Shown here: positions 1 to 64,000 of the stretch, piece after piece
How positions within the stretch are numbered: the stretch's first letter is position 1
Layout: each line of letters opens with the position of its first letter
Source of the DNA: Frigoribacterium sp. VKM Ac-2836
Lineage (GTDB): Bacteria; Actinomycetota; Actinomycetes; Actinomycetales; Microbacteriaceae
Direction of reading: 5' to 3'
Length of the DNA stretch: 64,000 bases
Assembly (NCBI RefSeq): GCF_013248995.1
Contig: NZ_JABRPK010000002.1
Location: forward strand, 372,001 to 436,000
Position numbers and translations under genes: made by a program
The notes under the pieces: model-generated
Databases searched by the model: none
What the model was told of the DNA's origin: nothing
What the model saw: only the letters and a program-made list of their open reading frames with translations

Positions 1-1
1 C

Positions 2-256
2 TACGCCCCGGGTCTGTCACCGATGGACTTCCACGCGGTGGCCGAGGCCTACGTCGACGGCGCCTGGCACGTGGTCGACGCCACCGGGCTGGCTCCCCGC
101 CAGACGCTGCTGCGCATCGCGACCGGCCGGGACGCCTCCGACACCGCGTTCCTGTCGAGCCACGGCGGCCGGGTCACGGTCGCGGGAATGCAGGTCGGAG
201 CCGTCGCCGACGTGTTGCCGCGCGACGACGTGAGCACCTTCGTCAGCCTCGGCTGA
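2..256 (+). CDS. C-terminal part of a transglutaminase-like protein (5' end outside window)
   Basis: The frame is open from the first bases of the window and ends in TGA, so only about 84 C-terminal residues are visible. They begin YAPGLSPMDFHAVAEAYVDG and continue with WHVVDATGLAPR. This is the usual end of the transglutaminase-like fold, where the His of MDFHA and the Asp of VVDAT complete a Cys-His-Asp triad whose Cys would lie upstream. Family members are often peptidase-like enzymes or peptide-modifying proteins; the substrate is not known. The internal ATG at 23 falls inside the conserved segment and is not a real start. A convergent zwf-like gene follows after about 60 bases. Confidence 0.75.
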   Translation, partial: YAPGLSPMDFHAVAEAYVDGAWHVVDATGLAPRQTLLRIATGRDASDTAFLSSHGGRVTVAGMQVGAVADVLPRDDVSTFVSLG

Positions 257-316
257 CCGCCAGCCGGCACCGCGCCTCCTGCGCTCGGCTCGGCAGCCGT
301 GAGACGGCCGCCCGGC

Positions 317-1765
317 TCAGTCCTCGCGGTGCGCCAGTTTCGCGCCCTCGCGGGCCCGAACGGCGGGTTCGTTCTGGTGCACGCCCGCCGGCCACGACTC
401 GGGCCCGGCCGACCCCGCCGGGTACTCGTCGATGGCCACGTCACCGGCCTTCCAGGCCTCGACGACGGGCGCGACGATGCGCCAACCCTCCTCGGCGGAG
501 TCGCCGCGCACCGACAGCGTCGGGTCGTCGTCGAGGATGCCCTCGAGCACCTCGCCGTAGGCCGTCAGGTCGGCCGCACCGAAGTCGGCGTGCAGGGAGG
601 CGCGCGACAGGTCGTACGAGTCGCCCGGCCCGTTGACGTTCAGTTCGAGCGACATCTCGTCGGGCGAGATCGCGATGCGCAGGCGGTCGGGGGTGCCGCC
701 GCCGACGAACTCCTTCGGGACGTGGGTCGGCGGGCGGAAGGTGATGACGATCTCGCGGCGACGCGATGCCAGGGCCTTGCCCGACCGCAGCAGGATCGGC
801 ACGCCCGCCCACCGCCAGTTGGCCACCTCGACGACGACCTCGGCCAGGGTCTCGGTCTCGAGCGACGGGTCGACGCCGTCCTCGTCGACGTAGGCGGGCA
901 GGGTGCGGCCGTCGACCTTGCCCGTGCCGTACCGGGCGCGACGCGTGTTCGCGACGGCGTCGTCGTCCCAGACGTGGGTGGCGCGCAGCACGAGCTCCTT
1001 CTCGTCGCGCAGGTCGGCGGGGCCGAGCGTCGCGGGGGCGTTCATCGTCAGCACGGCCATGACCTGCAGCAGGTGGCTCTGGATCATGTCGACCATGGCA
1101 CCGGCGTGGTCGTAGTAGCGGGCGCGGTTCTCGAGGCCGAGCTCTTCGTCGTAGACGATCTCGATGCTCTCGACGTGCTGGTTGTTGAGCATGGGCTCGA
1201 TCAGGCGGTTCGCGAAGCGCAGACCGAGCAGGTTGAGCACGGTCGACCGGCCGAGGAAGTGGTCGACGCGGTGCACCTGGTCCTCGTGCACCAGCTTCAG
1301 CACCTCGTGGTTGAGCTTCTTCGCGCTGGCGAGGTCGGTACCGAACGGCTTCTCTAGCGCGAGGGACGTGCCCTCGGGCAGGTCGACCTTCCTCAGCGCG
1401 GCACAGGCCTTCTCGGTGATGGCGGGGGGCAGGGCGAAATAGATCGACGGAGGCGCGTCACAGGCCTCGACCAGGCTGCGGAGTCCGTCGACCCCGGTCA
1501 CGTCGGCCGTGATGTACGTGGTCGACTCGAGTAGGGCGTCGACCGCGGGGCCGCTCGCGTGGACGCTGTCGAAAGACGTCTTCACGCGCTTCTTCCACTC
1601 GGCGTCGGTGTACTCCTCGACGCCGGCGCCGATCAGCTGCACGCGACGCGTCGGCTCGAGCGCCAGCAGCCCGCCCAGGCCGGGCATCAGGAGGCGCGCG
1701 GCGAGGTCCCCGCTCGCGCCGAGGATCAACAGGGTCGCCGGTTCGGGGGCCTTCTTCGCGCTCAT
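317..1765 (-). CDS. zwf: glucose-6-phosphate dehydrogenase family protein
   Basis: Predicted NADP-dependent oxidation of glucose 6-phosphate to the 6-phosphogluconolactone, the entry step of the oxidative pentose phosphate pathway, in the cytoplasm. The 482-residue protein has the dinucleotide motif GASGDLA at about residues 16-22, LEKPFG around 137-142 and the signature RVDHFLGR around 166-173. The classical signature is R-I-D-H-Y-L-G-K; here the final Lys is Arg. The usual opcA, tal and tkt neighbours are absent, so this may be a second, divergent copy rather than the main enzyme. ATG at 1765 is chosen; an in-frame GTG at 1774 would add three residues. The nearest gene on either side is on the other strand. 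Confidence 0.85.
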   Translation of the reverse strand: MSAKKAPEPATLLILGASGDLAARLLMPGLGGLLALEPTRRVQLIGAGVEEYTDAEWKKRVKTSFDSVHASGPAVDALLESTTYITADVTGVDGLRSLVEACDAPPSIYFALPPAITEKACAALRKVDLPEGTSLALEKPFGTDLASAKKLNHEVLKLVHEDQVHRVDHFLGRSTVLNLLGLRFANRLIEPMLNNQHVESIEIVYDEELGLENRARYYDHAGAMVDMIQSHLLQVMAVLTMNAPATLGPADLRDEKELVLRATHVWDDDAVANTRRARYGTGKVDGRTLPAYVDEDGVDPSLETETLAEVVVEVANWRWAGVPILLRSGKALASRRREIVITFRPPTHVPKEFVGGGTPDRLRIAISPDEMSLELNVNGPGDSYDLSRASLHADFGAADLTAYGEVLEGILDDDPTLSVRGDSAEEGWRIVAPVVEAWKAGDVAIDEYPAGSAGPESWPAGVHQNEPAVRAREGAKLAHRED

Positions 1766-1827
1766 GCCGTGCACGGTAGCGGGTCGGCCCCGGCCGTGCC
1801 CGGAGGAGGGCGGCGTAGCGTGCGGGC

Positions 1828-2040
1828 ATGAGCGACCAGACCTACACCGCCCGCTTCGTCGGACACGACGAGACCACCACCGAAGAGCTCGACCTGATCG
1901 ACGGCCTTCCGCAGAAGAGCGTCACCCGCCCCGGAGCCTCCGACGGCGAGGACCTCATGTGGGAGCTCGACGACGACGCCAGCGAGGGCGGCGAGTACGT
2001 CTACCGCTCCCTCGGCGTCTCGGGCCACGACTACAGCTGA
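1828..2040 (+). CDS. small acidic protein of unknown function
   Basis: A 70-residue, Asp/Glu-rich soluble protein with no signal peptide and no membrane segment (begins MSDQTYTARFVGHDETTTEE, ends with GHDYS). I do not recognise a domain. It is supported as a gene by regular codon usage, by a TAGCGT box exactly six bases before the ATG (a leaderless-type start) and by a strong hairpin just after the stop. It is divergent from the zwf-like gene with 62 bases between the two starts. Confidence 0.65.
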   Translation: MSDQTYTARFVGHDETTTEELDLIDGLPQKSVTRPGASDGEDLMWELDDDASEGGEYVYRSLGVSGHDYS

Positions 2041-2068
2041 GCCGGCTCGTGGGTCGCACCACCGGCTG

Positions 2069-2102
2069 AACGTCGCACCGCCGAAAGAGACGGTGCGACG
2101 TT
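2069..2102. terminator. bidirectional hairpin between convergent genes
   Basis: Perfect 12-bp inverted repeat AACGTCGCACCG / CGGTGCGACGTT with a 10-base loop, lying between two convergent genes. Outer bases GTCGCACCACC and GGTGCGAC can pair further. No T tract is present, as is common for GC-rich actinobacterial hairpins. Confidence 0.7.
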
Positions 2103-2143
2103 CATTCCGTGGTGCGACTCGGCGTCGGGTCAGGCGGCGCGGG

Positions 2144-2818
2144 TCAGGCGCGGCGGGTGGGGCGCACCGACACGACCTCGGCGGTCGCCCCGTGGGGAAG
2201 GTCCACCACGAGCCGCACGGCGTCGGCGACCGACTCGGGCTCGAGGTAGAGCGACGCGTCGTACGTGCCGCCCTCGGCCGTGACCAGCTCGTGCTGCATG
2301 TCGGTGTCGACGCGGCCCGGGTGCACCGAGCTGACCCGGACGCCGTGGGGGCGTTCCTCTTCGCGCAGGGCGTCGGTCAGCGCCCGCAGGGCGAACTTGC
2401 TCGCCGCGTAGGTGCTGCCGTTCGGTCCGGCCGTGAACCCCGAGCCGCTGTTGATCGACACGACCGTGCCCTGGGCCGACCGCAGGGCGGGCAGGAGCTG
2501 ACGGGTGACCTCGGCCACGGCGAACACGTTGACCTCGAAGACCCGCCGCCAGTCGTCGCGCTCGGTGTCGGCGATGGCGCGGCCGCCGATCACGCCGGCC
2601 GCGTGCACCAACACGTCGAGTTCGTCGAGCGGCGGTACCGTCAGGGCCGGTCCGGAGAGGTCGGCGGCCCACGCCGTCGCGGACGGGAGGTCGACGGTGA
2701 TCGCTCGCAGCGCCTCCTCGTCCCGGCCGTGGACGATCACGTGGTGCGTACGGGCGAGGTCGCGGACGACGGCGAGGCCGATGCCCCGCGAGCCGCCGGT
2801 GACGAGTGCGGTCTTCAT
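2144..2818 (-). CDS. SDR family oxidoreductase (classical type)
   Basis: NAD(P)-dependent short-chain dehydrogenase of 224 residues. The Rossmann motif TGGSRGIG sits at residues 7-14, the H-A-A-G motif (usual N-A-G) near residue 73, a catalytic Ser in the INSGSG stretch, and the active-site Y-A-A-S-K near residue 140. PGRVDTDM follows, the usual segment after the active site. The substrate cannot be read from sequence. It is monocistronic, 16 bases downstream of the DUF3140 gene on the same strand, so co-transcription is possible. ATG at 2818 keeps the N-terminal beta strand intact. Confidence 0.85.
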   Translation of the reverse strand: MKTALVTGGSRGIGLAVVRDLARTHHVIVHGRDEEALRAITVDLPSATAWAADLSGPALTVPPLDELDVLVHAAGVIGGRAIADTERDDWRRVFEVNVFAVAEVTRQLLPALRSAQGTVVSINSGSGFTAGPNGSTYAASKFALRALTDALREEERPHGVRVSSVHPGRVDTDMQHELVTAEGGTYDASLYLEPESVADAVRLVVDLPHGATAEVVSVRPTRRA

Positions 2819-2834
2819 CGGCCCAGTCTGCCCG

Positions 2835-3164
2835 TCAGGCCAGCGGGTCGTGCCCCCAGTTCATGAGCGACCACCGCCACTTGGTGTCGGTGACGTCGCC
2901 CGAGGGGCGCTGTTTCGAGTGACGGGCCACGTAGCCGTGCACCTTCTCCATGTGCTGCCAGTCGGCGTCGGTCAGGTCGGCCTTCTTCTTCTCGAGGATG
3001 CGCACGATGTGCCGACCGCTCTCGTGCCCGACGGACTCGCCGCCGTCCTTCTGCCCGACGTCGCGCGACTCGTCGGTGTCGAGCCAGTCGCGCAGGGTCG
3101 AGGCCGTCATGTTCACGTCGTCGTGGAACTCGTCCCAGGTCCGCTGTCGTTCGTCGTCTGCCAT
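2835..3164 (-). CDS. DUF3140 family protein
   Basis: A 109-residue protein with the hallmarks of the DUF3140 family: VNMTASTLRDWL, ESVGHESGRHIVRILEKKK, DLTDADWQHMEKVHGY and a C-terminal WSLMNWGHDPLA. Function is unknown; the family is widespread in actinobacteria and often lies near stress or DNA-related genes. ATG at 3164 is chosen over upstream in-frame starts because it matches the family N-terminus. A TTGGCT box lies six bases before it, a weak match to the leaderless promoter class seen in this window. The divergent neighbour is a secreted GH18-like protein. Confidence 0.8.
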   Translation of the reverse strand: MADDERQRTWDEFHDDVNMTASTLRDWLDTDESRDVGQKDGGESVGHESGRHIVRILEKKKADLTDADWQHMEKVHGYVARHSKQRPSGDVTDTKWRWSLMNWGHDPLA

Positions 3165-3218
3165 GCGACGAGCCAAGCACGCCCCGCATCGCCGCGCCGG
3201 ATCGGCGAAGATGGCACG

Positions 3219-4259
3219 GTGCGCACCCTGACCGCCGGCACCGCCGCCCTGCTGCTCGCCGCCTCGCTCGCCGTCACGCTCACCTCGTGCTCGGCCGACG
3301 GGATCAATCCGACGGTGGCCCCGCAGGCGAAGATCCCCGCCGGGCTCGCCGTCGAGGGGTACGCCATCGCCTCGCCCGACACGACCACGGCCGCCGTCGA
3401 CGCGTTCGACCGCAGCGAGGCCGCGATCGACACCATCGGCGTCTCGGGTGTCGCGATCACGACCGGAGGGGGCGGCGTCGCCCCGAGCGACGAGTCCGCC
3501 AACGCCCTGCGCGAGGCCGCCCAGTCGGCCGGCAAGAAGGCCGAGCTGCTCGTCGTCAACGCCGATCAGGACGGGTTCAGCGGCGAGCTCGCGTCACAGC
3601 TGCTGTCGAGCCGGGCCAACCGCGAGTTCGTCGTGTCGGGCCTCACCGGAGAGGTCGTCAACGGCGGCTGGGACGGCGTCCAGATCGACTTCGAGTCGCT
3701 CTCGGCCGCGGACTCCGCAGGGCTGGTCGACTTCGCCGCCGAGCTGCGCGACGCCCTGCCCGACGATGCCACGATCTCGATGGCCGTCCAGCCCAGCACC
3801 GACCCGGCGGGGTACGACGACCTCGGCTACGACCTCGCCGCCCTGTCCGACTCGGTCGACCGTTTCGTGCTGATGGCCTACGACCAGCACGGCACCGGCT
3901 TCAGCGAACCCGGGCCCGTCGGCGGCCTGCCGTGGGTCGGCGAGGTGCTCGCCTCGGCGCTCGAACTCGTCCCGGCCGACCGCCTCGACCTCGGCGTGGC
4001 GGGGTACGGCTACCGCTGGACGGGTGAGGGCACCGCAGGAGGCGCGGTGTCGGTCGCCGAGGCTCGCACCGGGGCGCGGTCCACGGGTTCGTGGGACGCC
4101 GAGCAGGCCGAGTACACCGCGTCGCCCGACGACGGATCGACCCTCTGGTGGTCGGACGGCCGCTCGATCACGGCCCGAGCCGACCTGGCCGCGTCGAAGG
4201 GCCTGCACGGGGTCGCGATCTGGCAGGTGACGACGGGCGACCCGGTCCGCCGAGGCTGA
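3219..4259 (+). CDS. secreted GH18-like lipoprotein
   Basis: A 346-residue exported protein. The GTG at 3219 gives an ideal lipoprotein signal: RT, a hydrophobic run, then L-T-S-C with lipidated Cys24. The mature part is a TIM-barrel GH18-like protein with WDGVQIDFESL near residues 151-161; Asp157 and Glu159 correspond to the D-x-E of the chitinase catalytic motif, while one motif Asp is Gln. FVLMAYDQHG and GVAIWQVTTGD are typical later GH18 strands. Such proteins (YaaH/SleL-like) act on cell-wall glycans or chitin outside the cell. Substrate is uncertain because the motif is incomplete. It stands alone, and its 3' end runs into the 54-bp tandem repeat. Confidence 0.8.
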   Translation: MRTLTAGTAALLLAASLAVTLTSCSADGINPTVAPQAKIPAGLAVEGYAIASPDTTTAAVDAFDRSEAAIDTIGVSGVAITTGGGGVAPSDESANALREAAQSAGKKAELLVVNADQDGFSGELASQLLSSRANREFVVSGLTGEVVNGGWDGVQIDFESLSAADSAGLVDFAAELRDALPDDATISMAVQPSTDPAGYDDLGYDLAALSDSVDRFVLMAYDQHGTGFSEPGPVGGLPWVGEVLASALELVPADRLDLGVAGYGYRWTGEGTAGGAVSVAEARTGARSTGSWDAEQAEYTASPDDGSTLWWSDGRSITARADLAASKGLHGVAIWQVTTGDPVRRG

Positions 4260-4286
4260 TGCCCGGGTGGTGGTCCTTGCCGGCGG

Positions 4287-4418
4287 CTGATCCGGTACCT
4301 GTCGGATCGTCGGGAATCGAGGGGCCGGGTGTCGGATTCGCTGATCCGGTACCTGTCGGATCGTCGGGAATCGAGGGGCCGGGTGTCGGATTCGCTGATC
4401 CGGTACGTACCGGATCAG
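4287..4418. repeat. 54-bp tandem repeat ending in a perfect 24-bp palindrome
   Basis: The unit starting CTGATCCGGTACCTGTCGGA occurs at 4287 and 4341 with an exact period of 54 bases, and a third copy begins at 4395. The third copy is cut short and fuses to its own reverse complement, giving the 24-bp perfect palindrome at 4395-4418 (left half CTGATCCGGTAC). It sits between two convergent genes and probably serves as, or grew from, a terminator. Confidence 0.85.
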
Positions 4419-4436
4419 CGCGAGAGGGGGCAGCCC

Positions 4437-4880
4437 TTACGGCGTGACGATGCCGATCGGGCCGGTCAGCTGGGGGATGTCGCGGTCGCTGAGCAGCCAG
4501 TGCTCGCCGCCACCGGTGATGAGCAACGCCAGCGGGCCCGGGCGGCAGACGACGAGCGCCCCGCCTTCTTGGTGCAGCACCCCGTCGAGCGCGCCACCGA
4601 GGTCGCGGTCGTCCTCGGAACCCGAGGCCGACAGGACGGCGCAACGGCCTTCGGCGCCCATGGCCTGCAGCAGTCGACGCATGCCCTCGGGGTCGCTGCG
4701 ATCGGGGCCGAGCGGGTGGGCGACGGCCATGTCGACCCACTCGACCGAGCCGGTCAGGTCGGCGAGGGCCTGCTCTTCGGGCCCGGCCGGGTCGACGGCG
4801 AGGTCGTGCACGGACTGCTTGCGATCGGGCGCGGCGAAGGCCTCGAGTGCGGTGATGACGGATGGGGGGAGCGACGCCAC
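4437..4880 (-). CDS. conserved hypothetical protein (SseB-like size)
   Basis: About 147 residues, soluble, no signal peptide. It starts at GTG 4880, preceded by an AGGAG ribosome site eight bases upstream; longer in-frame extensions are proline/arginine-rich and look non-coding. Visible segments are SLPPSVITALEAFAAP, VEWVDMAVAHPLGPD and a C-terminal LLITGGGEHWLLSDRDIPQL. I do not recognise the family with confidence. It is divergent from the four-TM membrane protein at 5059. Confidence 0.6.
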   Translation of the reverse strand: MASLPPSVITALEAFAAPDRKQSVHDLAVDPAGPEEQALADLTGSVEWVDMAVAHPLGPDRSDPEGMRRLLQAMGAEGRCAVLSASGSEDDRDLGGALDGVLHQEGGALVVCRPGPLALLITGGGEHWLLSDRDIPQLTGPIGIVTP

Positions 4881-5058
4881 GGGTGTTCTCCTGTCGAGGG
4901 GTTCCGACCATCCTCCCACCCGGGGTGCCCTCACAGGTCCGTCCACCGACGGAATCGCGATCGGGCGTCCGGGCGAGCCGCCGCACTACGCTGCCGGAGA
5001 GCCGCACGACGCGCGACCACGAACCGACCTGCCCACCCACGACGACGACGGAGCCACC

Positions 5059-5682
5059 GTGAGCGACGCCCCCGGCCAGCAGCCCTGGCAGAACCCCCAG
5101 AACCCCCAGAACCCCCAGAACCCGCAGCAGCCGCACCAGCAGCAGCCCTATCAGCAGCAGCCGCACCAGCAGCAGCCCTACCCCGGCCCCGGCGGGTACT
5201 CCGACCCGCTCAAGGGCACCAACCCCGGCGTCAGCACCTCGACCCCGTTCATCTGGGTGCTCGTCCTGCTACCCCTCGTGCAGCTGATCGGTCTGGCCTT
5301 CTGGGACATCCCGGACTACCTCGAGCGCACCGCCACGATCACTCCGGGCGTCTACCAGTCGCCGTTCACCCCGGGCTACCTGGCCTACATGGGCATCGGC
5401 CTGCTCGTCTACGCGCTCACGGTCGTCTTCGCCTGGCTCGACCACCGGGCCCTGGTCGCACGGGGGATCGTCAAGCCGTTCCCGTGGCCCTGGGCCTTCC
5501 TCACGGTCGTCTACGTCATCGGACGCTCGGTCGTCGTGAAGCGCCGCACCGGCGGCGGCCTCGCCCCGCTCTGGCTCTTCGTCGCCGTGTACCTGATCAC
5601 GATCGTCGTCGCGTTCTCGGTCTTCATCTCGGCCTTCGCCGAGTTCGTGCAGACGATTCCGTCGCTCCCGACGTCGCCGTAG
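5059..5682 (+). CDS. membrane protein with Asn-Pro-Gln / Gln-rich N-terminal tail
   Basis: A 207-residue protein starting at GTG 5059 with GGAG upstream. Residues 1-50 are low complexity: four N-P-Q triplets encoded by a 9-bp DNA repeat, then alternating PHQQQPY/PYQQQPH blocks. The rest has four hydrophobic segments (starting near FIWVLVLLPLVQLIGLAF, GYLAYMGIGLLVYALTVVFA, WPWAFLTVVYVIG and LWLFVAVYLITIVVAFSVF). This layout, a disordered Pro/Gln-rich cytoplasmic tail followed by a small membrane domain, is common in actinobacterial proteins of unknown role. The gene ends 16 bases before a hairpin built from two copies of the GGAGGCGCGG motif. Confidence 0.7.
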   Translation: MSDAPGQQPWQNPQNPQNPQNPQQPHQQQPYQQQPHQQQPYPGPGGYSDPLKGTNPGVSTSTPFIWVLVLLPLVQLIGLAFWDIPDYLERTATITPGVYQSPFTPGYLAYMGIGLLVYALTVVFAWLDHRALVARGIVKPFPWPWAFLTVVYVIGRSVVVKRRTGGGLAPLWLFVAVYLITIVVAFSVFISAFAEFVQTIPSLPTSP

Positions 5683-5698
5683 TCGGCGACGCGAGGCA

Positions 5699-5741
5699 CA
5701 GGAGGCGCGGGCCGACCGAGCAGGCCGGCCCGCGCCTCCTG
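5699..5741. terminator. hairpin made of two inverted GGAGGCGCGG motif copies
   Basis: Perfect 16-bp arms, CAGGAGGCGCGGGCCG at 5699-5714 and its complement at 5726-5741, loop of 11 bases. It lies just after the membrane-protein stop and before the next same-strand gene, so it is likely a terminator. Confidence 0.75.
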
Positions 5742-5767
5742 CGTCCCCCTGCTGCGAGGATGGACCC

Positions 5768-6658
5768 GTGACCTCCTCCACCGCACCCCGCCTCGGCCTG
5801 CTGCTCGACGTCGACGGCCCGATCGCCAGCCCCGTGACCCGCAGCATCGCGCTGCCCGGGATCACCCGTGACCTCGTCGCGCTCGCCGCTCTCGGCGTCC
5901 CGATCGTGTTCAACACCGGGCGGTCGGACGCGTTCATCCGCGACGAGGTCGTCCGCCCGCTGCTCGCCGCCGGACTGCCCGCGGGGTCCCGCGTGCACGG
6001 CGTCTGCGAGAAGGGCGCCGTCTGGTTCACGATCGGTCCCGAGCACGGCGCCGACGGCATCGGCCCGATCGAGGTCGACTCGACGCTCGCGATGCCCGCC
6101 GACTTCGGCACCGAGATGCAGGCGCTCGTCGCCGACGAGTTCTCGGACCTGGTCTTCTACGACACGACCAAGCACGCCATGGTCTCGATCGAGCAGCTCA
6201 CGAGTGTCGAGTCGTCGACGTACCTCGCCCGGCAGCGAGACCTCGACGAGAAGGCGATGAAGGCGCTGGTCCGCCGCGGGTTCGGCGTGCGCCGTCTCGA
6301 CGACGTCCGGCCCGACGCGTCCGGCGACGTGCAGTGGCGGGTCGACCCGACGATCATCTCGACCGACATCGAGTCGGTGCGGCTCGGTAAAGACCTGGGA
6401 GCCGAGCGGGCTCTCGAACTGCTGGCGGCCGACGGCGAGCCCCCGCTCGCCTGGCGCACGGTGGGCGACTCGCGGAGCGACTACGCCATGGCGGACTGGC
6501 TGCACGCGCAGGGCCACACGGTCGCCCACGTGGACGTCCGACCCGCCGACGGCGTTCCCGCGACGCCGTACCCGGTCCTGACGAGCGCCACGGGCGCGAT
6601 CCACGACGAGGCCGGCGCCGAGTTCCTGGCCGGGTGGCTGGCCGACCTCACCGCCTGA
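5768..6658 (+). CDS. HAD-superfamily hydrolase (Cof/MPGP-like)
   Basis: A 296-residue cytoplasmic phosphatase-like protein. HAD motif I is LLLDVDGP (the first Asp is the nucleophile), motif II is FNTGRSD, and motif IV is TVGDSRSDYAMADWL near residues 235-249, where the paired Asps bind Mg. The cap between motifs II and III resembles the Cof/mannosylglycerate-phosphatase type. The substrate is unknown. GTG at 5768 with upstream GAGGA is the only start that preserves motif I. It is a single-gene unit preceded by a hairpin. Confidence 0.8.
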   Translation: MTSSTAPRLGLLLDVDGPIASPVTRSIALPGITRDLVALAALGVPIVFNTGRSDAFIRDEVVRPLLAAGLPAGSRVHGVCEKGAVWFTIGPEHGADGIGPIEVDSTLAMPADFGTEMQALVADEFSDLVFYDTTKHAMVSIEQLTSVESSTYLARQRDLDEKAMKALVRRGFGVRRLDDVRPDASGDVQWRVDPTIISTDIESVRLGKDLGAERALELLAADGEPPLAWRTVGDSRSDYAMADWLHAQGHTVAHVDVRPADGVPATPYPVLTSATGAIHDEAGAEFLAGWLADLTA

Positions 6659-7103
6659 GCCCCGGACGCGCCCGAGCCCCCGGATGCGCCCGAGGGTCGG
6701 ACGCGTCGACGTGCCCCCCGGACGGGGTGAGACGGGTGAGCGTCAGCCGGCAACGGGTGTCACCTACCCGCTGTCCAGGCGGGCTGTGACCCGTTCGAGG
6801 GGGCGTACCCCCCGAACGGGTGTCGCGAAGAGGCTCGATCGACCCTGTACTGTTTCGTCACGTCCCCGGAACGGTCCCCCGAAAGGCCCACACCGGAGAC
6901 CAGCCCGTCGATCGAGTGGCCCGAACCGCTCGCAGTCGCCGGACCCGAATCGGGAGTCCCTGGCTCCCACCCGACCGCCGTTCACCCCGGTGCGTCACCT
7001 CGAAGTCGCCGCTGTCGCCGACGCCCCTCCGGACGTCCGACGGTGGTTCTTGCCGCCGCCGGCGTCCGGTCGTCTCTCAGACCCGAACCCGGAGAGAACC
7101 CGC
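6659..7103 (+). promoter_or_regulatory. 445-bp gene-free leader of the glucan synthase operon with a large inverted repeat
   Basis: No credible gene on either strand. The notable element is an inverted repeat at 6789-6821: arms ACCCGTTCG and CGAACGGGT, then GGGGG and CCCCC, with one bulged A. A further dyad, CGGGTGTCACCTACCCG, lies shortly upstream. These could be operator or leader-RNA structures for the exopolysaccharide genes. No clear -35/-10 pair could be chosen. Confidence 0.5.
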
Positions 7104-9152
7104 ATGTCCCGAACCATGCGCGTCCGCGACAGCGACGCCGAAATCCGACCCGACACCGGTGCACCCGGCACCGGACCCGCCCTGGACGTGGCACCTCGCT
7201 CGCGCAGCGAACTGAGGCGCCTGGCACAGGACGACGAGGCGCGCGGGCCGCGCGCACGCCCCTCGACACGCCTGACGAGCGACCATCACGCCTCGGTCGT
7301 CTCGCGCACCGAGGGGCGTGCCCACTCGCCGTTCATGGTGTTGCTCGTGCTCGCCTGCACCATGGGCATCCTGCTCTACGGCCAGTTCTTGTTGAACCCC
7401 GCGAACCGCGGCGACCTGCTGCCCTACGTCGCGGTGATCATCGCCGAGGCCGTCCTGGTGCTGCAGGCCCTGCTGGCCATGTGGACGATCCTCTCGGGCG
7501 GCCAGAACCCCCGCGACTTCGACTTCCACTCGACGCAGGACACGCTCTACGACGAGGACGCCATCGACCGGCTCGGCGTCCGCGACCAGCCGCACCTGTG
7601 GCCGATCGTCGTCGACGGCAAGACCGTGGTCGTGGACGTCTTCGTGACGGTCTACGGCGAGGAGCTCTCGAAGATCGCGATGACGGTACAGGCCGCCGTC
7701 GCGTTGCAGGGCGCGCACCGCACCTGGGTGCTGGACGACGGTCGCAGCGACGAGGTCAAGGAACTCGCCGCGACGCTCGGTGCCCGGTACATCCGCCGGT
7801 TGACCAGCAACGGCGCCAAGGCCGGCAACGTCAACTACGCCCTGTCGGTGGCCAAGGGCGACTACTTCGCCATCTTCGACGCGGACTTCGTGCCCAAGCC
7901 GATGTTCCTGCACGAGACCGTGCCCTTCTTCATCGACGAGAAGGTCGCCTTCGTGCAGACCCCGCAGTCGTACGGCAACCTGGTCAGCATCGTCAGCCGG
8001 GGTGCCGGCTACATGCAGGCCGTCTTCTACCGCTACATCCAGCCCGGTCGCAACCGGTTCAACGCGGCGTTCTGCGTCGGCACCAACGTGATCTTCCGGC
8101 GTGCGGCGATCGACGAGGTCGGCGGCATCGACACCGACTCGAAGTCCGAGGACGTCTGGACGAGCCTGTTCCTGCACGAGGCCGGCTGGCGGTCGATCTA
8201 CATCCCGATGACCCTCGCCATCGGCGACGCCCCCGAGACCATCGAGGCGTACAGCAAACAGCAGCTGCGCTGGGCGACCGGCGGCTTCGAGATCCTCTTC
8301 CGGCACAACCCGCTGAGCCCCCGCCGCACCCTGACGATGGACCAGCGCTTCCAGTACACGTTGACGGCGACCCACTACCTCACCGGCATCGCCCCGTTGC
8401 TGCTGATCATGGTGCCGCCGATGGAGATCTTCTTCGACCTGCGCCCGATGAACCTGCACATCTCGGTGCTGCAGTGGCTGCTCTTCTACTCGGGCTTCTA
8501 CCTGCTGCAGATCGCGCTGGCCTTCTTCACCCTCGGATCGTTCCGCTGGGAGGTGCTCATGCTCGCCTCCGTCTCGTTCCCGATCTACGTCAAGGCCCTC
8601 TGGAACGTCCTGAGCGGCAAGGACACCGCGTGGCACGTCACCGGAGGAGGCAAGGCGGCGAGCCCGTTCAACGTGCTCGGGCCCCAGGTGCTGTTCTGGC
8701 TCTTCCTGTCGCTCACCTCGCTCGTGGCGATCTGGCGCGACTGGGACAACCGCGTGCTCACCCTCGCCACGGTCTGGAACCTCATCAACACCGCCGTGCT
8801 GTCCGCGTTCCTGCTGGCGGCCCTGCGTGAGGCCAAGGCGATCAAGCGTGCCTCCCGCTCGGGCTCGAGCGCTCGCACGACCATGGCCGGGCCCGTGACG
8901 ACCGGTCCCGTCGCCACCCAGGCGCTGCGGACCCAGGTCGCTCGCCCCCTGCCCCGCAGCCACGACGAGTTCCTCGAACTGTCGGTCGAGCAACGCGTCG
9001 AGCAACGGCGCCGAGACAACGAACGACGTCACCTGCTCGAGGCCGAGCTGGCGGTCGTGGACGGCCGCCACACCGATGCGACGCTCCACGACGACGCGAC
9101 CCCCCGAACCGACCGACACGACACGAACGACCGAGAGAAGGTGGTCTCATGA
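7104..9152 (+). CDS. membrane glycosyltransferase family 2, beta-glucan synthase-like
   Basis: A 682-residue processive polysaccharide synthase. After a disordered arginine-rich N-terminus come two TM helices (about residues 75-125), then a GT2 catalytic domain with VLDDGRSD near 211, the UDP-sugar/metal-binding FDADF near 258, the acceptor-binding SEDVW near 348 and the processivity motif QQLRW near 385. Four or more TM helices follow (about 425-580). No C-terminal PilZ domain is visible, unlike cellulose synthase BcsA. ATG at 7104 follows GGAGAG. The stop overlaps the start of the HlyD-like gene (ATGA), so the two are translationally coupled. The nearby GH81 gene suggests a beta-1,3-glucan product (inference). 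Confidence 0.85.
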   Translation: MSRTMRVRDSDAEIRPDTGAPGTGPALDVAPRSRSELRRLAQDDEARGPRARPSTRLTSDHHASVVSRTEGRAHSPFMVLLVLACTMGILLYGQFLLNPANRGDLLPYVAVIIAEAVLVLQALLAMWTILSGGQNPRDFDFHSTQDTLYDEDAIDRLGVRDQPHLWPIVVDGKTVVVDVFVTVYGEELSKIAMTVQAAVALQGAHRTWVLDDGRSDEVKELAATLGARYIRRLTSNGAKAGNVNYALSVAKGDYFAIFDADFVPKPMFLHETVPFFIDEKVAFVQTPQSYGNLVSIVSRGAGYMQAVFYRYIQPGRNRFNAAFCVGTNVIFRRAAIDEVGGIDTDSKSEDVWTSLFLHEAGWRSIYIPMTLAIGDAPETIEAYSKQQLRWATGGFEILFRHNPLSPRRTLTMDQRFQYTLTATHYLTGIAPLLLIMVPPMEIFFDLRPMNLHISVLQWLLFYSGFYLLQIALAFFTLGSFRWEVLMLASVSFPIYVKALWNVLSGKDTAWHVTGGGKAASPFNVLGPQVLFWLFLSLTSLVAIWRDWDNRVLTLATVWNLINTAVLSAFLLAALREAKAIKRASRSGSSARTTMAGPVTTGPVATQALRTQVARPLPRSHDEFLELSVEQRVEQRRRDNERRHLLEAELAVVDGRHTDATLHDDATPRTDRHDTNDREKVVS

Positions 9153-9880
9153 CCTGGGGAAACAGGATCAAGATGACCGTGGGCATCCTCGTGGTGATCG
9201 CCCTCGTGGCCGTCTTCACCGTCATCTTCACGCAGCGACAGGCGCAGGTCATCAGCACCAGCGCGGCCATCGCGAGCCAGGACTTCTCGGTCGGAACGGA
9301 CTACAGCGGCACGGTGACGTCCACCGACGCCGAGGTCGGCGACCGGGTCTCGAAGGGCGACGTCCTCTTCTCGCTGCAGAGCCCCTCGCTGCAGAAGGAC
9401 CTCGCGGACGACGTGGTCGTCCCCGACACGGACGCCTACACGGTGGCCGACGACGGCACGATCACCTTCATGGCCACGGTCGACGGCACGCTGTCGCAGC
9501 TCGACGTCCGTGAGGGTGGGTTCCTCGGTTCGGGTACGACCGTCGCGACCATCGAGAAGGCCGACACGCTCTTCGTGGACGCCGACTTCACGCTCACGCC
9601 CCGTGACTACGAGCGCATCCAGGACGGCGCGATCGTCGACGTCATGCTGCCGAACCAGCAGGTCGTCGAGGGCAGCGTCGACCTGGTCAGCGTCGAGACC
9701 AAGGACGGCGCGGCCGCGGCCACCGTCCGCGTCGTCAGCGACGGGCTGAGCGAGGGGGCCTACAACGGCCTGGTCGCGAGCGGCACACCGGTCGAGGCGA
9801 CCATGCACCTCCGTGACGACGGCATCCTCGCCGGACCGGTGGACACCATGCAGGACTTCCTGCGCCAGATCGGGGTCTGA
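9149..9880 (+). CDS. HlyD-like membrane-anchored protein with biotinyl-lipoyl-like fold
   Basis: A 243-residue protein with one N-terminal TM helix (ILVVIALVAVFTVIF, residues 11-25) and an extracytoplasmic domain. The segment ATVDGTLSQLDVREGGFLGS followed by TTVATIEKADTLFVDADF is the biotinyl-lipoyl-like hairpin of HlyD/membrane-fusion proteins, with a second beta domain after it. The start overlaps the GT2 stop by four bases. In polysaccharide synthase operons such proteins act like Alg44 or CrdA, helping export of the polymer across the envelope; in a Gram-positive cell it would sit on the outer face of the membrane next to the synthase. That role is inferred from context. Confidence 0.75.
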   Translation: MTWGNRIKMTVGILVVIALVAVFTVIFTQRQAQVISTSAAIASQDFSVGTDYSGTVTSTDAEVGDRVSKGDVLFSLQSPSLQKDLADDVVVPDTDAYTVADDGTITFMATVDGTLSQLDVREGGFLGSGTTVATIEKADTLFVDADFTLTPRDYERIQDGAIVDVMLPNQQVVEGSVDLVSVETKDGAAAATVRVVSDGLSEGAYNGLVASGTPVEATMHLRDDGILAGPVDTMQDFLRQIGV

Positions 9881-9972
9881 CGATCCACGGCGCAGCGAGA
9901 AAGACGGCGGGTCGGCCCGACCGACGGGATCGTTCGGGATCCCCGATCGGTTCCGGGTCGGCCCGTCACCCC

Positions 9973-10014
9973 CAGGAGGCGCGGGTCGGCACCCGACCCG
10001 CCCCGCGCCTCCTG
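9973..10014. terminator. hairpin of two inverted motif copies between the HlyD-like and GH81 genes
   Basis: Perfect 13-bp arms CAGGAGGCGCGGG (9973-9985) and CCCGCGCCTCCTG (10002-10014); the loop contains a second possible stem, GGGTCGG with CCGACCC. It lies 93 bases after the HlyD-like stop. Its right arm abuts the segment that would encode the lipoprotein signal of the GH81 protein. Confidence 0.65.
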
Positions 10015-10059
10015 ACCCTCCGGCGGCTCGTCGCCGGTGCCGCCCTCGGCACGGCCGGC

Positions 10060-12087
10060 GTGCTCGTGCTGGCCGGCTGCACCGGCGGCTCGGCGACGGA
10101 CGGTGACTCCGACACCACGGGCCGCCCCGACGCCGCGGGCGACGTGTTCCCGGCCTCGCAGGTCGACCCGCTGGTCGCCGCCCTGCCCCAGGAGTCGGTC
10201 GGCGCCGCGCCGACCATGCGCCTCGCCGACGGACTCGTCCCCCCGACCAACACCTGGTTCTCGGGACTCGTCTTCGGCGACGAGCCGATGCCGGTCTTCC
10301 CGTTCCCGATCTCGTTCCAGCTGACCGCCGACGGTCTCGCCGCGGGCCTGCCCGCACCGGTGGCCTCGGAGAAGGCCGTCGTCGCCCCCGCCCGGTCGGA
10401 CGTCACCCTCGACGTCGGCGCGACGGCCACCGAGGTCAGCTCCTACGACAAGGTCTCGGTGACCGTCGCCCACCTCGACGGCGGCACGGTGCTCGGCCAC
10501 ACGACCGTCGCCGAAGGATCGCCTCTCGTGTCGTACACGGCCGCGACCGCGCAGACCGACACTCTCGGTGCCGCCGTGGAGGCCGTGAGCGACGGCCGGG
10601 GCACGCTCTCCGTCGGCAGCACCACGTGGGGCGTCGCCGTCACGGGCGGGAGCCTCGACGGCACGGCCGTCCGGCTCGACCAGGGCGGCTCGGTCGTGCT
10701 CGTGCCGGTGCCCGACGGCGCCACCGATGACCAGGTGCGGACGGTGCTCGACGCGGCCGCCTCGCCGCTGGCGTCGGTGACCACCGCGCACCGCGCCTCC
10801 GGGTCCGGTTCGACGGCCGTGTCGACCACCGAGCTCGGGTACGAGACGGCCGCCGGGGGAGACACCCTGCTCGTGTCGGCACCCCACATGGGCGACTCGG
10901 CCACCGACGGCGGCACCGGGCTGAGCTACACGACCGTGTACGGCAGCGCTCCGCTGTCGATCGGAACGGCGTTGTCGTTCGACGCGCCGGTCACCGCGGC
11001 CTCCGCGGACCTCGACCTCTCGGGCCTGAGCGACGACGAGAAGGATCGGCTCGGCGACCAGGTCGTCGCCGACGTCGCCGCCACGGAGGCGCCCGCGGCC
11101 GACACCTACTTCGGCGGCAAGGCGCTCTACCGTTCGGCCATGCTGCTGCAGCTCGCCGAGCAGCTCGGCGACGACGCGTCGGCCGACACCCTGCGCACCT
11201 CTCTCGTCGACCGGCTCGACACCTGGACCGACCCCTCGGGCTGCGAGGTGCGCGACCAGGAGTGCTTCGTGTACGACCCCGCGGTGAAGGGCGTCGTCGG
11301 CAAGGTGGCCTCGTTCGGCTCGGACGAGTTCAACGACCACCACTTCCACTACGGCTACTTCCTGTACGCCGCCGGCGTGGTCGCGGCCGACGACCCCGAG
11401 CTGGCCGAGCGCTGGCGGCCGGTCATGGACCTGCTCGCGGCCGACATCGCCTCGGGTGCCCACAACCAGGCGTTCCCCGATCAGCGGGCGTTCGACCCGT
11501 ACTGGTCGCACAGCTGGGCCTCGGGCTACTCGCCGTTCGCCGACGGCAACAACCAGGAGTCGTCGTCCGAGGCGGTCAACGCCTACGCCGGCCTGTCGCT
11601 CTGGGCGAAGGCGTCGGGTGACGACGCGCTGGCCGACCAGGCGTCGTGGATGCTGAGCAGCGAGGCCTCGTCGGCCCTGGCCTACATGCTGTCCCCCGAC
11701 CTGAGCGCCCCGCAGTTCGCCGGGTACGACCACGAGATCGTGTCGCTGACCTGGGGTGGCAAGCGCGACTACGGCACCTGGTTCTCGGCCGAGCCGTCGG
11801 CCATCGCTGGCATCCAGCTGATCCCGCTCGACCCGACCTCGGTCTCGTACCTGACGTCGTCGGCGGCGGGCGGGGCCGAGCAGATCGCCCGGGTGGTCGA
11901 CGAGGCCGGCGCCTCGGGCCCCGACGGGCCCCTGGGCGACTACGTGCTGATGTACTCGGCGCTGCAGGGGCCCGACCAGGCCGCGGCGGCCCTGACGGCG
12001 CTCGCCGACCTGCCCGAGTCGGGCATCGGCGACGGCAACTCGCGGGCCTACGCGATGGCGTACGTCCTGAGCGCCGGGTCGCGGTAG
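10060..12087 (+). CDS. GH81 endo-beta-1,3-glucanase, probable lipoprotein (true start upstream)
   Basis: Glycoside hydrolase family 81, which cleaves internal beta-1,3-glucan bonds. Visible signatures are TNTWFSGLVFGD near the N-terminus, FNDHHFHYGYFLYAAG at about residues 423-438, the acid cluster GNNQESSSEA near 496-505 (catalytic Glu residues) and LTWGGKRDYGTWFS. GTG 10060 is the first standard start in frame, but it cuts an evident signal peptide: the frame upstream from about 10015 reads TLRRLVAGAALGTAGVLVLA followed by GC, a perfect lipobox. No ATG, GTG or TTG exists in frame between the stop at 9814 and 10060; CTG at 10012 would fit. It follows the GT2-HlyD pair and probably trims or turns over its product. 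Confidence 0.85.
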   Translation: MLVLAGCTGGSATDGDSDTTGRPDAAGDVFPASQVDPLVAALPQESVGAAPTMRLADGLVPPTNTWFSGLVFGDEPMPVFPFPISFQLTADGLAAGLPAPVASEKAVVAPARSDVTLDVGATATEVSSYDKVSVTVAHLDGGTVLGHTTVAEGSPLVSYTAATAQTDTLGAAVEAVSDGRGTLSVGSTTWGVAVTGGSLDGTAVRLDQGGSVVLVPVPDGATDDQVRTVLDAAASPLASVTTAHRASGSGSTAVSTTELGYETAAGGDTLLVSAPHMGDSATDGGTGLSYTTVYGSAPLSIGTALSFDAPVTAASADLDLSGLSDDEKDRLGDQVVADVAATEAPAADTYFGGKALYRSAMLLQLAEQLGDDASADTLRTSLVDRLDTWTDPSGCEVRDQECFVYDPAVKGVVGKVASFGSDEFNDHHFHYGYFLYAAGVVAADDPELAERWRPVMDLLAADIASGAHNQAFPDQRAFDPYWSHSWASGYSPFADGNNQESSSEAVNAYAGLSLWAKASGDDALADQASWMLSSEASSALAYMLSPDLSAPQFAGYDHEIVSLTWGGKRDYGTWFSAEPSAIAGIQLIPLDPTSVSYLTSSAAGGAEQIARVVDEAGASGPDGPLGDYVLMYSALQGPDQAAAALTALADLPESGIGDGNSRAYAMAYVLSAGSR

Positions 12088-12170
12088 GGCCGAGCGCAGG
12101 AGGCGCGGGTCACCGCAGGAGGCGCGGGTCGGTTTAAGCGAGAGCCTAAGATCCGCATGTGGTTTTTCGA

Positions 12171-12210
12171 AAGTTTTCACTTACCCTGGCATTTCACTCA
12201 CGTGAAAACT
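12171..12210 (+). promoter_or_regulatory. operator-like inverted sites upstream of the Schlafen-type gene
   Basis: AGTTTTCAC (12172-12180) and GTGAAAACT (12202-12210) form a perfect 9-bp inverted repeat, with an inner TTTCAC (12192-12197) that also pairs with GTGAAA. The ribosome site GGAGG follows directly at 12211. The same AAGTTTTCAC recurs at 13930 right after the gene. Base composition is clearly AT-richer than the surroundings. The region 12088-12170 holds two direct copies of the GGAGGCGCGG motif (12099, 12118) and no gene. Confidence 0.6.
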
Positions 12211-12221
12211 GGAGGTAAATA

Positions 12222-13931
12222 ATGGAGATTGCGATCCAAGCTCTCGACAAGGTCGCGGCCGGTGCAGTCGCCAACAGCGTCGAGAACCAACACGTGGATT
12301 TCAAGGTGCAGGGACGATCGCTCTCGGACACACTCGACAATCTGGCTGAAGCTGCTGCATGTTTTGCAAACGCTGAGGGGGGCTACGTCCTGGTAGGGGT
12401 CAGAGACGACGGGGCTGGCCCAGAGGCGTTCGTGGGTCACGACCTCGACCCGGTGAAGACCCGGTCCCGCATCTACGAGATCACGACCCCCGCCCTGATG
12501 GTCGATGTCTTCGAGCTGCAACACGCGGCCGGCTCTGTGCTGGTCATCCGGGTTCCGCAAGGCGTGGCCGTTCATTCGGTGAAGAGCAAACTGCCGACCG
12601 AGAGGGTCGGGGAGTCATGTTGGCCCATGGACACGCGGCGGATCGCCGCGATAGTCGACGAACGTAGTGGAGTGGACTGGTCAGCGGTGGGCACGAGCGT
12701 CGCGCCCTCAGCCGCCGATCCGCAGGCCATCGCTGTGGCGCGTCGCATGGCCTCGCGTGCAGTGGACCCTTCTAAGAGGCGACTGGCTGACCTCGACGAG
12801 CTCGCCCTGCTCAGGCGCCTGGGGGTCGTCGATTCCAAGGGGTACCTGACGAATGCCGGGGTCTTGCTGTTCGTCGGCCCGCCCGGTGGAGCAGCACTCA
12901 TGTCGTACTCATTCCGGAGGACGCCTGCCGGTCGACTCTCTGCGAACGAGCAGCTCGATGGCCCCCTCGTGGTCGCCGTCGAGCGAGTATTCGACCTCAT
13001 CTCAGCTCGTCTCGAGACCACGCCTGTCTCCGTCGGAAAAGGTCAGCAGCTTCACCTGGCGGACTTGCCGGAGGCCGCCGTTCGAGAAGCCATCGTGAAT
13101 GCAGCCATGCACAGGGACTATCGAGTTCAGGATCGCGTGACGATCGAGCATGCCCAGACGCAGCTCTCCGTGACCTCGCCGGGCGCACTGGTCAGCGGCG
13201 TCACGCCGACGAACATCCTCACGACTTCGTCGCGGTCACGGAATCCGCAGCTTGCACAGGCTCTGAGGATGTTGGACCTGGCCGAGACGGCGGGTTCCGG
13301 TGTGGATCGCATGTATGCGGAGATGACCCGATTGGGCCACCAACCGCCCGTGTTCCTGGCGACGACCCACAGCGTCCAAGTCTCTCTCGTCGGTGGTGCC
13401 CCCAACACCAACATGGCCAGTTTCGTCGCGACCCTCCCCAGCCACGAAGCTGACGACGCGGACACCATGCTCGTTCTTCTGCACCTTCTGACCAAGCGCA
13501 CGCTCTCTGCCTCCGAGATGCAGCCGATCATGCAGAAGGCGAGCTCGGCAGAGGCTCAATCCGTCCTGGCCAGGCTTGCGCGGGACGATGTCGGCATTCT
13601 CGAGCCCACCCGCGAGACGGCAAGCAATCGAGAACCCAACTACCGACTTCGGGAACGCCCCTTGGTGCTTCTCGGTCCCGCCGTTGTCTACAAGAGGCGG
13701 ACGCTGGAGCAGACGGATCGAAAGGTCATCGATCTCGTTCGAGAGACGTCGACGATCAACGCCCGGATGTTGAAGATCATGTTCGATCTGGACAATCGAC
13801 AAGTATCGCGGGTGCTCGCGGATCTGATTGCGAGGGGTGTTCTGATCAAAACGTCGAGCGCCTCACGCGGCCCGGGCGTCACATACGGCGCGGGGCCGGC
13901 GTTCCCAAGGCGACGTGGTGCGACCACATAA
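12222..13931 (+). CDS. AlbA_2/Schlafen-type ATP-binding transcriptional regulator, probably acquired
   Basis: A 569-residue protein. Residues about 15-115 form an AlbA_2 (Schlafen AlbA) domain: VENQHVDFKVQG, AEAAACFANAEGGYVLVGVRDD. Around residues 285-380 lies the HATPase_c_4-like module: LPEAAVREAIVNAAMHRDYR, then GSGVDRMYAEM. The last about 100 residues have winged-helix character (INARMLKIMFDLDNRQVSRVLADLI). Such proteins are putative DNA- or RNA-binding regulators, and some relatives are linked to phage defence or toxin control. ATG at 12222 follows GGAGG. Codon use is much less GC3-biased than in neighbouring genes and the GGAGGCGCGG motif is absent, both signs of recent transfer. Repeats on both sides suggest autoregulation or an insertion scar. 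Confidence 0.75.
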   Translation: MEIAIQALDKVAAGAVANSVENQHVDFKVQGRSLSDTLDNLAEAAACFANAEGGYVLVGVRDDGAGPEAFVGHDLDPVKTRSRIYEITTPALMVDVFELQHAAGSVLVIRVPQGVAVHSVKSKLPTERVGESCWPMDTRRIAAIVDERSGVDWSAVGTSVAPSAADPQAIAVARRMASRAVDPSKRRLADLDELALLRRLGVVDSKGYLTNAGVLLFVGPPGGAALMSYSFRRTPAGRLSANEQLDGPLVVAVERVFDLISARLETTPVSVGKGQQLHLADLPEAAVREAIVNAAMHRDYRVQDRVTIEHAQTQLSVTSPGALVSGVTPTNILTTSSRSRNPQLAQALRMLDLAETAGSGVDRMYAEMTRLGHQPPVFLATTHSVQVSLVGGAPNTNMASFVATLPSHEADDADTMLVLLHLLTKRTLSASEMQPIMQKASSAEAQSVLARLARDDVGILEPTRETASNREPNYRLRERPLVLLGPAVVYKRRTLEQTDRKVIDLVRETSTINARMLKIMFDLDNRQVSRVLADLIARGVLIKTSSASRGPGVTYGAGPAFPRRRGATT

Positions 13932-13960
13932 GTTTTCACGAAGTTTTACCCTCCCCTGGC
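13930..13960. repeat. downstream copy of the AAGTTTTCAC/CCTGGC sequence flanking the acquired gene
   Basis: AAGTTTTCAC at 13930-13939 overlaps the stop codon of the Schlafen-type gene; a second GAAGTTTTACC and CCCTGGC follow. Upstream, AAGTTTTCAC at 12171 is likewise followed by TTACCCTGGC. The flanks therefore share the ordered elements AAGTTTTCAC, TTACCCT/TTACCCTC and CCTGGC. Confidence 0.6.
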
Positions 13961-14046
13961 GGAATCGCCTGGTGGACTTCGTCGGGTGGTATCAGTCGGT
14001 TGGTCGGGCCGGGGCGCGGTAGGCCGAGGGCAGGAGGTGCAGGTCG

Positions 14047-15687
14047 TCAGCCGACGACGCGGACCCGGTCGACCAGACGCTGCACGCTCCCGTCGGGGCG
14101 GTTCGCGACGAGCGTGCCGCCCCAGAAACCGAGCTGATCGCGATCGGCGCCGAGTTGCCAGAGGCGGTGGCCGTCGGACAGGTCGAAGGCGGTGACCATC
14201 GAGGTGCGTCCACCGGAGGCGGTCGTGGCGTAGCCGGTCGTGCGGCCGACGACCGCGATCTGGGACTCGCCCGGCACCACCGCCCGGGCCACCTCGTCGC
14301 CGGACGCCGGGTCGAGCAGGCGGACGGTGCGCTCACCCGCTTCGTCCGACGTGAGGTCGCCCGAGACCGCCGCCGCGCCTCCCGGTTCGAAGGTCTGCGC
14401 GAAGACGAGCGACCCCCGGTCGCCGGCGGGGTCGGTCGTCACCCGGGCGAGCCCGTGGCGGCGGTCGCGGGGCGGCGTCGTCCAGAGCTCGGCTCCGGTG
14501 CGGCGATCGACGCAGACCACCCCCGGCGTCGTCGAGAAGACGACGCAGTCGCGTGTCGTCTGCACGCCGCGGTCCTGGCGGAAGCCGTGCCGCCAGAGCT
14601 CGCGCCCGTCGAGCGAGAGTGCGACGACGGTGCCGTCGGTGTCACCCGTCGAGGTCGGGATCGCCGGGTCGAGACCGACCAGGACGAGGTCGCCGTCGAC
14701 GTCGAGGGTCGTGGCGGTCGGCAGGTCGGGCCCCCAGGCGCGGGTCTCGCCGGTGCGCCCGTCGACCGCGGTGATGACACCGCCGTCGAGCAGGAGCAGG
14801 CCGTCGGGGGTCAGGGCCTCGTCCTGGCTGCCGGTGGTCTCGCCCGTCCACACGGGGGTGCCGAGGTCGCCGGTGTCGAAGAGCGAGAACTCACCCGTCC
14901 CGGGTTCGGAGTCGTAGTAGACCCGGGAGTCCTGGTACGAGAACTGGGGGTCGCTCGAGACGAGGGCCCAGGAGGCGGTGGCATCGGTCAGGCGGGCGCG
15001 CCCGTTCGGCGAGGTGGTCACGCCGGTCAGATCGCCGGTGCCGAGGTCGAGGCGGGCGTACGACGAGGCGAAGCCGTCGCTGCCGAAGCCCAGCGTCGAG
15101 ACGAGGGCCGTGTCGGTGGCACCGTCGGTGGGCCAGACCTGCACGAATCCGCTGCCGGCGTCGAGTTCGGTGCCCAGGTCGACCCACCAGCGGACGGTGC
15201 CCCGGACGGGGTCGACACGCGCGAGCCGGCTGACCGTGGGTGCGGTGCCGCCGAAGCTGCCGTCGAAGCGGCAGTCGCCGTCGACGTCGGTGGTCGAGCT
15301 CGTGCCGGTGTCGGCGTCGCCCTCGGCGCGGCTGGCGCTGACGAGGACGTCACCGCCCAGCCGATCGGGACCCACCGCGGGCTCGGCCTGCCAGAGCAGG
15401 CAGCGGCCTCGGTCCGCCGGCACGCCGACGTCGGCGGGCGTGAGCGTCCACGAGTCGGGCACGGGTTCGTGCCGCAGGTCGTCGCCGTCGACACCGTCGA
15501 GCGCCGCGCCCGCCGAGTAGCGCGGCGCCTCGACCAGGCCGACGGTGGTGACGAGCGCCGCGGCGGCGGCGATGGCGACGGTCACGAGCGCGAGGCGGCG
15601 AGGGCGGGAGGCGCGGTGCCAGGCGTCGGCTCCGCCGCGACGGGCGCGCGCGACCGGTTGGTCGCTCGGTCGGGCGTCGTCCGTCAC
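14047..15687 (-). CDS. membrane-anchored beta-propeller (PQQ-like repeat) protein, paralog 1
   Basis: A 546-residue protein with a cytoplasmic N-terminus, one TM helix (LALVTVAIAAAAALVTTVGLV, about residues 31-51) and a large outer domain of WD/PQQ-like repeats: SRLARVDPVRGTVRWWVDLG, VVALSLDGRELWRHGF, VVCVDRRTGAELWTTPP and VTAFDLSDGHRLWQLG. Each blade ends in the x-G-x-x-L/R-W pattern of propellers that bind no cofactor. A homolog with the same plan lies at 22143. The function is unknown; it may be a cell-surface scaffold or sensor. GTG at 15687 has a TACCAT box six bases before it (leaderless type). A motif copy lies within the N-terminal coding part at 15607. Confidence 0.75.
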   Translation of the reverse strand: MTDDARPSDQPVARARRGGADAWHRASRPRRLALVTVAIAAAAALVTTVGLVEAPRYSAGAALDGVDGDDLRHEPVPDSWTLTPADVGVPADRGRCLLWQAEPAVGPDRLGGDVLVSASRAEGDADTGTSSTTDVDGDCRFDGSFGGTAPTVSRLARVDPVRGTVRWWVDLGTELDAGSGFVQVWPTDGATDTALVSTLGFGSDGFASSYARLDLGTGDLTGVTTSPNGRARLTDATASWALVSSDPQFSYQDSRVYYDSEPGTGEFSLFDTGDLGTPVWTGETTGSQDEALTPDGLLLLDGGVITAVDGRTGETRAWGPDLPTATTLDVDGDLVLVGLDPAIPTSTGDTDGTVVALSLDGRELWRHGFRQDRGVQTTRDCVVFSTTPGVVCVDRRTGAELWTTPPRDRRHGLARVTTDPAGDRGSLVFAQTFEPGGAAAVSGDLTSDEAGERTVRLLDPASGDEVARAVVPGESQIAVVGRTTGYATTASGGRTSMVTAFDLSDGHRLWQLGADRDQLGFWGGTLVANRPDGSVQRLVDRVRVVG

Positions 15688-15851
15688 CCGGCCATGGTAC
15701 GAGGCGCGAGTGCCGACGGACCGTGAGCGGTCCCGGGGTCGCGACCCGCGCCTCCTGGGCTCCCGGGGCCGGCCGTTAGGCTGGGGCGGGCCGTCCGGCT
15801 CCGCCTGCCGGTGCCGTCCGCCGCTCGCCCGCCCCTCGAAGGAGCCGTGCC

Positions 15852-16055
15852 ATCGAAGCCGTCGTCATCTCGATCCTCGCCCTGGCGATCGTCGTGCTCG
15901 TGGTGGTCCAGGTGATCTACCGTCGCCGCGTGCTGCAGCGCCGGGAGGCCGCCGGGCAGCGCGTCGTCGGCCGGGGCACCTACGTCGTGTTCGGCGTGAT
16001 GGCGGCGTTCTTCCTCTTCGCGGTGTTCGTGTTCCCGTTGCTGGTGCGCGGGTAG
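15852..16055 (+). CDS. small two-helix membrane protein with apparent non-standard ATC start
   Basis: The frame from 15852 encodes 67 residues, EAVVISILALAIVVLVVVQ, a basic RRRVLQRRE linker, then TYVVFGVMAAFFLFAVFVFP, ending LLVRG and TAG. Two clean TM helices with a positively charged loop make a real gene likely. AAGGAG lies eight bases before codon 15852, but that codon is ATC and no ATG, GTG or TTG is in frame nearby upstream. Either ATC is used as a start, or the assembly has G to C here, or initiation is elsewhere. Function unknown. Confidence 0.55.
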   Translation: MEAVVISILALAIVVLVVVQVIYRRRVLQRREAAGQRVVGRGTYVVFGVMAAFFLFAVFVFPLLVRG

Positions 16056-16081
16056 CGGCACGGCCCTGCCCTGCCCGGCCC

Positions 16082-16163
16082 TGCACCGCACCGCACCGCA
16101 CCGCACCGCCCTGCACCGCACCGCACCGCACCGCACCGCACCGCACCGCCCTGCACCGCGCCG
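16082..16163. repeat. ACCGC pentanucleotide tandem repeat
   Basis: Runs of CACCGCACCGCACCGC interrupted twice by CCTG, within the 207-base gap between the small membrane protein and the response regulator. No gene is credible in this gap. Confidence 0.85.
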
Positions 16164-16262
16164 CGTTCCGTGCAGCGCACCATGACTAGTCGTGGTGCCG
16201 TGCACGAATCCTGGTGTGCCGCCGCGGCCGCACCGGACGAACGTGCGCTCTGACGGATCGGC

Positions 16263-16931
16263 TCAGCCGCCCTCGGTGCGCGCGAAGCCGGAACGGAACG
16301 CGAAGACGGCCGCCTGGACGCGCGTGCGACTGTCGGTCTTGGCCAGCAGGCTCGAGATGTGGCTCTTCACGGTGGCCGTGCTCACGAAGAGCTCGCGGGC
16401 GATGTCGACGTTGCTGAGGCCGCGCGCGACGGCGTCGAGCACGTCCCGCTCGCGGTCGCTCAACGAGTCGAGGGCCGCCCGGTGGCGCACGGCGTCCGGC
16501 GACGTGGGGGCCGGGGCGACCCGTTGCTCGATGAGGGCCCGCGTCATGGCCGGGTCGATCAGCGAGTCGCCCCGGGCCGCCGACCGTACCGCGGCGGCGA
16601 TGAGGTCGGGCCCGGAGTCCTTGAGCAGGAAGCCCGAGGCGCCGGCGGCGATGCCGTCGAACAGGTGCTCGTCGTCGTCGAAGGTCGTGATGAGGACCAC
16701 GGCGCAGCCGATCGTCGGCACGATGCGCCGGGTGGCGGCGATGCCGTCGAGCCGGGGCATCCGGATGTCCATCACGACGACGTCGGGTCGCAGGGCGAGC
16801 GCGTCGGCGACGGCGTCCTCGCCGTCGGCGCTCTGCCCGACGACGTCGACGTCCGGTTCGGCGTCGAGCATCGTCGCGAGCCCCGCGCGGGCGATCGCCT
16901 GGTCGTCGACCACCAGGACCCGCAACGTCAT
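16263..16931 (-). CDS. NarL/LuxR-type response regulator
   Basis: A 222-residue two-component regulator. The receiver domain has VLVVDDQ (acidic pocket) near residues 5-11, the phospho-acceptor Asp in VVVMDIRMPRLDG near residue 54, a Thr in LITTFDDD and Lys in FLLKDSG. The C-terminal LuxR-type helix-turn-helix reads LSDRERDVLDAVARGLSNVD and VSTATVKSHISSLLAK. It is the last gene of a reverse operon: its ATG at 16931 overlaps the kinase stop (ATGA). It should be phosphorylated by that kinase and act on unknown promoters. Confidence 0.92.
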   Translation of the reverse strand: MTLRVLVVDDQAIARAGLATMLDAEPDVDVVGQSADGEDAVADALALRPDVVVMDIRMPRLDGIAATRRIVPTIGCAVVLITTFDDDEHLFDGIAAGASGFLLKDSGPDLIAAAVRSAARGDSLIDPAMTRALIEQRVAPAPTSPDAVRHRAALDSLSDRERDVLDAVARGLSNVDIARELFVSTATVKSHISSLLAKTDSRTRVQAAVFAFRSGFARTEGG

Positions 16932-18250
16932 GCCGTCCGCCCTGTGCTCGACGCCGACGCCGCAGTCGTGGCCGGCAGTTCGGCGCGGACCCGCCAACCG
17001 GTCCCGTCGGCGCTCGGCCCCGTGGTCAGCGTCCCGCCGGCCGCACGGACCCGATCGTGCATGGACGGGATGCCGGCCCCGCCCAGGGGCACGTCCGGGA
17101 ACCGTTCGCGGGCGGGCCCGGGGTCGGCCACCGTGACGACCGTCGCGCCCGACGTGTCGTCGACCGTGACGTGGACCCGATGCGCCGACGAGTGCAGCAT
17201 CGCGTTCGTCAGCCCCTCGCGCACCACGGCCAGGACCGTGGCGCGACGCTCGGCCGGCAGGTCGTCGCCGAGGTGCACCGCGCCGTCGACCTCGTAGCCG
17301 AGCGACGTCAGGCGGCCGGTCATCAGCGCCAGTTCGTCGACGACCGAGGTCGTGCCGGCGGCCCCAGCGGGTGCCGCCCGAAGCACGCGCAGCACACCGC
17401 GGATGCGTCCCAGGACGTCCTGCCCGCTGACGGCGATGTCCCGCATGGCCGGGGCCAGCTGCTCGGGGTGGTCCTCGGCGACCCGGAGGGCGGCCTGCGC
17501 CCGGATGACCAGGGCGGCGACGTGATGGCCGACCTCGTCGTGCACGTCCCGGGCGATGCGGGTGCGTTCGTGCTCCGAGATGCGTGCGACCTCGGCTGCC
17601 CGCAGCACCAGCAACTCGCGATTCGTCCTTGCGAGCTCGGTCGTGGCCTCGCGCTGACGCCGGAGCAGGACGGCGACCGTCAGCAGGATGCCGCAGGCCA
17701 GGAGCCGGCCGAGCACGACGGAACGGTCCTGCCCCGCGTCCGACAGCAGCACCTGCGTGAGCGGCACCCCCTGGACGCCGGCCGCGGCGACGTCGCGCCA
17801 CGGCAGGACGACGAGCACGGAGAGGGTGACGAAGGTGGCCCCGGCGGCGATGACCGGTCCACGTCCCGAGATGGTCAGGAAGACGACGACGGCGAGCGGC
17901 ACGAGCGCCTCGGGCGGCCCGAGGTAGAGGCCGTACAGCGCCGGGGGGAGGGGCGCGAGGGTCGTGTACGCAGTGAAGACGGTGACGACGACCAGCGTCT
18001 CGACGGGCCACCGGTCGAGGGTCGCGCACGCGACGAGCGCCACGACGCCGACGTAGAGGTACCCGGGAAGTGCCTGCGGGTACCACTCGAGCTGCAGGGC
18101 GACGGCGAGTCCGGCGAAGTAGGCGCCCCCGACCAGCGTGAGCACGACCAGTCGGGTTCGCCCCCACCCACTCGCCGCCGGCGACGGCCAGGCGAGTCGA
18201 CGCCCGCCCGCGCGGGTCGTGGCGGTCCCGTTCGTCTGCACGGCCTCCAC
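16928..18250 (-). CDS. DesK/NarX-type sensor histidine kinase
   Basis: A 440-residue membrane kinase. About five or six TM helices fill residues 30-180 and leave little outside the membrane, so it probably senses a membrane or small-molecule signal. A HisKA_3 domain follows with the phosphorylation site RDVHDEVGHHVAALVIRAQ (His of D-V-H-D-E), then a HATPase domain with VREGLTNAMLHS (N box) and GGAGIPSMHDR (G box). GTG at 18250 is strongly favoured: the upstream amidoligase gene stops with TAG only one base earlier, the pattern of translational coupling. The partner regulator follows with a four-base overlap. Confidence 0.9.
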   Translation of the reverse strand: MEAVQTNGTATTRAGGRRLAWPSPAASGWGRTRLVVLTLVGGAYFAGLAVALQLEWYPQALPGYLYVGVVALVACATLDRWPVETLVVVTVFTAYTTLAPLPPALYGLYLGPPEALVPLAVVVFLTISGRGPVIAAGATFVTLSVLVVLPWRDVAAAGVQGVPLTQVLLSDAGQDRSVVLGRLLACGILLTVAVLLRRQREATTELARTNRELLVLRAAEVARISEHERTRIARDVHDEVGHHVAALVIRAQAALRVAEDHPEQLAPAMRDIAVSGQDVLGRIRGVLRVLRAAPAGAAGTTSVVDELALMTGRLTSLGYEVDGAVHLGDDLPAERRATVLAVVREGLTNAMLHSSAHRVHVTVDDTSGATVVTVADPGPARERFPDVPLGGAGIPSMHDRVRAAGGTLTTGPSADGTGWRVRAELPATTAASASSTGRTA

Positions 18251-18251
18251 G

Positions 18252-19427
18252 CTAACGCCGCCCCGCCGACGTCGCCTCGGCCGAAAGGACCAATCGGGCC
18301 GGGTCGCCGGACCGGGCGAGGTCGAGCAGTCCGGCCGCGGCCGCGCGCGCGTCGGAGCTCGTCGGACGGGGCACGGGCTCCGTCTCGAGGCACCGGGCCA
18401 GCAGGCGCTCGACCAGGCCCGCACTCTCGGTGAGCTCGGCGGCGTCGAGGGTGCCCGGCAGGATGCGGATCTCGATCGTGTCGCGCACGGGGCGGTCGGT
18501 CACCAGGGCGGTCAGGTTGACGTCGGCGTACTTCGTCAGCCCGGTGCCTGCGGCGTCCGCCTGCAGCTGCGACCAGTCTCGGGCCCGCCCGCCGTCCCCA
18601 CGGTCCGCCCGGTCGACGAGTTCGACCACGGCGGACGGCAGCGGCGCGAGACGCGTGCACGCGGGATTCGTCGCAAGCACGGCACGCAGCGGGTCGCGCC
18701 ACCACGAGAACAGGCGCACGAGGTTGGCGAAGGCGGTGACTGACCGGAACGGCGCGCCGTCGACGTGCAGGTGCACGGCCGCCTCGACCGGCACCGTGAA
18801 GCCGAGCTGTCGAGCCGGTCCGAGCAGTCGCTCGAGGGTGGCCTCGTGGTCGGCGACGACCGGCGGCGTGACGATCTCGCACGGTCGCTCGCGTCCTGCC
18901 GCCAGCGCCGAGGCCAGGGCGATGCTCGAGCCGGCACCGTCGCGCAGGCGTCGCACGGCGCCGACCGTCTCGACCGTGCTGCCGAAGAGCGCGGCCGCCT
19001 CGTCGAGGGCGTGGTCGAAGGGTGCGTCCGGGGACGAGTGCCGGGCCACGAGGCGCAGGAGGCGCGGATCGTCGGAGAGCACCCGGTACGGATGGCCGTC
19101 GGACCGGTCCGCGTCGGCGGGGCGCGTGTCCGGCGACGGCCCGACCCGCGCCTCCTCGTGGTCGCGGCGGAGGTCGTCGACGAGCGTGACGTCGTCGACG
19201 AGCTCGGCGACGGGCCTCCCGAGGCAGTCCGAGACGGCGTAGCCCGGCGTCAGGTGCCAGAAGTGGCCCATGCCCGGCACGAGCGACGGCTCGGAGTCGG
19301 TGTGGAAGAAACGCGTGACGTGACCGTCGTGGTCGTCCGCGAGACGATCGGCCAGCGTGCGCCGGCTCGACCCGCGCGGGGCCATCAGCTCGACCTCGAA
19401 GCCGATGCGGGAGTGGAGGGTCGTCAT
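18252..19427 (-). CDS. amidoligase family protein (putative carboxylate-amine ligase)
   Basis: A 391-residue protein with the pattern of the glutamine-synthetase/GCS-fold amidoligases: IGFEVELMAPRGSSRRTLAD at the N-terminus (metal-binding E-V-E), RFFHTDSEPSLV, HFWHLTPGYAV, CEIVTPPVVADHEATLERLL, EAAVHLHVDGAPF, FANLVRLFSWWRDPLRA and IEIRILPGT near the end. Such enzymes are predicted to form amide bonds on peptides or small molecules using ATP; the exact reaction is unproven. It lies in an operon between a secreted repeat protein (77 bases upstream) and a kinase-regulator pair (one base downstream). The gene holds two GGAGGCGCGG motif copies, one encoding E-E-A-R-V. ATG at 19427 is chosen from family alignment memory; longer extensions are proline-rich. 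Confidence 0.8.
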   Translation of the reverse strand: MTTLHSRIGFEVELMAPRGSSRRTLADRLADDHDGHVTRFFHTDSEPSLVPGMGHFWHLTPGYAVSDCLGRPVAELVDDVTLVDDLRRDHEEARVGPSPDTRPADADRSDGHPYRVLSDDPRLLRLVARHSSPDAPFDHALDEAAALFGSTVETVGAVRRLRDGAGSSIALASALAAGRERPCEIVTPPVVADHEATLERLLGPARQLGFTVPVEAAVHLHVDGAPFRSVTAFANLVRLFSWWRDPLRAVLATNPACTRLAPLPSAVVELVDRADRGDGGRARDWSQLQADAAGTGLTKYADVNLTALVTDRPVRDTIEIRILPGTLDAAELTESAGLVERLLARCLETEPVPRPTSSDARAAAAGLLDLARSGDPARLVLSAEATSAGRR

Positions 19428-19462
19428 GGGGCTTCCGTCAGGGGGTGGGTGCAGGCGGCAGT

Positions 19463-19492
19463 CGTCGGGCGGCCCGGTGGGACCGCCCGACG
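19463..19492 (-). terminator. intercistronic hairpin between repeat-protein and amidoligase genes
   Basis: Perfect 10-bp arms CGTCGGGCGG / CCGCCCGACG with a 10-base loop. Placed between two same-strand genes, it may partly terminate transcription or protect the upstream mRNA, so that the secreted repeat protein is made in excess over the enzyme. Confidence 0.55.
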
Positions 19493-19504
19493 GCGGTGCG
19501 GGGA

Positions 19505-20257
19505 TCAGAGGGGCAGGTCGTCCCCGGCCAGCAGGGCGGCTCCGGCGCGCACCACGGCGGACCGGGTGTCGCTCTGCCACAGGCCCGCGAGCTGCGCCGC
19601 CTGGTCGTCCCCGTAGCCGACCAGGGCGAAGGCCCGGGCGTCCTGGTCGTCGGTGTACGACGTCGGTGCGGCGGGCACCTGCTCGTGGGCGAGCAACAGG
19701 CCGCCGACCTTCGCCTTGGCCGTCGAGACGTCGTCGCTGCCCCAGGCGACGGCGAGTCCGAGGGCCTGCGTGAAGTCGTCGACGTACGTCGCGTCGGTGC
19801 CCGAGGCGAAGAAGGCGGCACGACGCTGCTCGTCCGTGTAGGCCGTCGTCGTGGCCGCACCTGCCTCATAGGGGAGGGCGGTGCCGGCCGTCAGCGCGGC
19901 TCCGGCCTTGCCCTTCGCCGTCGTCGTGTCGAGCCCCCAGACGACCGCGAGGTTGAGCGCGTCGTCGGCGTAGGGCGAGGCGGCGAAGGCCGCCAGGTCG
20001 GCTGCGGTGTACGTGACCTTCGGCGCCGTCGACGTCGTGGGCTCCGCTGCCGCCTGGGCGGCGGGGGAACTGCCCGGTGCCGCGAGGGCGCCGAGTGCTC
20101 CGAGCCCGGCGATCGAGCCCGCCAGGGCGCAGGCGACCGCGGCGGTCGCCGTCACGCGTCGGAAGGCGGAACCGGTCGAGCGGCGGGGGGTGTCGGCGCG
20201 ATCGGCGCCGTCCCGGGTCCTCCGGGCCGTGTCGTGGATGACGTTCCTGTCGTTCAT
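19505..20257 (-). CDS. secreted protein with three tandem about 50-residue repeats
   Basis: A 250-residue exported protein. A long basic N-region (residues 1-35) precedes a hydrophobic core (VTATAAVACALAGSIAGLGA) and a likely cleavage site after AQA. The mature part has three repeats, beginning VTYTAADLAAFAAS, TAYTDEQRRAAFFASG and TSYTDDQDARAFALVG. Each then has Y-x-D-D, a LA-x-x-W block (NLAVVWGLD, GLAVAWGSD, QLAGLWQSD), an A-K-x-K-x-G or similar block and ends in L-P. ATG at 20257 follows GAGGAGA. I recognise no known domain. As first gene of the operon with the amidoligase and the two-component pair, it could be the enzyme's substrate or a surface partner (inference). Confidence 0.7.
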   Translation of the reverse strand: MNDRNVIHDTARRTRDGADRADTPRRSTGSAFRRVTATAAVACALAGSIAGLGALGALAAPGSSPAAQAAAEPTTSTAPKVTYTAADLAAFAASPYADDALNLAVVWGLDTTTAKGKAGAALTAGTALPYEAGAATTTAYTDEQRRAAFFASGTDATYVDDFTQALGLAVAWGSDDVSTAKAKVGGLLLAHEQVPAAPTSYTDDQDARAFALVGYGDDQAAQLAGLWQSDTRSAVVRAGAALLAGDDLPL

Positions 20258-20458
20258 GTCGTTCTCCTCGTTGGGAAGGTCGGTCCGGGTGACGGGGTCC
20301 GTCGCCTCTCGACCACGGCTGACGTTAGGAGGCGCCGACGCGGGGCGACAAGGCGTCGTGGCGAGGTCTGGCCGGTCGGCGGCGGACGGTGGCCGTGGGG
20401 ACGAGGGCGCCGCGCCTCCTGCGTCGTCCGAAGGGATGGATCCGCCCCGGCGCGCCCG

Positions 20459-20959
20459 TCACCGGCCGCCGTCGTCGGTCGGACGCCAGACGGGCGTGGG
20501 GTCGACGGCCTCGGCGACGCGTCGGGCGGTGGCGCCGAGCTGTCGTGCCTGGGCCGCGGTCAGGCTGTCGAAGACGAGTCGGCCGACGAGGGCCTGGTGC
20601 CCCGGGGTCGCCTGCTCGACCTGCTCGTGGCCGTCGTCGGTCAGCACGGCCAGGGTGAACCGGCCGTCGGACGAGTCGACGAGGCGACGCACCCAGCCCT
20701 TGCCCTCGAGCCGCGTCACGGCACGGGACAACCGCGAGAGAGTGCAACTCGCGTAGCCGGCGAGGGTGCTGAGGCGGAGGGTCCGCCCCGGGGCGCCGTC
20801 GAGCGCGGTCATCAGGCCGTGCTCGAAGTGCGTGACCCCGTTGTCGCGCAGCAGTTGGGCGTCGAGGGCGGCGGGCAGCCGCTCGAGCAGGGTCGCGACC
20901 GCCGCCCAGACGTCGAGTTGCTCGTTCGTCAGGATGCGGGGCGGGGGAGGCGTCGGCAC
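20459..20959 (-). CDS. MarR family transcriptional regulator
   Basis: A 166-residue winged-helix repressor-type protein: VTHFEHGLMTALDGAPGRTL, the recognition part STLAGYASCTLSRLSRAVTRL, then the wing WVRRLVDSSDGRFTLAVLTDDG. It is divergently transcribed from the SDR gene at 21088 and probably represses it, and perhaps itself, at the two palindromes in between. GTG at 20959 has a TAGCCT box six bases before it, so the mRNA is likely leaderless. Ligand unknown. The 201-base gap between it and the repeat protein holds one motif copy (20410) and no gene. Confidence 0.88.
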   Translation of the reverse strand: MPTPPPPRILTNEQLDVWAAVATLLERLPAALDAQLLRDNGVTHFEHGLMTALDGAPGRTLRLSTLAGYASCTLSRLSRAVTRLEGKGWVRRLVDSSDGRFTLAVLTDDGHEQVEQATPGHQALVGRLVFDSLTAAQARQLGATARRVAEAVDPTPVWRPTDDGGR

Positions 20960-20994
20960 GCCTCGAGGCTACGGCACGCCCTACCGGGCGGCGA

Positions 20995-21042
20995 CTTGCC
21001 CAGGCAAGCGTCCGGGCCTAGATTGACTTGCCTGAGCAAGTC
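20995..21042 (+). promoter_or_regulatory. promoter of the SDR gene with two MarR-type operators
   Basis: A promoter TTGCCC (20996-21001), 17-bp spacer, TAGATT (21019-21024) reads toward the SDR gene. Palindrome CTTGCC-CA-GGCAAG (20995-21008) covers the -35 and palindrome GACTTGC-CTGA-GCAAGTC (21025-21042) covers the start-site region. Both contain the half-site CTTGC, as expected for dimers of the adjacent MarR protein. Confidence 0.8.
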
Positions 21043-21087
21043 AGCATTCGGCGGGCGACAGCCAGGGCAACAGCAACAGGAGAGACC

Positions 21088-21888
21088 ATGGACCTTCGAC
21101 TCGACGGCACGACCGCCCTCGTCACCGGCTCGACCCAGGGCATCGGCCGGGCCGTCGCCGCCCGGCTCGCCGCCGAGGGGGCGGCGGTGATCGTGAACGG
21201 CCGGGACGAGGCCAGGGTCGCCTCCACCGTCGAGGCCCTGCGGGCGGCCCACCCGGGTGCGTCCGTCGAGGGCGTCCCCGCCGACCTCGCCGTCCCCGCC
21301 GACACGACCCGCCTGCTCGCCGCGCTCGACGACCGCGGCGGCGTCGACGTCCTGGTGAACAACGTGGGCCTCTTCGGCCTGGACGAGTTCACCTCGGCGG
21401 GCGACGACGTCTGGGCGCGCTACCTCGACGTCAACCTCATGAGCGGCGTCCGCCTGTCGAGGCACCTGCTCGGCGGCATGATCGAGCGCGGCAGGGGTCG
21501 CATCGTCTTCGTCGGCAGCGAGTCGGGGGTCGACGTGCCGGGCGACATGCTTCCCTACGGCGTCACCAAGGCGGCGACGATCGCGCTCGGCGCCGGGCTG
21601 GCCAAACTTACGCGTGGCACGGGCGTCACGGTCAACACCGTCCTCGGCGGCCCGACCTGGTCCGACGGCGTCGCCACCGCGGTCGCCGCCGTGGCGGACG
21701 CCCAGGGCGTCCCCGTCGAGCAGCTGAAGGAGGCGCTGGTCGCCCGGCGAGGGACGTCCCTGCTGCAGCGCTTCATCGACCCCGACGAGATCGCCCCGCT
21801 CGTCGCCTACCTCGCGAGCCCCCTGGCGTCGGCGACGAACGGCGCCGCGCTGCGAGCCGACGGCGGGGTGCTGACCGGCCTGCTGTGA
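21088..21888 (+). CDS. SDR family oxidoreductase, MarR-controlled
   Basis: A 266-residue short-chain dehydrogenase: Rossmann motif TGSTQGIG near residues 13-20, VNNVG near 90, VGSESG with the catalytic Ser, and the active site Y-G-V-T-K near 155. LRADGG near the C-terminus is typical of classical SDRs. ATG at 21088 follows AGGAGA; the in-frame ATG 60 bases upstream lies inside the operator region and is unlikely. Regulation by the divergent MarR protein is inferred from the palindromes. Substrate unknown, possibly a xenobiotic or quinone given the MarR pairing. Confidence 0.88.
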   Translation: MDLRLDGTTALVTGSTQGIGRAVAARLAAEGAAVIVNGRDEARVASTVEALRAAHPGASVEGVPADLAVPADTTRLLAALDDRGGVDVLVNNVGLFGLDEFTSAGDDVWARYLDVNLMSGVRLSRHLLGGMIERGRGRIVFVGSESGVDVPGDMLPYGVTKAATIALGAGLAKLTRGTGVTVNTVLGGPTWSDGVATAVAAVADAQGVPVEQLKEALVARRGTSLLQRFIDPDEIAPLVAYLASPLASATNGAALRADGGVLTGLL

Positions 21889-21922
21889 ACCCCGGGCGGG
21901 CCGGTGCGCGCCGTCGACGGCC

Positions 21923-21960
21923 AGGAGGCGCGGTGCGCGCGGTCGGGCACCGCGCCTCCT
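21923..21960. terminator. hairpin of two inverted motif copies between convergent genes
   Basis: Perfect 14-bp arms AGGAGGCGCGGTGC (21923-21936) and GCACCGCGCCTCCT (21947-21960). It follows the SDR stop by 34 bases. The rest of the gap to 22142 has no gene; it holds a short CGACC pentanucleotide run (about 22109-22131). Confidence 0.75.
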
Positions 21961-22142
21961 CGTCCGCTGCCGGCCTCCGGCCACCGGCCGCCGCGTCCGT
22001 CGCGCTTCGTCTTCCGCATCGCGCCGTGTCCGTCGCATCGCGCCACGTTCTGGACACTGCACCGTGTCACGTCGCGGTGTCGTGTCCACAACGTGGTGTC
22101 GTGCTCGACCCGACCCGACCCGACCCGACCCGCACCGCGGCG

Positions 22143-23927
22143 TCACCCGCGGTCGGCCACGGCCCTCGGGTCGTCGACACGGCGGACGACGCCGTCCTGG
22201 CCCGTGACCACCAGGTGCGGACCCCAGAAGCCGATGTCGACCGCCTCGGTGGGCGAGGTCCTCCAGAGCTCGCGGTGGCTGTGCTCGTCGAAGGCGACGA
22301 CGGACGATCGGCCGTCGACGTCGAACGCCAGCTGGTAGACCGTCGTGCGGCTCCGGGCCAGAGGCGCCGAGTACCCCGGCAGCGTCGCCGTGAAGGCCAC
22401 GTGCCCGTCCTCGGCGTCGAAGGTCGTGACGGTCGTGGTCTCGTCCCCGAAGGCGCTCGAGGGCGAGACGGAGACCTGCACCTGGTCGAACGCCGAGTCC
22501 GGCAGGGGGTTCCAGCCGGACTGCACGGTCTGCCCGCTGCGGACCGGGAGGCTCGTCGTCCACCGGGCCTCACCGGTCGCGGGCGACAGGCAGGTCACCG
22601 AGACCCGTCCGCCGGGGTCGTCCTGGCCGTCGTCGTCGCCCGCACCCCTCGGCCCCTCGACCACGGGGTCGCCGCTCTGGGTGGTGGCCGTGACCGTGAC
22701 GCAACGGTCCGACACGATCAGTGAGGCGTCCCCCGCGAGGTCGGCCGACCAGCCGATCGCACCGGGGTCGTCCTGCGAGAACGCGACGAGGCGTTGGCCG
22801 TCGATCGCCGCGAACGCGACGAGCACGTGGTCGCCGGCCGACTCGGGCCAGCCGTAGGCGTCGTCGGCGATCGGCACCGGGTGCTCGGTGCCGGTCGTGG
22901 CGTCGATCACGCGGGACCCGCCACCCGCCGTCGTCAGCACGTACAGCTCGTCGTCGAACAGGGTCACGGTCGCCTGGGACGGCTCGTCTCCGCGCCACGA
23001 CACGGTGTCGAGGTCGTCGAGCGGGTGCAGCTCGAACCGGGTCCGGTCGTCGTCTTCGGTCGTCGGGCCCGTGCCGTCGGCCCCGAACCGCGACCGCGGC
23101 TGGTGCGAGACGAGGACGCTCGACGACGAGAGGCCCTCGATGCGCGTGACCTCGTCGGGATCGCTCGACTCGACGGCCGCCGAGCGGTCGGTGACCTCCC
23201 CGGTGGCCAGGTCGAGCCGAGCGAGGGTCGAGCCGGCGTCGACCTCGACGGTCAGGGTCGCGGCACGCTCGTCGTCGTCGGGCGTCACGGACACCGAGCG
23301 CACCGCCCGGCCGAGGGTCGTGGCCACGTTCGTGCTCCAGGTCACGTCGCCGGTCTCGCCGTCGACCCGGACCAGGCGCCCGCCGGACCCGCCGCACCGG
23401 TCGGACAGCTCGGCCGTCTGGGCCGACATGATCGCGTCGTCACCGACCCCGCCGACCCTCAGGTAATAGGTGCAACCGGCGGGCGTGCCCGGCGTCGACT
23501 CGGCGCTCAGGTCGGTCCGCCAGACGGTCTCGGTCGGTTCGCCGCGCAGGTCGTCGACCAGCATCGCGGGTCGCGCCGGGTCGTCGTAGCGCGGTTGCAC
23601 CGCGAGGCCCGCGCCGGCGACGAGCGCGGTCACCGCGGCCACGGCGCCGACCGTCAGCCCCAGGCGGCGAGCCCGGGAGGCGCGGGTCCAGACCCGGCGC
23701 AGCGCACCACCGGTCCGGGCTCCGACCGTCCGCAGCGGGGACGGCCCCGCGCGCCTCCCTGCCCCGGTCGCCTCCACCCCGTCCGACTCGTCGCGAGCAT
23801 CGGCGTCGGCCACGGGATCACCGGGGCGAGCGGGCAACCTCGTCGGCGGCCCGGAGGAGTCGACCCGCGCCTCCCAGGCTGCCGGCGGGCGCTCGGGGCG
23901 CATCGGCTGCCACGACGGTCCGTTCAC
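22143..23927 (-). CDS. membrane-anchored beta-propeller (PQQ-like repeat) protein, paralog 2
   Basis: A 594-residue protein from GTG 23927, which has GGGAGG six bases upstream; an ATG at 23948 is an alternative. Plan as in the gene at 14047: disordered cytoplasmic N-terminus, one TM helix (LGLTVGAVAAVTALVAGAGLA), then a large outer propeller with blades such as LVRVDGETGDVTWSTNV, VTCLSPATGEARWTTSLP and VVAFDEHSHRELWRTSP. The final segments of the two paralogs match closely (FWGPHLVVTGQDGVVRRVDD here, FWGGTLVANRPDGSVQRLVD there). Role unknown, probably at the cell surface. Two motif copies lie in the N-terminal coding part (23676, 23865). Confidence 0.72.
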   Translation of the reverse strand: MNGPSWQPMRPERPPAAWEARVDSSGPPTRLPARPGDPVADADARDESDGVEATGAGRRAGPSPLRTVGARTGGALRRVWTRASRARRLGLTVGAVAAVTALVAGAGLAVQPRYDDPARPAMLVDDLRGEPTETVWRTDLSAESTPGTPAGCTYYLRVGGVGDDAIMSAQTAELSDRCGGSGGRLVRVDGETGDVTWSTNVATTLGRAVRSVSVTPDDDERAATLTVEVDAGSTLARLDLATGEVTDRSAAVESSDPDEVTRIEGLSSSSVLVSHQPRSRFGADGTGPTTEDDDRTRFELHPLDDLDTVSWRGDEPSQATVTLFDDELYVLTTAGGGSRVIDATTGTEHPVPIADDAYGWPESAGDHVLVAFAAIDGQRLVAFSQDDPGAIGWSADLAGDASLIVSDRCVTVTATTQSGDPVVEGPRGAGDDDGQDDPGGRVSVTCLSPATGEARWTTSLPVRSGQTVQSGWNPLPDSAFDQVQVSVSPSSAFGDETTTVTTFDAEDGHVAFTATLPGYSAPLARSRTTVYQLAFDVDGRSSVVAFDEHSHRELWRTSPTEAVDIGFWGPHLVVTGQDGVVRRVDDPRAVADRG

Positions 23928-24052
23928 ATCGTCCCTCCCGCCCGCCATGCTACGAGACGGGACCGGTCCGCCGGTATGCTGGCGCGTCGTCCCCCGAGCC
24001 GGGGCCGCCGCACCCACCAGCCCACCCCGCCCGCACCACCCCAGGAGGCAGC

Positions 24053-25588
24053 ATGAGCACCGTCCCCAAGTCCCGGGGTCTCAGCACCCTGTGGCGCACC
24101 AAGTCGGTCGAGTCCTCGCTCGCCGACTCGACGGGGCCCGAGAACGGGCTCAAGCGCTCGCTCGGCGTCACCGATCTGACCCTCATGGGCATCGCCGTCG
24201 CGGTCGGGGCCGGCATCTTCTCGGTCGGCGCCAACGCCGCCGCGAACTTCGCGGGCCCGGGCGTCACGCTGTCGTTCGTCCTCGCGGCCGTCACCTGCGG
24301 CCTGGCGATCATGTGTTACGCCGAGTTCGCCTCGACGATCCCCGTCGCGGGCAGCGCCTACACCTTCACCTACGCCACCCTCGGCGAGTTCCTGGCCTGG
24401 ATCATCGGGTGGGACCTCATCCTCGAGACCCTCACCGGCGCGGCCGTGCTCGCCAAGTACTGGGGCATCTACCTCAGCACCGTGTTCGCGGGCTTCGGCC
24501 TCGACGTGCCCGACACCCTGTCGATCGGACCGCTCGAGCTGAGCTGGGCGCCGTTCGTCATCGTCGCCTTCTTCACCGTGCTGCTCGTCCTCGGCACCCA
24601 GCTCAGCTCGCGGGTCGGCAGCGTGTTCACGATCATCAAGGTCGCGATCGTCCTGTTCGTCATCGTCGTCGGCTTCTTCTTCGTCAAGGCCTCGAACTAC
24701 ACCCCGTTCGTGCCCGAGTCGCAGCCCCGCCCGGCCGGCGAGGGGGACGTCTGGACGCAGTCCCTGTTCTCGTTCGTCTCGGGCGCCGAGCCCGCGCAGT
24801 ACGGCGTCTTCGGCCTGCTCGCCGGCGCCTCGCTCGTCTTCTTCGCCTTCATCGGCTTCGACGTCGTGGCGACCAGCGCTGAAGAGGTCAAGGACCCGCA
24901 GAAGACCATGCCCCGAGGCATCTTCCTCGGTCTCGGCATCGTCACCGTGCTCTACGTGCTCGTCTCGATCGTGCTCACCGGCATGGTCTCGTACCGCGAT
25001 CTCGCCGCCGTCGAGGCCCCGACCCTCGCCACCGCCTTCGACCTGGTCGGAGTCGGCTGGGCGGCCCAGGTCATCGCGATCGGGGCCCTGATCGGCCTCA
25101 CCACGGTCATCATGGTGCTGCTGCTCGGCCTGGCCCGCATCGTCTTCTCGATGGCCCGCGACGGCCTGCTGCCCCGATGGCTCGCCAAGACCTCGGCCAC
25201 CCGCAAGACACCGGTGCGCGTGCAGGTCATCGCCGGCGTGCTCGTCGCCCTGATCGCCGGGTTCACCGACGTCGGCGTCCTCGAAGAGATGATCAACATC
25301 GGCACCCTGTCGGCCTTCGTCCTGGTCAGCATCGGCGTTATCGTGCTGCGTCGCACGCGGCCCGACCTGCCCCGCGCCTTCCGCGTGCCGCTGTCACCCG
25401 TGCTGCCGATCCTCGCGGCCGCGCTCTGCGTCTGGTTGATGTTCAACCTGACGACGCTCACCTGGGCACGGTTCGCCGTGTGGCTCGTGATCGGTGTCGT
25501 CGTGTACTTCGCCTACGGGCGCCGGCACTCGCGGGTCGGGCTCGGCGAGGACGCCGCCGCCCCGGCGCCGTCCGTCGAGCCCCGCTGA
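24053..25588 (+). CDS. APC-family amino-acid permease (cationic amino-acid transporter-like)
   Basis: A 511-residue transporter with about 12 TM helices. The N-terminus shows the APC signature GVTDLTLMGIAVAVGAGIFS, then PGVTLSFVLAAVTCGLAIMC and the conserved E-F-A-S-T-I-P-V-A-G-S-A-Y-T-F segment. VFFAFIGFDVVATSAEEVKD and PRAFRVPLSP are typical of the CAT/YfnA branch that takes up basic or branched amino acids. It acts in the cytoplasmic membrane as a secondary transporter. ATG at 24053 follows AGGAGG. It is a single-gene unit ending in a very strong hairpin. Confidence 0.88.
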   Translation: MSTVPKSRGLSTLWRTKSVESSLADSTGPENGLKRSLGVTDLTLMGIAVAVGAGIFSVGANAAANFAGPGVTLSFVLAAVTCGLAIMCYAEFASTIPVAGSAYTFTYATLGEFLAWIIGWDLILETLTGAAVLAKYWGIYLSTVFAGFGLDVPDTLSIGPLELSWAPFVIVAFFTVLLVLGTQLSSRVGSVFTIIKVAIVLFVIVVGFFFVKASNYTPFVPESQPRPAGEGDVWTQSLFSFVSGAEPAQYGVFGLLAGASLVFFAFIGFDVVATSAEEVKDPQKTMPRGIFLGLGIVTVLYVLVSIVLTGMVSYRDLAAVEAPTLATAFDLVGVGWAAQVIAIGALIGLTTVIMVLLLGLARIVFSMARDGLLPRWLAKTSATRKTPVRVQVIAGVLVALIAGFTDVGVLEEMINIGTLSAFVLVSIGVIVLRRTRPDLPRAFRVPLSPVLPILAAALCVWLMFNLTTLTWARFAVWLVIGVVVYFAYGRRHSRVGLGEDAAAPAPSVEPR

Positions 25589-25605
25589 GCGGCACCGCCG
25601 ATCGA

Positions 25606-25673
25606 CGAAGAACCCCGTTCGGGACGATGAACCCCAAATCTTGGGGGTTCACCGTCCCGAACGGGGTTCTTCG
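25606..25673. terminator. long perfect hairpin between permease and peroxiredoxin genes
   Basis: 21-bp perfect arms (25606-25626 and 25653-25673, beginning CGAAGAACCCCGTTCGGGAC) with an inner stem TGAACCCC / GGGGTTCA. It lies between convergent genes and acts on both. Confidence 0.88.
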
Positions 25674-25700
25674 CGGTGGGCCAGGGGTGGCCGGCGCAGG

Positions 25701-26393
25701 TCAGGAGGCGGGAGGCGTCTCGAGCGCGTCGACGGCGGCGAGGACCTCGTCGACCTCGGTGCGGGTCGTGTAGTCGACGTGGACGTCGGCGAAGACGACC
25801 TTGCCGTCGCGGTCGACGACCAGGACGGTCGGGAACGGCACGTCGGCGGTCGCGTCGGCGTTGCTGTCGGCGACGTCGAACCCGAGGTCGGAGTGCACCG
25901 CGCGGGCGGCCGCGACCGGCTCGGTCTGGATGCCCAGAGCCCGGACGAGCACGTTGCCCGGGTCGGACAGCACGGGGAACTCGAGCCCGCCGTTCTCGAC
26001 GGACCGTTCGCTGCCCTCGGGTGTCTGGGGGCTGATCGCGACCAGCGCGACGCCCCGCGTGCGCAGCTCGGGCAGCAGGTCGGCCTGATAGGTCTTGAGC
26101 GTCAGGTTGCAGTACGGGCACCAGGCGCCGCGGTAGAAGACCAGGACGGCCGGGCCTTCGCCGACCGTCTCGGACAGCGAGACCTCGTCGCCGGCGGTCG
26201 TCACGAGCGTGGCGTCGACGATGGTGTCGCCCACCCGGACGGCGCTCTCGGGAACGCCCGTCTCGCGCAGACCCGACTGCTCGTCGTCGAAGACCTTCGT
26301 GGCGTCCGCGCCGATCCGGGCGTTGAAGCCCCCGCTGAACTCGCTCACCTGGTCGGCGATGCTGTGGGGGGTGCTGGAGTCGGCGTTCGACAT
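25701..26393 (-). CDS. peroxiredoxin-like AhpC/TSA protein, tandem copy 1
   Basis: A 230-residue thioredoxin-fold protein of the AhpC/TSA group: VFYRGAWCPYCNLTLKTYQ holds the active C-P-Y-C pair, then VALVAISPQTPEGSE and FPVLSDPGNVLVRALG. Expected to reduce peroxides or act as a thiol oxidoreductase in the cytoplasm. A C-terminal V-D-Y-T-T-R-T-E-V-D-E is shared with the next copy. It lies 169 bases downstream of a close paralog on the same strand, which suggests tandem duplication. ATG at 26393 has AGGACC upstream. Confidence 0.85.
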   Translation of the reverse strand: MSNADSSTPHSIADQVSEFSGGFNARIGADATKVFDDEQSGLRETGVPESAVRVGDTIVDATLVTTAGDEVSLSETVGEGPAVLVFYRGAWCPYCNLTLKTYQADLLPELRTRGVALVAISPQTPEGSERSVENGGLEFPVLSDPGNVLVRALGIQTEPVAAARAVHSDLGFDVADSNADATADVPFPTVLVVDRDGKVVFADVHVDYTTRTEVDEVLAAVDALETPPAS

Positions 26394-26562
26394 GGAGGTC
26401 CTCTCGACTGCGGCAGGGCTGACCGGGCAGGGCTGACCAGGGCAGGGCTGACCGGGTTCGGGCCGGCCACCTCGATAGAGGGTAGGCGGATCGGTGCCCG
26501 CCGTCCGCACCCGACGAGTTCTCGTTCGCAAACGTCCTGCCGAGAGCGGAGACGGGCGTCGA

Positions 26563-27255
26563 TCAGGCGGCGCGTCGCTCGAGCAGGTCGAGTGCGGCGA
26601 TGATCTCGTCGACCTCGGTGCGGGTCGTGTAGTCGGTGTGGACGTCGGCGAAGACGACGACGCCGTCGTGGTCGATGACGAGCACGGTCGGGAACGGGAT
26701 GTCGCCCGTCGCGTCCGCGTTGCTGTCGGCGACGTCGAACCCGAGCTGCGTGTGGACGGCGCGGGCGGCGGCCGCAGGCTCGGTCCGGATTCCCAGGGCG
26801 CCACTGAGCACGTTGCCCGGGTCGGACAGCACGGGAAACTCCAGGCTGCCGTTCGTCACCGACGCCTCGGAACCCTCGGGGGTCTGCGGGCTGATCGCGA
26901 CGAGGGCGACACCTCGCTCACGGAGGCGCGGCAGCAACTCGGCCTGGTAGGTCTTGAGCGTCAGGTTGCAGTAGGGGCACCAGGCGCCGCGGTAGAAGAC
27001 GAGCACGGCCGGCCCTTCGCCCACGGTCTCCGCGAGCGAGACCTCGGCGTCCTGGGGTGTCAGCAGTGTCGCCTCGACGACGGTGTCGCCGGGCGCGACG
27101 GCGTCGTCGGGGACGCCGGCCTCACGCAGGGCGCTCTGCTCGTCGTCGAAGACCTTCGAGAACTCGGGGCCGATCTGCGCAGTGAAGCCTTCGGTGAACA
27201 CGGTCACCTGATCGGCGATGGTCTGGGTGTCGCTGGGGGTGTTGGCGTTCGACAT
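26563..27255 (-). CDS. peroxiredoxin-like AhpC/TSA protein, tandem copy 2
   Basis: Same length (230 residues) and order of motifs as the downstream copy: VFYRGAWCPYCNLTLKTYQ, VALVAISPQTPEGSE, FPVLSDPGNVLSGALG, VDYTTRTEVDE when the aligned D-Y-T-T-R-T is read. The copies differ mostly at the N-terminus and in the final dozen residues. Both keep the catalytic Cys pair, so both are probably active. ATG at 27255 follows GAGAGGACC. No oxyR or other regulator is next to it. Confidence 0.85.
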   Translation of the reverse strand: MSNANTPSDTQTIADQVTVFTEGFTAQIGPEFSKVFDDEQSALREAGVPDDAVAPGDTVVEATLLTPQDAEVSLAETVGEGPAVLVFYRGAWCPYCNLTLKTYQAELLPRLRERGVALVAISPQTPEGSEASVTNGSLEFPVLSDPGNVLSGALGIRTEPAAAARAVHTQLGFDVADSNADATGDIPFPTVLVIDHDGVVVFADVHTDYTTRTEVDEIIAALDLLERRAA

Positions 27256-27365
27256 GGTGGTCCTCTCGCGGTGACGGGCTCGCCGGGTACGGCCGTCAGG
27301 GGTGCCGCTGATCGTAGGCAGGCCGGCGCGGGCCGAGGGCGTCGGGCGTCACGGAGCGTCACACG

Positions 27366-27412
27366 GGCCGGGGCCGGGGCCGGGGCCGGGGCCGGGCCGG
27401 GGCCGGGGCCGC
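27366..27412. repeat. GGGGCC hexanucleotide repeat
   Basis: About seven units of CCGGGG/GGGGCC in the gap between the nei2 stop and the peroxiredoxin promoter region. Simple-sequence repeat, likely variable in length; no gene in this 204-base gap. Confidence 0.85.
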
Positions 27413-27459
27413 GGCCGGCCCCAGCCGTGTGACCCGTCAGCTCTGCCCGTGACGACCCG

Positions 27460-28236
27460 TCAGCTCTGGCAGTGCGGGCACCAGTAGGTGTCGCGCAGCT
27501 CGAGTTCGCTCTCACCGAGCTCGCCCCGCAGGATCTTCGTGCCGCAGCGAAGGCACGGCTTGCCCGCCCGGCCGTAGACCCAGTCGGTCGTGCCGCGCAG
27601 GTTGCCGGTCGTCGTGCGATCGACCCGATCTTTGTTCGCCTGGATCAGCCGGTGCGCCAGGTCGATCATCTTGGGTCGGTTCTCGACCTCGCCGACCGGA
27701 CGCGTCGGCAGCACACCCCGGAGGAAGCAGAGCTCGTTGCGGTACACGTTGCCCACACCGGCGAGCACTCGCTGGTCGAGCAGGGCGAGCCCGACCTCGC
27801 GGGCCGGGTCGGCCTCGAGGTTGGCGAGGGCACGCGCGGCGTCCCAGTCGGGGCCGAGCAGGTCGGGGCCGAGGTACGAGACCACGCTGTCGTCCTCGTC
27901 TCGGGCCACGAGCTCGACGATGCCGAGGTCGAACCCGACGGCGACCCACTCGGCGGTCTCGAGCACGACGCGCGCCTGGTAGGCGGGGCGCTTCCACTTC
28001 GTGCCGTGCCGGTAGACGTGCCACGAGCCCTCCATCTTGAGGTGCGTGTGCAGCGTCACGTCGCCGATGTGGTGCAGCAGGTGCTTGCCGCGGGCGATGA
28101 CGTCGTCGATCACCTCACCGCTGAGGTCGACGGTGGCGAACGCCGGCACCCGGAAGTCGCTGGCGGTGAGCGTCTGGCCGTGCAGCACCGCATCGAGGTT
28201 CTTGGCGGCGCGGTAGACGGTGTCTCCTTCGGGCAT
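27460..28236 (-). CDS. nei2: Fpg/Nei family DNA glycosylase (endonuclease VIII, Nei2 type)
   Basis: A 258-residue base-excision repair enzyme that removes oxidised pyrimidines and nicks the abasic site. The N-terminal M-P-E-G-D-T-V, after loss of Met, provides the Pro nucleophile and catalytic Glu. THLKMEGSWHVY carries the conserved Lys; LLDQRVLAGVGNVYRNE is the H2TH segment; the C-terminal zinc finger is CLRCGTK...YWCPHCQ with four Cys/His-type ligands. The start is four bases after the lhr stop, so the two form a repair operon, a pairing common in actinobacteria. Confidence 0.92.
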   Translation of the reverse strand: MPEGDTVYRAAKNLDAVLHGQTLTASDFRVPAFATVDLSGEVIDDVIARGKHLLHHIGDVTLHTHLKMEGSWHVYRHGTKWKRPAYQARVVLETAEWVAVGFDLGIVELVARDEDDSVVSYLGPDLLGPDWDAARALANLEADPAREVGLALLDQRVLAGVGNVYRNELCFLRGVLPTRPVGEVENRPKMIDLAHRLIQANKDRVDRTTTGNLRGTTDWVYGRAGKPCLRCGTKILRGELGESELELRDTYWCPHCQS

Positions 28237-28239
28237 CGG

Positions 28240-31200
28240 TCAGGCCCTCAGCCGGATGCCGCTCGGCGTCGGTGCGAACCCCGCGTCGCGCAGGGCGTCG
28301 CCGAGCGAGGTGCCCAGCACGAACTCGCCGTCGACTCGTTCGACGGCCAGCTTGCCGATCCGGTTGCGCACGGTCGCCGCCAGCGAACCGGCGGCCAGGG
28401 CGAGCTCACGCTCGTCGGGCTCGCCGAAGGTCAGCACGGTCTTGCCACCACGCTCGACGTAGACGACGAGCCGCCCGTCGACGAGGACCACGAGCGAACC
28501 GGCCTTGCGCCCCGGGCGGTGACCCGACTTCTTCTTGCCGCCCGCGCCTCCTGAGGGGTCGTTCGTCTCGCTGCGGCCTGCCCCCGAGGAGGCGCGGGTC
28601 GCGTCACCCGCGGAGCTCGCCTCGGCGCGCGTCCCGGCTCCCGTCGCCGTGGTCGCCGCCGCCGCGGTGGCGGCTCGTGCCGCCGCGCTCGCGACGGCCG
28701 CGGCCTCGTCGGCGGAGGCCCCGTCGAGCGTCTGACCCGGCCAGGGCAGAGCGGCGCCGTAGGGGTTCGCCGGGTCGGTCGCGGCGAGGGTCACCACCGG
28801 CACGTCCCGCTGACGACCCGCCGCGACGAGGGTGTCGTCGTCGCGGCGGTCGCCCTCGTCGCGCACGAACGATCGGAGGCGGTCCACCGTCGGCCCGGTG
28901 GCGAACTGAGCCGCACCGAGCCCCTCGACGAAGTAGCCACGGCGGGCACGGCCGGTCTCTTCGAAGCCGCTGAGCACCTTATAGGCCGTGGAGAAGCCAC
29001 CTCGGACGCCCTCGTTGACGACGGCGCCCCGCGTGACGACGCCGTGCCGCTCGAGCAGGATCTCGGCCGTCGCGGCGGCCCGCACGGTGCCGTCGGGTTC
29101 GGCGAGGGGAAGCAGCGACCACCGCCCGCCGACCGTGGGTGGTCCCGCCTGGCGGGGCATGGCTACGCGACCTCGGCTGCGGTAGGACGAGCGGGACCGT
29201 GTCGGGGTCCGGGGCTTCGGTGTGCGTCCACCCCCGACCTGGGCGCGCAGCGGGGCGAAGGTGTCGTTCGTGATCTGGCCGGCCCAGACGAGCTGCCAGA
29301 TGGCGGTGACGAGCGAGTCGTCGTCGGTGCTGCCGACGGCGTCGGAGAGCTGACGGAAGAAGTAGGCTCCGCCGCCGGCCAGCGCGGCGAGCACCTCGCG
29401 TTGGAGGTCGTCGGTCTCGGCGCCCGACGGTTCGGGCAGGGTGACCTGGGCACCGTCGGCGAGGTGCAGGCTGACCCAGCCGTCGTTGCCCGGCAGGGTG
29501 CCGGTACCCGACCAGATGACGTCGCCGGTGGCGGTGAGCTCGTCGAGCATCGACGGGTTGTAGTCGGTCACACGGGCCGGCAGGATCAGGGACTCCCACG
29601 CCGACGCGGGCAGCGAGACACCGCTGAGCTGGTCGACGACCTGCACCACGCCGTCGAGGCCCCGCAGCCCTGATCCCTTGAGCCCGGTGGCGACGTGCTG
29701 CCACGCGGGCAGGAAGCGGCCGAGGGTCTCGGGCGCGACGGGTTCGACCTCGTGTCGCAGCGCGGCGAGCGATTTGCCGCGAAGTCGTCGCAACACCTCG
29801 GAGTCGCACCACTCGCTGCCCTGCTGCCGGGGCCGGAACTCGCCCTCGACGACGCGGCGCTGGGTGGCGAGCTTGCGCAGGGTGTCCATCACGACGGCGG
29901 TGCCGAGGCCGAGACGGTCGGCGACCATGGCGGGGGTGAACGGCCCGTGCGTGCGGGCGAATCGGCCGATCAGATCGCCCAGGGGGTCGTCGACCGGTTC
30001 GACGAACGCCGTCGGCACGCCGATGGGCAAGGCGACGCCGAGGGCGTCCCGGAGGCGCGAGGCGTCCTCGATGCCTGCCCAGCGCACGGTGCCGGCGTGG
30101 GTGAAGCGCAGCACGCGGTTCGACCAGGCGAGGTCGGTCAGGGCGGTCTCGAGCGACCGGTGCGCGTCGTCACGGGCGGCGACGTCGCCGGTGACGAGCG
30201 TCGCGGCGAGCCAGCTGCGGTCGATGATCTCGTCGGTGGTCAGCGGGCCGAGCAGGCGCAGCAGGTCGACGACGCCCTCGATGTCGCGGGCGCGACGGTC
30301 GGGGGCGAGACGCTGCAATTCGAGCTCGTGCTGGTCGATGACGTCGGCGTCGAGCAGCTCGCGCAGCTCGGCCCGGCCGAGCAGCTCTTGCAGCAGGCTC
30401 GAGTCGAGCGACAGGGCGGCCGCACGCCGCTCGGCGAGCGGCGAGTCGCCCTCGTACATGAAGGCGGCGACGTAACCGAAGAGCAGCGACCGTGCGAAGG
30501 GCGACGGCACCTCGGTCTCGGTCTCGACGATGCGTACGGTGCGGCTCGCGAGGTCACGCGTGAGGCTCATCAGGGCCGGCAGGTCGTAGACGTCCTGCAG
30601 GACCTCGCGCACGGCCTCGAGCACGATCGGGAACTGCGGGTACTTGCGGGCGACGTCGAGCAGCTGCGACGACCGCTGGCGCTGCTGCCAGAGCGGCGAC
30701 CGCTTGCCGGGGTTGTAGCGGGGCAGCAGCAAGGCCCGGGCGGCGCATTCGCGGAAGCGCGACGAGAACAGGGCGGAGCCCCCGACTTCTTCGGTGACGA
30801 TCTCGTCGAGGTCGTCGAGCTCGAACGAGAACAGCTCGGCGCCGGGAGGCTCGGCGTCCGTGTCGGGGATGCGGACGACGATGCCGTCGTCGGCCGCCAT
30901 GGCCCCGCCGTCGACTCCGAGCTGGTCGCGGATGCGGGCCGAGACGGCCAGCGCCCAGGGGGCGTGCACCTGCATGCCGTAGGGCGAGTGCAGGATGAGC
31001 CGCCAGTCGCCGAGTTCGTCGCGGAAGCGCTCGACGACGAGAGTGGTGTCGGTCGGCACGTACGACGTGGCGGCCTTCTGTTCGGCGAGGAAGGCGATGA
31101 GGTTGCGGGCCGCGCGTTCGTCGAGGCCGCCGGCGGCGACGCGGGTCGTGGCGTCGGTCTCGCTCGAGTTCGACAGTTCGCGGACGTAGCCGCCGATGGC

Positions 31201-33171
31201 CTTGCCGAGCTCGGCGGGTCGCCCGATGCCGTCGCCCTTCCAGAAGGGGACACGGCCGGGCTGGCCGTAGGCGGGCGAGACGAGCACGCGGTCGTGGGTG
31301 ATGTCTTCGATGCGCCAGCTCGTGGCCCCCAAGGCGAAGACGTCGCCGACGCGCGACTCGTAGACCATCTCTTCGTCGAGTTCACCGACGCGGGCGGCCT
31401 TCTCGCCGACCATGAAGACACCGAAGAGGCCCCGGTCGGGGATGGTGCCGCCGCTCGTCACCGCCAGGCGTTGTGCGCCGGGTCGGCCGGTCAGCGTGCC
31501 GTGCACGCGGTCCCAGACGATGCGAGGGCGTAGCTCGGCGAACTCGTCGGACGGGTACTTGCCGCTGAGCAGGTCGAGGGTGGCGTCGAAGGCGGAGCGG
31601 GGCAGGGTGGCGAAGGGTGCGCTGCGACGCACGGTGTCGAACCAGGCGTCCGCGTCGAGCTCGTCGAGTGCGACGGCCGCGACGGTCTGCTGGGCCAACA
31701 CGTCGAGGGGGTTGGTCGGCACCCGGAGCTCTTCGATGAGCCCGGCGACCATGCGCTCGGCGGCGACGGCGGAGTGGATCAGGTCGGCCCGGTGCTTGGG
31801 GAACAGCACGCCCCGTGAGGTCTCTCCGACCTGGTGCCCGGCTCGGCCGACGCGTTGCAGGCCGCTGGCGACGGACGGCGGCGACTCGACCTGGATGACC
31901 AGGTCGACCGCACCCATGTCGATGCCGAGTTCGAGCGAACTCGTTGCGACGACGCAGCGCAACCGCCCGCTCTTGAGGTCGTCCTCGATCAGCGCTCGTT
32001 GGTCTTTGGACACCGAGCCGTGGTGGGCGCGGGCGAGCAGCGGGTCGCTGCCCGCGGTCTGGCCCGAGCCCCCCATGAGCTGGGCCGGGGCCCCGCCGCC
32101 GACGGACGCGTTGCGCTGCGCGGCGGGTGCCGGGGCGAAGGGGTCCACGGTGTCGGCGGCCGCGTCGTCGCCGACCGGACCGACGGTGACCAACTCGCCC
32201 CGCGCCTCCTCGGTCGCGCGTTCGGCGGCCTCGAGGTCACCGCCCTGGCGTTCGATCCAGATGTCGTTGAGGCGGGCCGTGAGGCGCTCGGCCAGGCGAC
32301 GCGAGTTCGAGAAGACGATGGTCGAGCGGTGCGCGGCGATCAGATCGACGATGCCCTCTTCGACGTGCGGCCAGATCGAGCCCTGTGGCGCCGCGCCGGC
32401 GGCGGAGCCCTCGAGCGGGGCGGCGGTGCCGAGTTCGGTCATGTCGTCGACGGGCACGACGACGCGCAGGTCGAACTTCTTGTCGGCACGCGGGTTGACG
32501 ATGGTGACCGGTGCCGGGCCGGCGAGGAACCGAGCGACCTCTTCGGGCGGGCGCACGGTGGCGCTGAGCCCGATGCGCTGTGCGGGCTCGTCGAGCAGCG
32601 CGTCGAGACGCTCGAGCGAGAGGGCCAGGTGGGCGCCGCGCTTGGTGGAGGCGACGGCGTGGACCTCGTCGATGATGACGGTCCGGACGCCCTTGAGGGT
32701 CTCTCGCGCCTGCGAGGTGAGCATCAGGTAAAGCGACTCGGGTGTCGTGATGAGGATGTCGGTCGGGGTGCGGGCGAGCCGGCCGCGGTCGCTCGAGCTC
32801 GTGTCGCCCGAGCGCACGCCCACCGTGATGTCGGGAGCCTCGGTGCCCAGTCGGCGGGCGGTCTGGGTGATGCCGACGAGGGGTGAACGGAGGTTGCGTT
32901 CGACGTCGACGCCGAGCGCCTTGAGCGGTGAGATGTAGAGGACGCGGGTGCGGTGCAGTTTCTCGTCGGGCGGGGGTGACGAGGCCAGCGAGTCGATCGA
33001 CCACAGGAACGACGCGAGCGTCTTGCCCGACCCGGTCGGCGCGATGACGAGCGCGTGGTCGCCCTGGCTGATGGCCGTCCAGGCGCCTTCTTGGGCACGG
33101 GTCGGCGCGGCGAAGGCCCCCCGGAACCACTCGCGGGTCGCGGGGGAGAATCGGTCGAGCACGTCGGTCAT
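28240..33171 (-). CDS. lhr: Lhr-type ATP-dependent DNA helicase
   Basis: A 1643-residue superfamily 2 helicase. Walker A is VIAPTGSGKTLASFLWSID near residue 40, the DEVH box is VIIDEVHAVASTKRGAH, motif III SAT occurs in IGLSATVRPPEE, motifs IV-VI include VVATSSLELGIDMGAVDLVI and LQRVGRAGHQVGE. The Lhr core (winged helix and beta barrel) and a long C-terminal Lhr-CTD follow. Lhr acts in DNA repair and crosslink resistance. Near residue 1540 is a low-complexity alanine-rich insertion containing two opposed GGAGGCGCGG motif copies (28542, 28588). ATG at 33171 is chosen over 33180 because AGGATGG then lies at normal spacing. nei2 follows directly. Confidence 0.92.
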   Translation of the reverse strand: MTDVLDRFSPATREWFRGAFAAPTRAQEGAWTAISQGDHALVIAPTGSGKTLASFLWSIDSLASSPPPDEKLHRTRVLYISPLKALGVDVERNLRSPLVGITQTARRLGTEAPDITVGVRSGDTSSSDRGRLARTPTDILITTPESLYLMLTSQARETLKGVRTVIIDEVHAVASTKRGAHLALSLERLDALLDEPAQRIGLSATVRPPEEVARFLAGPAPVTIVNPRADKKFDLRVVVPVDDMTELGTAAPLEGSAAGAAPQGSIWPHVEEGIVDLIAAHRSTIVFSNSRRLAERLTARLNDIWIERQGGDLEAAERATEEARGELVTVGPVGDDAAADTVDPFAPAPAAQRNASVGGGAPAQLMGGSGQTAGSDPLLARAHHGSVSKDQRALIEDDLKSGRLRCVVATSSLELGIDMGAVDLVIQVESPPSVASGLQRVGRAGHQVGETSRGVLFPKHRADLIHSAVAAERMVAGLIEELRVPTNPLDVLAQQTVAAVALDELDADAWFDTVRRSAPFATLPRSAFDATLDLLSGKYPSDEFAELRPRIVWDRVHGTLTGRPGAQRLAVTSGGTIPDRGLFGVFMVGEKAARVGELDEEMVYESRVGDVFALGATSWRIEDITHDRVLVSPAYGQPGRVPFWKGDGIGRPAELGKAIGGYVRELSNSSETDATTRVAAGGLDERAARNLIAFLAEQKAATSYVPTDTTLVVERFRDELGDWRLILHSPYGMQVHAPWALAVSARIRDQLGVDGGAMAADDGIVVRIPDTDAEPPGAELFSFELDDLDEIVTEEVGGSALFSSRFRECAARALLLPRYNPGKRSPLWQQRQRSSQLLDVARKYPQFPIVLEAVREVLQDVYDLPALMSLTRDLASRTVRIVETETEVPSPFARSLLFGYVAAFMYEGDSPLAERRAAALSLDSSLLQELLGRAELRELLDADVIDQHELELQRLAPDRRARDIEGVVDLLRLLGPLTTDEIIDRSWLAATLVTGDVAARDDAHRSLETALTDLAWSNRVLRFTHAGTVRWAGIEDASRLRDALGVALPIGVPTAFVEPVDDPLGDLIGRFARTHGPFTPAMVADRLGLGTAVVMDTLRKLATQRRVVEGEFRPRQQGSEWCDSEVLRRLRGKSLAALRHEVEPVAPETLGRFLPAWQHVATGLKGSGLRGLDGVVQVVDQLSGVSLPASAWESLILPARVTDYNPSMLDELTATGDVIWSGTGTLPGNDGWVSLHLADGAQVTLPEPSGAETDDLQREVLAALAGGGAYFFRQLSDAVGSTDDDSLVTAIWQLVWAGQITNDTFAPLRAQVGGGRTPKPRTPTRSRSSYRSRGRVAMPRQAGPPTVGGRWSLLPLAEPDGTVRAAATAEILLERHGVVTRGAVVNEGVRGGFSTAYKVLSGFEETGRARRGYFVEGLGAAQFATGPTVDRLRSFVRDEGDRRDDDTLVAAGRQRDVPVVTLAATDPANPYGAALPWPGQTLDGASADEAAAVASAAARAATAAAATTATGAGTRAEASSAGDATRASSGAGRSETNDPSGGAGGKKKSGHRPGRKAGSLVVLVDGRLVVYVERGGKTVLTFGEPDERELALAAGSLAATVRNRIGKLAVERVDGEFVLGTSLGDALRDAGFAPTPSGIRLRA

Positions 33172-33206
33172 CGCTGCCATCCTGCTCTGTGCCACCGACA
33201 TTCCGC

Positions 33207-33264
33207 CGAGGTGTCACGACGTGCCGCTCACATCTGAAGCCGAGCGGCACGTCGTGACACCTCG
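33207..33264. repeat. long palindrome family, copy A
   Basis: Perfect 23-bp arms (33207-33229 and 33242-33264; left arm begins CGAGGTGTCACGACGTGCCG) with a 12-base loop. It lies between the divergent lhr and azoR genes, so here it cannot be a terminator for either gene. The same core occurs at 50310 and 61710. Confidence 0.9.
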
Positions 33265-33299
33265 CCAGTCGTGTCGGCCGCCCCGGCTACGGTGGGCGC

Positions 33300-33944
33300 A
33301 TGCCGAACCTGCTCCACCTCGATTCGTCCGCCGACCTCACCACGAGTCGCTCGCGCGCGATCACCGAGGCGTTCGCCGACGCCTGGCGCGAATTCGGCGC
33401 CGACCACACGGTCGCCCGCCGCGACCTGCACCGCGACCAGTTGCCTCACCTGAGCGACAGCGCGCTGCACTGGCCGCCGCGCCTCCGTCTGCCGGGTGAC
33501 GCCCCCGACCCCGCTCACGAGGCACTGCAGCAGGCCCTGATCGCCGAGCTCGTCGCCGCCGACGTCGTGCTGATCGGCGCCCCGCTCTACAACTACTCGC
33601 TGCCCTCGACGCTCAAGGCCTGGGTCGACAACGTCCACCTGCCCGGCGTCACCGCGCCCTTCGACGGCGACGATCAGCAGCCGATGCTCGGGCGACCCGC
33701 GGTCGTCGTCACCAGTCGGGGCGGCGTCTACGACGAAGGCACCCCCACGGCCGGCCGGGACCACGCCACCCCGGTCCTCGACATCGTCCTGGGGTCGACG
33801 CTCGGCATGCGCGTCGAGACGATCGCCACGAACCTCACGCTCAGCGACCGGTTACCCATGCCCGAGGCGGCCCGCGAGCGGGCCACGCGTGAATTGCGAG
33901 AAGCGAAGGAGGCGGCGGTCGCCTCGGCCCGTCGCCTCGGCTGA
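33300..33944 (+). CDS. azoR: FMN-dependent NADH-azoreductase family protein
   Basis: A 214-residue flavodoxin-fold enzyme: N-terminal LLHLDSSADLTTSRSRAIT binds the FMN phosphate, followed by LIGAPLYNYSLPSTLKAWVD (the typical A-P-M-Y-N-F-x-I-P-S-x-L-K loop) and a VVVTSRGGVYDEG loop. It would reduce quinones, azo or nitro compounds with NADH as a homodimer. A TACGGT box six bases before the ATG indicates a leaderless mRNA. A small membrane-protein gene follows two bases after its stop. Confidence 0.88.
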   Translation: MPNLLHLDSSADLTTSRSRAITEAFADAWREFGADHTVARRDLHRDQLPHLSDSALHWPPRLRLPGDAPDPAHEALQQALIAELVAADVVLIGAPLYNYSLPSTLKAWVDNVHLPGVTAPFDGDDQQPMLGRPAVVVTSRGGVYDEGTPTAGRDHATPVLDIVLGSTLGMRVETIATNLTLSDRLPMPEAARERATRELREAKEAAVASARRLG

Positions 33945-33946
33945 CC

Positions 33947-34225
33947 GTGTCGTCGCGTCGGCGAGACGGCCGTCAGGCCCGGGGCGCGCCTCGGGCCGGG
34001 CCCGCGCCTCGGGCCGGGGGCGCGCGTCGGGCGGGGGCCGCGCGTCGCGCCAAGTCGATCGTCGCGCGGGTCTTCGGCATGCTGGCCGCGGCACTCGCCA
34101 TCGTCGGCCTCGTACGGCTGCTGCAGGGGCAAGCCGGGTTCGGCGTGGCGTTCCTGTTCGCGGGGTTCGTCTCGGTGGTCGTCGCCTACGCACTCGTCCG
34201 CAGCGTGAACGCCTCCCGGCGCTGA
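33947..34225 (+). CDS. small membrane protein with Arg/Gly/Pro-rich N-terminus
   Basis: 92 residues from GTG 33947, two bases after the azoR stop, so translation is likely coupled. Residues 1-36 are basic and low complexity (RARP/RAGG-like repeats encoded by GGGCCGGGC-type DNA repeats). Two TM helices follow, IVARVFGMLAAALAIVGLVR and FGVAFLFAGFVSVVVAYALV. Function unknown. Confidence 0.6.
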   Translation: MSSRRRDGRQARGAPRAGPAPRAGGARRAGAARRAKSIVARVFGMLAAALAIVGLVRLLQGQAGFGVAFLFAGFVSVVVAYALVRSVNASRR

Positions 34226-34292
34226 CCTCCGCGATCGGGCCGGCCTGCGCAGTCTGGGCCACCGGGTACCGGGCCTGGCTAGGCTCGGCGGC

Positions 34293-35291
34293 ATGCAGAG
34301 CCGCACCCTCGGAACCCGTTCATCCTTCCTGTCCGACCGCCCCGTCTCGGTGATCGGCCTCGGCACCTGGCAGCTCGGCGCGGACTGGGGCGACGTCAGC
34401 GAGAGCGACGCGCTCGACGTGCTGGGCGCCTCCGTCGAGTCCGGGGTCACCTTCTTCGACACCGCCGACGTCTACGGCGACGGGCGCAGCGAGCAGATCA
34501 TCGGGCGCTTCCGTGCCTCGAACCCCGACGTGCCGCTCACGGTCGCCACCAAGATGGGCCGCCGACTCGACCAGGTGCCGTCGAACTACGTCCGCGACAA
34601 CTTCGCCGCCTGGACCGACCGCTCGCGCCGCAACCTCGGCGTCGACACGCTCGACCTGGTGCAGCTGCACTGCCCGCCCACCCCCGTCTTCGAGAGCGAC
34701 GCCGTCTACGACGCCCTCGACGAACTGGTCGAGAAGGGGGCGATCCGTGCGTACGGCGTCAGCGTCGAGGAGACCGCGCAGGCACTCACCGCCATCGCCC
34801 GGCCGAACCTCGCGACCGTCCAGATCATCTTCAACGCGTTCCGGCTCAAGCCCCTCGACGAGGTGCTGCCCGCCGCGCAGCGGGCCGGTGTCGGCATCAT
34901 CGCCCGCGTCCCCCTCGCGAGCGGGCTGCTCTCGGGCAAGTACACGACCGAGACGACCTTCGCCGAGAACGACCATCGCACGTACAACCGTCACGGCGAG
35001 GCCTTCGACCAGGGCGAGACCTTCAGCGGCGTCGACTTCGAGCAGGGCGTCGCCGCCGCGCAGGAGTTCGCCGCTGCGGTCCCCGACGGGGTCACCGTGC
35101 CGCAGGCCGCCCTCGCCTGGATCGTCGAACAGCCGGGCGTCAGCACGGTGATCCCGGGCGCCCGCAACGTCGCCCAGGCCACGGCCAACGCGGCGGCGGG
35201 CAGCGTGGGCGAGCTCGACGACGGTCTCGACAGCGAGGTCGTCCGCATCTACGACCAGTACTTCCGCGAGGCCGTCCACCCCCGCTGGTAG
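34293..35291 (+). CDS. aldo/keto reductase
   Basis: A 332-residue TIM-barrel NADPH-dependent oxidoreductase. The catalytic set is visible: FFDTADVYGDGRSEQIIG supplies Asp and Tyr, VATKMGRR supplies Lys, and LDLVQLHCPP supplies His. IIARVPLASGLLSGKYT and TVIPGARNVAQATANAAA are the usual cofactor-binding end. The substrate is a small carbonyl compound, not further defined. A TAGGCT box lies seven bases before the ATG. It is a single-gene unit and convergent with the PAP2 gene, 28 bases away. Confidence 0.9.
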   Translation: MQSRTLGTRSSFLSDRPVSVIGLGTWQLGADWGDVSESDALDVLGASVESGVTFFDTADVYGDGRSEQIIGRFRASNPDVPLTVATKMGRRLDQVPSNYVRDNFAAWTDRSRRNLGVDTLDLVQLHCPPTPVFESDAVYDALDELVEKGAIRAYGVSVEETAQALTAIARPNLATVQIIFNAFRLKPLDEVLPAAQRAGVGIIARVPLASGLLSGKYTTETTFAENDHRTYNRHGEAFDQGETFSGVDFEQGVAAAQEFAAAVPDGVTVPQAALAWIVEQPGVSTVIPGARNVAQATANAAAGSVGELDDGLDSEVVRIYDQYFREAVHPRW

Positions 35292-35319
35292 GCCCGGTGC
35301 CCGAGGGCCGGGCTCGAGG

Positions 35320-35892
35320 TCAGTGCCTGTTCGGCGTCGACACGAGCCGGCCCAGCAGGGCCACACCCGATCCGATGATCAGGCCGCCGACGACGTCCGA
35401 GGTCCAGTGCGCCCCCACGTGGAGGCGCGACCACGAGACCGCACCGGCCAGCGGGACGAGGGCTGCCGCGGCCCCCGGCGACTCGATCGCGACGCCCGTG
35501 ACGAAGCCCGCGGCGCAGGCCGCATGGCCGGACGGGAACGACGCGGACAGCGGTTGGCTGCGCAGGCGTCGCTCGATCGGTACGTCGTCGATCAGCGGAC
35601 GGTTGCCGCCGAAGAGGCGCTTGCCGACGATGTTCGCCATGGCGCTGGCGAATCCGAGCGAGAGGGTGCCACGGACGGCCGCGCGACGCTGCCCGACGAG
35701 AGCGAGACCCGCCGCGACCGCGGCCCAGAGCAGGCCGTGGTCGGCGAAGTGGCTGAGGCGGCTGAGGTTGCGGTCGACCACCGGCACGCCACGGACCGCG
35801 TTGATGCGTTTCGCGGCCCGCCGATCGGCACGCAGCACCCAGGCGGGCAGGACCTGACGGGGCGTCTCGGAAGGCAAGGGCAACAGGGGCAC
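35320..35892 (-). CDS. PAP2-superfamily membrane phosphatase
   Basis: A 190-residue integral membrane phosphatase starting at GTG 35892. The three family motifs are present: K-R-L-F-G-G-N-R-P, S-F-P-S-G-H-A-A and S-W-S-R-L-H-V-G-A-H-W-T-S-D, giving the catalytic His residues. It could dephosphorylate a lipid such as undecaprenyl pyrophosphate, phosphatidate or an arabinan carrier. A TACGGT box six bases before the start suggests a leaderless mRNA. Longer upstream extensions overlap the SDR promoter region and lack coding character. Confidence 0.85.
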   Translation of the reverse strand: MPLLPLPSETPRQVLPAWVLRADRRAAKRINAVRGVPVVDRNLSRLSHFADHGLLWAAVAAGLALVGQRRAAVRGTLSLGFASAMANIVGKRLFGGNRPLIDDVPIERRLRSQPLSASFPSGHAACAAGFVTGVAIESPGAAAALVPLAGAVSWSRLHVGAHWTSDVVGGLIIGSGVALLGRLVSTPNRH

Positions 35893-36027
35893 CCGTCCAC
35901 CGTATCTTTCCCCGGGGGCCGCGCCCCGCCTCCTCTGCTCGTCTCGGTGTCCGCATCCCGTCATGTCGCCGTGCGCAGGGGTACAAGCTGTGCCGATGCG
36001 GCCGCAGGGCCGCGTACACCGGGGGAC

Positions 36028-36921
36028 ATGGCAGACAACATGTACACCCCGCAGAACCCCGTCACCCAGTACCCGCAGCCCCCCTTCGAACACCAGCAGC
36101 AGAGCGCTCCCGGTGACGTCCACGCCATGAAGCCCGAGCCCGACCACGGCGAGACCAGCTACGTCGGCAGTGGCCGTCTCGCCGGTCGCAAGGCCCTCGT
36201 CACCGGGGCCGACAGCGGCATCGGCCGCGCCACGGCCATCGCGTTCGCTCGTGAAGGCGCCGACGTCGCGTTGAGCTACCTCGCCGAGGAGCAGGCACAG
36301 GCCGATGAAGTCGCCGCCCTCGTCCGCGAGGCCGGCCGCACCGCAGTCCTGCTGCCGGGCGACCTGCAGGTCGAGCAGACCAACGTCGACGTCGTCGAGA
36401 AGACCGTCGCCGAGCTCGGGGGCCTCGACATCCTCGCCATCATCGCCGGTGTCATGCCGACCGTCAGCAGCATCGACGATTTCGAGACCGAGACGCTCGA
36501 CCACGTCCTGAAGGCCAACATCTACCCTCTGTTCTGGCTGACGAAGGCCGCGTCGAAGCACCTGGAGCCAGGGGCGTCGATCATCACGACCTCGTCGATC
36601 CAGGGCTTCCAGCCGTCGCCCGACCTCGCCGAGTACGCCGTGTCGAAGGCCGGCATCGCCAACTGGACCCGCGCCATGGCCCAGCAGCTGGCCGAGCGCG
36701 GCATCCGGGTCAACGGCGTCGCACCCGGCCCCGTCTGGACGCCGCTGCAGCCCGCCTTCGTGCCGAACGAGAAGATCGAGAGCTTCGGTTCGGAGGCCGC
36801 CTACGGGCGCCCCGGCCAGGCCGTCGAGCTCGCCCCGTCGTTCGTCTTTCTGGCCAGCCAGGAGTCGAGCTACATCAGCGGTGAGACCATCGCCGTGACG
36901 GGTGGCACGCCGATCCACTAG
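36028..36921 (+). CDS. SDR family oxidoreductase, YghA-like with N-terminal tail
   Basis: A 297-residue short-chain dehydrogenase with a Gln/Pro-rich 45-residue tail (MADNMYTPQNPVTQYPQPPF) before the Rossmann fold, typical of the YghA/YdaD general-stress branch. Motifs: TGADSGIGRATA, the I-I-A-G variant of N-N-A-G, TTSSIQGFQ with the catalytic Ser, active-site Y-A-V-S-K, and VAPGPVWTPLQPAF. AGVM-P-T follows the cofactor loop. Expected to be soluble and stress-linked; substrate unknown. ATG at 36028 follows GGGGG. Divergent from the PAP2 gene. Confidence 0.88.
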   Translation: MADNMYTPQNPVTQYPQPPFEHQQQSAPGDVHAMKPEPDHGETSYVGSGRLAGRKALVTGADSGIGRATAIAFAREGADVALSYLAEEQAQADEVAALVREAGRTAVLLPGDLQVEQTNVDVVEKTVAELGGLDILAIIAGVMPTVSSIDDFETETLDHVLKANIYPLFWLTKAASKHLEPGASIITTSSIQGFQPSPDLAEYAVSKAGIANWTRAMAQQLAERGIRVNGVAPGPVWTPLQPAFVPNEKIESFGSEAAYGRPGQAVELAPSFVFLASQESSYISGETIAVTGGTPIH

Positions 36922-36937
36922 GCATCGACCATTCCCT

Positions 36938-37007
36938 CGAGAACACCGTCGAGTGGACCGGGCACCGCCGAACACGGCGGCGCGCCGTCCGCTCGGCGGT
37001 GTTCTCG
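36938..37007. terminator. nested hairpin between convergent SDR and epimerase genes
   Basis: Outer arms CGAGAACACCG (36938-36948) and CGGTGTTCTCG (36997-37007); inner arms CACCGCCGA (36963-36971) and TCGGCGGTG (36993-37001) offer an alternative stem. It lies 17 bases after the SDR stop. Confidence 0.75.
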
Positions 37008-37011
37008 TGCG

Positions 37012-37051
37012 CCGTGGGCCGTGGGCCGTGGGCCGTGGGCCGTGGGCCGTG
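37012..37051. repeat. GGCCGTG heptanucleotide tandem repeat
   Basis: About five units of CCGTGGG in tandem just after the terminator hairpin and before the stop of the reverse-strand epimerase gene. Non-coding simple repeat. Confidence 0.85.
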
Positions 37052-37098
37052 CGCCGGGCGGGTAGGTAGCTGGGCAGCTGGGCCGGGCAGGCCCGGTC

Positions 37099-37956
37099 TC
37101 AGGGGTGCCGGACCCCCTCACCCGCGATCACGGCCCGGTACCCCTCGCGGTAGGTCGGATACGCGAAGTCGAACCCGGTGCCGCGCAGTCGAGCGTTCGA
37201 CAGCCGTTTGTCGCCGCCGGCCTGACGGCCCCGAGGAGGCGCGCTCGGCGGCACGGGCAGCCCCAATTCGTCGGCCACGAACGCCAGCACGTCGTCGAGC
37301 CGCGAGGGCTCGTCGTCGACCCCCACGTACAGCGCGGCGGTGGGCCCCGAGCTGGTGGTGAGGTGGACGATCGCGGCCGCCGCGTCGTCGCGATGGATGC
37401 GATTCGTGTGAGGTGAGCTGCCCGCCGGCTCGGCCAGTCGGGCTTCGCCGTCGCGCACCTGGGTGATGAGCCGTTCCCGCCCGGGGCCGTAGATGCCGCC
37501 GAGGCGGAGGACGATGCCGCCCGGGCGACGTCGGTGCAGCAGGGCCTCGGCCTCGAGGATCACCTCGGCCGTCGGCGAGGCCCCGGTCGCCGGCGTCGTC
37601 TCGTCGACGACGCTGCCGTCGTCGACGTCGTAGACGGCCGTCGACGAGACGAACAGCACTCGGGCTTCCACCGCCCCCGCCTCGTCGAGCGCGTCGAGGA
37701 CGGACCGCAGCCCGTCGACGTAGGACGCCCGGTAGGTGTCGACATCGCGCGACCCGGCCGAGAGGGCGACGACGACGACCTCGGTGTCGGCGGGGAGTGT
37801 CGGACGTATCGTGCTCAGATCGATCGAGACACCCTCGATCGACGAGGGCAGCTTGCCGGCCGAGCGACGCAGGCCGAGGACGTGGTGCCCGAGGGCGGCG
37901 AACCGGAGCGCCGCCTCGGTGCCCAGGTCGCCGCAGCCGGCGAGGACGACGGTCAT
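37099..37956 (-). CDS. NAD(P)-dependent epimerase/dehydratase-like protein (YeeZ type)
   Basis: A 285-residue extended-SDR protein. The nucleotide-binding site is VVLAGCGDLGTEAALRFAAL (G-x-G-x-x-G), then VVALSAGSRD, VLFVSSTAVYDV (Ser and Tyr region) and LRLGGIYGPGRERL. HTNRIHRDDAAAAIVHL resembles the C-terminal lobe of sugar-nucleotide epimerases. The reaction is unknown. ATG at 37956 overlaps the stop of the upstream iminopeptidase gene (ATGA), so the pair is one transcriptional unit. Confidence 0.82.
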   Translation of the reverse strand: MTVVLAGCGDLGTEAALRFAALGHHVLGLRRSAGKLPSSIEGVSIDLSTIRPTLPADTEVVVVALSAGSRDVDTYRASYVDGLRSVLDALDEAGAVEARVLFVSSTAVYDVDDGSVVDETTPATGASPTAEVILEAEALLHRRRPGGIVLRLGGIYGPGRERLITQVRDGEARLAEPAGSSPHTNRIHRDDAAAAIVHLTTSSGPTAALYVGVDDEPSRLDDVLAFVADELGLPVPPSAPPRGRQAGGDKRLSNARLRGTGFDFAYPTYREGYRAVIAGEGVRHP

Positions 37957-38948
37957 CGGGTGGCCTCGCCGTCGGATGCGGACGACCCGCCGGCGAACCG
38001 GTCGGTGGCGGCGATCAACGCCTCGAGGATGCCCGGCTCGTCGAAGGCGTGCCCGGCGTCGTCGACCAGGACGAACTCGGCGTCGGGCAGGGCGGCGTGC
38101 AGGTCGAACGCCGTGGTCGCCGGAGTGCACAGGTCGTAGCGGCCCTGCACGATGACCGTCGGGATGTGCGCGACGAGGTGAGCGTCACGGATGAGCTGAC
38201 CCTCGTCGAGGAAGCCGCGGTGGACGAAGTAGTGGTTCTCGATGCGGGCGAAGGCCAGGGAGAACGCCGGGTCGGAGTACCGCTCGACCAGGTCGGGGCG
38301 CGGCAGCAGGGTGATCGCCGAGGCCTCCCACGACGACCACGCGACGGCGGCCGGCCCGTGCACGGCCGGGTCGGGGTCCGCGAGCAGGCGCGCATACGCC
38401 TCGATCAGTCCGCCCGGTCGGCGTTCGTCGACCGGCACCGGGGCGAGGTAGCCCTGCCACCGGTCGGGCAGCACGTTCGACGCCGGGCCCTCGTAGAACC
38501 AGTCCAGCTCGCTCTGTCGCAGAGTGAAGACGCCGCGCAGCACGAGCTCGGTGACCCGGTCGGGGTGGGTCTCGGCGTAGGCGAGCGCCAGGGTCGACCC
38601 CCACGAGCCACCGAACACCTGCCAGCGGTCGATGGCCAGGTGCTCGCGCAACGTCTCGAGGTCGGCCACGAGGTGCGGCGTCGTGTTCGTCGAGAGGTCG
38701 GTGCCGAAGGTGCCCGCGTGCGGCGTGCTGCGGCCCGCCCCGCGCTGGTCGAGCAGCACGATGCGGTAGCGGGCCGGGTCGAACAGGCGGCGGTGCGCGG
38801 GCGACGAGCCGCTGCCGGGCCCCCCGTGCAGGAACACCACGGGCTTGCCGTCGGGATCGCCGCATTCTTCCCACCAGACGTGCTGGCCGTCACCGACGTC
38901 GAGCAGGCCGGAGTCGTACGGTTCGATCGCGGGGTAGAGCGGGGGCAT
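37953..38948 (-). CDS. pip: proline iminopeptidase
   Basis: A 331-residue alpha/beta hydrolase that frees N-terminal proline from peptides in the cytoplasm. Family signatures: VVFLHGGPGSGSSPAHRRLF (oxyanion region), VLLDQRGAGRSTPHA, the nucleophile elbow FGGSWGSTLALAYAETHP, and near the C-terminus GRYDLCTPATTAFDLH (Asp) and DDAGHAFDEPG (His). ATG at 38948 has a TACGCT box seven bases before it, so its mRNA is likely leaderless. The epimerase gene follows with a four-base overlap. Confidence 0.93.
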   Translation of the reverse strand: MPPLYPAIEPYDSGLLDVGDGQHVWWEECGDPDGKPVVFLHGGPGSGSSPAHRRLFDPARYRIVLLDQRGAGRSTPHAGTFGTDLSTNTTPHLVADLETLREHLAIDRWQVFGGSWGSTLALAYAETHPDRVTELVLRGVFTLRQSELDWFYEGPASNVLPDRWQGYLAPVPVDERRPGGLIEAYARLLADPDPAVHGPAAVAWSSWEASAITLLPRPDLVERYSDPAFSLAFARIENHYFVHRGFLDEGQLIRDAHLVAHIPTVIVQGRYDLCTPATTAFDLHAALPDAEFVLVDDAGHAFDEPGILEALIAATDRFAGGSSASDGEATR

Positions 38949-39067
38949 GTCGACGAGCGTAGCCGCGGGCGCCGACACCGGCAGGGGAGGCGCGACGCCT
39001 GTGGATGGTGACCCGCGCCTCCTCGTCCGGGGACGAGCCTTCTCGCGACCCAGGGTCGCCGACGAGC

Positions 39068-39493
39068 TCAGAGGCGGGCGACGGTCAGATCGTCCTCGAC
39101 GCCGTCGAACCAACGCTCGAGCACGGCCCGGAACGCGGGCTCGGCCGGGTCGGCCCGCCCGAACAGCGTCATCGACGAGCGCAGTTTGAGGGCATCGATG
39201 CCGCCCATCAGGGCCTCGGCGCTCTCGGCGTCGGCCCGGGCCGTGACCTGCGCCGCCTCGCGCAGCCGCGGGCCGAGCACGGGGTGCGCGAGGTAAGCCC
39301 GCGCCTCGTCGAGCGAGCGGATCGCGTAGGTGCGATCCATGCCGCTGCGACCGAGGCCGGCGATCTGCGGGAACACGAACCACATCCAGTGCGAGGACTT
39401 CCGCCCCCGGCGCAGCTCGGCGAGGGCCTGGTCGTGGGTGTTGCGCACGTCCTGGGCGTCGACGTACCGTTCGAGGTCGAAGGCATGGCTCAT
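39068..39493 (-). CDS. DUF1810 family protein
   Basis: A 141-residue protein with family features AFDLERYVDAQ, ALAELRRGRKSSHWMWFVFP, QIAGLGRSGMDRTYAI and a C-terminal DALKLRSSMTLF. DUF1810 (calpastatin-like annotation in databases) has been connected by others to NADAR/ADP-ribose chemistry, but its role here is not known. ATG at 39493 is chosen over the GTG one codon upstream because TAGAAC lies exactly six bases before it. Confidence 0.85.
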   Translation of the reverse strand: MSHAFDLERYVDAQDVRNTHDQALAELRRGRKSSHWMWFVFPQIAGLGRSGMDRTYAIRSLDEARAYLAHPVLGPRLREAAQVTARADAESAEALMGGIDALKLRSSMTLFGRADPAEPAFRAVLERWFDGVEDDLTVARL

Positions 39494-39618
39494 CACCCCG
39501 TTCTACGCCTCGCGAGTCGAGCCATCGCCCCCTGGCAGGGAGGCCGAGACCGGCGCTAGTCTGGTCGGCTGCCCTGCCGGGCGGCGGACCACGTCCCCGC
39601 CTCGACCCCGGAGCCCCC

Positions 39619-40842
39619 GTGACCGACATCGTGATCGACGAGATCGTCGTGCCCAGCACTCTCGAGCCCCGTCGCGCCACCGACCGGGACGCCGACCCCG
39701 ACCCGGGCCCCGACCACGCCGCCAGCGTCGCCGCCTATGTCGAGGCGATCGCCCTCGAAAACGCCGTCCAGACCGAGGTGCTCGGTTTCGGCGACCTCGA
39801 CTTCGCCCCGGCCGAGCAGCTGCCGCAGTGGCACGACCCGTTCACGCCGCGGCGACTGTTCGTGGTGCGGGCCGAGGGGCGCATCGTCGGCCAGGCCACG
39901 TACGAGACGCTCGCCGACCCGGCCGTCACGACCTGTTGGCTCTGGGTCGCCGTCGCCCCCGAGCACCGCCGCCTGGGCCTCGGCACGGCCCTGCTCGACC
40001 ACGTCGAGGCCGTCGCCCGCGCCGCCGACCGAACCGACGCCATCGCGTTCGTGGCCTCCGGTCAGGGGGTCGCTTCCGGCCAGGACGTGGCCTCCGGTCA
40101 GGACGTGGCCTCCGGTCAGGATGCCACCGCAGGCTCGGGACCCGCAGCGGGCTCGGCCCCTGCGGCCGCCCTGGCCGACCGCCTCGAGGCCTCGACCGGT
40201 CACGGCTGGGTGCCCCGCGCCTCCTCGGAGGTCCGGTTCGCGCTCTCGCGCGGCTACGCGCTCGGCCAGGTCGAGCGCATCAGCCGCCTGCCGCTGCCGG
40301 TGGACGAGGAGGCACTGGCCGCGATCCGCTCCGAGGCGCTCGCCGCGGCGGGGGACGACTATCGCGTCCACACCTGGTCGGGCCCCACGCCCCGGCGCTG
40401 GCAGTCCGGCGTCGCGGCCATGGCGACCGCCCTGAGCACCGACGCGCCGATGGGCGACGTGCCCGAGCCCGAGGACGTCTGGACCGTCGAACGCCTCGTC
40501 GAGGCCGAGCAGCGACGAGCCACGAGCGGACGTGCCTCGCTGACCGCAGCGGCCGAGCACGTGCCGACGGGTCGGCTCGTCGCGTGCTCCGACCTCGCGG
40601 TGCCCGACGACGCGTCGCGGCCCGCGATGCAGCAGATGACCCTCGTGCGACGGGAACACCGCGGGCACCGGCTGGGCTGGCTGGTGAAGGTCGCCAACCT
40701 CGACCGTCTGGCCGTGGAGAAGCCGGGCCGCCCGGCCGTGCTGACCTTCAACGCCGAGGAGAACCGGCCCATGCTCGCCGTCAACGAAGCCGTCGGGTTC
40801 GTGCCGATCGGCGTCGAAGGGGTGTGGCACCGGCTGCTGTGA
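39619..40842 (+). CDS. GNAT family N-acetyltransferase with internal repeat linker
   Basis: A 407-residue protein with two GNAT-like halves. The first has VAVAPEHRRLGLGTALLDHV, matching the acetyl-CoA loop (R/Q-x-x-G-x-G/A). Residues about 145-170 form a variable linker built from V-A-S-G-Q-D repeats. The second half has LVRREHRGHRLGWLVKVANL, a second acetyl-CoA loop, and LTFNAEENRPMLAVNEAVGF. This tandem plan resembles mycothiol synthase-like enzymes and other double-GNAT proteins of actinobacteria; the substrate is unknown. GTG at 39619 has CGGAG upstream. A motif copy encodes P-R-A-S-S in the linker. Confidence 0.82.
   Translation: MTDIVIDEIVVPSTLEPRRATDRDADPDPGPDHAASVAAYVEAIALENAVQTEVLGFGDLDFAPAEQLPQWHDPFTPRRLFVVRAEGRIVGQATYETLADPAVTTCWLWVAVAPEHRRLGLGTALLDHVEAVARAADRTDAIAFVASGQGVASGQDVASGQDVASGQDATAGSGPAAGSAPAAALADRLEASTGHGWVPRASSEVRFALSRGYALGQVERISRLPLPVDEEALAAIRSEALAAAGDDYRVHTWSGPTPRRWQSGVAAMATALSTDAPMGDVPEPEDVWTVERLVEAEQRRATSGRASLTAAAEHVPTGRLVACSDLAVPDDASRPAMQQMTLVRREHRGHRLGWLVKVANLDRLAVEKPGRPAVLTFNAEENRPMLAVNEAVGFVPIGVEGVWHRLL
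40051..40121 (+). repeat. 18-bp in-frame tandem repeat in the GNAT gene
   Basis: About four units of GTGGCCTCCGGTCAGGAC, some with GTCGCTTCCGGCCAG, encoding V-A-S-G-Q-D/G. Being a multiple of three, unit gain or loss would change linker length without a frameshift. Confidence 0.85.
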
Positions 40843-40891
40843 GGTGCGCCGCCGGGCCGAGGGGCGGCACGGCGGTGCGCCGGGGTGCGGG

Positions 40892-41076
40892 AACCGGAAT
40901 CAGACCGGCGTCTCGAGTCGGCGTGTGCCGAACCCGACCGGCGGCATGTGCCCGCGTGTGCCGAACCCGACCGGCCGAGCGACTCCTGGCGTGCACAACC
41001 CGACAACGCGGCGACGACACGCCGCTCAGGTCGGCCGCCGCCCGGCGTGTCGACGGCCGATTGGCGCGATTTGCAC
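40892..41076. repeat. 33-bp-phased array, copy 1
   Basis: Units of the form GTGCCGAACCCGACC start at 40925 and 40958, a variant GTGCACAACCCGACA at 40991, and a degenerate one at 40892: an exact 33-bp phase. 75 bases after the last unit starts the inverted element GCGATTTGCAC (41066-41076), 23 bases after CGGCGTGTCG (41043). The same layout with the same distances occurs at 52176-52360. It fills the 284-base gap between convergent genes; no gene is seen. Confidence 0.75.
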
Positions 41077-41126
41077 ACCGGGCAGGGGCCGCGGTGGCGA
41101 GCAGAGGCGGGCGGAGGCGGGCGGGG

Positions 41127-41804
41127 TCAGGCGACGAAGTCGGCGCTGACCTCCGCGGAGACCTCGATGTCGTCGGGGTGCAGGTCGAACGTGGTGGAGC
41201 CGCCCGACGAGAAGGTCGCGGCGGCACGGGCCAGGCCGAACGGGCTGCCGCCCCCGGGGGCACCCGGTCGCAGCCCCGGCTCGAACACCGACTGCAGAGT
41301 GGGCCGCCCGAGCCCGAGAGCCTCGGCGTAGTCGCCGGCCCGGGTGACGGCGTCGGCGATCGCGGCGACCCGCACGGCCTTCTCCACCTCGGGACGGCGG
41401 GCATGGCTCAGCGACCACTCGACCCACTCGATGTCGACACCGGGTTCGAGGGCGACGTCGCCCACCCACGACGCCAGCGCCTCGAAGTCGCTGAACCGGA
41501 CGTCGACGGCGGCGCGGGTGCGGAACCGCACCGTCGAGGAGGCGCGGGTCGCCTCGCCCCCCTCGCCCCGGTCGGTCTCCCTCTCGGTCACGACGGCGAC
41601 CGTGACGCTCCGGGCGCTCCACCAGGTCGCGGCCTCCTGCCGGCGCCAGGCCGTGGCCTGCTCGGAAAGCCGGGAGTGCACCGCGATGGTGTCGCGGACG
41701 ACCTTCTCGCGGTCATCGCCCTCGAAGCCCATGCTCAGGTGGACGACACCGCGCTCGGCACGGTGGCGGTGGGTGGCGGAACCGGACACCGAGAGCGTCG
41801 CCAT
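41127..41804 (-). CDS. SIMPL (DUF541) domain protein
   Basis: A 225-residue protein of the SIMPL family: N-terminal LSVSGSATHRHRAERGVVHL, and C-terminal VEKAVRVAAIADAVTRAGDYAEALGLG followed by a final beta strand SAEVSADFVA. SIMPL proteins form beta-rich assemblies; those studied are linked to oxidative stress or signalling, but the biochemical role is unclear. No signal peptide is visible, so it is cytoplasmic. A GGAGGCGCGG copy lies inside, encoding T-R-A-S-S. The ribosome site is AAGGAGG, eight bases before the ATG. Confidence 0.85.
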   Translation of the reverse strand: MATLSVSGSATHRHRAERGVVHLSMGFEGDDREKVVRDTIAVHSRLSEQATAWRRQEAATWWSARSVTVAVVTERETDRGEGGEATRASSTVRFRTRAAVDVRFSDFEALASWVGDVALEPGVDIEWVEWSLSHARRPEVEKAVRVAAIADAVTRAGDYAEALGLGRPTLQSVFEPGLRPGAPGGGSPFGLARAAATFSSGGSTTFDLHPDDIEVSAEVSADFVA

Positions 41805-41853
41805 CGCGCGCCTCCTTCGTTCGTCGGGTGGAGCGGGGCGTGTGGGCGCCGGA

Positions 41854-42567
41854 TCAGTCGGTGGGGTCGGCGCCGACGGCCGACACGGGTGCGTCGGCGT
41901 CGACGACCGGGGCGGCGGTCACGCGTCCGATGAACGCGTTGAGGTCGTCGAGCTCTTCTTGCGAGATGCCGTGGGCCAGACCCGGGTACACGGTCTGTTC
42001 GGCGTCGGCGTGCGCCTCGAGCCAGGCCGAGGTGCGCTCGACGGCCTCGGCGGGGATGACCTCGTCGACGTCGCCGCGACCGTAGAAGACCGACGGGCGG
42101 ACGGCCACCACGGCGTCGTCCCGTGCTGCTGCGCGCTCGAGCGTGGCGTCGTCACCCGCGGCGGGGACCACGAACCCGGCGAGCACGGCGGCGAACGCGA
42201 ACCGCTCGGGTGCGTGCCGCACCAGTTGCAGCGAGAGCGATCCGCCCTGCGAGAAGCCGAGCAGGCTGACGCTCGGGTGGTGGGTGGTCAGCTCGTCGAG
42301 CCAGGCCAGCACGGCCTCGGCGGCGTCGTCCACGGCGCCCGGGTCGGGGGCCCCGGGGGTCGAGAGCGGGTACCACGAGAAACCGTCGCCGTGAGGCAAC
42401 GGCGCCCGCAGCGACGCCGCCACGAACTGCTGCGGCAGGTAGGGCACGAGGCCGATCAGGTCGCCCTCGTGAGAGCCCACGCCGTGGAGCAGCACGAGCA
42501 GGGGCCGCCCGTCACGCTCGGCCTGGACGGCGGACCACTGGACGAGGGACGGGTCGATCTGCACCAT
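41854..42567 (-). CDS. phospholipase/carboxylesterase-type alpha/beta hydrolase
   Basis: A 237-residue serine hydrolase: LLVLLHGVGSHEGDLIGL gives the oxyanion region, LLGFSQGGSLSLQL the nucleophile elbow, FYGRGDVDEVIP the Asp and PGLAHGISQEELDDL the His. This is the YpfH/carboxylesterase group, active on short acyl esters. It is cytoplasmic. A TAGGCT box six bases before the ATG marks a leaderless-type start. It lies 50 bases upstream of the SIMPL gene on the same strand, so they may be co-transcribed. Confidence 0.88.
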   Translation of the reverse strand: MVQIDPSLVQWSAVQAERDGRPLLVLLHGVGSHEGDLIGLVPYLPQQFVAASLRAPLPHGDGFSWYPLSTPGAPDPGAVDDAAEAVLAWLDELTTHHPSVSLLGFSQGGSLSLQLVRHAPERFAFAAVLAGFVVPAAGDDATLERAAARDDAVVAVRPSVFYGRGDVDEVIPAEAVERTSAWLEAHADAEQTVYPGLAHGISQEELDDLNAFIGRVTAAPVVDADAPVSAVGADPTD

Positions 42568-42665
42568 GGACCGAGCCTAGCGACGGGTGGCGGCATCGGG
42601 GCCGGCGCTGTTCGCCCGTAGCGTCACGCCACACGATCGGGCCGTCGAGCCGGTAAGAATGGCCC

Positions 42666-43214
42666 ATGAGCTCCGTGCGGACACCCGACCCCGACCCCAA
42701 TCCCGGCTGGCTCTCGGAGGACGAGCTCTTCCAGGCGCGGCAGCACCTGCCGATCCTCTACGTCGAGGCCGTGCCGGTGCGCACCGATGGCATGGGGGTC
42801 GTGACCGAGGTCGGGGTGCTGCTCCGCGCCTCCGACGAGGGGTCGATCTCGCGCATGCTCGTCTCGGGCCGGGTGATGTACGGCGAGAGCCTGCGCACCG
42901 CGCTGTTCCGTCACCTCGAGAAAGACCTGGGGCCGATGGCGTTCCCGCAGCTGCCGCCGTCGCCGGTGCCGTTCCAGGTGGCCGAGTACTTCCCGCTGCC
43001 TGGCTCGTCGGTCTACACCGACCCGCGGCAGCACGCCGTGTCGCTGGCGTACGTGGTGCCGGTCACGGGCACCTGCGACCCTCGGCAGGACGCCCTCGAG
43101 CTCACGTGGCTGACGCCGCACCAGGCCGCCTCCGACGAGGTCGCCGCCGAGATGGAGGGCGGCCGCGGCACTCTGCTGCGCAGCGCCCTCGCCTCCGTCG
43201 GCGCCCTGCACTAG
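42666..43214 (+). CDS. NUDIX-like DUF4916 protein
   Basis: A 182-residue protein with WLSEDELFQARQHLPILYVE at the N-terminus and the pattern G-R-V-M-Y-G-E-S-L-R-T-A-L-F-R-H-L-E-K-D at about residues 73-92, which aligns with the Nudix box G-x5-E-x7-R-E-x-x-E-E but has lost the key Glu residues (H and K-D at these positions). It may therefore bind a nucleotide without hydrolysing it. TAAGAA lies six bases before the ATG. The family is common in actinobacteria; role unknown. Divergent from the carboxylesterase gene. Confidence 0.82.
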   Translation: MSSVRTPDPDPNPGWLSEDELFQARQHLPILYVEAVPVRTDGMGVVTEVGVLLRASDEGSISRMLVSGRVMYGESLRTALFRHLEKDLGPMAFPQLPPSPVPFQVAEYFPLPGSSVYTDPRQHAVSLAYVVPVTGTCDPRQDALELTWLTPHQAASDEVAAEMEGGRGTLLRSALASVGALH

Positions 43215-43218
43215 CCCC

Positions 43219-43296
43219 TGTCGCGCAACACCCTCGGACCGGCGTGACGCCCTCGGATCGCGGGGTGTCGCGCCGGTTCGGGGGTGTCGCGCGGCA
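43219..43296. repeat. repeat flanking the AbiEi-like gene, left copy
   Basis: Contains GCAACACCCTCGGAC, then GGGGTGTCGCGCCGGTTCGG and GGGTGTCGCGC. The right-hand copy at 44326-44391 carries the same ordered words (ACACCCTCGG, GGGGTGTGGCGCGGGTTCGG, GGGTGTGGC). Between 43297 and 43357 there is one GGAGGCGCGG copy (43312) and no gene. Confidence 0.65.
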
Positions 43297-43357
43297 CGTC
43301 TCCACAGGCGAGGAGGCGCGGGTCGCGTCCCTGGCGGCGCTCGGCCAGGCTGGGGCG

Positions 43358-44281
43358 ATGCGTGACATGTCGGGACTGCTCATCCGTCGTGCCCAGCTCG
43401 TCGACGACGGCGTGGATGCCTCGTCCCTCGAGCGGGACGCACGACGTGGCCTCGCGGTGAGGCTCGCCGCCGGCGTGTACGTCCGGACGGAGGACTGGCG
43501 ATCGCTCGGCGCCGCGTCGCAGCACACCGCCCGCGTCCATGCGGTGCTGCCCCGACTCGGACCGCACGCCGTCGTCTCGCACGAGTCCGCCCTCGCCGTT
43601 CGGGGCTTTCCGCTGCTGGGCGAGTGGCCTCGCCGGGTGCAGGTCGTGGCACGGCAGCGCGTTCGCGACAAGGTGACCGGGTCGGTTCACCAACACACGG
43701 CGCCCCTCGGCGACAGCGAGATCGACACGGTCGACGGGTTGCCGGTGGTGGGTGCCGCCCGTGCGGCCGTCGACAGCGTGCGCCGGCGCGACCTCCGCGG
43801 GGCGACCGTCGTGCTCGACCACGGGCTGCACGCGGGCGCGTACGACCGGGCCGCGCTCGAGGCCACCGTGGCCGCCCGACCCAGGGTGCCCGGGCGTCGA
43901 CGGGCGGCGGTCGCCGTCGCCTTCGCCGACGGACGGTCCGAATCGCCGGGTGAGTCGCTGAGCCGGGCGGGCATGAGGGCCGCGGGGCTCGCGGCGCCCG
44001 AGTTGCAGGCCCGGTTCCCGGTGACGGGCCCCCTCGTCGGCTTCGTGGACTTCTGGTGGCCGCAGTTCGGCATCATCGGTGAGTTCGACGGCGAGGTGAA
44101 GTACCGCAACGAACGGATGCGGGCCGGGCGCAGCCCCGAGCAGGTCGTGATCGACGAGAAACGGCGCGAGGACCATCTGCGGGCGCTGCCCGGCGTGCAC
44201 ACCGTCGTCCGATGGACCTGGGGCGACGCCCTGCGCGCCGAGCCCATGGTGCGGGCCCTGCTCCGCGCCGGGGTGCGCTGA
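43358..44281 (+). CDS. AbiEi-like / DUF559-type protein (solitary)
   Basis: A 307-residue protein. The first half resembles the winged-helix AbiEi antitoxin-like domain common in actinobacteria: RDARRGLAVRLAAGVYVRTE, VVSHESALAVRGFPLLGEWP. The last about 90 residues resemble DUF559/very-short-patch nuclease folds: FVDFWWPQFGIIGEFDGEVK, then VVIDEKRREDHLRALPGVHT and VVRWTW, with Asp/Glu/Lys positions suited to a nuclease core. A toxin partner is not seen next to it. It could be a DNA-binding regulator or an orphan defence-type nuclease. ATG at 43358 has a CAGGCT box six bases upstream. Related repeats lie on both sides. Confidence 0.72.
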   Translation: MRDMSGLLIRRAQLVDDGVDASSLERDARRGLAVRLAAGVYVRTEDWRSLGAASQHTARVHAVLPRLGPHAVVSHESALAVRGFPLLGEWPRRVQVVARQRVRDKVTGSVHQHTAPLGDSEIDTVDGLPVVGAARAAVDSVRRRDLRGATVVLDHGLHAGAYDRAALEATVAARPRVPGRRRAAVAVAFADGRSESPGESLSRAGMRAAGLAAPELQARFPVTGPLVGFVDFWWPQFGIIGEFDGEVKYRNERMRAGRSPEQVVIDEKRREDHLRALPGVHTVVRWTWGDALRAEPMVRALLRAGVR

Positions 44282-44325
44282 CGCGCGCGGAAGCGCGCCG
44301 CGCCGCGCGGGTGCCAACCGAACAG

Positions 44326-44391
44326 CCCCGAACCCGCGCGACACCCTCGGGACAGGGGGTGTGGCGCGGGTTCGGGGGTGTGGCAGCTGGT
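44326..44391. terminator. hairpin and repeat right of the AbiEi-like gene
   Basis: Arms of 21 bp with one mismatch, 44326-44346 (CCCCGAACCCGCGCGACACC...) and its near complement ending in GGGTTCGGGG, between the convergent AbiEi-like and helicase genes. It is also the right copy of the repeat at 43219. Confidence 0.75.
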
Positions 44392-44395
44392 CGGG

Positions 44396-46294
44396 TCAGC
44401 GACCGCCGCGCTGGCCGCCGCCGGTGCGGGCCTTGCCGCCGACGAGGCCGCCGACCTTGAGCGAGCCGGGACGGCCGCCCTCGGACGAGGCGCGGCGTCC
44501 GCCGCTGCGCTGGACGCCCTCTCGCTGGCCGCCCTCACGCGAGCCGCCGAGAGACGCGGCGAACTCGGCCTGGTCGTTGCGGACCGCGTTGGTGCGGCTC
44601 TGGCCGCCGTCGCTCTGGGTGCCGCTGCTCTGGGCGCGGCGACCGGTCTGACGGGTGCCACGGGTCTCGTCACGAGCACCGTCACGAGCGCCACGGGCGT
44701 CGTCACGGACGGGCGTGGACGAACCACGGCCCGACTCGGTCGAGTAGAAGGTCGAGGCGCCACCGCGGGGAGCGGCGTCGCGGCGCGAGCCGCCGTCGCG
44801 ACCCCCCTGACGTCCGCCGTCACGCGAGCCGGCCGAACGACCGGCACCGGTACCGGCGCGACCGGCGTCGGAACCGCGACCCGCGCCTCCGGACCGTCCG
44901 CCGGCCTGGCCGGCAGTGGGGCGACCCGAGCGGTCCTGACGGGCGATGGGGTTGCCCTGCGAGTCCTGACGGGCGGCACGCTTGCGCTGCGCGTTGGCGC
45001 CCTGCGAGCGTCCGCCGCCACCCTGCTGCTGGACGGCGGCCTTGGGCGAAGGCTTGACGTATGCGGCGACCTGGCCGACCAGGGCGTCGACCTCGGGCGA
45101 GGACGGCGTCACCGAGGTGATGGTCGGGCGGATGTCGGCCTTCTTCATCAGCTGGGCGACGTCGCGCTTCTGGCTGGGGATGACGAGGGTGACGACGTCG
45201 CCCTCGGCACCGGCGCGGGCGGTGCGGCCCGAACGGTGCAGGTAGGCCTTGTGTTCGGTCGGCGGGTCGACGTGGATGACGAGCTCGATGTCGTCGACGT
45301 GCACGCCTCGGGCGGCGACGTCGGTGGCGACGAGCACGCGGGCGGAGCCGTCCTGGAACGCGGCGAGGTTGCGGTCACGCTGCGGCTGCGAGAGGTTGCC
45401 GTGCAGGTCGACGGCGGGGATGCCCGACTCGGTCAGCTTCTTGGCGAGCTTCTTGGCGTGGTGCTTGGTGCGCATGAAGAGGATGCGACGGCCCTGGCCG
45501 CCGGCGAGCTTCTGGATCAGCGCGTTCTTGCTGTCGACGTCGGGCGTCTCGAAGACGTGGTGGGTCATCTTGGCGACGGGCGAGTTGGCCTCGTCGACCG
45601 AGTGCAGCACCTCGTTGTGGAGGAACTGCTTGACCAGCTTGTCCACACCGTTGTCGAGCGTCGCGCTGAAGAGCAGGCGCTGGCCGTCGTTCGGGGTGGC
45701 CTTGAGGATGCGCGTGACGCCGGGCAGGAAGCCCAGGTCGGCCATGTGGTCGGCCTCGTCGAGCACGGTGATCTCGATGGCGTCGAGCTTGACGAAGCCC
45801 TGCTTCATGAGGTCTTCGAGGCGGCCGGGGCAGGCGATGATGATGTCGACGCCGGCCTTGAGGGCCTGGACCTGGCGGTTCTGCGAGACGCCACCGAAGA
45901 TCGTGGTGGTGCGCATGCCGTAGGCCTCGGCGAGCGGGGCGAGCACGGCGTCGATCTGCGTGGCGAGCTCGCGGGTGGGGGCGAGCACGAGGCCGAGGGG
46001 ACGGCCGGCGCGGCGGTTGCCGCCCGCCAACTTGCCACCGAGGCGCGCGGCCATGGGGATGGAGAAGGCGAGGGTCTTGCCCGAACCCGTCTTGCCGCGG
46101 CCGAGCACGTCGCGGCCGCCGAGGGTGTCGGGCAGCGTGTCGACCTGGATCGGGAACGCGGTGGTCTTGCCTTCTGCGGCCAGGGACTTCACGATCGGGG
46201 CGGGCACGCCCAGCGAGCTGAAGGTGACGGCGTCGGCCGTCTCGTCGACGGTCGTGGCGTCGGTGTTCTCGGTGTCGAGGGTGTTCGTTGACAT
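44396..46294 (-). CDS. DEAD-box RNA helicase with long Arg/Gly-rich tail
   Basis: A 632-residue RNA helicase: Q motif region FSSLGVPAPIVKSL, Walker A GRGKTGSGKTLAFSIPM, PTRELATQ, the D-E-A-D box in VLDEADHMADLGFLPG, SAT in LLFSATLDN, and VATDVAARGVHVDD with HRSGRTARAG. About 230 residues after the core are rich in Arg, Gly, Gln and Ser (repeated GGR, RDGG, GQREG), as in CsdA/DeaD-like helicases that bind structured RNA, ribosomal precursors or act in the cold. Start is ATG 46294, with AAAGGTG upstream; the in-frame codons before it are not needed. It is a single gene with a long 5' gap. Confidence 0.9.
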   Translation of the reverse strand: MSTNTLDTENTDATTVDETADAVTFSSLGVPAPIVKSLAAEGKTTAFPIQVDTLPDTLGGRDVLGRGKTGSGKTLAFSIPMAARLGGKLAGGNRRAGRPLGLVLAPTRELATQIDAVLAPLAEAYGMRTTTIFGGVSQNRQVQALKAGVDIIIACPGRLEDLMKQGFVKLDAIEITVLDEADHMADLGFLPGVTRILKATPNDGQRLLFSATLDNGVDKLVKQFLHNEVLHSVDEANSPVAKMTHHVFETPDVDSKNALIQKLAGGQGRRILFMRTKHHAKKLAKKLTESGIPAVDLHGNLSQPQRDRNLAAFQDGSARVLVATDVAARGVHVDDIELVIHVDPPTEHKAYLHRSGRTARAGAEGDVVTLVIPSQKRDVAQLMKKADIRPTITSVTPSSPEVDALVGQVAAYVKPSPKAAVQQQGGGGRSQGANAQRKRAARQDSQGNPIARQDRSGRPTAGQAGGRSGGAGRGSDAGRAGTGAGRSAGSRDGGRQGGRDGGSRRDAAPRGGASTFYSTESGRGSSTPVRDDARGARDGARDETRGTRQTGRRAQSSGTQSDGGQSRTNAVRNDQAEFAASLGGSREGGQREGVQRSGGRRASSEGGRPGSLKVGGLVGGKARTGGGQRGGR

Positions 46295-46627
46295 GTGGTG
46301 CACCTTTCGGGGCATCGGTGTCGAGCCGGGCCGAGGCTGCCAGCACGTCGCGGTGTCACGTTCGGGGACGTGCTCGCACGAGGGCGGGGCAGTGCCGGGA
46401 GAACGGCTGTCGTAGCCGGGCTCGAGGTGTGGCGACGGTGCAGGTGTGCACGATCGTTTCGCCGCAGAGTGAGCTTCGCGCGCCTGCTGGTCTGCCTGGG
46501 TGTGTGCCAGGGCTGAGAGGCGGTGAGGGGCGTGCTACGACGCAGGGAGCCGATCGGACCGGCTCGCAAGTACCTCCAGCGTAGCGGTCGCGGCCCGAAA
46601 ACGCGACGGGCGTCGTCGGGGTCCGCC
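46295..46627 (-). promoter_or_regulatory. 333-bp gene-free leader of the DEAD-box helicase gene
   Basis: No credible gene on either strand. Cold-inducible DEAD-box helicase genes often have long structured leaders, and this length fits that, but I could not identify a defined promoter or a known leader motif. The base ladder is mixed GC-rich with no motif copy. Confidence 0.4.
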
Positions 46628-47290
46628 TCAGACCGCGCGCCCGTACCGCTCGCCGACGGGGATCTCGACGGCGACCGTGTTGCCCGGCTGTGCGAGCGGG
46701 CAGGCCCAGGCCGGGTCGTAGGCGCAACTCGGGTTGTACGCGAAGTTGAAGTCGAGCACGATCGTGCCGGGCTCGCCACCGGCGCCGAGGTCGGCTCCCT
46801 TGACCGAGTCGATCAGGTAGCGGCCGCCGCCGTAGGTGCCGCCGGGCTTGCCGGCCAGGGCGTCCTTGATCGGGATGAACAGGCCGCCCGCGTACTGCGC
46901 CAGCTTCCACACGTCGAGGCTGCCGACGCCGGGCACGTCGGCCACGCCGACGAGGTCGAAGAGCACGTCGCCGTCGGTGCCGGTCTCGACCACCATGCGT
47001 CGCGGTTCGGCCGGCTCGACCGGGACCTCGAAGCGCCAGGCCGAGTCGTACGGCTTCGTCGGCAGGCCCGTGAAGTCCGGGCGGTCCTCGGGCAGCAGCG
47101 GCGTCGAGGGGTGCGTCGAGAACAGCTCGTCTCGGGTCCGCCGCCAGAGGTCGTGCGCAGCGGCCAGGTCGGTCGCCTCGCGGACGTCGCGGTACAGGCC
47201 GTGGATCGTCCGGCGCCAGGACGCGATGTCGAGGGCGCCCTGGGCGGGCGTCGTGGCAGAGGACGAGGAGGCGCGGGTCGAGTCGGTCAT
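46628..47290 (-). CDS. DUF1684 family protein
   Basis: A 220-residue cytoplasmic protein: LYRDVREATDLAAAHDLWRR, LFSTHPSTPLL, FIPIKDALAGKPGGTYGGGR, YLIDSVKGADLG, VLDFNFAYNPSCAYDPAWAC and VEIPVGER are the DUF1684 hallmarks. The conserved Tyr/Cys/Asp cluster suggests a metal or active site, but no function is known. ATG at 47290 has TACGGT seven bases before it. A motif copy in the N-terminal part encodes T-R-A-S-S. Confidence 0.87.
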   Translation of the reverse strand: MTDSTRASSSSATTPAQGALDIASWRRTIHGLYRDVREATDLAAAHDLWRRTRDELFSTHPSTPLLPEDRPDFTGLPTKPYDSAWRFEVPVEPAEPRRMVVETGTDGDVLFDLVGVADVPGVGSLDVWKLAQYAGGLFIPIKDALAGKPGGTYGGGRYLIDSVKGADLGAGGEPGTIVLDFNFAYNPSCAYDPAWACPLAQPGNTVAVEIPVGERYGRAV

Positions 47291-47409
47291 CCCTGCCACC
47301 GTACGCAAGCGGTCACCACTGCGCCCGTGGTTCCCTCACAGGTGGGTCGATCGTCCACAGCCCCTCGTCGCGGATGCGGCGGCCGACAGCCCGTGGCTAC
47401 GCTCGCCCC

Positions 47410-47913
47410 ATGACGACCGACACCACGACCACCGACCCCACCGTCACCCCGGCCGATCTCGCGCAGCTGCACCGCGCGATCGAGGTCGCGCAGCTGGCTC
47501 GCGAGCACGGCAACCATCCCTTCGGCTCGTTGCTGCTCACGGCGGGCGGCGAGGTAGTCGAGGCCGAGAACACGGTCGTCACCGAGGGCGACCCGACCGG
47601 CCACGCCGAGACGAACCTCGTCCGCGTCGTCGCGCAGCGGTTCGACAAGGCGACCCTCAAGGCGGCCACCCTCTATACGAGCACCGAGCCGTGCGCGATG
47701 TGCGCCGGGGCCATCCACTGGGCGGGCGTCGGCCGCGTCGTCTACGCGCTCGCCGAGCAGCAACTGCTCGCCATGGTCACCGAGCAAGAGGGCGAATCGA
47801 CACTCGACCTGCCCTGCCGCGAGGTCTTCGCCCGCGGGGGAGGCGCGGTGTCCGTGTCGGGACCGGCCCTGTTCGACGAGGCCTCGGCCGTACACGCCGG
47901 CTTCTGGAGCTGA
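47410..47913 (+). CDS. nucleoside deaminase (CMP/dCMP deaminase fold)
   Basis: A 167-residue zinc deaminase: GHAETNLVR supplies the His ligand and catalytic Glu, and TEPCAMCAGAIHWAGVGRVVY supplies the two Cys ligands. Relatives deaminate guanine, cytosine or adenosine-type bases. The N-terminus of about 20 Thr/Asp-rich residues is variable. TACGCT six bases before the ATG indicates a leaderless mRNA. Divergent from the DUF1684 gene. Confidence 0.9.
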   Translation: MTTDTTTTDPTVTPADLAQLHRAIEVAQLAREHGNHPFGSLLLTAGGEVVEAENTVVTEGDPTGHAETNLVRVVAQRFDKATLKAATLYTSTEPCAMCAGAIHWAGVGRVVYALAEQQLLAMVTEQEGESTLDLPCREVFARGGGAVSVSGPALFDEASAVHAGFWS

Positions 47914-47968
47914 GGCCGGCCGCCTTCCGCCCCCGGCCGCCTTCGGTCTCGCTACCGTCGCCCCGTGG

Positions 47969-48457
47969 TCAGGCGTGCTTCGGGTGAGAGGACACCCCGC
48001 GCCAGGTCGGCGCGAGCGCCTTCATGCGCAGGGCGCGCCATTGCCAGGTCGCCCAGAGCCCGGGCCACAGCAGCAGGCCCAGCGGTCCGGCGTGGAACTC
48101 GAGTCGGTCGCGCAGCAGCGTGTGGCCCGGGCCGTCCGGCACGACGGCCATCCGGTGGTTGATGCGCATGCGGGCGAACTGCCCACTCGTGCCGCGTCCG
48201 GTGTCGCGCTGGATCCACGCACCGTCGCGCTCGTGCCAGTCGAGGTCGACGTGCGTGCTGCCGAGCGGCAGGACGCCGAGGATGCTCGCCGACACCGGGT
48301 GCGCCTCCTCGGTCCAGCGGTCGGGGAAGCCCGAGGGTGACTCGGATCGGTAGACGACCAGAGGCTTCGTCACGGCGACCATCACCCGGGGGTCACGCAG
48401 GGCGTCGGTCGCGACGTCGACGGGGCAGGCGAGGCGGAGCTTGAGCTGCACGTGCAT
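47969..48457 (-). CDS. SRPBCC-like small conserved protein
   Basis: A 162-residue soluble protein: MHVQLKLRLACPVDVATDALRD, VVYRSESPSGFPDRW, STHVDLDWHERDGAWIQRD, and HTLLRDRLEFHAGPLGLLLWP. The alternating strands with a long last helix-like segment suggest a START/polyketide-cyclase-like (SRPBCC) ligand-binding fold, by pattern only. ATG at 48457 has GGGAG upstream. Convergent with the deaminase gene. Confidence 0.65.
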   Translation of the reverse strand: MHVQLKLRLACPVDVATDALRDPRVMVAVTKPLVVYRSESPSGFPDRWTEEAHPVSASILGVLPLGSTHVDLDWHERDGAWIQRDTGRGTSGQFARMRINHRMAVVPDGPGHTLLRDRLEFHAGPLGLLLWPGLWATWQWRALRMKALAPTWRGVSSHPKHA

Positions 48458-48560
48458 GTGTCGATCCAACTCCCGGAGGCTGACCGGGTCCGCCCTGCCC
48501 GCTGCGTCACGTCGCGTCACGCACGTGCGGCGACCCACGTGGGCTGCCTACGCTGGTCCG

Positions 48561-49202
48561 ATGAGCTCGCACGGCCAGCAGAAGTACCAGGTGAGGTTCG
48601 ACCACGGGGTGGCCGGCGCCGCCCGCATCGCACCCGGCGCGCACGTCGTCGTCGTGGTCGACGTGCTCGACGGGCACGGCAGGCTGACGCGAGACGAGAC
48701 CGTCCGCGTCATCACCGAGGCCGTGGACCGTGCCGATGCCGGGGTTCCGGTCGCCGGCTCCGGCGACGGCACCCGCGTGCGCCGTGCGGACGTCCTGCTC
48801 GTGACCGGTGCCGGGGCGGCCGACGACGTCGCTCGGCACGTGGTCGATCGCCAGGCCCGACAGGGCGACCGCGCCCTCGTCGCGATCGTCGCCGCCGGGG
48901 CCGTCGAGCCGGACGGCTTCCGACCGGCCGTCGAGGACCAGCTCGCCGCCGGGGCGGTGGTGGACGCGCTCGCCGCGGTCGGCATCGACTTCTCGTCACC
49001 CGAGGCGGCCGTCACGTGCGCCGCCGCCGGGGCGCTCGCCCGGGCCTCGGCGCACCTGCTGACGGCCTCGGCCTCGGCGACCGAGCTGACCGCGACCGAC
49101 CGGGGTGGCGTCGTCGACGCGGCCCGCGCCTCCTCGTCCTCGGGTGCGGTCGCGGTCGTGGTCCGAGCGGGTTCCGCCGAGGAATTCACCCACTCGGCGT
49201 AG
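48561..49202 (+). CDS. ComB-like 2-phosphosulfolactate phosphatase family protein
   Basis: A 213-residue protein whose opening KYQVRFDHGVAGAARIAPGA and HVVVVVDVLDGHGRLT match the ComB fold (VRFDWG...VVIDVLSFT), and the late SSPEAAVTCAAAGALARA resembles its C-terminal conserved Ala-rich helix. The usual metal or substrate positions are only partly kept, so it is probably a divergent family member rather than a real sulfolactate enzyme, since coenzyme M is absent from these bacteria. TACGCT lies six bases before the ATG. A motif copy encodes A-R-A-S-S. Confidence 0.7.
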   Translation: MSSHGQQKYQVRFDHGVAGAARIAPGAHVVVVVDVLDGHGRLTRDETVRVITEAVDRADAGVPVAGSGDGTRVRRADVLLVTGAGAADDVARHVVDRQARQGDRALVAIVAAGAVEPDGFRPAVEDQLAAGAVVDALAAVGIDFSSPEAAVTCAAAGALARASAHLLTASASATELTATDRGGVVDAARASSSSGAVAVVVRAGSAEEFTHSA

Positions 49203-49251
49203 CGTTGCAGCGAGAGCGACCAGGACGTCGCCCCCGACCGCAGGAGGAACC

Positions 49252-49557
49252 ATGAAGGCAGTGCTCACCGACGGAACCGTCGTCGCCGAGGCCCCGAAAG
49301 ACGAGCTGATCTCGATCGAGGGCAACTGGTACTTCCCGCCCGCGAGCGTGAACTCGGATCTGCTGACCGAGAGCCCCACCCAGTACCACTGCCCGTGGAA
49401 GGGCGACACCCAGTACTTCAGCGTGACCTCGGGCGACGACCTGCTGCAGGATCGCGCCTGGAGCTACCCGACGCCGATCCCGACCTCGTTCGAGCGCGTC
49501 GGCAAGGACTACTCGGGCTACGTCGCCTTCTGGAAGGACGTCTCGGTCGTCGACTGA
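49252..49557 (+). CDS. DUF427 family protein
   Basis: A 101-residue protein with KAVLTDGTVVAEAPKDELIS, EGNWYFPPASVN, YHCPWKGDTQYFSV and AFWKDVSVVD, the standard DUF427 sequence. Function is unknown. ATG at 49252 follows a good AGGAGG. It ends 42 bases before the convergent CGNR gene. Confidence 0.88.
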   Translation: MKAVLTDGTVVAEAPKDELISIEGNWYFPPASVNSDLLTESPTQYHCPWKGDTQYFSVTSGDDLLQDRAWSYPTPIPTSFERVGKDYSGYVAFWKDVSVVD

Positions 49558-49599
49558 CGCCCACGCGCTCGAGTCGACGCCCTTTAGGGGCGCGCCGGC

Positions 49600-50244
49600 T
49601 CAGCCCCGGGAGGCGCGGGCCCGGTGGGCGCGTACCTTGGCCCGGTTGCCGCAGCGCTGCATCGAGCACCACCGGCGACTGCCCGCCCGTGACTCGTCGA
49701 AGAAGACCAGCCCGCAGGCCTCGTTCGTGCACCGACGGAGGCGCGAGTCGGGTCCGCCGACGAAGCCCACGGTCGTGAAGAGGGTCACCGCGTCGCGGGC
49801 CACGGACGCCATCGCCTGCCCCAGCCGCAGGCGGCCCGCGCCGGCCTGACGCCGACCGCCCTCGAGCGACGGAGGGACGTCGGGCAACGCCGCGAACAGG
49901 TTGAGCGTGTCGACGTCGTCGGGGTCCGTCGAGGTGCCGTCGGCGGCGGCCACGGCCAGACGGGCGATCGAGTCGCGCAGGCCGCGCGCGTCGGCGAGTT
50001 CGCGGTCGCCCGCCGAGCCTGCGATGCCCTCGAACCGTTCGCCGATCCAGTCGTCGAGGTCGGCGGGCAGCAGCAGACCGTCCCACGGTGTGGACCCGTC
50101 GGCAGGCAGGTCGAGGCCCGACTCCGGGCCGAAGCGCGACCCGGCGCGGAAGCCGCCGAGGTAGGCGAAGTCGAGGCTGAGGGCGCCCGAGTCGAAGAAC
50201 CACCGGGTGTCGGTGTCGGATCTGAGCCACTGTCCGGTCTGCAC
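49600..50244 (-). CDS. CGNR zinc-finger (ABATE domain) protein
   Basis: A 214-residue putative regulator. The C-terminus has RRCTNEACGLVFFDESRAGSR and RRWCSMQRCGNRAKVRAHRA: the four Cys and the C-G-N-R signature of the CGNR zinc finger, preceded by an ABATE-type domain (LSLDFAYLGG...LDDWIGERF). Thought to bind DNA and regulate stress genes. GTG at 50244 with TAGGGT exactly six bases before it. Palindrome copy B lies between it and the SprT-like gene. Note the GGAGGCGCGG copy at 49609 right at its 3' end. Confidence 0.88.
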   Translation of the reverse strand: MQTGQWLRSDTDTRWFFDSGALSLDFAYLGGFRAGSRFGPESGLDLPADGSTPWDGLLLPADLDDWIGERFEGIAGSAGDRELADARGLRDSIARLAVAAADGTSTDPDDVDTLNLFAALPDVPPSLEGGRRQAGAGRLRLGQAMASVARDAVTLFTTVGFVGGPDSRLRRCTNEACGLVFFDESRAGSRRWCSMQRCGNRAKVRAHRARASRG

Positions 50245-50309
50245 CTGACCACCCTAACCGGTTACGCGCCTCCTGGGCTTTCCTGCCCCTGGGGCGCTAC
50301 GGCCCGCCG

Positions 50310-50369
50310 GCGAGATGACACGACGTGCCGCTCACCTCTGAAGATGAGCGGCAGGTCATGACAGCTCGC
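50310..50369. repeat. long palindrome family, copy B (degenerate)
   Basis: Left part CGAGATGACACGACGTGCCG, loop with CTCTGAAG, right part TGAGCGGCAGGTCATGACAG. It keeps the core ACGACGTGCCGCTCA of copies A and C but the arms now mismatch at several places. It lies between two same-strand genes. Confidence 0.8.
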
Positions 50370-50396
50370 CGAGGGACCGGCCCGGGAGGAGCGGCG

Positions 50397-50852
50397 TCAG
50401 ACCTCGCGCTTCGTCCAGGTGATCAGGTGGGCCGGGTCGTAGCGTCGCGAGCACCGCCCGCAGGCGAGCAGCCGCGCCGGCTGCCGGTAGCGGTAGTGCT
50501 CGTGCCCCGCCGGGCAGACCCCGACCCACGGGGCGAGTTCGCTGGCGATGGCTCCGTCGTGCAGGCGTGAACCGACGTAGCCCAGATCGGTCGCCACGGC
50601 CTTCCACCTCGGGCCGTGGCCCGCGCGTGAGCCGGCGAGGGCGTGGGCGACCTCGTGCAGCAGCACCTGGTGGATCTCGTCGTCGTCGTAACGCCCGGCG
50701 AGGTGCCGTGAGACCGTGATGCGCTTGGTCGTGTAGTTGCAGAGGCCTGCGCGGGTCTTGGCGTTGTCGAAGCCGAAGGTCCACACGGCGGGGTCGAGGT
50801 GCAGGTCGATGAGCGCGGCGGCCCAGCGCCGCACCCGGTCGAGGTCGGCCAC
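50397..50852 (-). CDS. SprT-like zinc metallopeptidase-fold protein
   Basis: A 151-residue protein: WTFGFDNAKTRAGLCNYTTK, then the metal site HQVLLHEVAHALAG (H-E-x-x-H), and a C-terminal zinc-ribbon-like part with four ligands in VCPAGHEHYRYRQPARLLAC and GRCSRRYDPAHL. SprT-like proteins (Spartan-like) are linked to DNA-protein crosslink repair. GTG start at 50852. It sits just after the TPR gene on the same strand (21-base gap), so the two are probably co-transcribed. Confidence 0.85.
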   Translation of the reverse strand: MADLDRVRRWAAALIDLHLDPAVWTFGFDNAKTRAGLCNYTTKRITVSRHLAGRYDDDEIHQVLLHEVAHALAGSRAGHGPRWKAVATDLGYVGSRLHDGAIASELAPWVGVCPAGHEHYRYRQPARLLACGRCSRRYDPAHLITWTKREV

Positions 50853-50873
50853 GTCGAGGTCAGGAGGCGCGGG

Positions 50874-52100
50874 TCAGCGCCGGGGGAACGGCCAGGTGGT
50901 GGGCTCGTCGTCGCGGGGGAGTCCGTCCACGACCCCGGTCACGCCGGTGCCGCCCGTGCGGGGCCGGTCGGTGACGCGGTCCGCGTCGTCGCCCCGCCGC
51001 TCGGCGTCGAACTCGTCGGAGTCGCGGTCACGGTGACCCGCGGCACGTTCGGCGAGGTGGCTGATCTTGCCCCAGAGTCCTCCGTCGCGTGGCGCGGACG
51101 GGGCCGAGGCGGCGACCTTCTCGGCCCGGGCGGCAGCGGCCTGGGCCACCGGTGAGGCCGCGGCCTCGTCGGGCATGGACTCGGGGTCGAAGCTGATGGC
51201 GGCCGTGCGTGCGGCGTCGATGGGCTGACGGGTCGGCACGGTGCCCTCGTCGGCCTCGACGTCGGACGTCGTGGCCGCGACGGGCGGCTGTGCGCCTGGG
51301 GTGGGTGCGGACGCCGGTGCCGGTGAGCCGCCGTAGAGCGAGGCGATACCGTCGAACCGGGGGACCTCGGTCCGGGCCGGGGCCGAGACCGGGGACGCGG
51401 GGGCCGAGACCGGGGAGGCCGGGGCCAGGGACTGCAGCGGCACGGGATTCGTGTCTCCCGCGGCGGGAGCGTCGAGCCGCGGCTGCGGGCCGGTGTCGCT
51501 GAGGTAGGCGCGCATGACTCCCTCGATCGCGACGCGCAGCCCGTTCGTCCGATCCCGCGGAGCGCCCGACGCCTCGTACGCCTCGAGCGCCTTGGCCAGG
51601 GTCTCGCGCGCTTCTTCGTTGCGACCCAGGTCGTAGAGCGTGTAGCCCTCGAGCTCGGCGGCCGCGGCCTCGAGCTCGCGCCACTCCTCCGTGGCCGCGG
51701 TGATGCGGCTCGTGTGCAGGTCGTTCAGCGCGCGGTCGAGCTTGCCCTGCTCGCGGAAGATGTGGGCGCGTCGGATGCGGGCGGCCGTCGAGTCGGCCCG
51801 GTCGCCGGTGAAGTGCGCCAGGCGGAAAGCCTCTTCGGCGATGGCGAGGGCTTCGTCGAGGCGGCCGAGCAGGCGGAGCAGATCGGCGCGCTCACCGAGG
51901 GCCGCGGTGCTGCGGCTTTGGCCGAGCGCGGCGAGGCGGGCCTCGGCGGCGGGCACGTCGACGGCCGTGCGCAGGCTGATGGGGTCGAAGCCACCGGCAC
52001 CGCCGATGCCGCGCACGACGGGCGCGGCGAGCCCCGGCGGCACGGTCTGGGGGCGGGCGCTGCCGGGTGCTGTCGTGTCGGGTCGGTCGTGCTGGCTCAT
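50874..52100 (-). CDS. TPR-containing protein with long disordered tail
   Basis: A 408-residue protein. Residues 55-170 hold TPR-like helices: DLLRLLGRLDEALAIAEEAF, RIRRAHIFREQGKLDRALND, AELEGYTLYDLGRNEEARET. The rest is Pro/Ala/Ser-rich disorder (repeats of SPVSAPA) ending with an acidic/Arg cluster. It probably serves as a protein-binding scaffold in the cytoplasm; function unknown. ATG at 52100 is chosen: upstream codons read through the 33-bp repeats and are not coding. The SprT-like gene follows. Confidence 0.7.
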   Translation of the reverse strand: MSQHDRPDTTAPGSARPQTVPPGLAAPVVRGIGGAGGFDPISLRTAVDVPAAEARLAALGQSRSTAALGERADLLRLLGRLDEALAIAEEAFRLAHFTGDRADSTAARIRRAHIFREQGKLDRALNDLHTSRITAATEEWRELEAAAAELEGYTLYDLGRNEEARETLAKALEAYEASGAPRDRTNGLRVAIEGVMRAYLSDTGPQPRLDAPAAGDTNPVPLQSLAPASPVSAPASPVSAPARTEVPRFDGIASLYGGSPAPASAPTPGAQPPVAATTSDVEADEGTVPTRQPIDAARTAAISFDPESMPDEAAASPVAQAAAARAEKVAASAPSAPRDGGLWGKISHLAERAAGHRDRDSDEFDAERRGDDADRVTDRPRTGGTGVTGVVDGLPRDDEPTTWPFPRR

Positions 52101-52175
52101 CGAGTACGAGGGTAACCGCCCGGCCCCCGAACAGGCCGCGCGGCGCGCAGCGTGTGAGCACGTGTCGGAGCCGAC

Positions 52176-52360
52176 CTGCCCGACCCGACCCGCGCCTCCT
52201 CGGGTCGCGTGCCGAACCCGACCCGCGCCTCCTCGGGTCGCGTGCCGAACCCGACCCGCGCCTCCTCGGGTTCTGGGCAAATCCCGACCAGTGAGCGCAT
52301 TCCGCCACGAGATGGTGCCGGCCGGGCGGCGTGTCGCCCTACGGCTGTCGCGATTTGCAC
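52176..52360. repeat. 33-bp-phased array, copy 2, with embedded GGAGGCGCGG motifs
   Basis: Units GTGCCGAACCCGACC start at 52209 and 52242, with CTGCCCGACCCGACC at 52176 and GGGCAAATCCCGACC at 52275: exact 33-bp phase, four units. The spacers here are copies of the motif CCGCGCCTCC (52190, 52223, 52256). CGGCGTGTCG is at 52327 and the inverted element GCGATTTGCAC at 52350-52360, 75 bases after the last unit start, as in copy 1. It lies upstream of the TPR gene and downstream of the sugar dehydrogenase gene. Confidence 0.75.
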
Positions 52361-52419
52361 AGGGACGAACTCCTGGAGAGGGGCGGGCGCGGCCGGGAGG
52401 CGCGCGCAGTGGGGCCGGG

Positions 52420-53628
52420 TCAGGGGGCGGCGGTGAGGGGGACGCTGACGATGCGGTCGTCGCCGGCGCTCGGCGTGCCGCGCCCGTCCGCGTTGTTCGT
52501 CACGAGCCAGAGGGTGCCGTCGGGACCGGGCAGCACGTCGCGGATGCGGCCGAGCGACGCCGAACCGGCGAAGAGCTCGGTCGGCACGGCCTCGGAGTCG
52601 GGCGCGACCTGGATCTCGAAGAGCTTCTCGCCGCCGAGCCCGGCCAGGTACAGCGTCGTGCCGACCGCCGCGAGGCCGCTCGGGCTCGCGTCGTCGGTCG
52701 ACCACTGCAGCACCGGGTTCGTGAATCCCGCGGTCTCGCCCCGACCCTCGACCTCGGGCCAGCCGTAGTTCGCTCCGGGTTCGAGGGCGTTCAGCTCGTC
52801 GTAGGTGTTCTGGCCGAACTCGGCGGCCCAGGCGACGCCGGTCGCGTCCCAGGCGATGCCCTGCGGGTTGCGGTGGCCGAGGGTGTAGACGAGCGAGTCG
52901 GGCGACGGGTTGTCGTCGGGCACGCCGCCGACCTCCGTCGCGCGCAACACCTTGCCGCCGAGCGAGCCCGGGTCCTGCGCGTTCGGGCGCTGGTTCGCGT
53001 CGCCCGTCGTCACGTACAGCAGCCCGTCGGGGCCGAACGCGAGGCGCCCGCCGTCGTGGTTGCTCGCCTTGGGGATGCCCGTGATCACGGCGTCTTGCTC
53101 GCCCAGGCCGTACGAGCCGGCCTCGCCCGTGATCGGCGCACGCACCACACGGTTGTCGTCGGCGGTCGTGGCGTAGGCGTAGAGGTACGACGGCGACCCG
53201 GCGAGCACGGCCAGGCCGAGCAGCCCGCCCTCGCCCTCGTGCACGACCCCGCCGATCGTGCCGGCCTCTCGTGTGCTGCCGTCGGCGAGCAGCTCGAGCA
53301 CGGTGCCGGTGTCGCGCAGGCTGACGAACGACGAGCCGGTGTCGAGACGGACGACCGACCAGGGGGCGTCGAGCCCCGTGGCGACGTCGGTCGGTTCGGC
53401 GTCGGCCGCGACGGTGACGGCGGTCGTGTCGGTCGTCGGGGCGACTGGTCCCGGGCCGGCGTCGGCGGTCGGATCGGTCGGGGCCTCGGACGCCGGGCGG
53501 GTGGCGGCCTGGCCACCCGAAGCCGTGGCGTCGGCCCCGGCGGTGCAGCCGACCAGCAGGACGGCGGTGACCGCCGCCATCGTGCCGACGGCGAGCCGGT
53601 GCCGTGTGGTGCGTGGTGTCGTGATCAT
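52420..53628 (-). CDS. PQQ-dependent sugar dehydrogenase, lipoprotein
   Basis: A 402-residue secreted beta-propeller enzyme. The signal peptide ends with the lipobox L-L-V-G-C (Cys28). Markers of the GdhB/glucose-sorbosone dehydrogenase family: GLDAPWSVVRL, HEGEGGLLGLAVL, RLAFGPDGLLYVTTGDANQR, TLGHRNPQGIAWD, AEFGQNTYDELNALEPGANY and GWPEVEG. It should oxidise sugars at the cell surface with PQQ and calcium. ATG at 53628 follows AGGAGGCGCG, so here part of the motif acts as ribosome site. Single gene. Confidence 0.88.
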   Translation of the reverse strand: MITTPRTTRHRLAVGTMAAVTAVLLVGCTAGADATASGGQAATRPASEAPTDPTADAGPGPVAPTTDTTAVTVAADAEPTDVATGLDAPWSVVRLDTGSSFVSLRDTGTVLELLADGSTREAGTIGGVVHEGEGGLLGLAVLAGSPSYLYAYATTADDNRVVRAPITGEAGSYGLGEQDAVITGIPKASNHDGGRLAFGPDGLLYVTTGDANQRPNAQDPGSLGGKVLRATEVGGVPDDNPSPDSLVYTLGHRNPQGIAWDATGVAWAAEFGQNTYDELNALEPGANYGWPEVEGRGETAGFTNPVLQWSTDDASPSGLAAVGTTLYLAGLGGEKLFEIQVAPDSEAVPTELFAGSASLGRIRDVLPGPDGTLWLVTNNADGRGTPSAGDDRIVSVPLTAAP

Positions 53629-53768
53629 GGTCGCGCCTCCTACATCCCAGGAAAGCCGATGCCCGCCACGCCCGCATCCGTCGTCACCACACCGTCACCG
53701 CCTTCGCAGCCGGTGCCCAGCCACCGGCCGAGCCACCGTCCCAGCCGGTGCCCGGTCGCGAGGCGGGT

Positions 53769-54173
53769 CTACGAGCGCGGGCTCAGCTCCGCACGCAGAG
53801 GCCAGTCCTGGCCCTCGAGGATCAGCTGGGCACCCGCCCCGGTGCGCACATTGACCACGATGGGTGCCAGCAGGTTGACGGTCATGCCGGTCGAGGCGGG
53901 CGTCGCGACGACGAGCAGCAGGGCCTCGGCGGCGTCCTGCAGGTCGAGGGCGAGCGTCTGCTCGTCGCTGACGACGGGCGAGTAGTCCGGCAGGTGCACC
54001 GCCGCGTCGAGCACGAACAGGCGCACGTCCGAGTCGGTCGAACGCAGGGCGTAGAGGCCCTCGGCCCCCTCGACACGTTCGAGCGAGAAGGCGACGAGCG
54101 GCTCGAGACCGAACGGAGGCGCGACGAACGACACCACGGAGCCCACGACGTCGCGGGCGGCCTGGGCGCTCAT
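53769..54173 (-). CDS. fliW: flagellar assembly factor FliW
   Basis: A 134-residue protein with VVSFVAPPFGLEPLVAFSLE, LFVLDAAVHLPDYSPVVSDE, and LVVATPASTGMTVNLLAPIV, the FliW pattern. FliW binds flagellin and relieves CsrA repression of flagellin mRNA. No csrA gene is seen nearby. It overlaps the stop of flgL by four bases (ATGA), so it is the last gene of the reverse flagellar operon flgN-flgK-flgL-fliW. Confidence 0.88.
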   Translation of the reverse strand: MSAQAARDVVGSVVSFVAPPFGLEPLVAFSLERVEGAEGLYALRSTDSDVRLFVLDAAVHLPDYSPVVSDEQTLALDLQDAAEALLLVVATPASTGMTVNLLAPIVVNVRTGAGAQLILEGQDWPLRAELSPRS

Positions 54174-55054
54174 CGGAGGAAGTCCATCAACGTCGGCTGC
54201 AGCACCTTGGCGGTGACCGCGAGGGCCGCCTGGTACGAGGTGTTCTGCATCTGCAGGTCGAGCACGGCCTGGCCGAGATCGAGGTCCATGATGCCGGCGC
54301 GCTGCGCCTCGAGCGTGGTCTTGGTGTCCAAGAGGGTGTCCTCGGCTCTCAGGATCTGGGACTGTCGTGCCCCGATGTCGGACTGTACGCCGCGCACGGC
54401 CGTCAGCCGGGCGTCGACCTCGGTGAGCCGCGCGCCGACGTTGACCCCGCCCCGCAGGTCGCTGCTGATGCGGTCGAGCATGCTGAAGACCGAGTCGGCG
54501 CCGCTGCCGAAGGCGGTGGCGCCGTCGGCGTCGACGCGCACGCTGGTCTCGGCACCGATCTGGCGGGTGACGGAGGATCCCGGGGTGCCGGTGTAGCTGA
54601 AGTCGGGGCGGAACGCGACGCCCGCGTCCGACGTCCCCGCGAAGACGCTGCGGCCGTTGTACGAGGTGTTGGCGACGGCGAGCAGGTCGGCCTTCAGGCC
54701 GTCGATCTCGGTCGCGATGGCGTCGAGGGCGGGTTGCGACAGCGCGCCGGTGTTGGCTCCCTGCACCGTGAGGTCGCGCACTTTCTTGAGCACGTCGTCG
54801 GTGGACGACAGGGCCGCGTCGGCGAGCGAGAGCCACCCGTCGCCGTCGCCGACGTTGCGGGAGAACTGCACGTTGGCGGCCTGCTCGGCCTTGACCCGCA
54901 GGGCGTCCGCGGTGCCGGCCGGATCGTCCGACGGCTTCGAGATCTTGTCGAGGGTCGACGCCCGCTGCTGGGCCTGGTCGACCCGGTACGAGCTGGTCTG
55001 CAGGTTGCGTTGCGCGGTGAGCATCGCCATCTGGTTCGTGGTGCGGGTGATCAT
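54170..55054 (-). CDS. flgL: flagellar hook-associated protein FlgL
   Basis: A 294-residue HAP3, the junction protein between hook-filament zone and flagellin. N-terminal ITRTTNQMAMLTAQRNLQTS and VDQAQQRASTLDKISKPSDDP (D0/D1), C-terminal EAQRAGIMDLDLGQAVLDLQ, QMQNTSYQAALAVTAKVLQP and TLMDFLR mirror flagellin's conserved ends. ATG at 55054 lies three bases after the flgK stop. Confidence 0.92.
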   Translation of the reverse strand: MITRTTNQMAMLTAQRNLQTSSYRVDQAQQRASTLDKISKPSDDPAGTADALRVKAEQAANVQFSRNVGDGDGWLSLADAALSSTDDVLKKVRDLTVQGANTGALSQPALDAIATEIDGLKADLLAVANTSYNGRSVFAGTSDAGVAFRPDFSYTGTPGSSVTRQIGAETSVRVDADGATAFGSGADSVFSMLDRISSDLRGGVNVGARLTEVDARLTAVRGVQSDIGARQSQILRAEDTLLDTKTTLEAQRAGIMDLDLGQAVLDLQMQNTSYQAALAVTAKVLQPTLMDFLR

Positions 55055-55057
55055 CGG

Positions 55058-56482
55058 TTACCTCCCGACCCGTCCCATGCCGTTGATCAACGTGTCGAGC
55101 ATCTCGTCGATCGCGGTCATGACGCGGGCGGCGCCCTGGTAGGCGTGCTGATAGGTGAGCAGGTTGACGTTCTCCTCGTCGAGGCTGACCCCGGCCGTCG
55201 AGAGCTGGCGGTTCTTGGCCGACGTGGCCGACAGATCGGTGAGCGTCGAGCGGTCGGCCTCGGTCTGCGCGACGGCGCCGATCGTGCTGACGATCGAGCC
55301 CCAGGCACGGTCGGGCGAGCCGGTCGACAGGCCGATCTGACCGATGGACCGGGCGACCGACCCGTCGAGGGCGCCGCCGGTCCCGTTGCCCGAGGCGATC
55401 GTGGCGGCGCTCGTCGGGACGACGGTCAGGCCGCGGGCCGCAGGGACGCCGGCGGTGAACGAGAAGAACGCGTGACCGGTGGTGCCGTCCGCCGTGGTCC
55501 CGGTCGCGTGGACGGCGTTGACCTGGGTCGCGAGCTGGGTGGCCAGGGCGTCGTAGCTCGCGGCTGCTTCGGCGAGGACGCCGCCGGCGCCACCGGATGC
55601 AGCCGGCGCGAGGACCGACAGCGAGCCGGCGATGCTGCCGCCGTCGAGCGCGACGGGGTCGCCCGCACGGTGGGTCCATTCGAGCGAGACCCCCGAGGAG
55701 GCGGTGGCCAGGGTGTAGTCGCCGGTCACCTTCACCTGCCGGGCCGAGTCGCCCGACACGAGCGCGTTGCCGCCGACGATCACGTCGACCGTGCCGTCCG
55801 CGTTGTCGCGCACCGTGCCTCCGGCGAGCGTCGCGATCTTCTCGGTCAGCACCGCGCGGGCGTCCACCAGCTCGTTGGTGCTGACACCCTGCTGCTGCGC
55901 CGTGCGGATGCGCACGTTGAGGTCGGCGACCTGGGTCGCGGCCGAGTTGAGCTGCGAGGCGAGGCCGTCGAGCTGCTGCCGCTGGGCGGTCCACTGGTCG
56001 TCCACGGCCTTGTAGCCGCTCGCGAGGGTGCCCGCGATGGTCTGCGCCTGCCCGAGCAGCACGGCGGCGGGGGCCGCTGCCGAGGGGTCGTTCGAGACGT
56101 CCTGCCACGCCGACCAGAACCTCGTGAGCTGTGCCGAGAGTCCGGTGGTGCTCGGCTCGTTCAGTGACGATTCGAGGGCGGCCGTGACCGAGGCGCGGAC
56201 GCCCTGGTAGCCGGCGGCCCCCGCGGCACCGCGCACCTGCGCGTCCGCGAACCGGTCGCCGATGCGGGCGATGCCGTCGACCGACACGCCCTGTCCGGGC
56301 TGGACGCCGGTCGAGAACAGGCCCACACGGGCCGCCGCCTCGATCGAGGACTGGGTGACCCGTTGACGTGTGTAGCCGTCGGTGTTGACGTTGGCGATGT
56401 TCTGGCCGACCACGTCGAGCCCTGTCCGGGCCGCTGCCAGTCCTCGGTAGGCCGTGTTCAGGCTGCCGAAGGTGCTGGCCAC
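55058..56482 (-). CDS. flgK: flagellar hook-associated protein FlgK
   Basis: A 474-residue HAP1: STFGSLNTAYRGLAAARTGL, DVVGQNIANVNTDGYTRQRV (the flagellar rod/hook signature), and the end GVSLDEENVNLLTYQHAYQG and ARVMTAIDEMLDTLINGMGR (rod C-terminal motif). Starts 1 base after flgN (56484 stop side), so coupled. Confidence 0.93.
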   Translation of the reverse strand: MASTFGSLNTAYRGLAAARTGLDVVGQNIANVNTDGYTRQRVTQSSIEAAARVGLFSTGVQPGQGVSVDGIARIGDRFADAQVRGAAGAAGYQGVRASVTAALESSLNEPSTTGLSAQLTRFWSAWQDVSNDPSAAAPAAVLLGQAQTIAGTLASGYKAVDDQWTAQRQQLDGLASQLNSAATQVADLNVRIRTAQQQGVSTNELVDARAVLTEKIATLAGGTVRDNADGTVDVIVGGNALVSGDSARQVKVTGDYTLATASSGVSLEWTHRAGDPVALDGGSIAGSLSVLAPAASGGAGGVLAEAAASYDALATQLATQVNAVHATGTTADGTTGHAFFSFTAGVPAARGLTVVPTSAATIASGNGTGGALDGSVARSIGQIGLSTGSPDRAWGSIVSTIGAVAQTEADRSTLTDLSATSAKNRQLSTAGVSLDEENVNLLTYQHAYQGAARVMTAIDEMLDTLINGMGRVGR

Positions 56483-56483
56483 G

Positions 56484-56987
56484 TCAGAGCCGCCCGTCGA
56501 AGAGGTGACCGCCGGAGGCGCTGGTCGAGTTCGCGTGACCGGTCCGGCCGGTCGCGTCGTAGGTCGCGGTCGCGGGGCCGGTCGACGCGGTGGCCAGGGT
56601 CTCCTGGGTGGCGCGGGCGGCGGCCCGGAGGAAGCGCTCGTTCTCGTCGCGGAGCTGGGCGATGCGGCCGGTCAGTTCGGTCATGGCGCGCAGATGGGCG
56701 GTGAAGATCTCGCCCCACGGGCCGGACGGGGCCGCGGTGATGATCTCGCGCAGGGGCGCCTCGTCGTCGATGCCCCACTCGCGGGCGACGGCCGACACCT
56801 CGACGCTGCGCTCCAGGCCCGCTGATCGCAGGCGACCGAGCACCTGCTCGACCTCACGCGTCGCGTGGTCGACCCAGCGGCTGCGGCCCGCGGTGAGCAG
56901 CAGCTGCTCCTCCTCGAGCTTGAAGGTCAACAGCTCGAGCAGCTCGCGCTCTCGCCAGAGCAGCGCGGAGAGTTCGTTCGCGCCCAT
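56484..56987 (-). CDS. flgN: flagellar export chaperone FlgN
   Basis: A 167-residue helical protein: ALLWRERELLELLTFKLEEE, LLLTAGRSRWVDHATREVEQ and APLREIITAAPSGPWGEIFT fit FlgN, which binds FlgK/FlgL before export. ATG at 56987 follows GAGGAGG. It is the first gene of the leftward operon and lies about 70 bases downstream of the FliA-type promoter at 57063. Confidence 0.85.
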   Translation of the reverse strand: MGANELSALLWRERELLELLTFKLEEEQLLLTAGRSRWVDHATREVEQVLGRLRSAGLERSVEVSAVAREWGIDDEAPLREIITAAPSGPWGEIFTAHLRAMTELTGRIAQLRDENERFLRAAARATQETLATASTGPATATYDATGRTGHANSTSASGGHLFDGRL

Positions 56988-57062
56988 GGGGGCCTCCTCG
57001 GTCGGGTACGTCGGGTTCGTCGGTCGTCGGCGAGGAGTGCCGGACGTCCTCTGCACCGGTGA

Positions 57063-57089
57063 CTATCGGCGGAGGAGCGCCGTGCGTTA
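57063..57089 (-). promoter_or_regulatory. FliA (sigma-28)-type promoter of the flgN operon
   Basis: Read on the reverse strand: TAAC (57089-57086), 15-base spacer, GCCGATAG (57070-57063). This nearly equals the sigma-28 consensus TAAA-N15-GCCGATAA and is the same pattern found upstream of flagellin at 58306. Confidence 0.85.
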
Positions 57090-57104
57090 GCGTCCGCGCC
57101 GACC

Positions 57105-57228
57105 GTCCTCGTGAGGACGCATAGCCTCAAACCACCGCTCGACGGAAGGGGCGTTCCGACCCAGTACGGGGGTGGGGGTAGGGGACGTGTCCCCCGAAGA
57201 GATGACGGGCGTTCCCCCGCACTGGGGG
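57105..57228 (+). promoter_or_regulatory. palindrome cluster upstream of fliA
   Basis: In the 369-base stretch between the flgN promoter and fliA, no gene is seen. Three perfect palindromes are: GTCCTC-GT-GAGGAC (57105-57118), GGGGAC-GT-GTCCCC (57181-57194) and CCCCC-GCACT-GGGGG (57214-57228). They could be operators of an upstream flagellar activator or repressor. Confidence 0.5.
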
Positions 57229-57455
57229 CAGTCCCGGTCTGCCGCCGCCCCCCTCCTGCTCGATAGCGTTGCAGAGCAGCGACGGGCCCGGTCGGGTCGG
57301 TCGCACCGCACCATCCGCGGTCCCGCCGTCCTCTCACACGGTGACCCGCGCCTCCTCGGCGATCCCTGTCGACGTGCCCTGATCAGAGGGCCGTTCGTCG
57401 CGCCCGGAGTCACCGTCACCGGACCCGAGAGGTCCCCTTCGCACTGGGAGTCGCG

Positions 57456-58277
57456 ATGAACCGCACCGAACGCAACGCCATGGTGGTGGAGAACCTGCCG
57501 CTGGTCGGCTACCTCGTCTCGGAGGTGTGCGCCCGCGCAACCCACCTGTCGCGCGACGACCTCGCCTCGGTCGGTGCCGTCGCCCTGGTGCAGGCCGCCG
57601 ACGCCTTCGACCCCACCCTCGGCATCCCGTTCGGCGCCTACGCCCGCACCCGCATCGTCGGCGCGTTCGCCGACGACATGCGCTCGGGCGACTGGGCCAG
57701 CCGCGGTACCCGCAAGCGCATCAAGGAGACCCTGGCCGTGCAGGAGGCGCTCACCGCGACCCTGGGGCGCGCCCCGAGCGTCGACGAGATCGCCGGTGCC
57801 CTCGGCGTCGACCGCCAGACGGCCGCCGGCGCCCTGACCGACGCCGCGCGGACGGTCTCGGCCCTCGACGACACCGTCGCCGACCACCTCGCCGCCGACC
57901 TGCCGCTGCCCGAGGAGAACCTGCTGGTCTCCGAGCGCAGCCGCTACGTCGCCGCCGCCGTCGAGGCCCTGCCCGAGCGCATGCGCCTGATCGTCGAGGG
58001 TGTCTATTTCGGCGACCGCACGGTCACCGAGATCGCCGACGAACTCGGCATCACCCACTCGGCGGTGTCGCAGCAGCGCACCGAGGCCGTCCGCCTGCTG
58101 CGCGACGCCCTCGAGTCGCACTACGCCGACGATCCCGACGCCGAGTTCACGCCGGTCTCGAAGACCGCTCCGGCTCGCCGCAGTGCCTACCTGTCGCGTG
58201 TCGCGACGAACGCCGCCGTGGGCATCGCCCGTGCCATGCGCGAGCCCGACGCGGCCGCGATCAGCACCGCGGTCTGA
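57456..58277 (+). CDS. fliA: flagellar RNA polymerase sigma factor FliA/sigma-28 type
   Basis: A 273-residue sigma factor. Region 2 is LVGYLVSEVCARATHLSRDD followed by AFDPTLGIPFGAYARTRIVG, region 3 around RKRIKETLAVQEALTATLGR, and region 4 ends with ERMRLIVEGVYFGDRTVTEI, ADELGITHSAVSQQRTEAVR. It should transcribe the late flagellar promoters seen here (57063 and 58306). The C-terminal 40 residues are a non-conserved tail. ATG at 57456. Confidence 0.87.
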   Translation: MNRTERNAMVVENLPLVGYLVSEVCARATHLSRDDLASVGAVALVQAADAFDPTLGIPFGAYARTRIVGAFADDMRSGDWASRGTRKRIKETLAVQEALTATLGRAPSVDEIAGALGVDRQTAAGALTDAARTVSALDDTVADHLAADLPLPEENLLVSERSRYVAAAVEALPERMRLIVEGVYFGDRTVTEIADELGITHSAVSQQRTEAVRLLRDALESHYADDPDAEFTPVSKTAPARRSAYLSRVATNAAVGIARAMREPDAAAISTAV

Positions 58278-58305
58278 GGCCGTCAGAAAAACTTCTGCGG
58301 CTGAC

Positions 58306-58332
58306 TAACAGTCGCGGTCGACCGGCCGACAG
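58306..58332 (+). promoter_or_regulatory. FliA (sigma-28)-type promoter of flagellin
   Basis: TAAC (58306-58309), 15-base spacer, GCCGACAG (58325-58332), about 60 bases before the flagellin ATG. It differs from the flgN promoter by one base in the -10. Confidence 0.85.
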
Positions 58333-58392
58333 TAGCCGGTGTCAGCCCACGGATGGGCAGACGAACACCACCCAGTCACGGAGGAGAACACC

Positions 58393-59319
58393 ATGGGTAT
58401 GCAGATCAACACCAACCTCGCGGCCAACAACACGTACCGCAACCTGAACGCCACGCAGAACGACCTGTCGAAGAGCCTCGAGAAGCTCTCGTCGGGCCTC
58501 CGCATCAACCGTGCCGCTGACGACGCGGCCGGCCTCTCGATCTCCGAGGGCCTGCGTTCGCAGGTCGGCGGTCTGACGGTGGCCGCTCGCAACGCCCAGG
58601 ACGGCATCTCGGTCGTCCAGACCGCAGAAGGCGGCCTGACGGAGGTCCACTCGATCCTCCAGCGTGTCCGCGACCTCGCCGTCCAGGCGGGCAACGACTC
58701 GAACAACGCCGACGCCCGCAAGGCGATCACCACCGAGGTCACGGCCCTGTCGGACGAGCTCACCCGCATCTCGGGCTCGACCAACTTCAACGGCATCGAG
58801 CTGCTCAGCAAGGACAAGAGCCTGACCTTCCAGGTCGGCGCGGGCAGCACGGCCGCCAACGACCAGATCGACGTCAAGCTGATCGATGTCAGCGCCGTCG
58901 CCACGGCCATCGGTGGCACCGTCGCAGCAGGCACGCCGGGGACGCCCGACACGACCGACCCCGACACCGGTGTCGTCACGCCGGGCACGCCTGCCGGGCC
59001 TGGAGTCCGCTCCGGTGCACTGAAGTTCGACACGGCCGCCGACGCCCTCGACTCGATCGCCGCGATCGACGCGCAGATCGCCAAGGTCTCGTCGGCTCGT
59101 TCCGAGCTGGGTGCCGTGCAGAACCGCTTCGAGCACTCCATCGCGTCGACCAACGTCGCGAAGGAGAACCTCTCGGCGGCTCAGTCGCGCATCCGCGACG
59201 TGGACATGGCCGAAGAGATGGTCAAGTACACCCGCTCGAACGTGCTCAGCCAGGCCGGCACCGCGATGCTCGCCCAGGCGAACCAGAGCACCCAGGGCGT
59301 GCTGTCGCTCCTCCGCTAG
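58393..59319 (+). CDS. fliC: flagellin
   Basis: A 308-residue flagellin with the conserved ends: MGMQINTNLAANNTYRNLNA and LSSGLRINRAADDAAGLSIS (D0/D1), and RSELGAVQNRFEHSIASTNV, SRIRDVDMAEEMVKYTRSNV and the C-terminal TQGVLSLLR. The variable middle is very short and contains T-P-G-T-P repeats, so D2/D3 are nearly absent, as in many actinobacterial flagellins. ATG at 58393 with GGAGGAGA upstream. Own FliA promoter and terminator; expected to be the most abundant flagellar mRNA. Confidence 0.95.
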   Translation: MGMQINTNLAANNTYRNLNATQNDLSKSLEKLSSGLRINRAADDAAGLSISEGLRSQVGGLTVAARNAQDGISVVQTAEGGLTEVHSILQRVRDLAVQAGNDSNNADARKAITTEVTALSDELTRISGSTNFNGIELLSKDKSLTFQVGAGSTAANDQIDVKLIDVSAVATAIGGTVAAGTPGTPDTTDPDTGVVTPGTPAGPGVRSGALKFDTAADALDSIAAIDAQIAKVSSARSELGAVQNRFEHSIASTNVAKENLSAAQSRIRDVDMAEEMVKYTRSNVLSQAGTAMLAQANQSTQGVLSLLR

Positions 59320-59381
59320 TCGTAGCCGAGGAGGGTCCCGTGCTCCCAGCTCGGGCCTGACACATCGCCTCACCGCGGTTC

Positions 59382-59438
59382 GAGACCGGGTGGTCTCGAC
59401 GGTGCAGCTGATCCTGCACCGTCGGGCCACCCGGTCTC
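59382..59438 (+). terminator. double-stem hairpin after flagellin
   Basis: Outer arms GAGACCGGGTGG / CCACCCGGTCTC (59382-59393, 59427-59438) and inner arms CGACGGTGCAG / CTGCACCGTCG (59398-59408, 59414-59424) form a long stem. It likely ends most flagellin transcripts, with some read-through to fliD. Confidence 0.88.
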
Positions 59439-59508
59439 AGCACGTCCCCCCTACTTCGATCTGCCCCACGGTCCGATCCCGGACACCCCACCTCGACAGG
59501 AGCACCAG

Positions 59509-60897
59509 ATGGCCTCGCTCGGCATCGACGGCCTCGTCAGCGGGCTCGACACGACCACGCTCATCAACACGTTGATGCAGTCCGAGGCCGTGCCCCAGAC
59601 GATCCTGAAGAACAAGGCCACGGCCGGGCAGACGCTCGTCACGGCCCTGCAGGGCCTCAACACCAGGATCGCCGACCTGGCGACCCTCGCGACCTCGACC
59701 GCCAAGGCGGGCTCGCTCTCCCTCTTCACGCCGACCAGCAGCTCGACGGCCGTGACGGTCACCACCGCGGCCGGGGCCGTCTCCGGCTCGATCGACCTCG
59801 TGGTCGGAGCGACCGCGTCGTCCAAGACCGCGGTCACCGCGGCGATGACGGCCTGGCCCGACTCGCCCGCGACCCTCACCTTCGTCTCGGCCGCCGGCAC
59901 GAAGACCGAGGTGACCGCCGCCTCCTCGTCCCTCGACGACGTCGTCAAGGCCGTCAACGCCTCGGCCGCCGGCGTCTCGGCCGTCAAGGTCGCCTCCGGC
60001 AAGGACGCCTCCGGGGCCGTCCAGTACCGCCTGCAGTTGTCGAGTACGACGAGCGGCGAGGCCGGCGGCTTCGACGTCCGTCGCGGGACCGCCGCCGACG
60101 TCGACGCGGGCACCGCCCCCGACCTCATCTCGCAGCCCGGCGCCGCCGTGATCTCGCAGGCCCGCGACGCGTCGATCACCCTCTGGGCGGGGACGGCGGC
60201 CGAGCAGGTCGTCACGAGCGCGAGCAACACGTTCACCGACGTCATCCCCGGCGTCTCGGTCACCGTCTCGGCCGTGACCACCGAGCCGGCGCACGTCTCG
60301 ATCACGCGGGACGCGACCGCCGCCACCAAGGTCGCGACCGACCTGATCGCGGGCGTCAACGGGGCCTTGAGCCTGATCAGCAGCAAGAGCGCCGCCAGCA
60401 CCACGACCAACTCCTCGGGCGTGAGCACGGTCGCCGCCGGCGTCTTCGGCGGCAACTCGACCACGCGCGGCATCACACAGCGGCTGACCGACGCCGTGCT
60501 CAGCCCGGTCGGCGGGCAGTCGCCGAGTGCCATCGGCATCTCGATCGACGCCAAGACCGGCCAGTTCGCCGTCGACGCCACGAAGTTCGCCGCCGCCCTC
60601 GCCGCCGACCCCGCCAAGGTGCAGGCGACCATGAGCGCCATCGCCGCCCGGGTCGCCTCGACGTCGACCGCCGTGTCGGACAAGTTCGACGGATCGTTGA
60701 CCAAGGTCATCACGGGGCAGCAATCGGTCGTGAAGGACCTCAACAACCGCGTCAGCGATTGGGACGATCGCCTCTCCGCACGCCGCGCGAGCCTGCAGAA
60801 GACCTACTCGGCCCTCGAGACCTCGCTGAGTGCCCTGACCGCGCAGCAGAACTACATCTCGAGCCAGCTCGCCACCCTCTCGTCGAGCAGTAACTGA
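59509..60897 (+). CDS. fliD: flagellar filament cap protein FliD
   Basis: A 462-residue HAP2. N-terminal ASLGIDGLVSGLDTTTLINT and LMQSEAVPQTILKNKATAGQ, and C-terminal VKDLNNRVSDWDDRLSARRA with SLQKTYSALETSLSALTAQQ are FliD hallmarks; the middle is Thr/Ser-rich. It sits at the filament tip and folds incoming flagellin. ATG at 59509 after GGAG; fliS overlaps its stop by one base. Confidence 0.92.
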   Translation: MASLGIDGLVSGLDTTTLINTLMQSEAVPQTILKNKATAGQTLVTALQGLNTRIADLATLATSTAKAGSLSLFTPTSSSTAVTVTTAAGAVSGSIDLVVGATASSKTAVTAAMTAWPDSPATLTFVSAAGTKTEVTAASSSLDDVVKAVNASAAGVSAVKVASGKDASGAVQYRLQLSSTTSGEAGGFDVRRGTAADVDAGTAPDLISQPGAAVISQARDASITLWAGTAAEQVVTSASNTFTDVIPGVSVTVSAVTTEPAHVSITRDATAATKVATDLIAGVNGALSLISSKSAASTTTNSSGVSTVAAGVFGGNSTTRGITQRLTDAVLSPVGGQSPSAIGISIDAKTGQFAVDATKFAAALAADPAKVQATMSAIAARVASTSTAVSDKFDGSLTKVITGQQSVVKDLNNRVSDWDDRLSARRASLQKTYSALETSLSALTAQQNYISSQLATLSSSSN

Positions 60898-61373
60898 TGG
60901 ACGCCACCTCGTTCGCCGCCTTCGCCGCGGCCTCGGCCGGCCCCTCGGCCGTCGTGCAGAAGCAGCGCGCCCAGTACACGAGCGACGCCGTGCTGTCGGC
61001 GACCCCGGTGCAGCTCGTCACCATGCTCTACGACCGCCTCATGCTCGACCTGTCGCGCGCCGAGATGGCGCAGGTCGCCGCGAACTGGGGTGCCGCCTCC
61101 GAACAGCTGCTGCACGCCCAGGCGATCATCGCCGAGCTGTCGTCGTCACTCAAGATCGACGTCTGGGACGGCGGCGAAGGTCTGCTCGCCCTGTACACGT
61201 ACACCTCGACCGCCCTGGTCAACGCCAATGTGCACCGCGACGTCGCGCAGACCCGCGAGGTGGTCGGGCTGCTCGAGCCGCTGCGTCAGGCCTGGCACGA
61301 GGCCGCGGCCTCGCTGCAGACCGGTGCGGTGTCCTCGGCGCCGGGCCTGGCGGGAGGCTTCGGTGTCGCCTAG
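60897..61373 (+). CDS. fliS: flagellar export chaperone FliS
   Basis: A 158-residue helical chaperone: YTSDAVLSATPVQLVTMLYD and RLMLDLSRAEMAQVAANWGA at the start, LYTYTSTALVNANVHRDVAQ and TREVVGLLEPLRQAWHEAAA later, the flagellin-binding FliS plan. ATG overlaps the fliD stop (TGATG), so it is translated as a coupled pair. Confidence 0.92.
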   Translation: MDATSFAAFAAASAGPSAVVQKQRAQYTSDAVLSATPVQLVTMLYDRLMLDLSRAEMAQVAANWGAASEQLLHAQAIIAELSSSLKIDVWDGGEGLLALYTYTSTALVNANVHRDVAQTREVVGLLEPLRQAWHEAAASLQTGAVSSAPGLAGGFGVA

Positions 61374-61698
61374 GACCGACCGGACGCACGCCGCCTGGCG
61401 CGCGGCCCTGGACGAGCTGGAGGCGCTGGTCGCCGAGGCGGACGCCTCTCTTCCCGCAGGCGAGGCCGATACGGCCACCCCGCCGACCGAGCCGCGACGC
61501 TGGACGCCCCCCACGGGGCTGGGCCCGTTGCCGCAGGACCTGGCGACCCGCGCCTCCTCGTTGGCCGAGCGCCAGCGCGGCGTGATCGGTCGCCTCGAGG
61601 CCGCGCGCGCCGCCGTGTTGCAGCACCTCGGCGCCGTCCGCACGGTCGAGGCCTCTCACGAGCCCTCGCGTCCGGTCTACCTCGACGCCACCGGCTAG
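61363..61698 (+). CDS. small flagellar-operon protein in the FliT position
   Basis: A 111-residue protein starting at GTG 61363 inside the end of fliS (11-base overlap) with GGGAGG well placed upstream. It is helical (HAAWRAALDELEALVAEADA; RASSLAERQRGVIGRLEAAR; AAVLQHLGAVRTVEAS) with a proline-rich middle, similar in size and place to FliT-type chaperones, but I see no decisive signature. A motif copy encodes T-R-A-S-S within it. Confidence 0.65.
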   Translation: MSPRTDRTHAAWRAALDELEALVAEADASLPAGEADTATPPTEPRRWTPPTGLGPLPQDLATRASSLAERQRGVIGRLEAARAAVLQHLGAVRTVEASHEPSRPVYLDATG

Positions 61699-61709
61699 GC
61701 AGGCCTCAC

Positions 61710-61767
61710 CGAGATGTCACGACGTGCCGCTCACCTATGAAGGTGAGCGGCACGTCGTGACATCTCG
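61710..61767. repeat. long palindrome family, copy C (most perfect)
   Basis: Perfect 27-bp arms (61710-61736 and 61741-61767; left arm begins CGAGATGTCACGACGTGCCG) with a 4-base loop ATGA, between convergent genes. Here it may also terminate transcription. Confidence 0.92.
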
Positions 61768-61782
61768 AGCGAACAGGAGGGC

Positions 61783-63318
61783 TCAGCCGAAGGGGATCAC
61801 CCCGACGACGATCGCGACCACGAGCATCACGACCGAGACCACGGCCGCCCGCCAGAGCACCTTCTTGTGGTGGTCGCCGAGGTTGACGTTCGCCAGGCTC
61901 ACCAGCAGCAGGATCGCCGGCACGAGCGGGCTCTGCAGGTGCACGGGCTGACCGATCACCGAGGCGCGGGCCATCTCGACCGGTTCGATGCCGAACGCCG
62001 CGGCGCTCTGGGCGAGCACCGGCAGGATGCCGAAGTAGAAGGCGTCGTTGCTCATGAAGAAGGTGAGCGGCAGGCTGAGCAGCCCGGTGATGACGGCCAG
62101 GTACGGTCCCAGCTCGTTCGGGATCACCTGGACGAGCCACTGCGCCATCGCGTCGACCATGCCCGTGCCGTTGAGCACGCCGATCAGCACGCCGGCCGCG
62201 AAGACCATCGAGACCACGCCGACGATGCTCGGCGCGTGGGCGACGATCTCGGCCGACTGCTGCTTCACCTTCGGAAAATTGATCAGCAGCGCGACCGCGA
62301 CGCCGACCATGAAGACGTAGGCCAGCGGGAACAGGTCGAGCACGAGCAGCACCATCACGACGACGGTCAGGGCGAAGTTGAACCAGATCAGCTTGGGGCG
62401 CAGGGTCTCGCGCGTGGGGTCGAGCATCGTGTCGGCGAGGGTGCCGCTCATCGGGGTGCCGTTCTCGCTGCCGGTGCCGGCCGGGCCACCGGGGTTGTCG
62501 ACCGCGCGCTCGCCGGGGGCGTCCGCGCGGCTGCCGTCGGCGCGACCGCCGCGCAGGCCCAGGGCGACCGTCGGGCTGGTGAACATCGAGACCCCCACGC
62601 CCGCCGTGCCCGGGCCGCCGCCGCGGGCGGCCGTGGCGAGCTCGCGCGACAGCGGTGACATCTTCTCGGCGGCGGCGGCCAGCACCGAGCCGCCGAGTTC
62701 GACCGTGCCGAGGCGGCGGCGCTCGCGCAGGCCCATCAGCCAAGCGAACACGAACACGATGATCAGGCCGGTGATCAGCGACGGCACGAGCGGCACGAAG
62801 ATGTCGGACGGCGCGACGTTCAGCGCGGCGGCCGCCCGCACCGTCGGACCACCCCACGGGACGATGTTGAGCGTGCCGTTGGCGAGGCCGGCGACGCAGG
62901 TGAGCACGACCGGGCTCATGCCGAGCTTGAGGTAGATCGGGAGCATGGCGGCGGTCGTCACGATGAAGGTGGTGGACCCGTCGCCGTCGAGCGAGACGGC
63001 CCCGGCCAACAGGGCCGTGCCGAGCACGATCTTCGCGGGGTCGTTGCCCGTGACCCGCAGGATGAACCGGACCAGCGGGTCGAACAGGCCGACGTCGATC
63101 ATCAGGCCGAAGTACATGATCGCGAACATCAGCAGCGCCGCGGTCGGGGCCAGGTCGCCGATCGCCTCGATCACCATGTCGCCGATGCCGAGCCCGGCCC
63201 CTGCGAACAGGCCGAAGATGGTCGGCACCATGATCAGGGCGAGCATCGGCGAGAGCCGCTTGGTCATGATCAGCACCATGAAGGTGGCGATCATCAGATA
63301 GCCGAGGATGACGAGCAT
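61783..63318 (-). CDS. citM: CitMHS family citrate/divalent-metal symporter
   Basis: A 511-residue transporter with about 12 TM helices in two halves, separated by a 75-residue cytoplasmic linker rich in Gly/Ala. Signatures: LILGYLMIATFMVLIMTKRL-like start (MLVILGYLMIATFMVLIMTK), LLAGAVSLDGDGSTTFIVTT, LANGTLNIVPWGGPTVRAAA, LPLTFFMSNDAFYFGILPVL and IGQPVHLQSPLVPAILLLVS. These belong to metal-citrate:H+ symporters. It is divergent from a CitA/DcuS-type sensor gene, typical for citrate-inducible uptake. Confidence 0.9.
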   Translation of the reverse strand: MLVILGYLMIATFMVLIMTKRLSPMLALIMVPTIFGLFAGAGLGIGDMVIEAIGDLAPTAALLMFAIMYFGLMIDVGLFDPLVRFILRVTGNDPAKIVLGTALLAGAVSLDGDGSTTFIVTTAAMLPIYLKLGMSPVVLTCVAGLANGTLNIVPWGGPTVRAAAALNVAPSDIFVPLVPSLITGLIIVFVFAWLMGLRERRRLGTVELGGSVLAAAAEKMSPLSRELATAARGGGPGTAGVGVSMFTSPTVALGLRGGRADGSRADAPGERAVDNPGGPAGTGSENGTPMSGTLADTMLDPTRETLRPKLIWFNFALTVVVMVLLVLDLFPLAYVFMVGVAVALLINFPKVKQQSAEIVAHAPSIVGVVSMVFAAGVLIGVLNGTGMVDAMAQWLVQVIPNELGPYLAVITGLLSLPLTFFMSNDAFYFGILPVLAQSAAAFGIEPVEMARASVIGQPVHLQSPLVPAILLLVSLANVNLGDHHKKVLWRAAVVSVVMLVVAIVVGVIPFG

Positions 63319-63502
63319 CAGGACTCCTTCGTCCAGTTCGTGTGTCCGGGCACGCTAACCGCGCCGCCCGGCGCCCGTCGCGCTTGTGCGCATTGGCCGA
63401 CTATCGCGCGTTCGGCACCTTGTGCTCGTTCTGCTCGGTCCGGTGCGTGCGGTCCACGAGGAGGCGCGGGTCGGGTCGGCCCCGCCCGGTACCCTGACGG
63501 GC

Positions 63503-64000
63503 GTGACCGACGACAGCTCACCACGGGGACGCCTCACGACGGCGAGACGGGGGACGGGTGCGCGACGCGACGCGAGGCGGGTGCCGACACCGCGCCTCCG
63601 GAAACGACGTTTCGCCACCGAGGTGCTGCTGTTGCAGCTGGCCGTCGTCACCGCCATCGTGCTGCTGACCAGCGCCGTCTTCGCGACGATCGCCGTGCAG
63701 CGCCTGGCGCGCGAGGCCGAGTCGACGGCCCTCGCCGTGGCGCAGAGCGTCGCGAGCGACGCCGACGTCCGCGAGCAGGTCGCACTGCTGAGCGTCGACG
63801 GGACCGCGATCGACCAGGAGGCGCTGGCCGGCGGAGCCCTGCAGCGCACCGCGGTCGCGGCCCAGCAGCGCACCGGGGCCCTCTTCGTCGTCGTGACCGA
63901 CGATCGCGGGGTGCGGCTGGCGCACCCGGACCCCTCCCGCATCGGCGAGCGCGTCAGCACCAGCCCCGAGGCCGCGTTGCGCGGAGAAGAGGTCGTCGCC
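63503..64000 (+). CDS. N-terminal part of a CitA/DcuS-type sensor histidine kinase (truncated by window end)
   Basis: The frame is open from GTG 63503 to the last base, 166 codons with no stop. After a basic cytoplasmic tail comes one TM helix (VLLLQLAVVTAIVLLTSAVF), then a periplasmic-type PAS (PASTA-free, CitAP-like) domain start: VAQSVASDADVREQVALL, GALFVVVTDDRGVRLAHPDP and SRIGERVSTSPEAALRGEE. The R-x-x-H-P-x-x-x-x-I-G motif marks carboxylate sensors CitA/DcuS. A response regulator likely follows outside the window. Its role would be to induce the adjacent citM gene. Confidence 0.85.
   Translation, partial: MTDDSSPRGRLTTARRGTGARRDARRVPTPRLRKRRFATEVLLLQLAVVTAIVLLTSAVFATIAVQRLAREAESTALAVAQSVASDADVREQVALLSVDGTAIDQEALAGGALQRTAVAAQQRTGALFVVVTDDRGVRLAHPDPSRIGERVSTSPEAALRGEEVVA

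Follow-up and report, generated by a model that had tools for sequence, protein, structure and literature searches.

The window, that is, the whole 64,000-nucleotide stretch of Frigoribacterium DNA analyzed here, harbors on its minus strand a set of four genes encoding an exported repeat protein (REP), an amidoligase, a membrane histidine kinase and a response regulator (Table 1). An earlier note on this DNA had described the four as tightly linked, and this was borne out, with 77 bases separating REP from the amidoligase gene, a single base between the amidoligase and kinase genes and a 4-base overlap between those of the kinase and the regulator. Equally sound were its calls of three homologous repeats in the exported protein, of an amide-bond-forming family for the second gene, of a multi-TM kinase (five hydrophobic segments) and of a hairpin in the 77-base gap. 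The Pfam matches, HisKA_3 in the kinase and Response_reg plus GerE in the regulator, are those of a two-component system.

Table 1. Features of the amidoligase operon and its upstream region, in positions of the window
Feature	Position	Strand	Description
Putative regulator binding site	20427..20438	-	CATCC-cttc-GGA; upstream of REP
Possible promoter	20322..20351	-	TTGTCG-N18-TAACGT, upstream of REP; TTG..TANNNT form in 8/12 loci examined
REP, exported repeat protein	19505..20257	-	250 aa; hydrophobic export segment at residues 40-58, then three repeats
Repeat 1	19871..20011	-	Residues 83-129; three predicted helices
Repeat 2	19673..19840	-	Residues about 140-195; Lys27 (K181) kept in 14/14 proteins of the window's type
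Repeat 3	19511..19654	-	Residues about 202-249; ends the protein
Stem-loop in REP-amidoligase gap	19463..19492	-	13-bp stem; -32.7 kcal/mol, z -2.19; 6/200 shuffles as good
Amidoligase	18252..19427	-	391 aa; Pfam Amidoligase_2; GS/GCL/Dop/PafA-like predicted fold; no hydrophobic segment
Membrane histidine kinase	16928..18250	-	GTG start, 440 aa; HisKA_3
Response regulator, NarL/LuxR-type	16263..16931	-	222 aa; Response_reg + GerE

Residues 7-338 of the amidoligase matched Amidoligase_2 (PF12224) at E 6.3e-14 and 52.9 bits (cut-off 22), with a further match to the amidoligase family of PHROGs (E 2.6e-04) and none in NCBIfam; with E values as high as 10 admitted, Amidoligase_2 was still the only Pfam family found, with neither ATP-grasp nor Pup-ligase families appearing. 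The AlphaFold model (11 sequences; pLDDT 76) predicts a GS-like carboxylate-amine ligase fold, with VIA listing glutamate-cysteine ligase at Z 10.2 (223 residues aligned, 4.0 A), Dop at Z 10.1 (212 aligned, 3.7 A), glutamine synthetases at up to 9.9 and PafA at 8.7, and a Z of at least 8 for 130 of 998 chains. Foldseek alone returned no enzyme at 0.001, its best match being a glutamine synthetase at 2.4e-03, and a sequence search of the PDB yielded a single match at E 2. Because 79 columns are invariant across 21 diverse amidoligases, including E11, E13, H219, K299, N304 and R321, the protein is likely a live enzyme; at one locus (L090, genome G537), the amidoligase is spread over several reading frames and may be broken. 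To our knowledge, no substrate is known for most Amidoligase_2 enzymes. Iyer et al. in 2009 reportedly predicted the proteins of this family to be GS-like ligases. The subfamily of the window is actinobacterial and sharply bounded, with four class-level matches at E 2.3e-136 or better and no other reaching 0.001. An origin from a mobile element was rejected, as the enzyme had no match in 72,556 plasmid and 50,697 phage records, and none of 42 pattern-matching viral-contig stretches encoded a relative; since the position of the operon differs within Frigoribacterium, it may still have moved between sites.

REP itself had no match in Pfam, NCBIfam, PHROGs or PADLOC, and its only hit by sequence in the PDB was a peptidyl-tRNA hydrolase at E 0.052. 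A repeat profile built from all loci, about 41 residues long, detected three repeats in REP at 41, 47 and 51 bits, and the AlphaFold model comprises three three-helix units with pLDDT mostly above 90. Structure searches with the repeat (Foldseek, VIA) gave a best Z of 4.0 over 48 residues, which is uninformative for small helical domains. As no family matched in the libraries searched, the repeat may represent an undescribed domain family. One Trp is conserved in all repeats counted, those below 25 bits being left aside, and in proteins of the window's type the chain stops directly after the last repeat, the C-terminus of REP being GDDLPL. Each of the 50 repeat proteins scored retains Lys27 in one or more of its repeats and likewise an acid at position 10. 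Within the window's type, the acid at position 10 is kept in repeat 1 and Lys27 in repeat 2 in 14 of 14 proteins each, while other positions drift and Lys27 is missing from repeat 3 in 13 of 14; repeat 1 has a second invariant lysine at position 29 (K117; 11 sequences). An Asp10-Lys27 bond within a single domain was dismissed, as the two residues did not covary within repeats (83/16/14/4, Fisher p 0.51).

The earlier note had proposed a survey of neighborhoods and took rare adjacency of the enzyme to the repeat protein or the two-component genes as fatal to its reading. The survey did not refute it: the repeat gene lies directly upstream of the amidoligase in 39 of 40 loci, and nearby in the remaining one, across seven GTDB families. 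Gene calls alone gave 38, and L090 was added on inspection since the sole intervening call is a 53-aa opposite-strand ORF over the start of the amidoligase. Copies of assemblies already in the set (L034-L037, L039-L043) were excluded from the 40 loci, and L037 from the profile scan; sigma factors at L080 and L142 (the latter frame with an irregular end), a second repeat gene at L088 and a regulator at L027, all missed by the gene caller, were added from frames. A set of 396 genomes from the order contained 21 with the amidoligase and 22 with the repeat; the former all fall within the latter, and the one exception is a 76% complete draft (G576). Among 23 Microbacteriaceae genomes, the repeat was present in 15 of 15 with the amidoligase and in 0 of 8 without it. 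Two weak matches, in G024 (20.5 bits, a 1,072-aa frame) and in G754 (C1:3476765, 25.1 bits), were dropped after the repeat profile proved negative there. The enzyme is patchily distributed, being found in 8 of 16 genomes of Frigoribacterium and in 12 of 398 across the family, and its operon occupies three different neighborhoods within Frigoribacterium. Three amidoligase-bearing genomes have additional repeat genes apart from the amidoligase (L136-L138), implying a relation of one enzyme to many repeats, as of enzyme to substrate. From our reading of the neighborhoods, no other family, be it a transporter, a further biosynthetic enzyme, an exporter or a protease, recurs beside the pair across groups. 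As judged by gene content, the pairing of repeat and amidoligase is near-obligate, and we found no description of it in the open literature searched, which took in parts of PMC8939145, PMC3511204, PMC12823222 and PMC10945688.

The four-gene operon as the earlier note conceived it fared less well, since the kinase and regulator are not part of the core. A two-component pair lies downstream in 16 of the 40 loci (14 NarL-type, 2 OmpR-type), and in 17 others an ECF sigma factor gene sits beside a repeat gene; seven sigma proteins were scanned, all with Sigma70 regions 2 and 4, and the rest were assigned by clustering or reading. The remaining seven loci had no regulator called beside the pair, with L032 and L093-L095 truly devoid of one, L033 and L105 truncated where their contigs end, and L078 having its sigma/repeat pair elsewhere. 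In the ECF loci, the repeat probably forms the outer part of an anti-sigma factor, because the gene of the repeat-bearing partner overlaps the sigma gene and its product has one hydrophobic segment behind a short N-terminus (4 of 4 examined); a Pfam scan of 5 such partners gave no anti-sigma match. Of 15 amidoligase-bearing Microbacteriaceae genomes searched, 13 have an ortholog of the window's kinase (at least 50% identity), as against 0 of 8 Frigoribacterium genomes without the amidoligase; by this distribution, the kinase/regulator pair is dedicated to the operon in the genomes tested, yet exchangeable. As the regulators swap among loci, the core is the repeat protein and the amidoligase, wired to a switch that is probably envelope-sensing. 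At the level of sequence, then, secreted and anti-sigma-like proteins share one repeat, the regulators are exchangeable and upstream motifs recur. The presence of the same repeat in the switch of relatives suggests a cell that keeps watch over the very protein module it produces.

Upstream of REP, a CATCC..GG site was present at a distance of 127-188 bases in 12 of 12 loci examined, the scan covering 12 of the 14 NarL-type loci (all except L072 and L074), and the possible promoter was missed by a stricter promoter scan. A scan of three genomes for GGCAACC-N16-CGTC gave 20-21 matches each vs. 3-6 for the reversed control. Many of these matches resemble Gly-Asn codons, and the known loci are the only targets we name. 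Neither the sigma genes of L091 and L092 nor the first gene in their row had the f15 motif upstream, and the promoter patterns as typed were found in 1 of 3 cases for f9 and 2 of 3 for f32/f49, all being similar by eye. Strong hairpins were predicted in all five Frigoribacterium gaps folded (the window and L025-L028), and a terminator role was rejected for that of the window, a scan having found no terminator-like site in the 77-base gap. The hairpin is not general to the system, because 13 of the 40 gaps are 8 bases or shorter or are overlaps. The earlier suggestion that it might yield more substrate than enzyme would pertain at most to part of Frigoribacterium.

We surmise that the two parts of the core, the exported protein with its three-helix repeats and the GS-fold amidoligase in the cytoplasm, are controlled by a regulator that senses the envelope. 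Before export, the amidoligase would spend ATP in the cytoplasm on making amide bonds within the repeat domains or to them, with Asp10 and Lys27 as the foremost candidate residues; the modified repeats would then work outside the cell, and the regulator (in the window the kinase and response regulator, in other loci a sigma factor with an anti-sigma-like protein that bears the repeat) would read the state or fate of surface repeats and tune expression of the module. We give this reading about an even chance. Repeats plus enzyme were rightly picked out as the core in the earlier note, and the amide-linked modification that it also proposed we still only infer, along with the activity of the enzyme, the repeat as its substrate, the reacting residues, the anti-sigma identity of the membrane repeat proteins and what the regulator senses. 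In favor of the reading are the adjacency and co-occurrence of the two genes, their overlap or spacing of at most 8 bases in 13 of 40 loci, the additional repeat genes of three genomes, the invariant columns and predicted fold of the enzyme, the retention of Lys27 and the acid at position 10, and the distribution of the kinase. On the other side stand the lack of covariation between Asp10 and Lys27, both of which could be structural, the loss of Lys27 from repeat 3 and the second lysine of repeat 1 in the window's type, the seven loci with no regulator called, the repeat in G576 without a detected amidoligase, the possibly broken gene at L090 and the weak Foldseek result. Sec-exported proteins cross the membrane unfolded, so the amidoligase would need to act on an unfolded chain, and this counts against the proposal. 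In a more specific and rather unlikely version, acid 10 of one repeat would form an isopeptide cross-link to Lys27 of another repeat or repeat protein, and outside the cell a regulator either bearing the repeat or monitoring it would read whether the bond is present or broken. If true, this version would amount to a cell-surface checkpoint based on covalent cross-links. In the window's type, the invariant acid of repeat 1 and Lys27 of repeat 2 fit such an inter-repeat bond, a pattern that is only a hint because repeat 1 keeps another lysine.

The main rival to modification of the repeats, possible but in our view doubtful, holds that the enzyme acts elsewhere, either producing a small molecule with an amide linkage or amidating a wall precursor, with the repeat as an extracellular binder of that product or of the altered wall and the anti-sigma-like protein or kinase sensing the same ligand. 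A compact, predicted folded repeat with a fully conserved Trp would suit a binder, its occurrence in secreted proteins as well as on the anti-sigma side fits a sensing-type binding module, and the substrates of the fold superfamily include small amino acids and protein tags, the latter exemplified by PafA (PMC3511204). However, neither a transporter nor an extra biosynthetic family lies beside the pair across groups, and the patchy distribution speaks against a basic wall-type enzyme.

It is very unlikely that the repeats are RiPP-like core peptides, modified and then cleaved off to give free bioactive peptides, with the regulators serving quorum sensing or immunity. Multiple repeats beside a ligase do recall the multi-core graspetide precursors (PMC8939145), and a trypsin-like protease gene adjoins at one locus (L078), but the enzyme lacks an ATP-grasp domain by Pfam, the repeats are predicted to be folded with conserved core residues, neither exporter nor protease recurs across groups, and membrane anti-sigma-like proteins bear the same repeat. 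We find it hardly credible that the amidoligase ligates the repeat protein or its C-terminus to other proteins as a Pup-like tag: the enzyme belongs to the PafA/Dop fold superfamily and window-type proteins end right after the last repeat, but Amidoligase_2 is its sole Pfam match, and the candidate tag is exported, predicted to be folded and does not end in Gly-Gly-Glu/Gln. Least probable of all, to a degree that we consider negligible, is a chance or historical linkage of four unrelated genes; the NarL-type kinase and regulator are indeed missing from 26 of 40 amidoligase loci, but for the repeat-amidoligase pair this idea is in effect refuted by adjacency over seven families, by the three Frigoribacterium neighborhoods and by the amidoligase accompanying the repeat in all except one of the genomes with it.

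Modification of the repeats before export remains our preferred reading. Since all amidoligase-bearing genomes examined share one partner domain, two genes suffice for a direct test of what the substrate is. The repeat in the outer part of anti-sigma-like proteins, together with three kinds of switch on the same pair, points to a circuit for surface monitoring that is apparently built around the repeat domain. The window enzyme is a member of Amidoligase_2 by sequence and predicted fold, but differs from the family at large in belonging to an actinobacterial, sharply bounded subfamily tied to one repeat domain. In cellulolytic clostridia, RsgI anti-sigma factors have carbohydrate-binding modules in common with the secreted enzymes under their control, a parallel to the ligand-binding rival above. 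As in SigI-RsgI, the anti-sigma-like protein has an outer domain that matches in kind one in the secreted proteins; the sigma class and the domain differ, and an amidoligase is found in the operon here. The system resembles PafA/Dop pupylation (PMC3511204) in being actinobacterial and of the same fold superfamily, PafA and Dop making or breaking amide bonds on proteins, but it has no Pup-ligase match, its partner is exported and predicted to be folded, and it has envelope-sensing regulators of its own; Pup is a small disordered tag ending in Gly-Gly-Glu/Gln, unlike the predicted folded REP with its different C-terminus. Graspetide precursors are short, with Thr/Glu/Asp core motifs; REP is 250 aa long and has three domains predicted to fold behind its export segment. 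As with graspetide RiPPs (PMC8939145), a ligase adjoins a precursor-like gene with repeats; unlike graspetides, the enzyme is GS-like and not ATP-grasp, the 41-residue repeats are predicted to fold and follow an export segment, and the repeat also forms an anti-sigma-like receptor.

The repeat gene and the amidoligase form the core of this operon, whose four minus-strand genes, spacing and hairpin were all confirmed as the earlier note had described them. Among 40 amidoligase loci, representing 39 genomes (the window's included) and Curtobacterium sp. Leaf261, a repeat gene is the immediate same-strand upstream neighbour of the amidoligase in 39, comprising 38 as called and locus L090, where an opposite-strand 53-aa ORF was disregarded; the exception is genome G754, in which a four-gene block separates the two and a second repeat gene lies downstream. 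Across 23 Microbacteriaceae genomes, the repeat was found in 15/15 with the amidoligase and 0/8 without. The repeat protein as query matched 11 of 60 relatives, namely the 10 amidoligase-bearing genomes and one weak match, discarded after failing re-examination. A single-repeat profile in the order sample (396 genomes) found 22, comprising all 21 amidoligase carriers plus G576, which is a draft 76% complete in 610 contigs. In 50 genomes spread across the class, the repeat was found in the window's own only. Additional repeat genes, each adjoining a sigma factor, lie away from the amidoligase in three of the genomes that carry it (L136, L137, L138).

Positions of the operon genes and of features observed near them or in related loci
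Feature	Position	Remark
Repeat protein, window	19505-20257	250 aa; residue 43 a nearly invariant Cys within the hydrophobic export segment
Amidoligase, window	18252-19427	Pfam Amidoligase_2; no hydrophobic segment
Histidine kinase, window	16928-18250	Pfam HisKA_3; five hydrophobic segments
Response regulator, window	16263-16931	Pfam Response_reg and GerE
GCACC tandem array, window	16083-16164	5-base unit, 16.4 copies; immediately 3' of operon
Large same-family genes, window	14047-15687 and 22143-23813	flank operon on both sides
Second paralog pair, window	25701-26393 and 26563-27255	
Four-gene block, locus L142 (G754)	8159-14088	one gene weakly like PADLOC trypsin-like models (E 6.4e-06)
Amidoligase, locus L090 (G537)	6900-8071	spans more than one reading frame; gene broken or sequencing error
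Trypsin-like protease gene, locus L078	8290-9156	directly 3' of amidoligase; Pfam Trypsin 6.4e-20
Gene row, locus L093	3073-9609	3' of amidoligase; two related genes (the one scanned weakly propeller-like), AAA gene with weak resemblance to the MoxR of MoxR-vWA-propeller systems, weakly VWA-like gene; row also in L095; L094 cut short

In these searches, the amidoligase forms a subfamily of patchy spread with a sharp boundary, since its class-level matches have E values of 2.3e-136 or better and no other reaches 0.001. It occurs in 10/60 relatives (including 8/16 genomes of the window's genus), 12/398 genomes of the family-level sample, 21/396 at order level, 5/345 at class level (the window's own and four more) and 1/246 at phylum level (the window's own); close relatives among named records belong to Frigoribacterium, Agreia and Curtobacterium, and searches of plasmid, phage and viral collections did not find it. 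Alignment of 21 diverse sequences yielded 79 invariant columns, including E11, E13, H219, K299, N304 and R321, with catalytic roles that we presume by analogy with glutamine synthetases. The amidoligase model, built from only 11 sequences, superposes on glutamate-cysteine ligase, Dop, glutamine synthetase and PafA at Z about 9 to 10; Foldseek alone returned nothing at 0.001, with glutamine synthetase on top (2.4e-03). Substrates in this fold superfamily are small acids or, for PafA and Dop, a protein tag (PMC3511204).

The window's repeat protein has a single hydrophobic segment (residues 40-58) and no match in Pfam or NCBIfam. A 41-position model fits 128 repeats (120 distinct) in 50 proteins, with one to five copies per protein and the consensus FFxAGYxYxDAxxLAxLWxxxDxxxAKxxAGxxLLAGxxLP from 37 selected copies. 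Conserved positions among the 120 include Trp18 (100%), Pro41 (98%), Leu14 (97%), Gly31 (97%), Ala11 (90%), Lys27 (83%) and Asp10 (78%). Each of the window's three repeats is predicted to be a three-helix unit (pLDDT mostly >90), and comparison of the repeat model with solved structures gave no good match.

Regulators adjoining the pair sort into NarL-type (14 of 40 loci), OmpR-type (two) and an ECF sigma factor adjoining a repeat gene (seventeen), with none called in seven. The ECF loci comprise 12 from clustering, L080 and L082 from reading frames, and L102-L104, and Pfam matched sigma70 regions 2 and 4 in all 7 sigma proteins scanned, some of them from extra loci. In the NarL-type loci L029-L031, the kinase starts 0.3-0.9 kb past the amidoligase; L075 and L076 have an OmpR-type regulator with a HisKA kinase (Pfam run on L075). 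Contig ends interrupt L033 and L105, L078 has its sigma/repeat pair elsewhere in the genome (L138), and L032 and L093-L095 have no regulator beside the pair. The window's kinase has an ortholog in 13/15 amidoligase-bearing Microbacteriaceae genomes searched vs. 0/8 Frigoribacterium genomes without the amidoligase, where top matches were ≤36% identical. Regulator class requires 6 changes on the amidoligase tree vs. 18.9 with shuffled labels, on a quick tree with 12/37 inner branches weak.

Upstream of the repeat gene, CATCC-N-GG lies at -127 to -188 in 12/12 NarL-type loci examined (single-base shuffles: mean 1.65/12, 0/500 as high), a strength overstated by the relatedness of the sequences. 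In the f15 group of ECF-type loci, GGCAAC-N17-CGTC precedes the sigma gene in 8/10 regions (shuffle mean 0.018/10), those of the main loci L084-L089 as well as the extra ones L136 and L137; it was not found at L091 and L092. In genome G449 the motif recurs between the two repeat genes, next to where the repeat-amidoligase pair begins, an arrangement expected if an ECF factor regulates its own operon.

Given the ratio of one enzyme to many repeats, the tight linkage and the near-obligate co-occurrence, we surmise that the repeat is the substrate of the amidoligase, the best explanation at hand and one that we hold at even odds. Asp10 and Lys27 are the repeat's most conserved ionisable positions, and no covariation between them was found within a repeat. 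Among the 14 NarL-type proteins, the acid is retained in 14 copies of repeat 1, 1 of repeat 2 and 10 of repeat 3, and Lys27 in 8, 14 and 1, respectively; at least one Lys27 and one position-10 acid are retained in 50/50 repeat proteins, and K117 is a further invariant lysine in repeat 1. This pattern is compatible with a bond between repeats as well as with plain structural drift. Ranked second, and less likely in our estimate, is that the amidoligase makes a ligand or wall modification which the repeats bind. The sigma partners whose N-termini were examined (L086, L103, L083 and L137) have a short N-terminal part, one hydrophobic segment and then repeats, arranged as in membrane anti-sigma factors, making them candidate anti-sigma proteins, and L103 has a complete set of sigma factor, single four-repeat membrane protein and amidoligase. 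That anti-sigma-like proteins bear the repeat suggests, whether it is substrate or binder, that the cell senses its fate outside.

The enzyme family of the amidoligase is already known; in the open literature, we found no description of the repeat domain, its pairing with the amidoligase or its role as outer domain in sigma partners. The system is partly like both pupylation and graspetides, but lacks some defining features of either, and its likeness to SigI-RsgI is in logic only.
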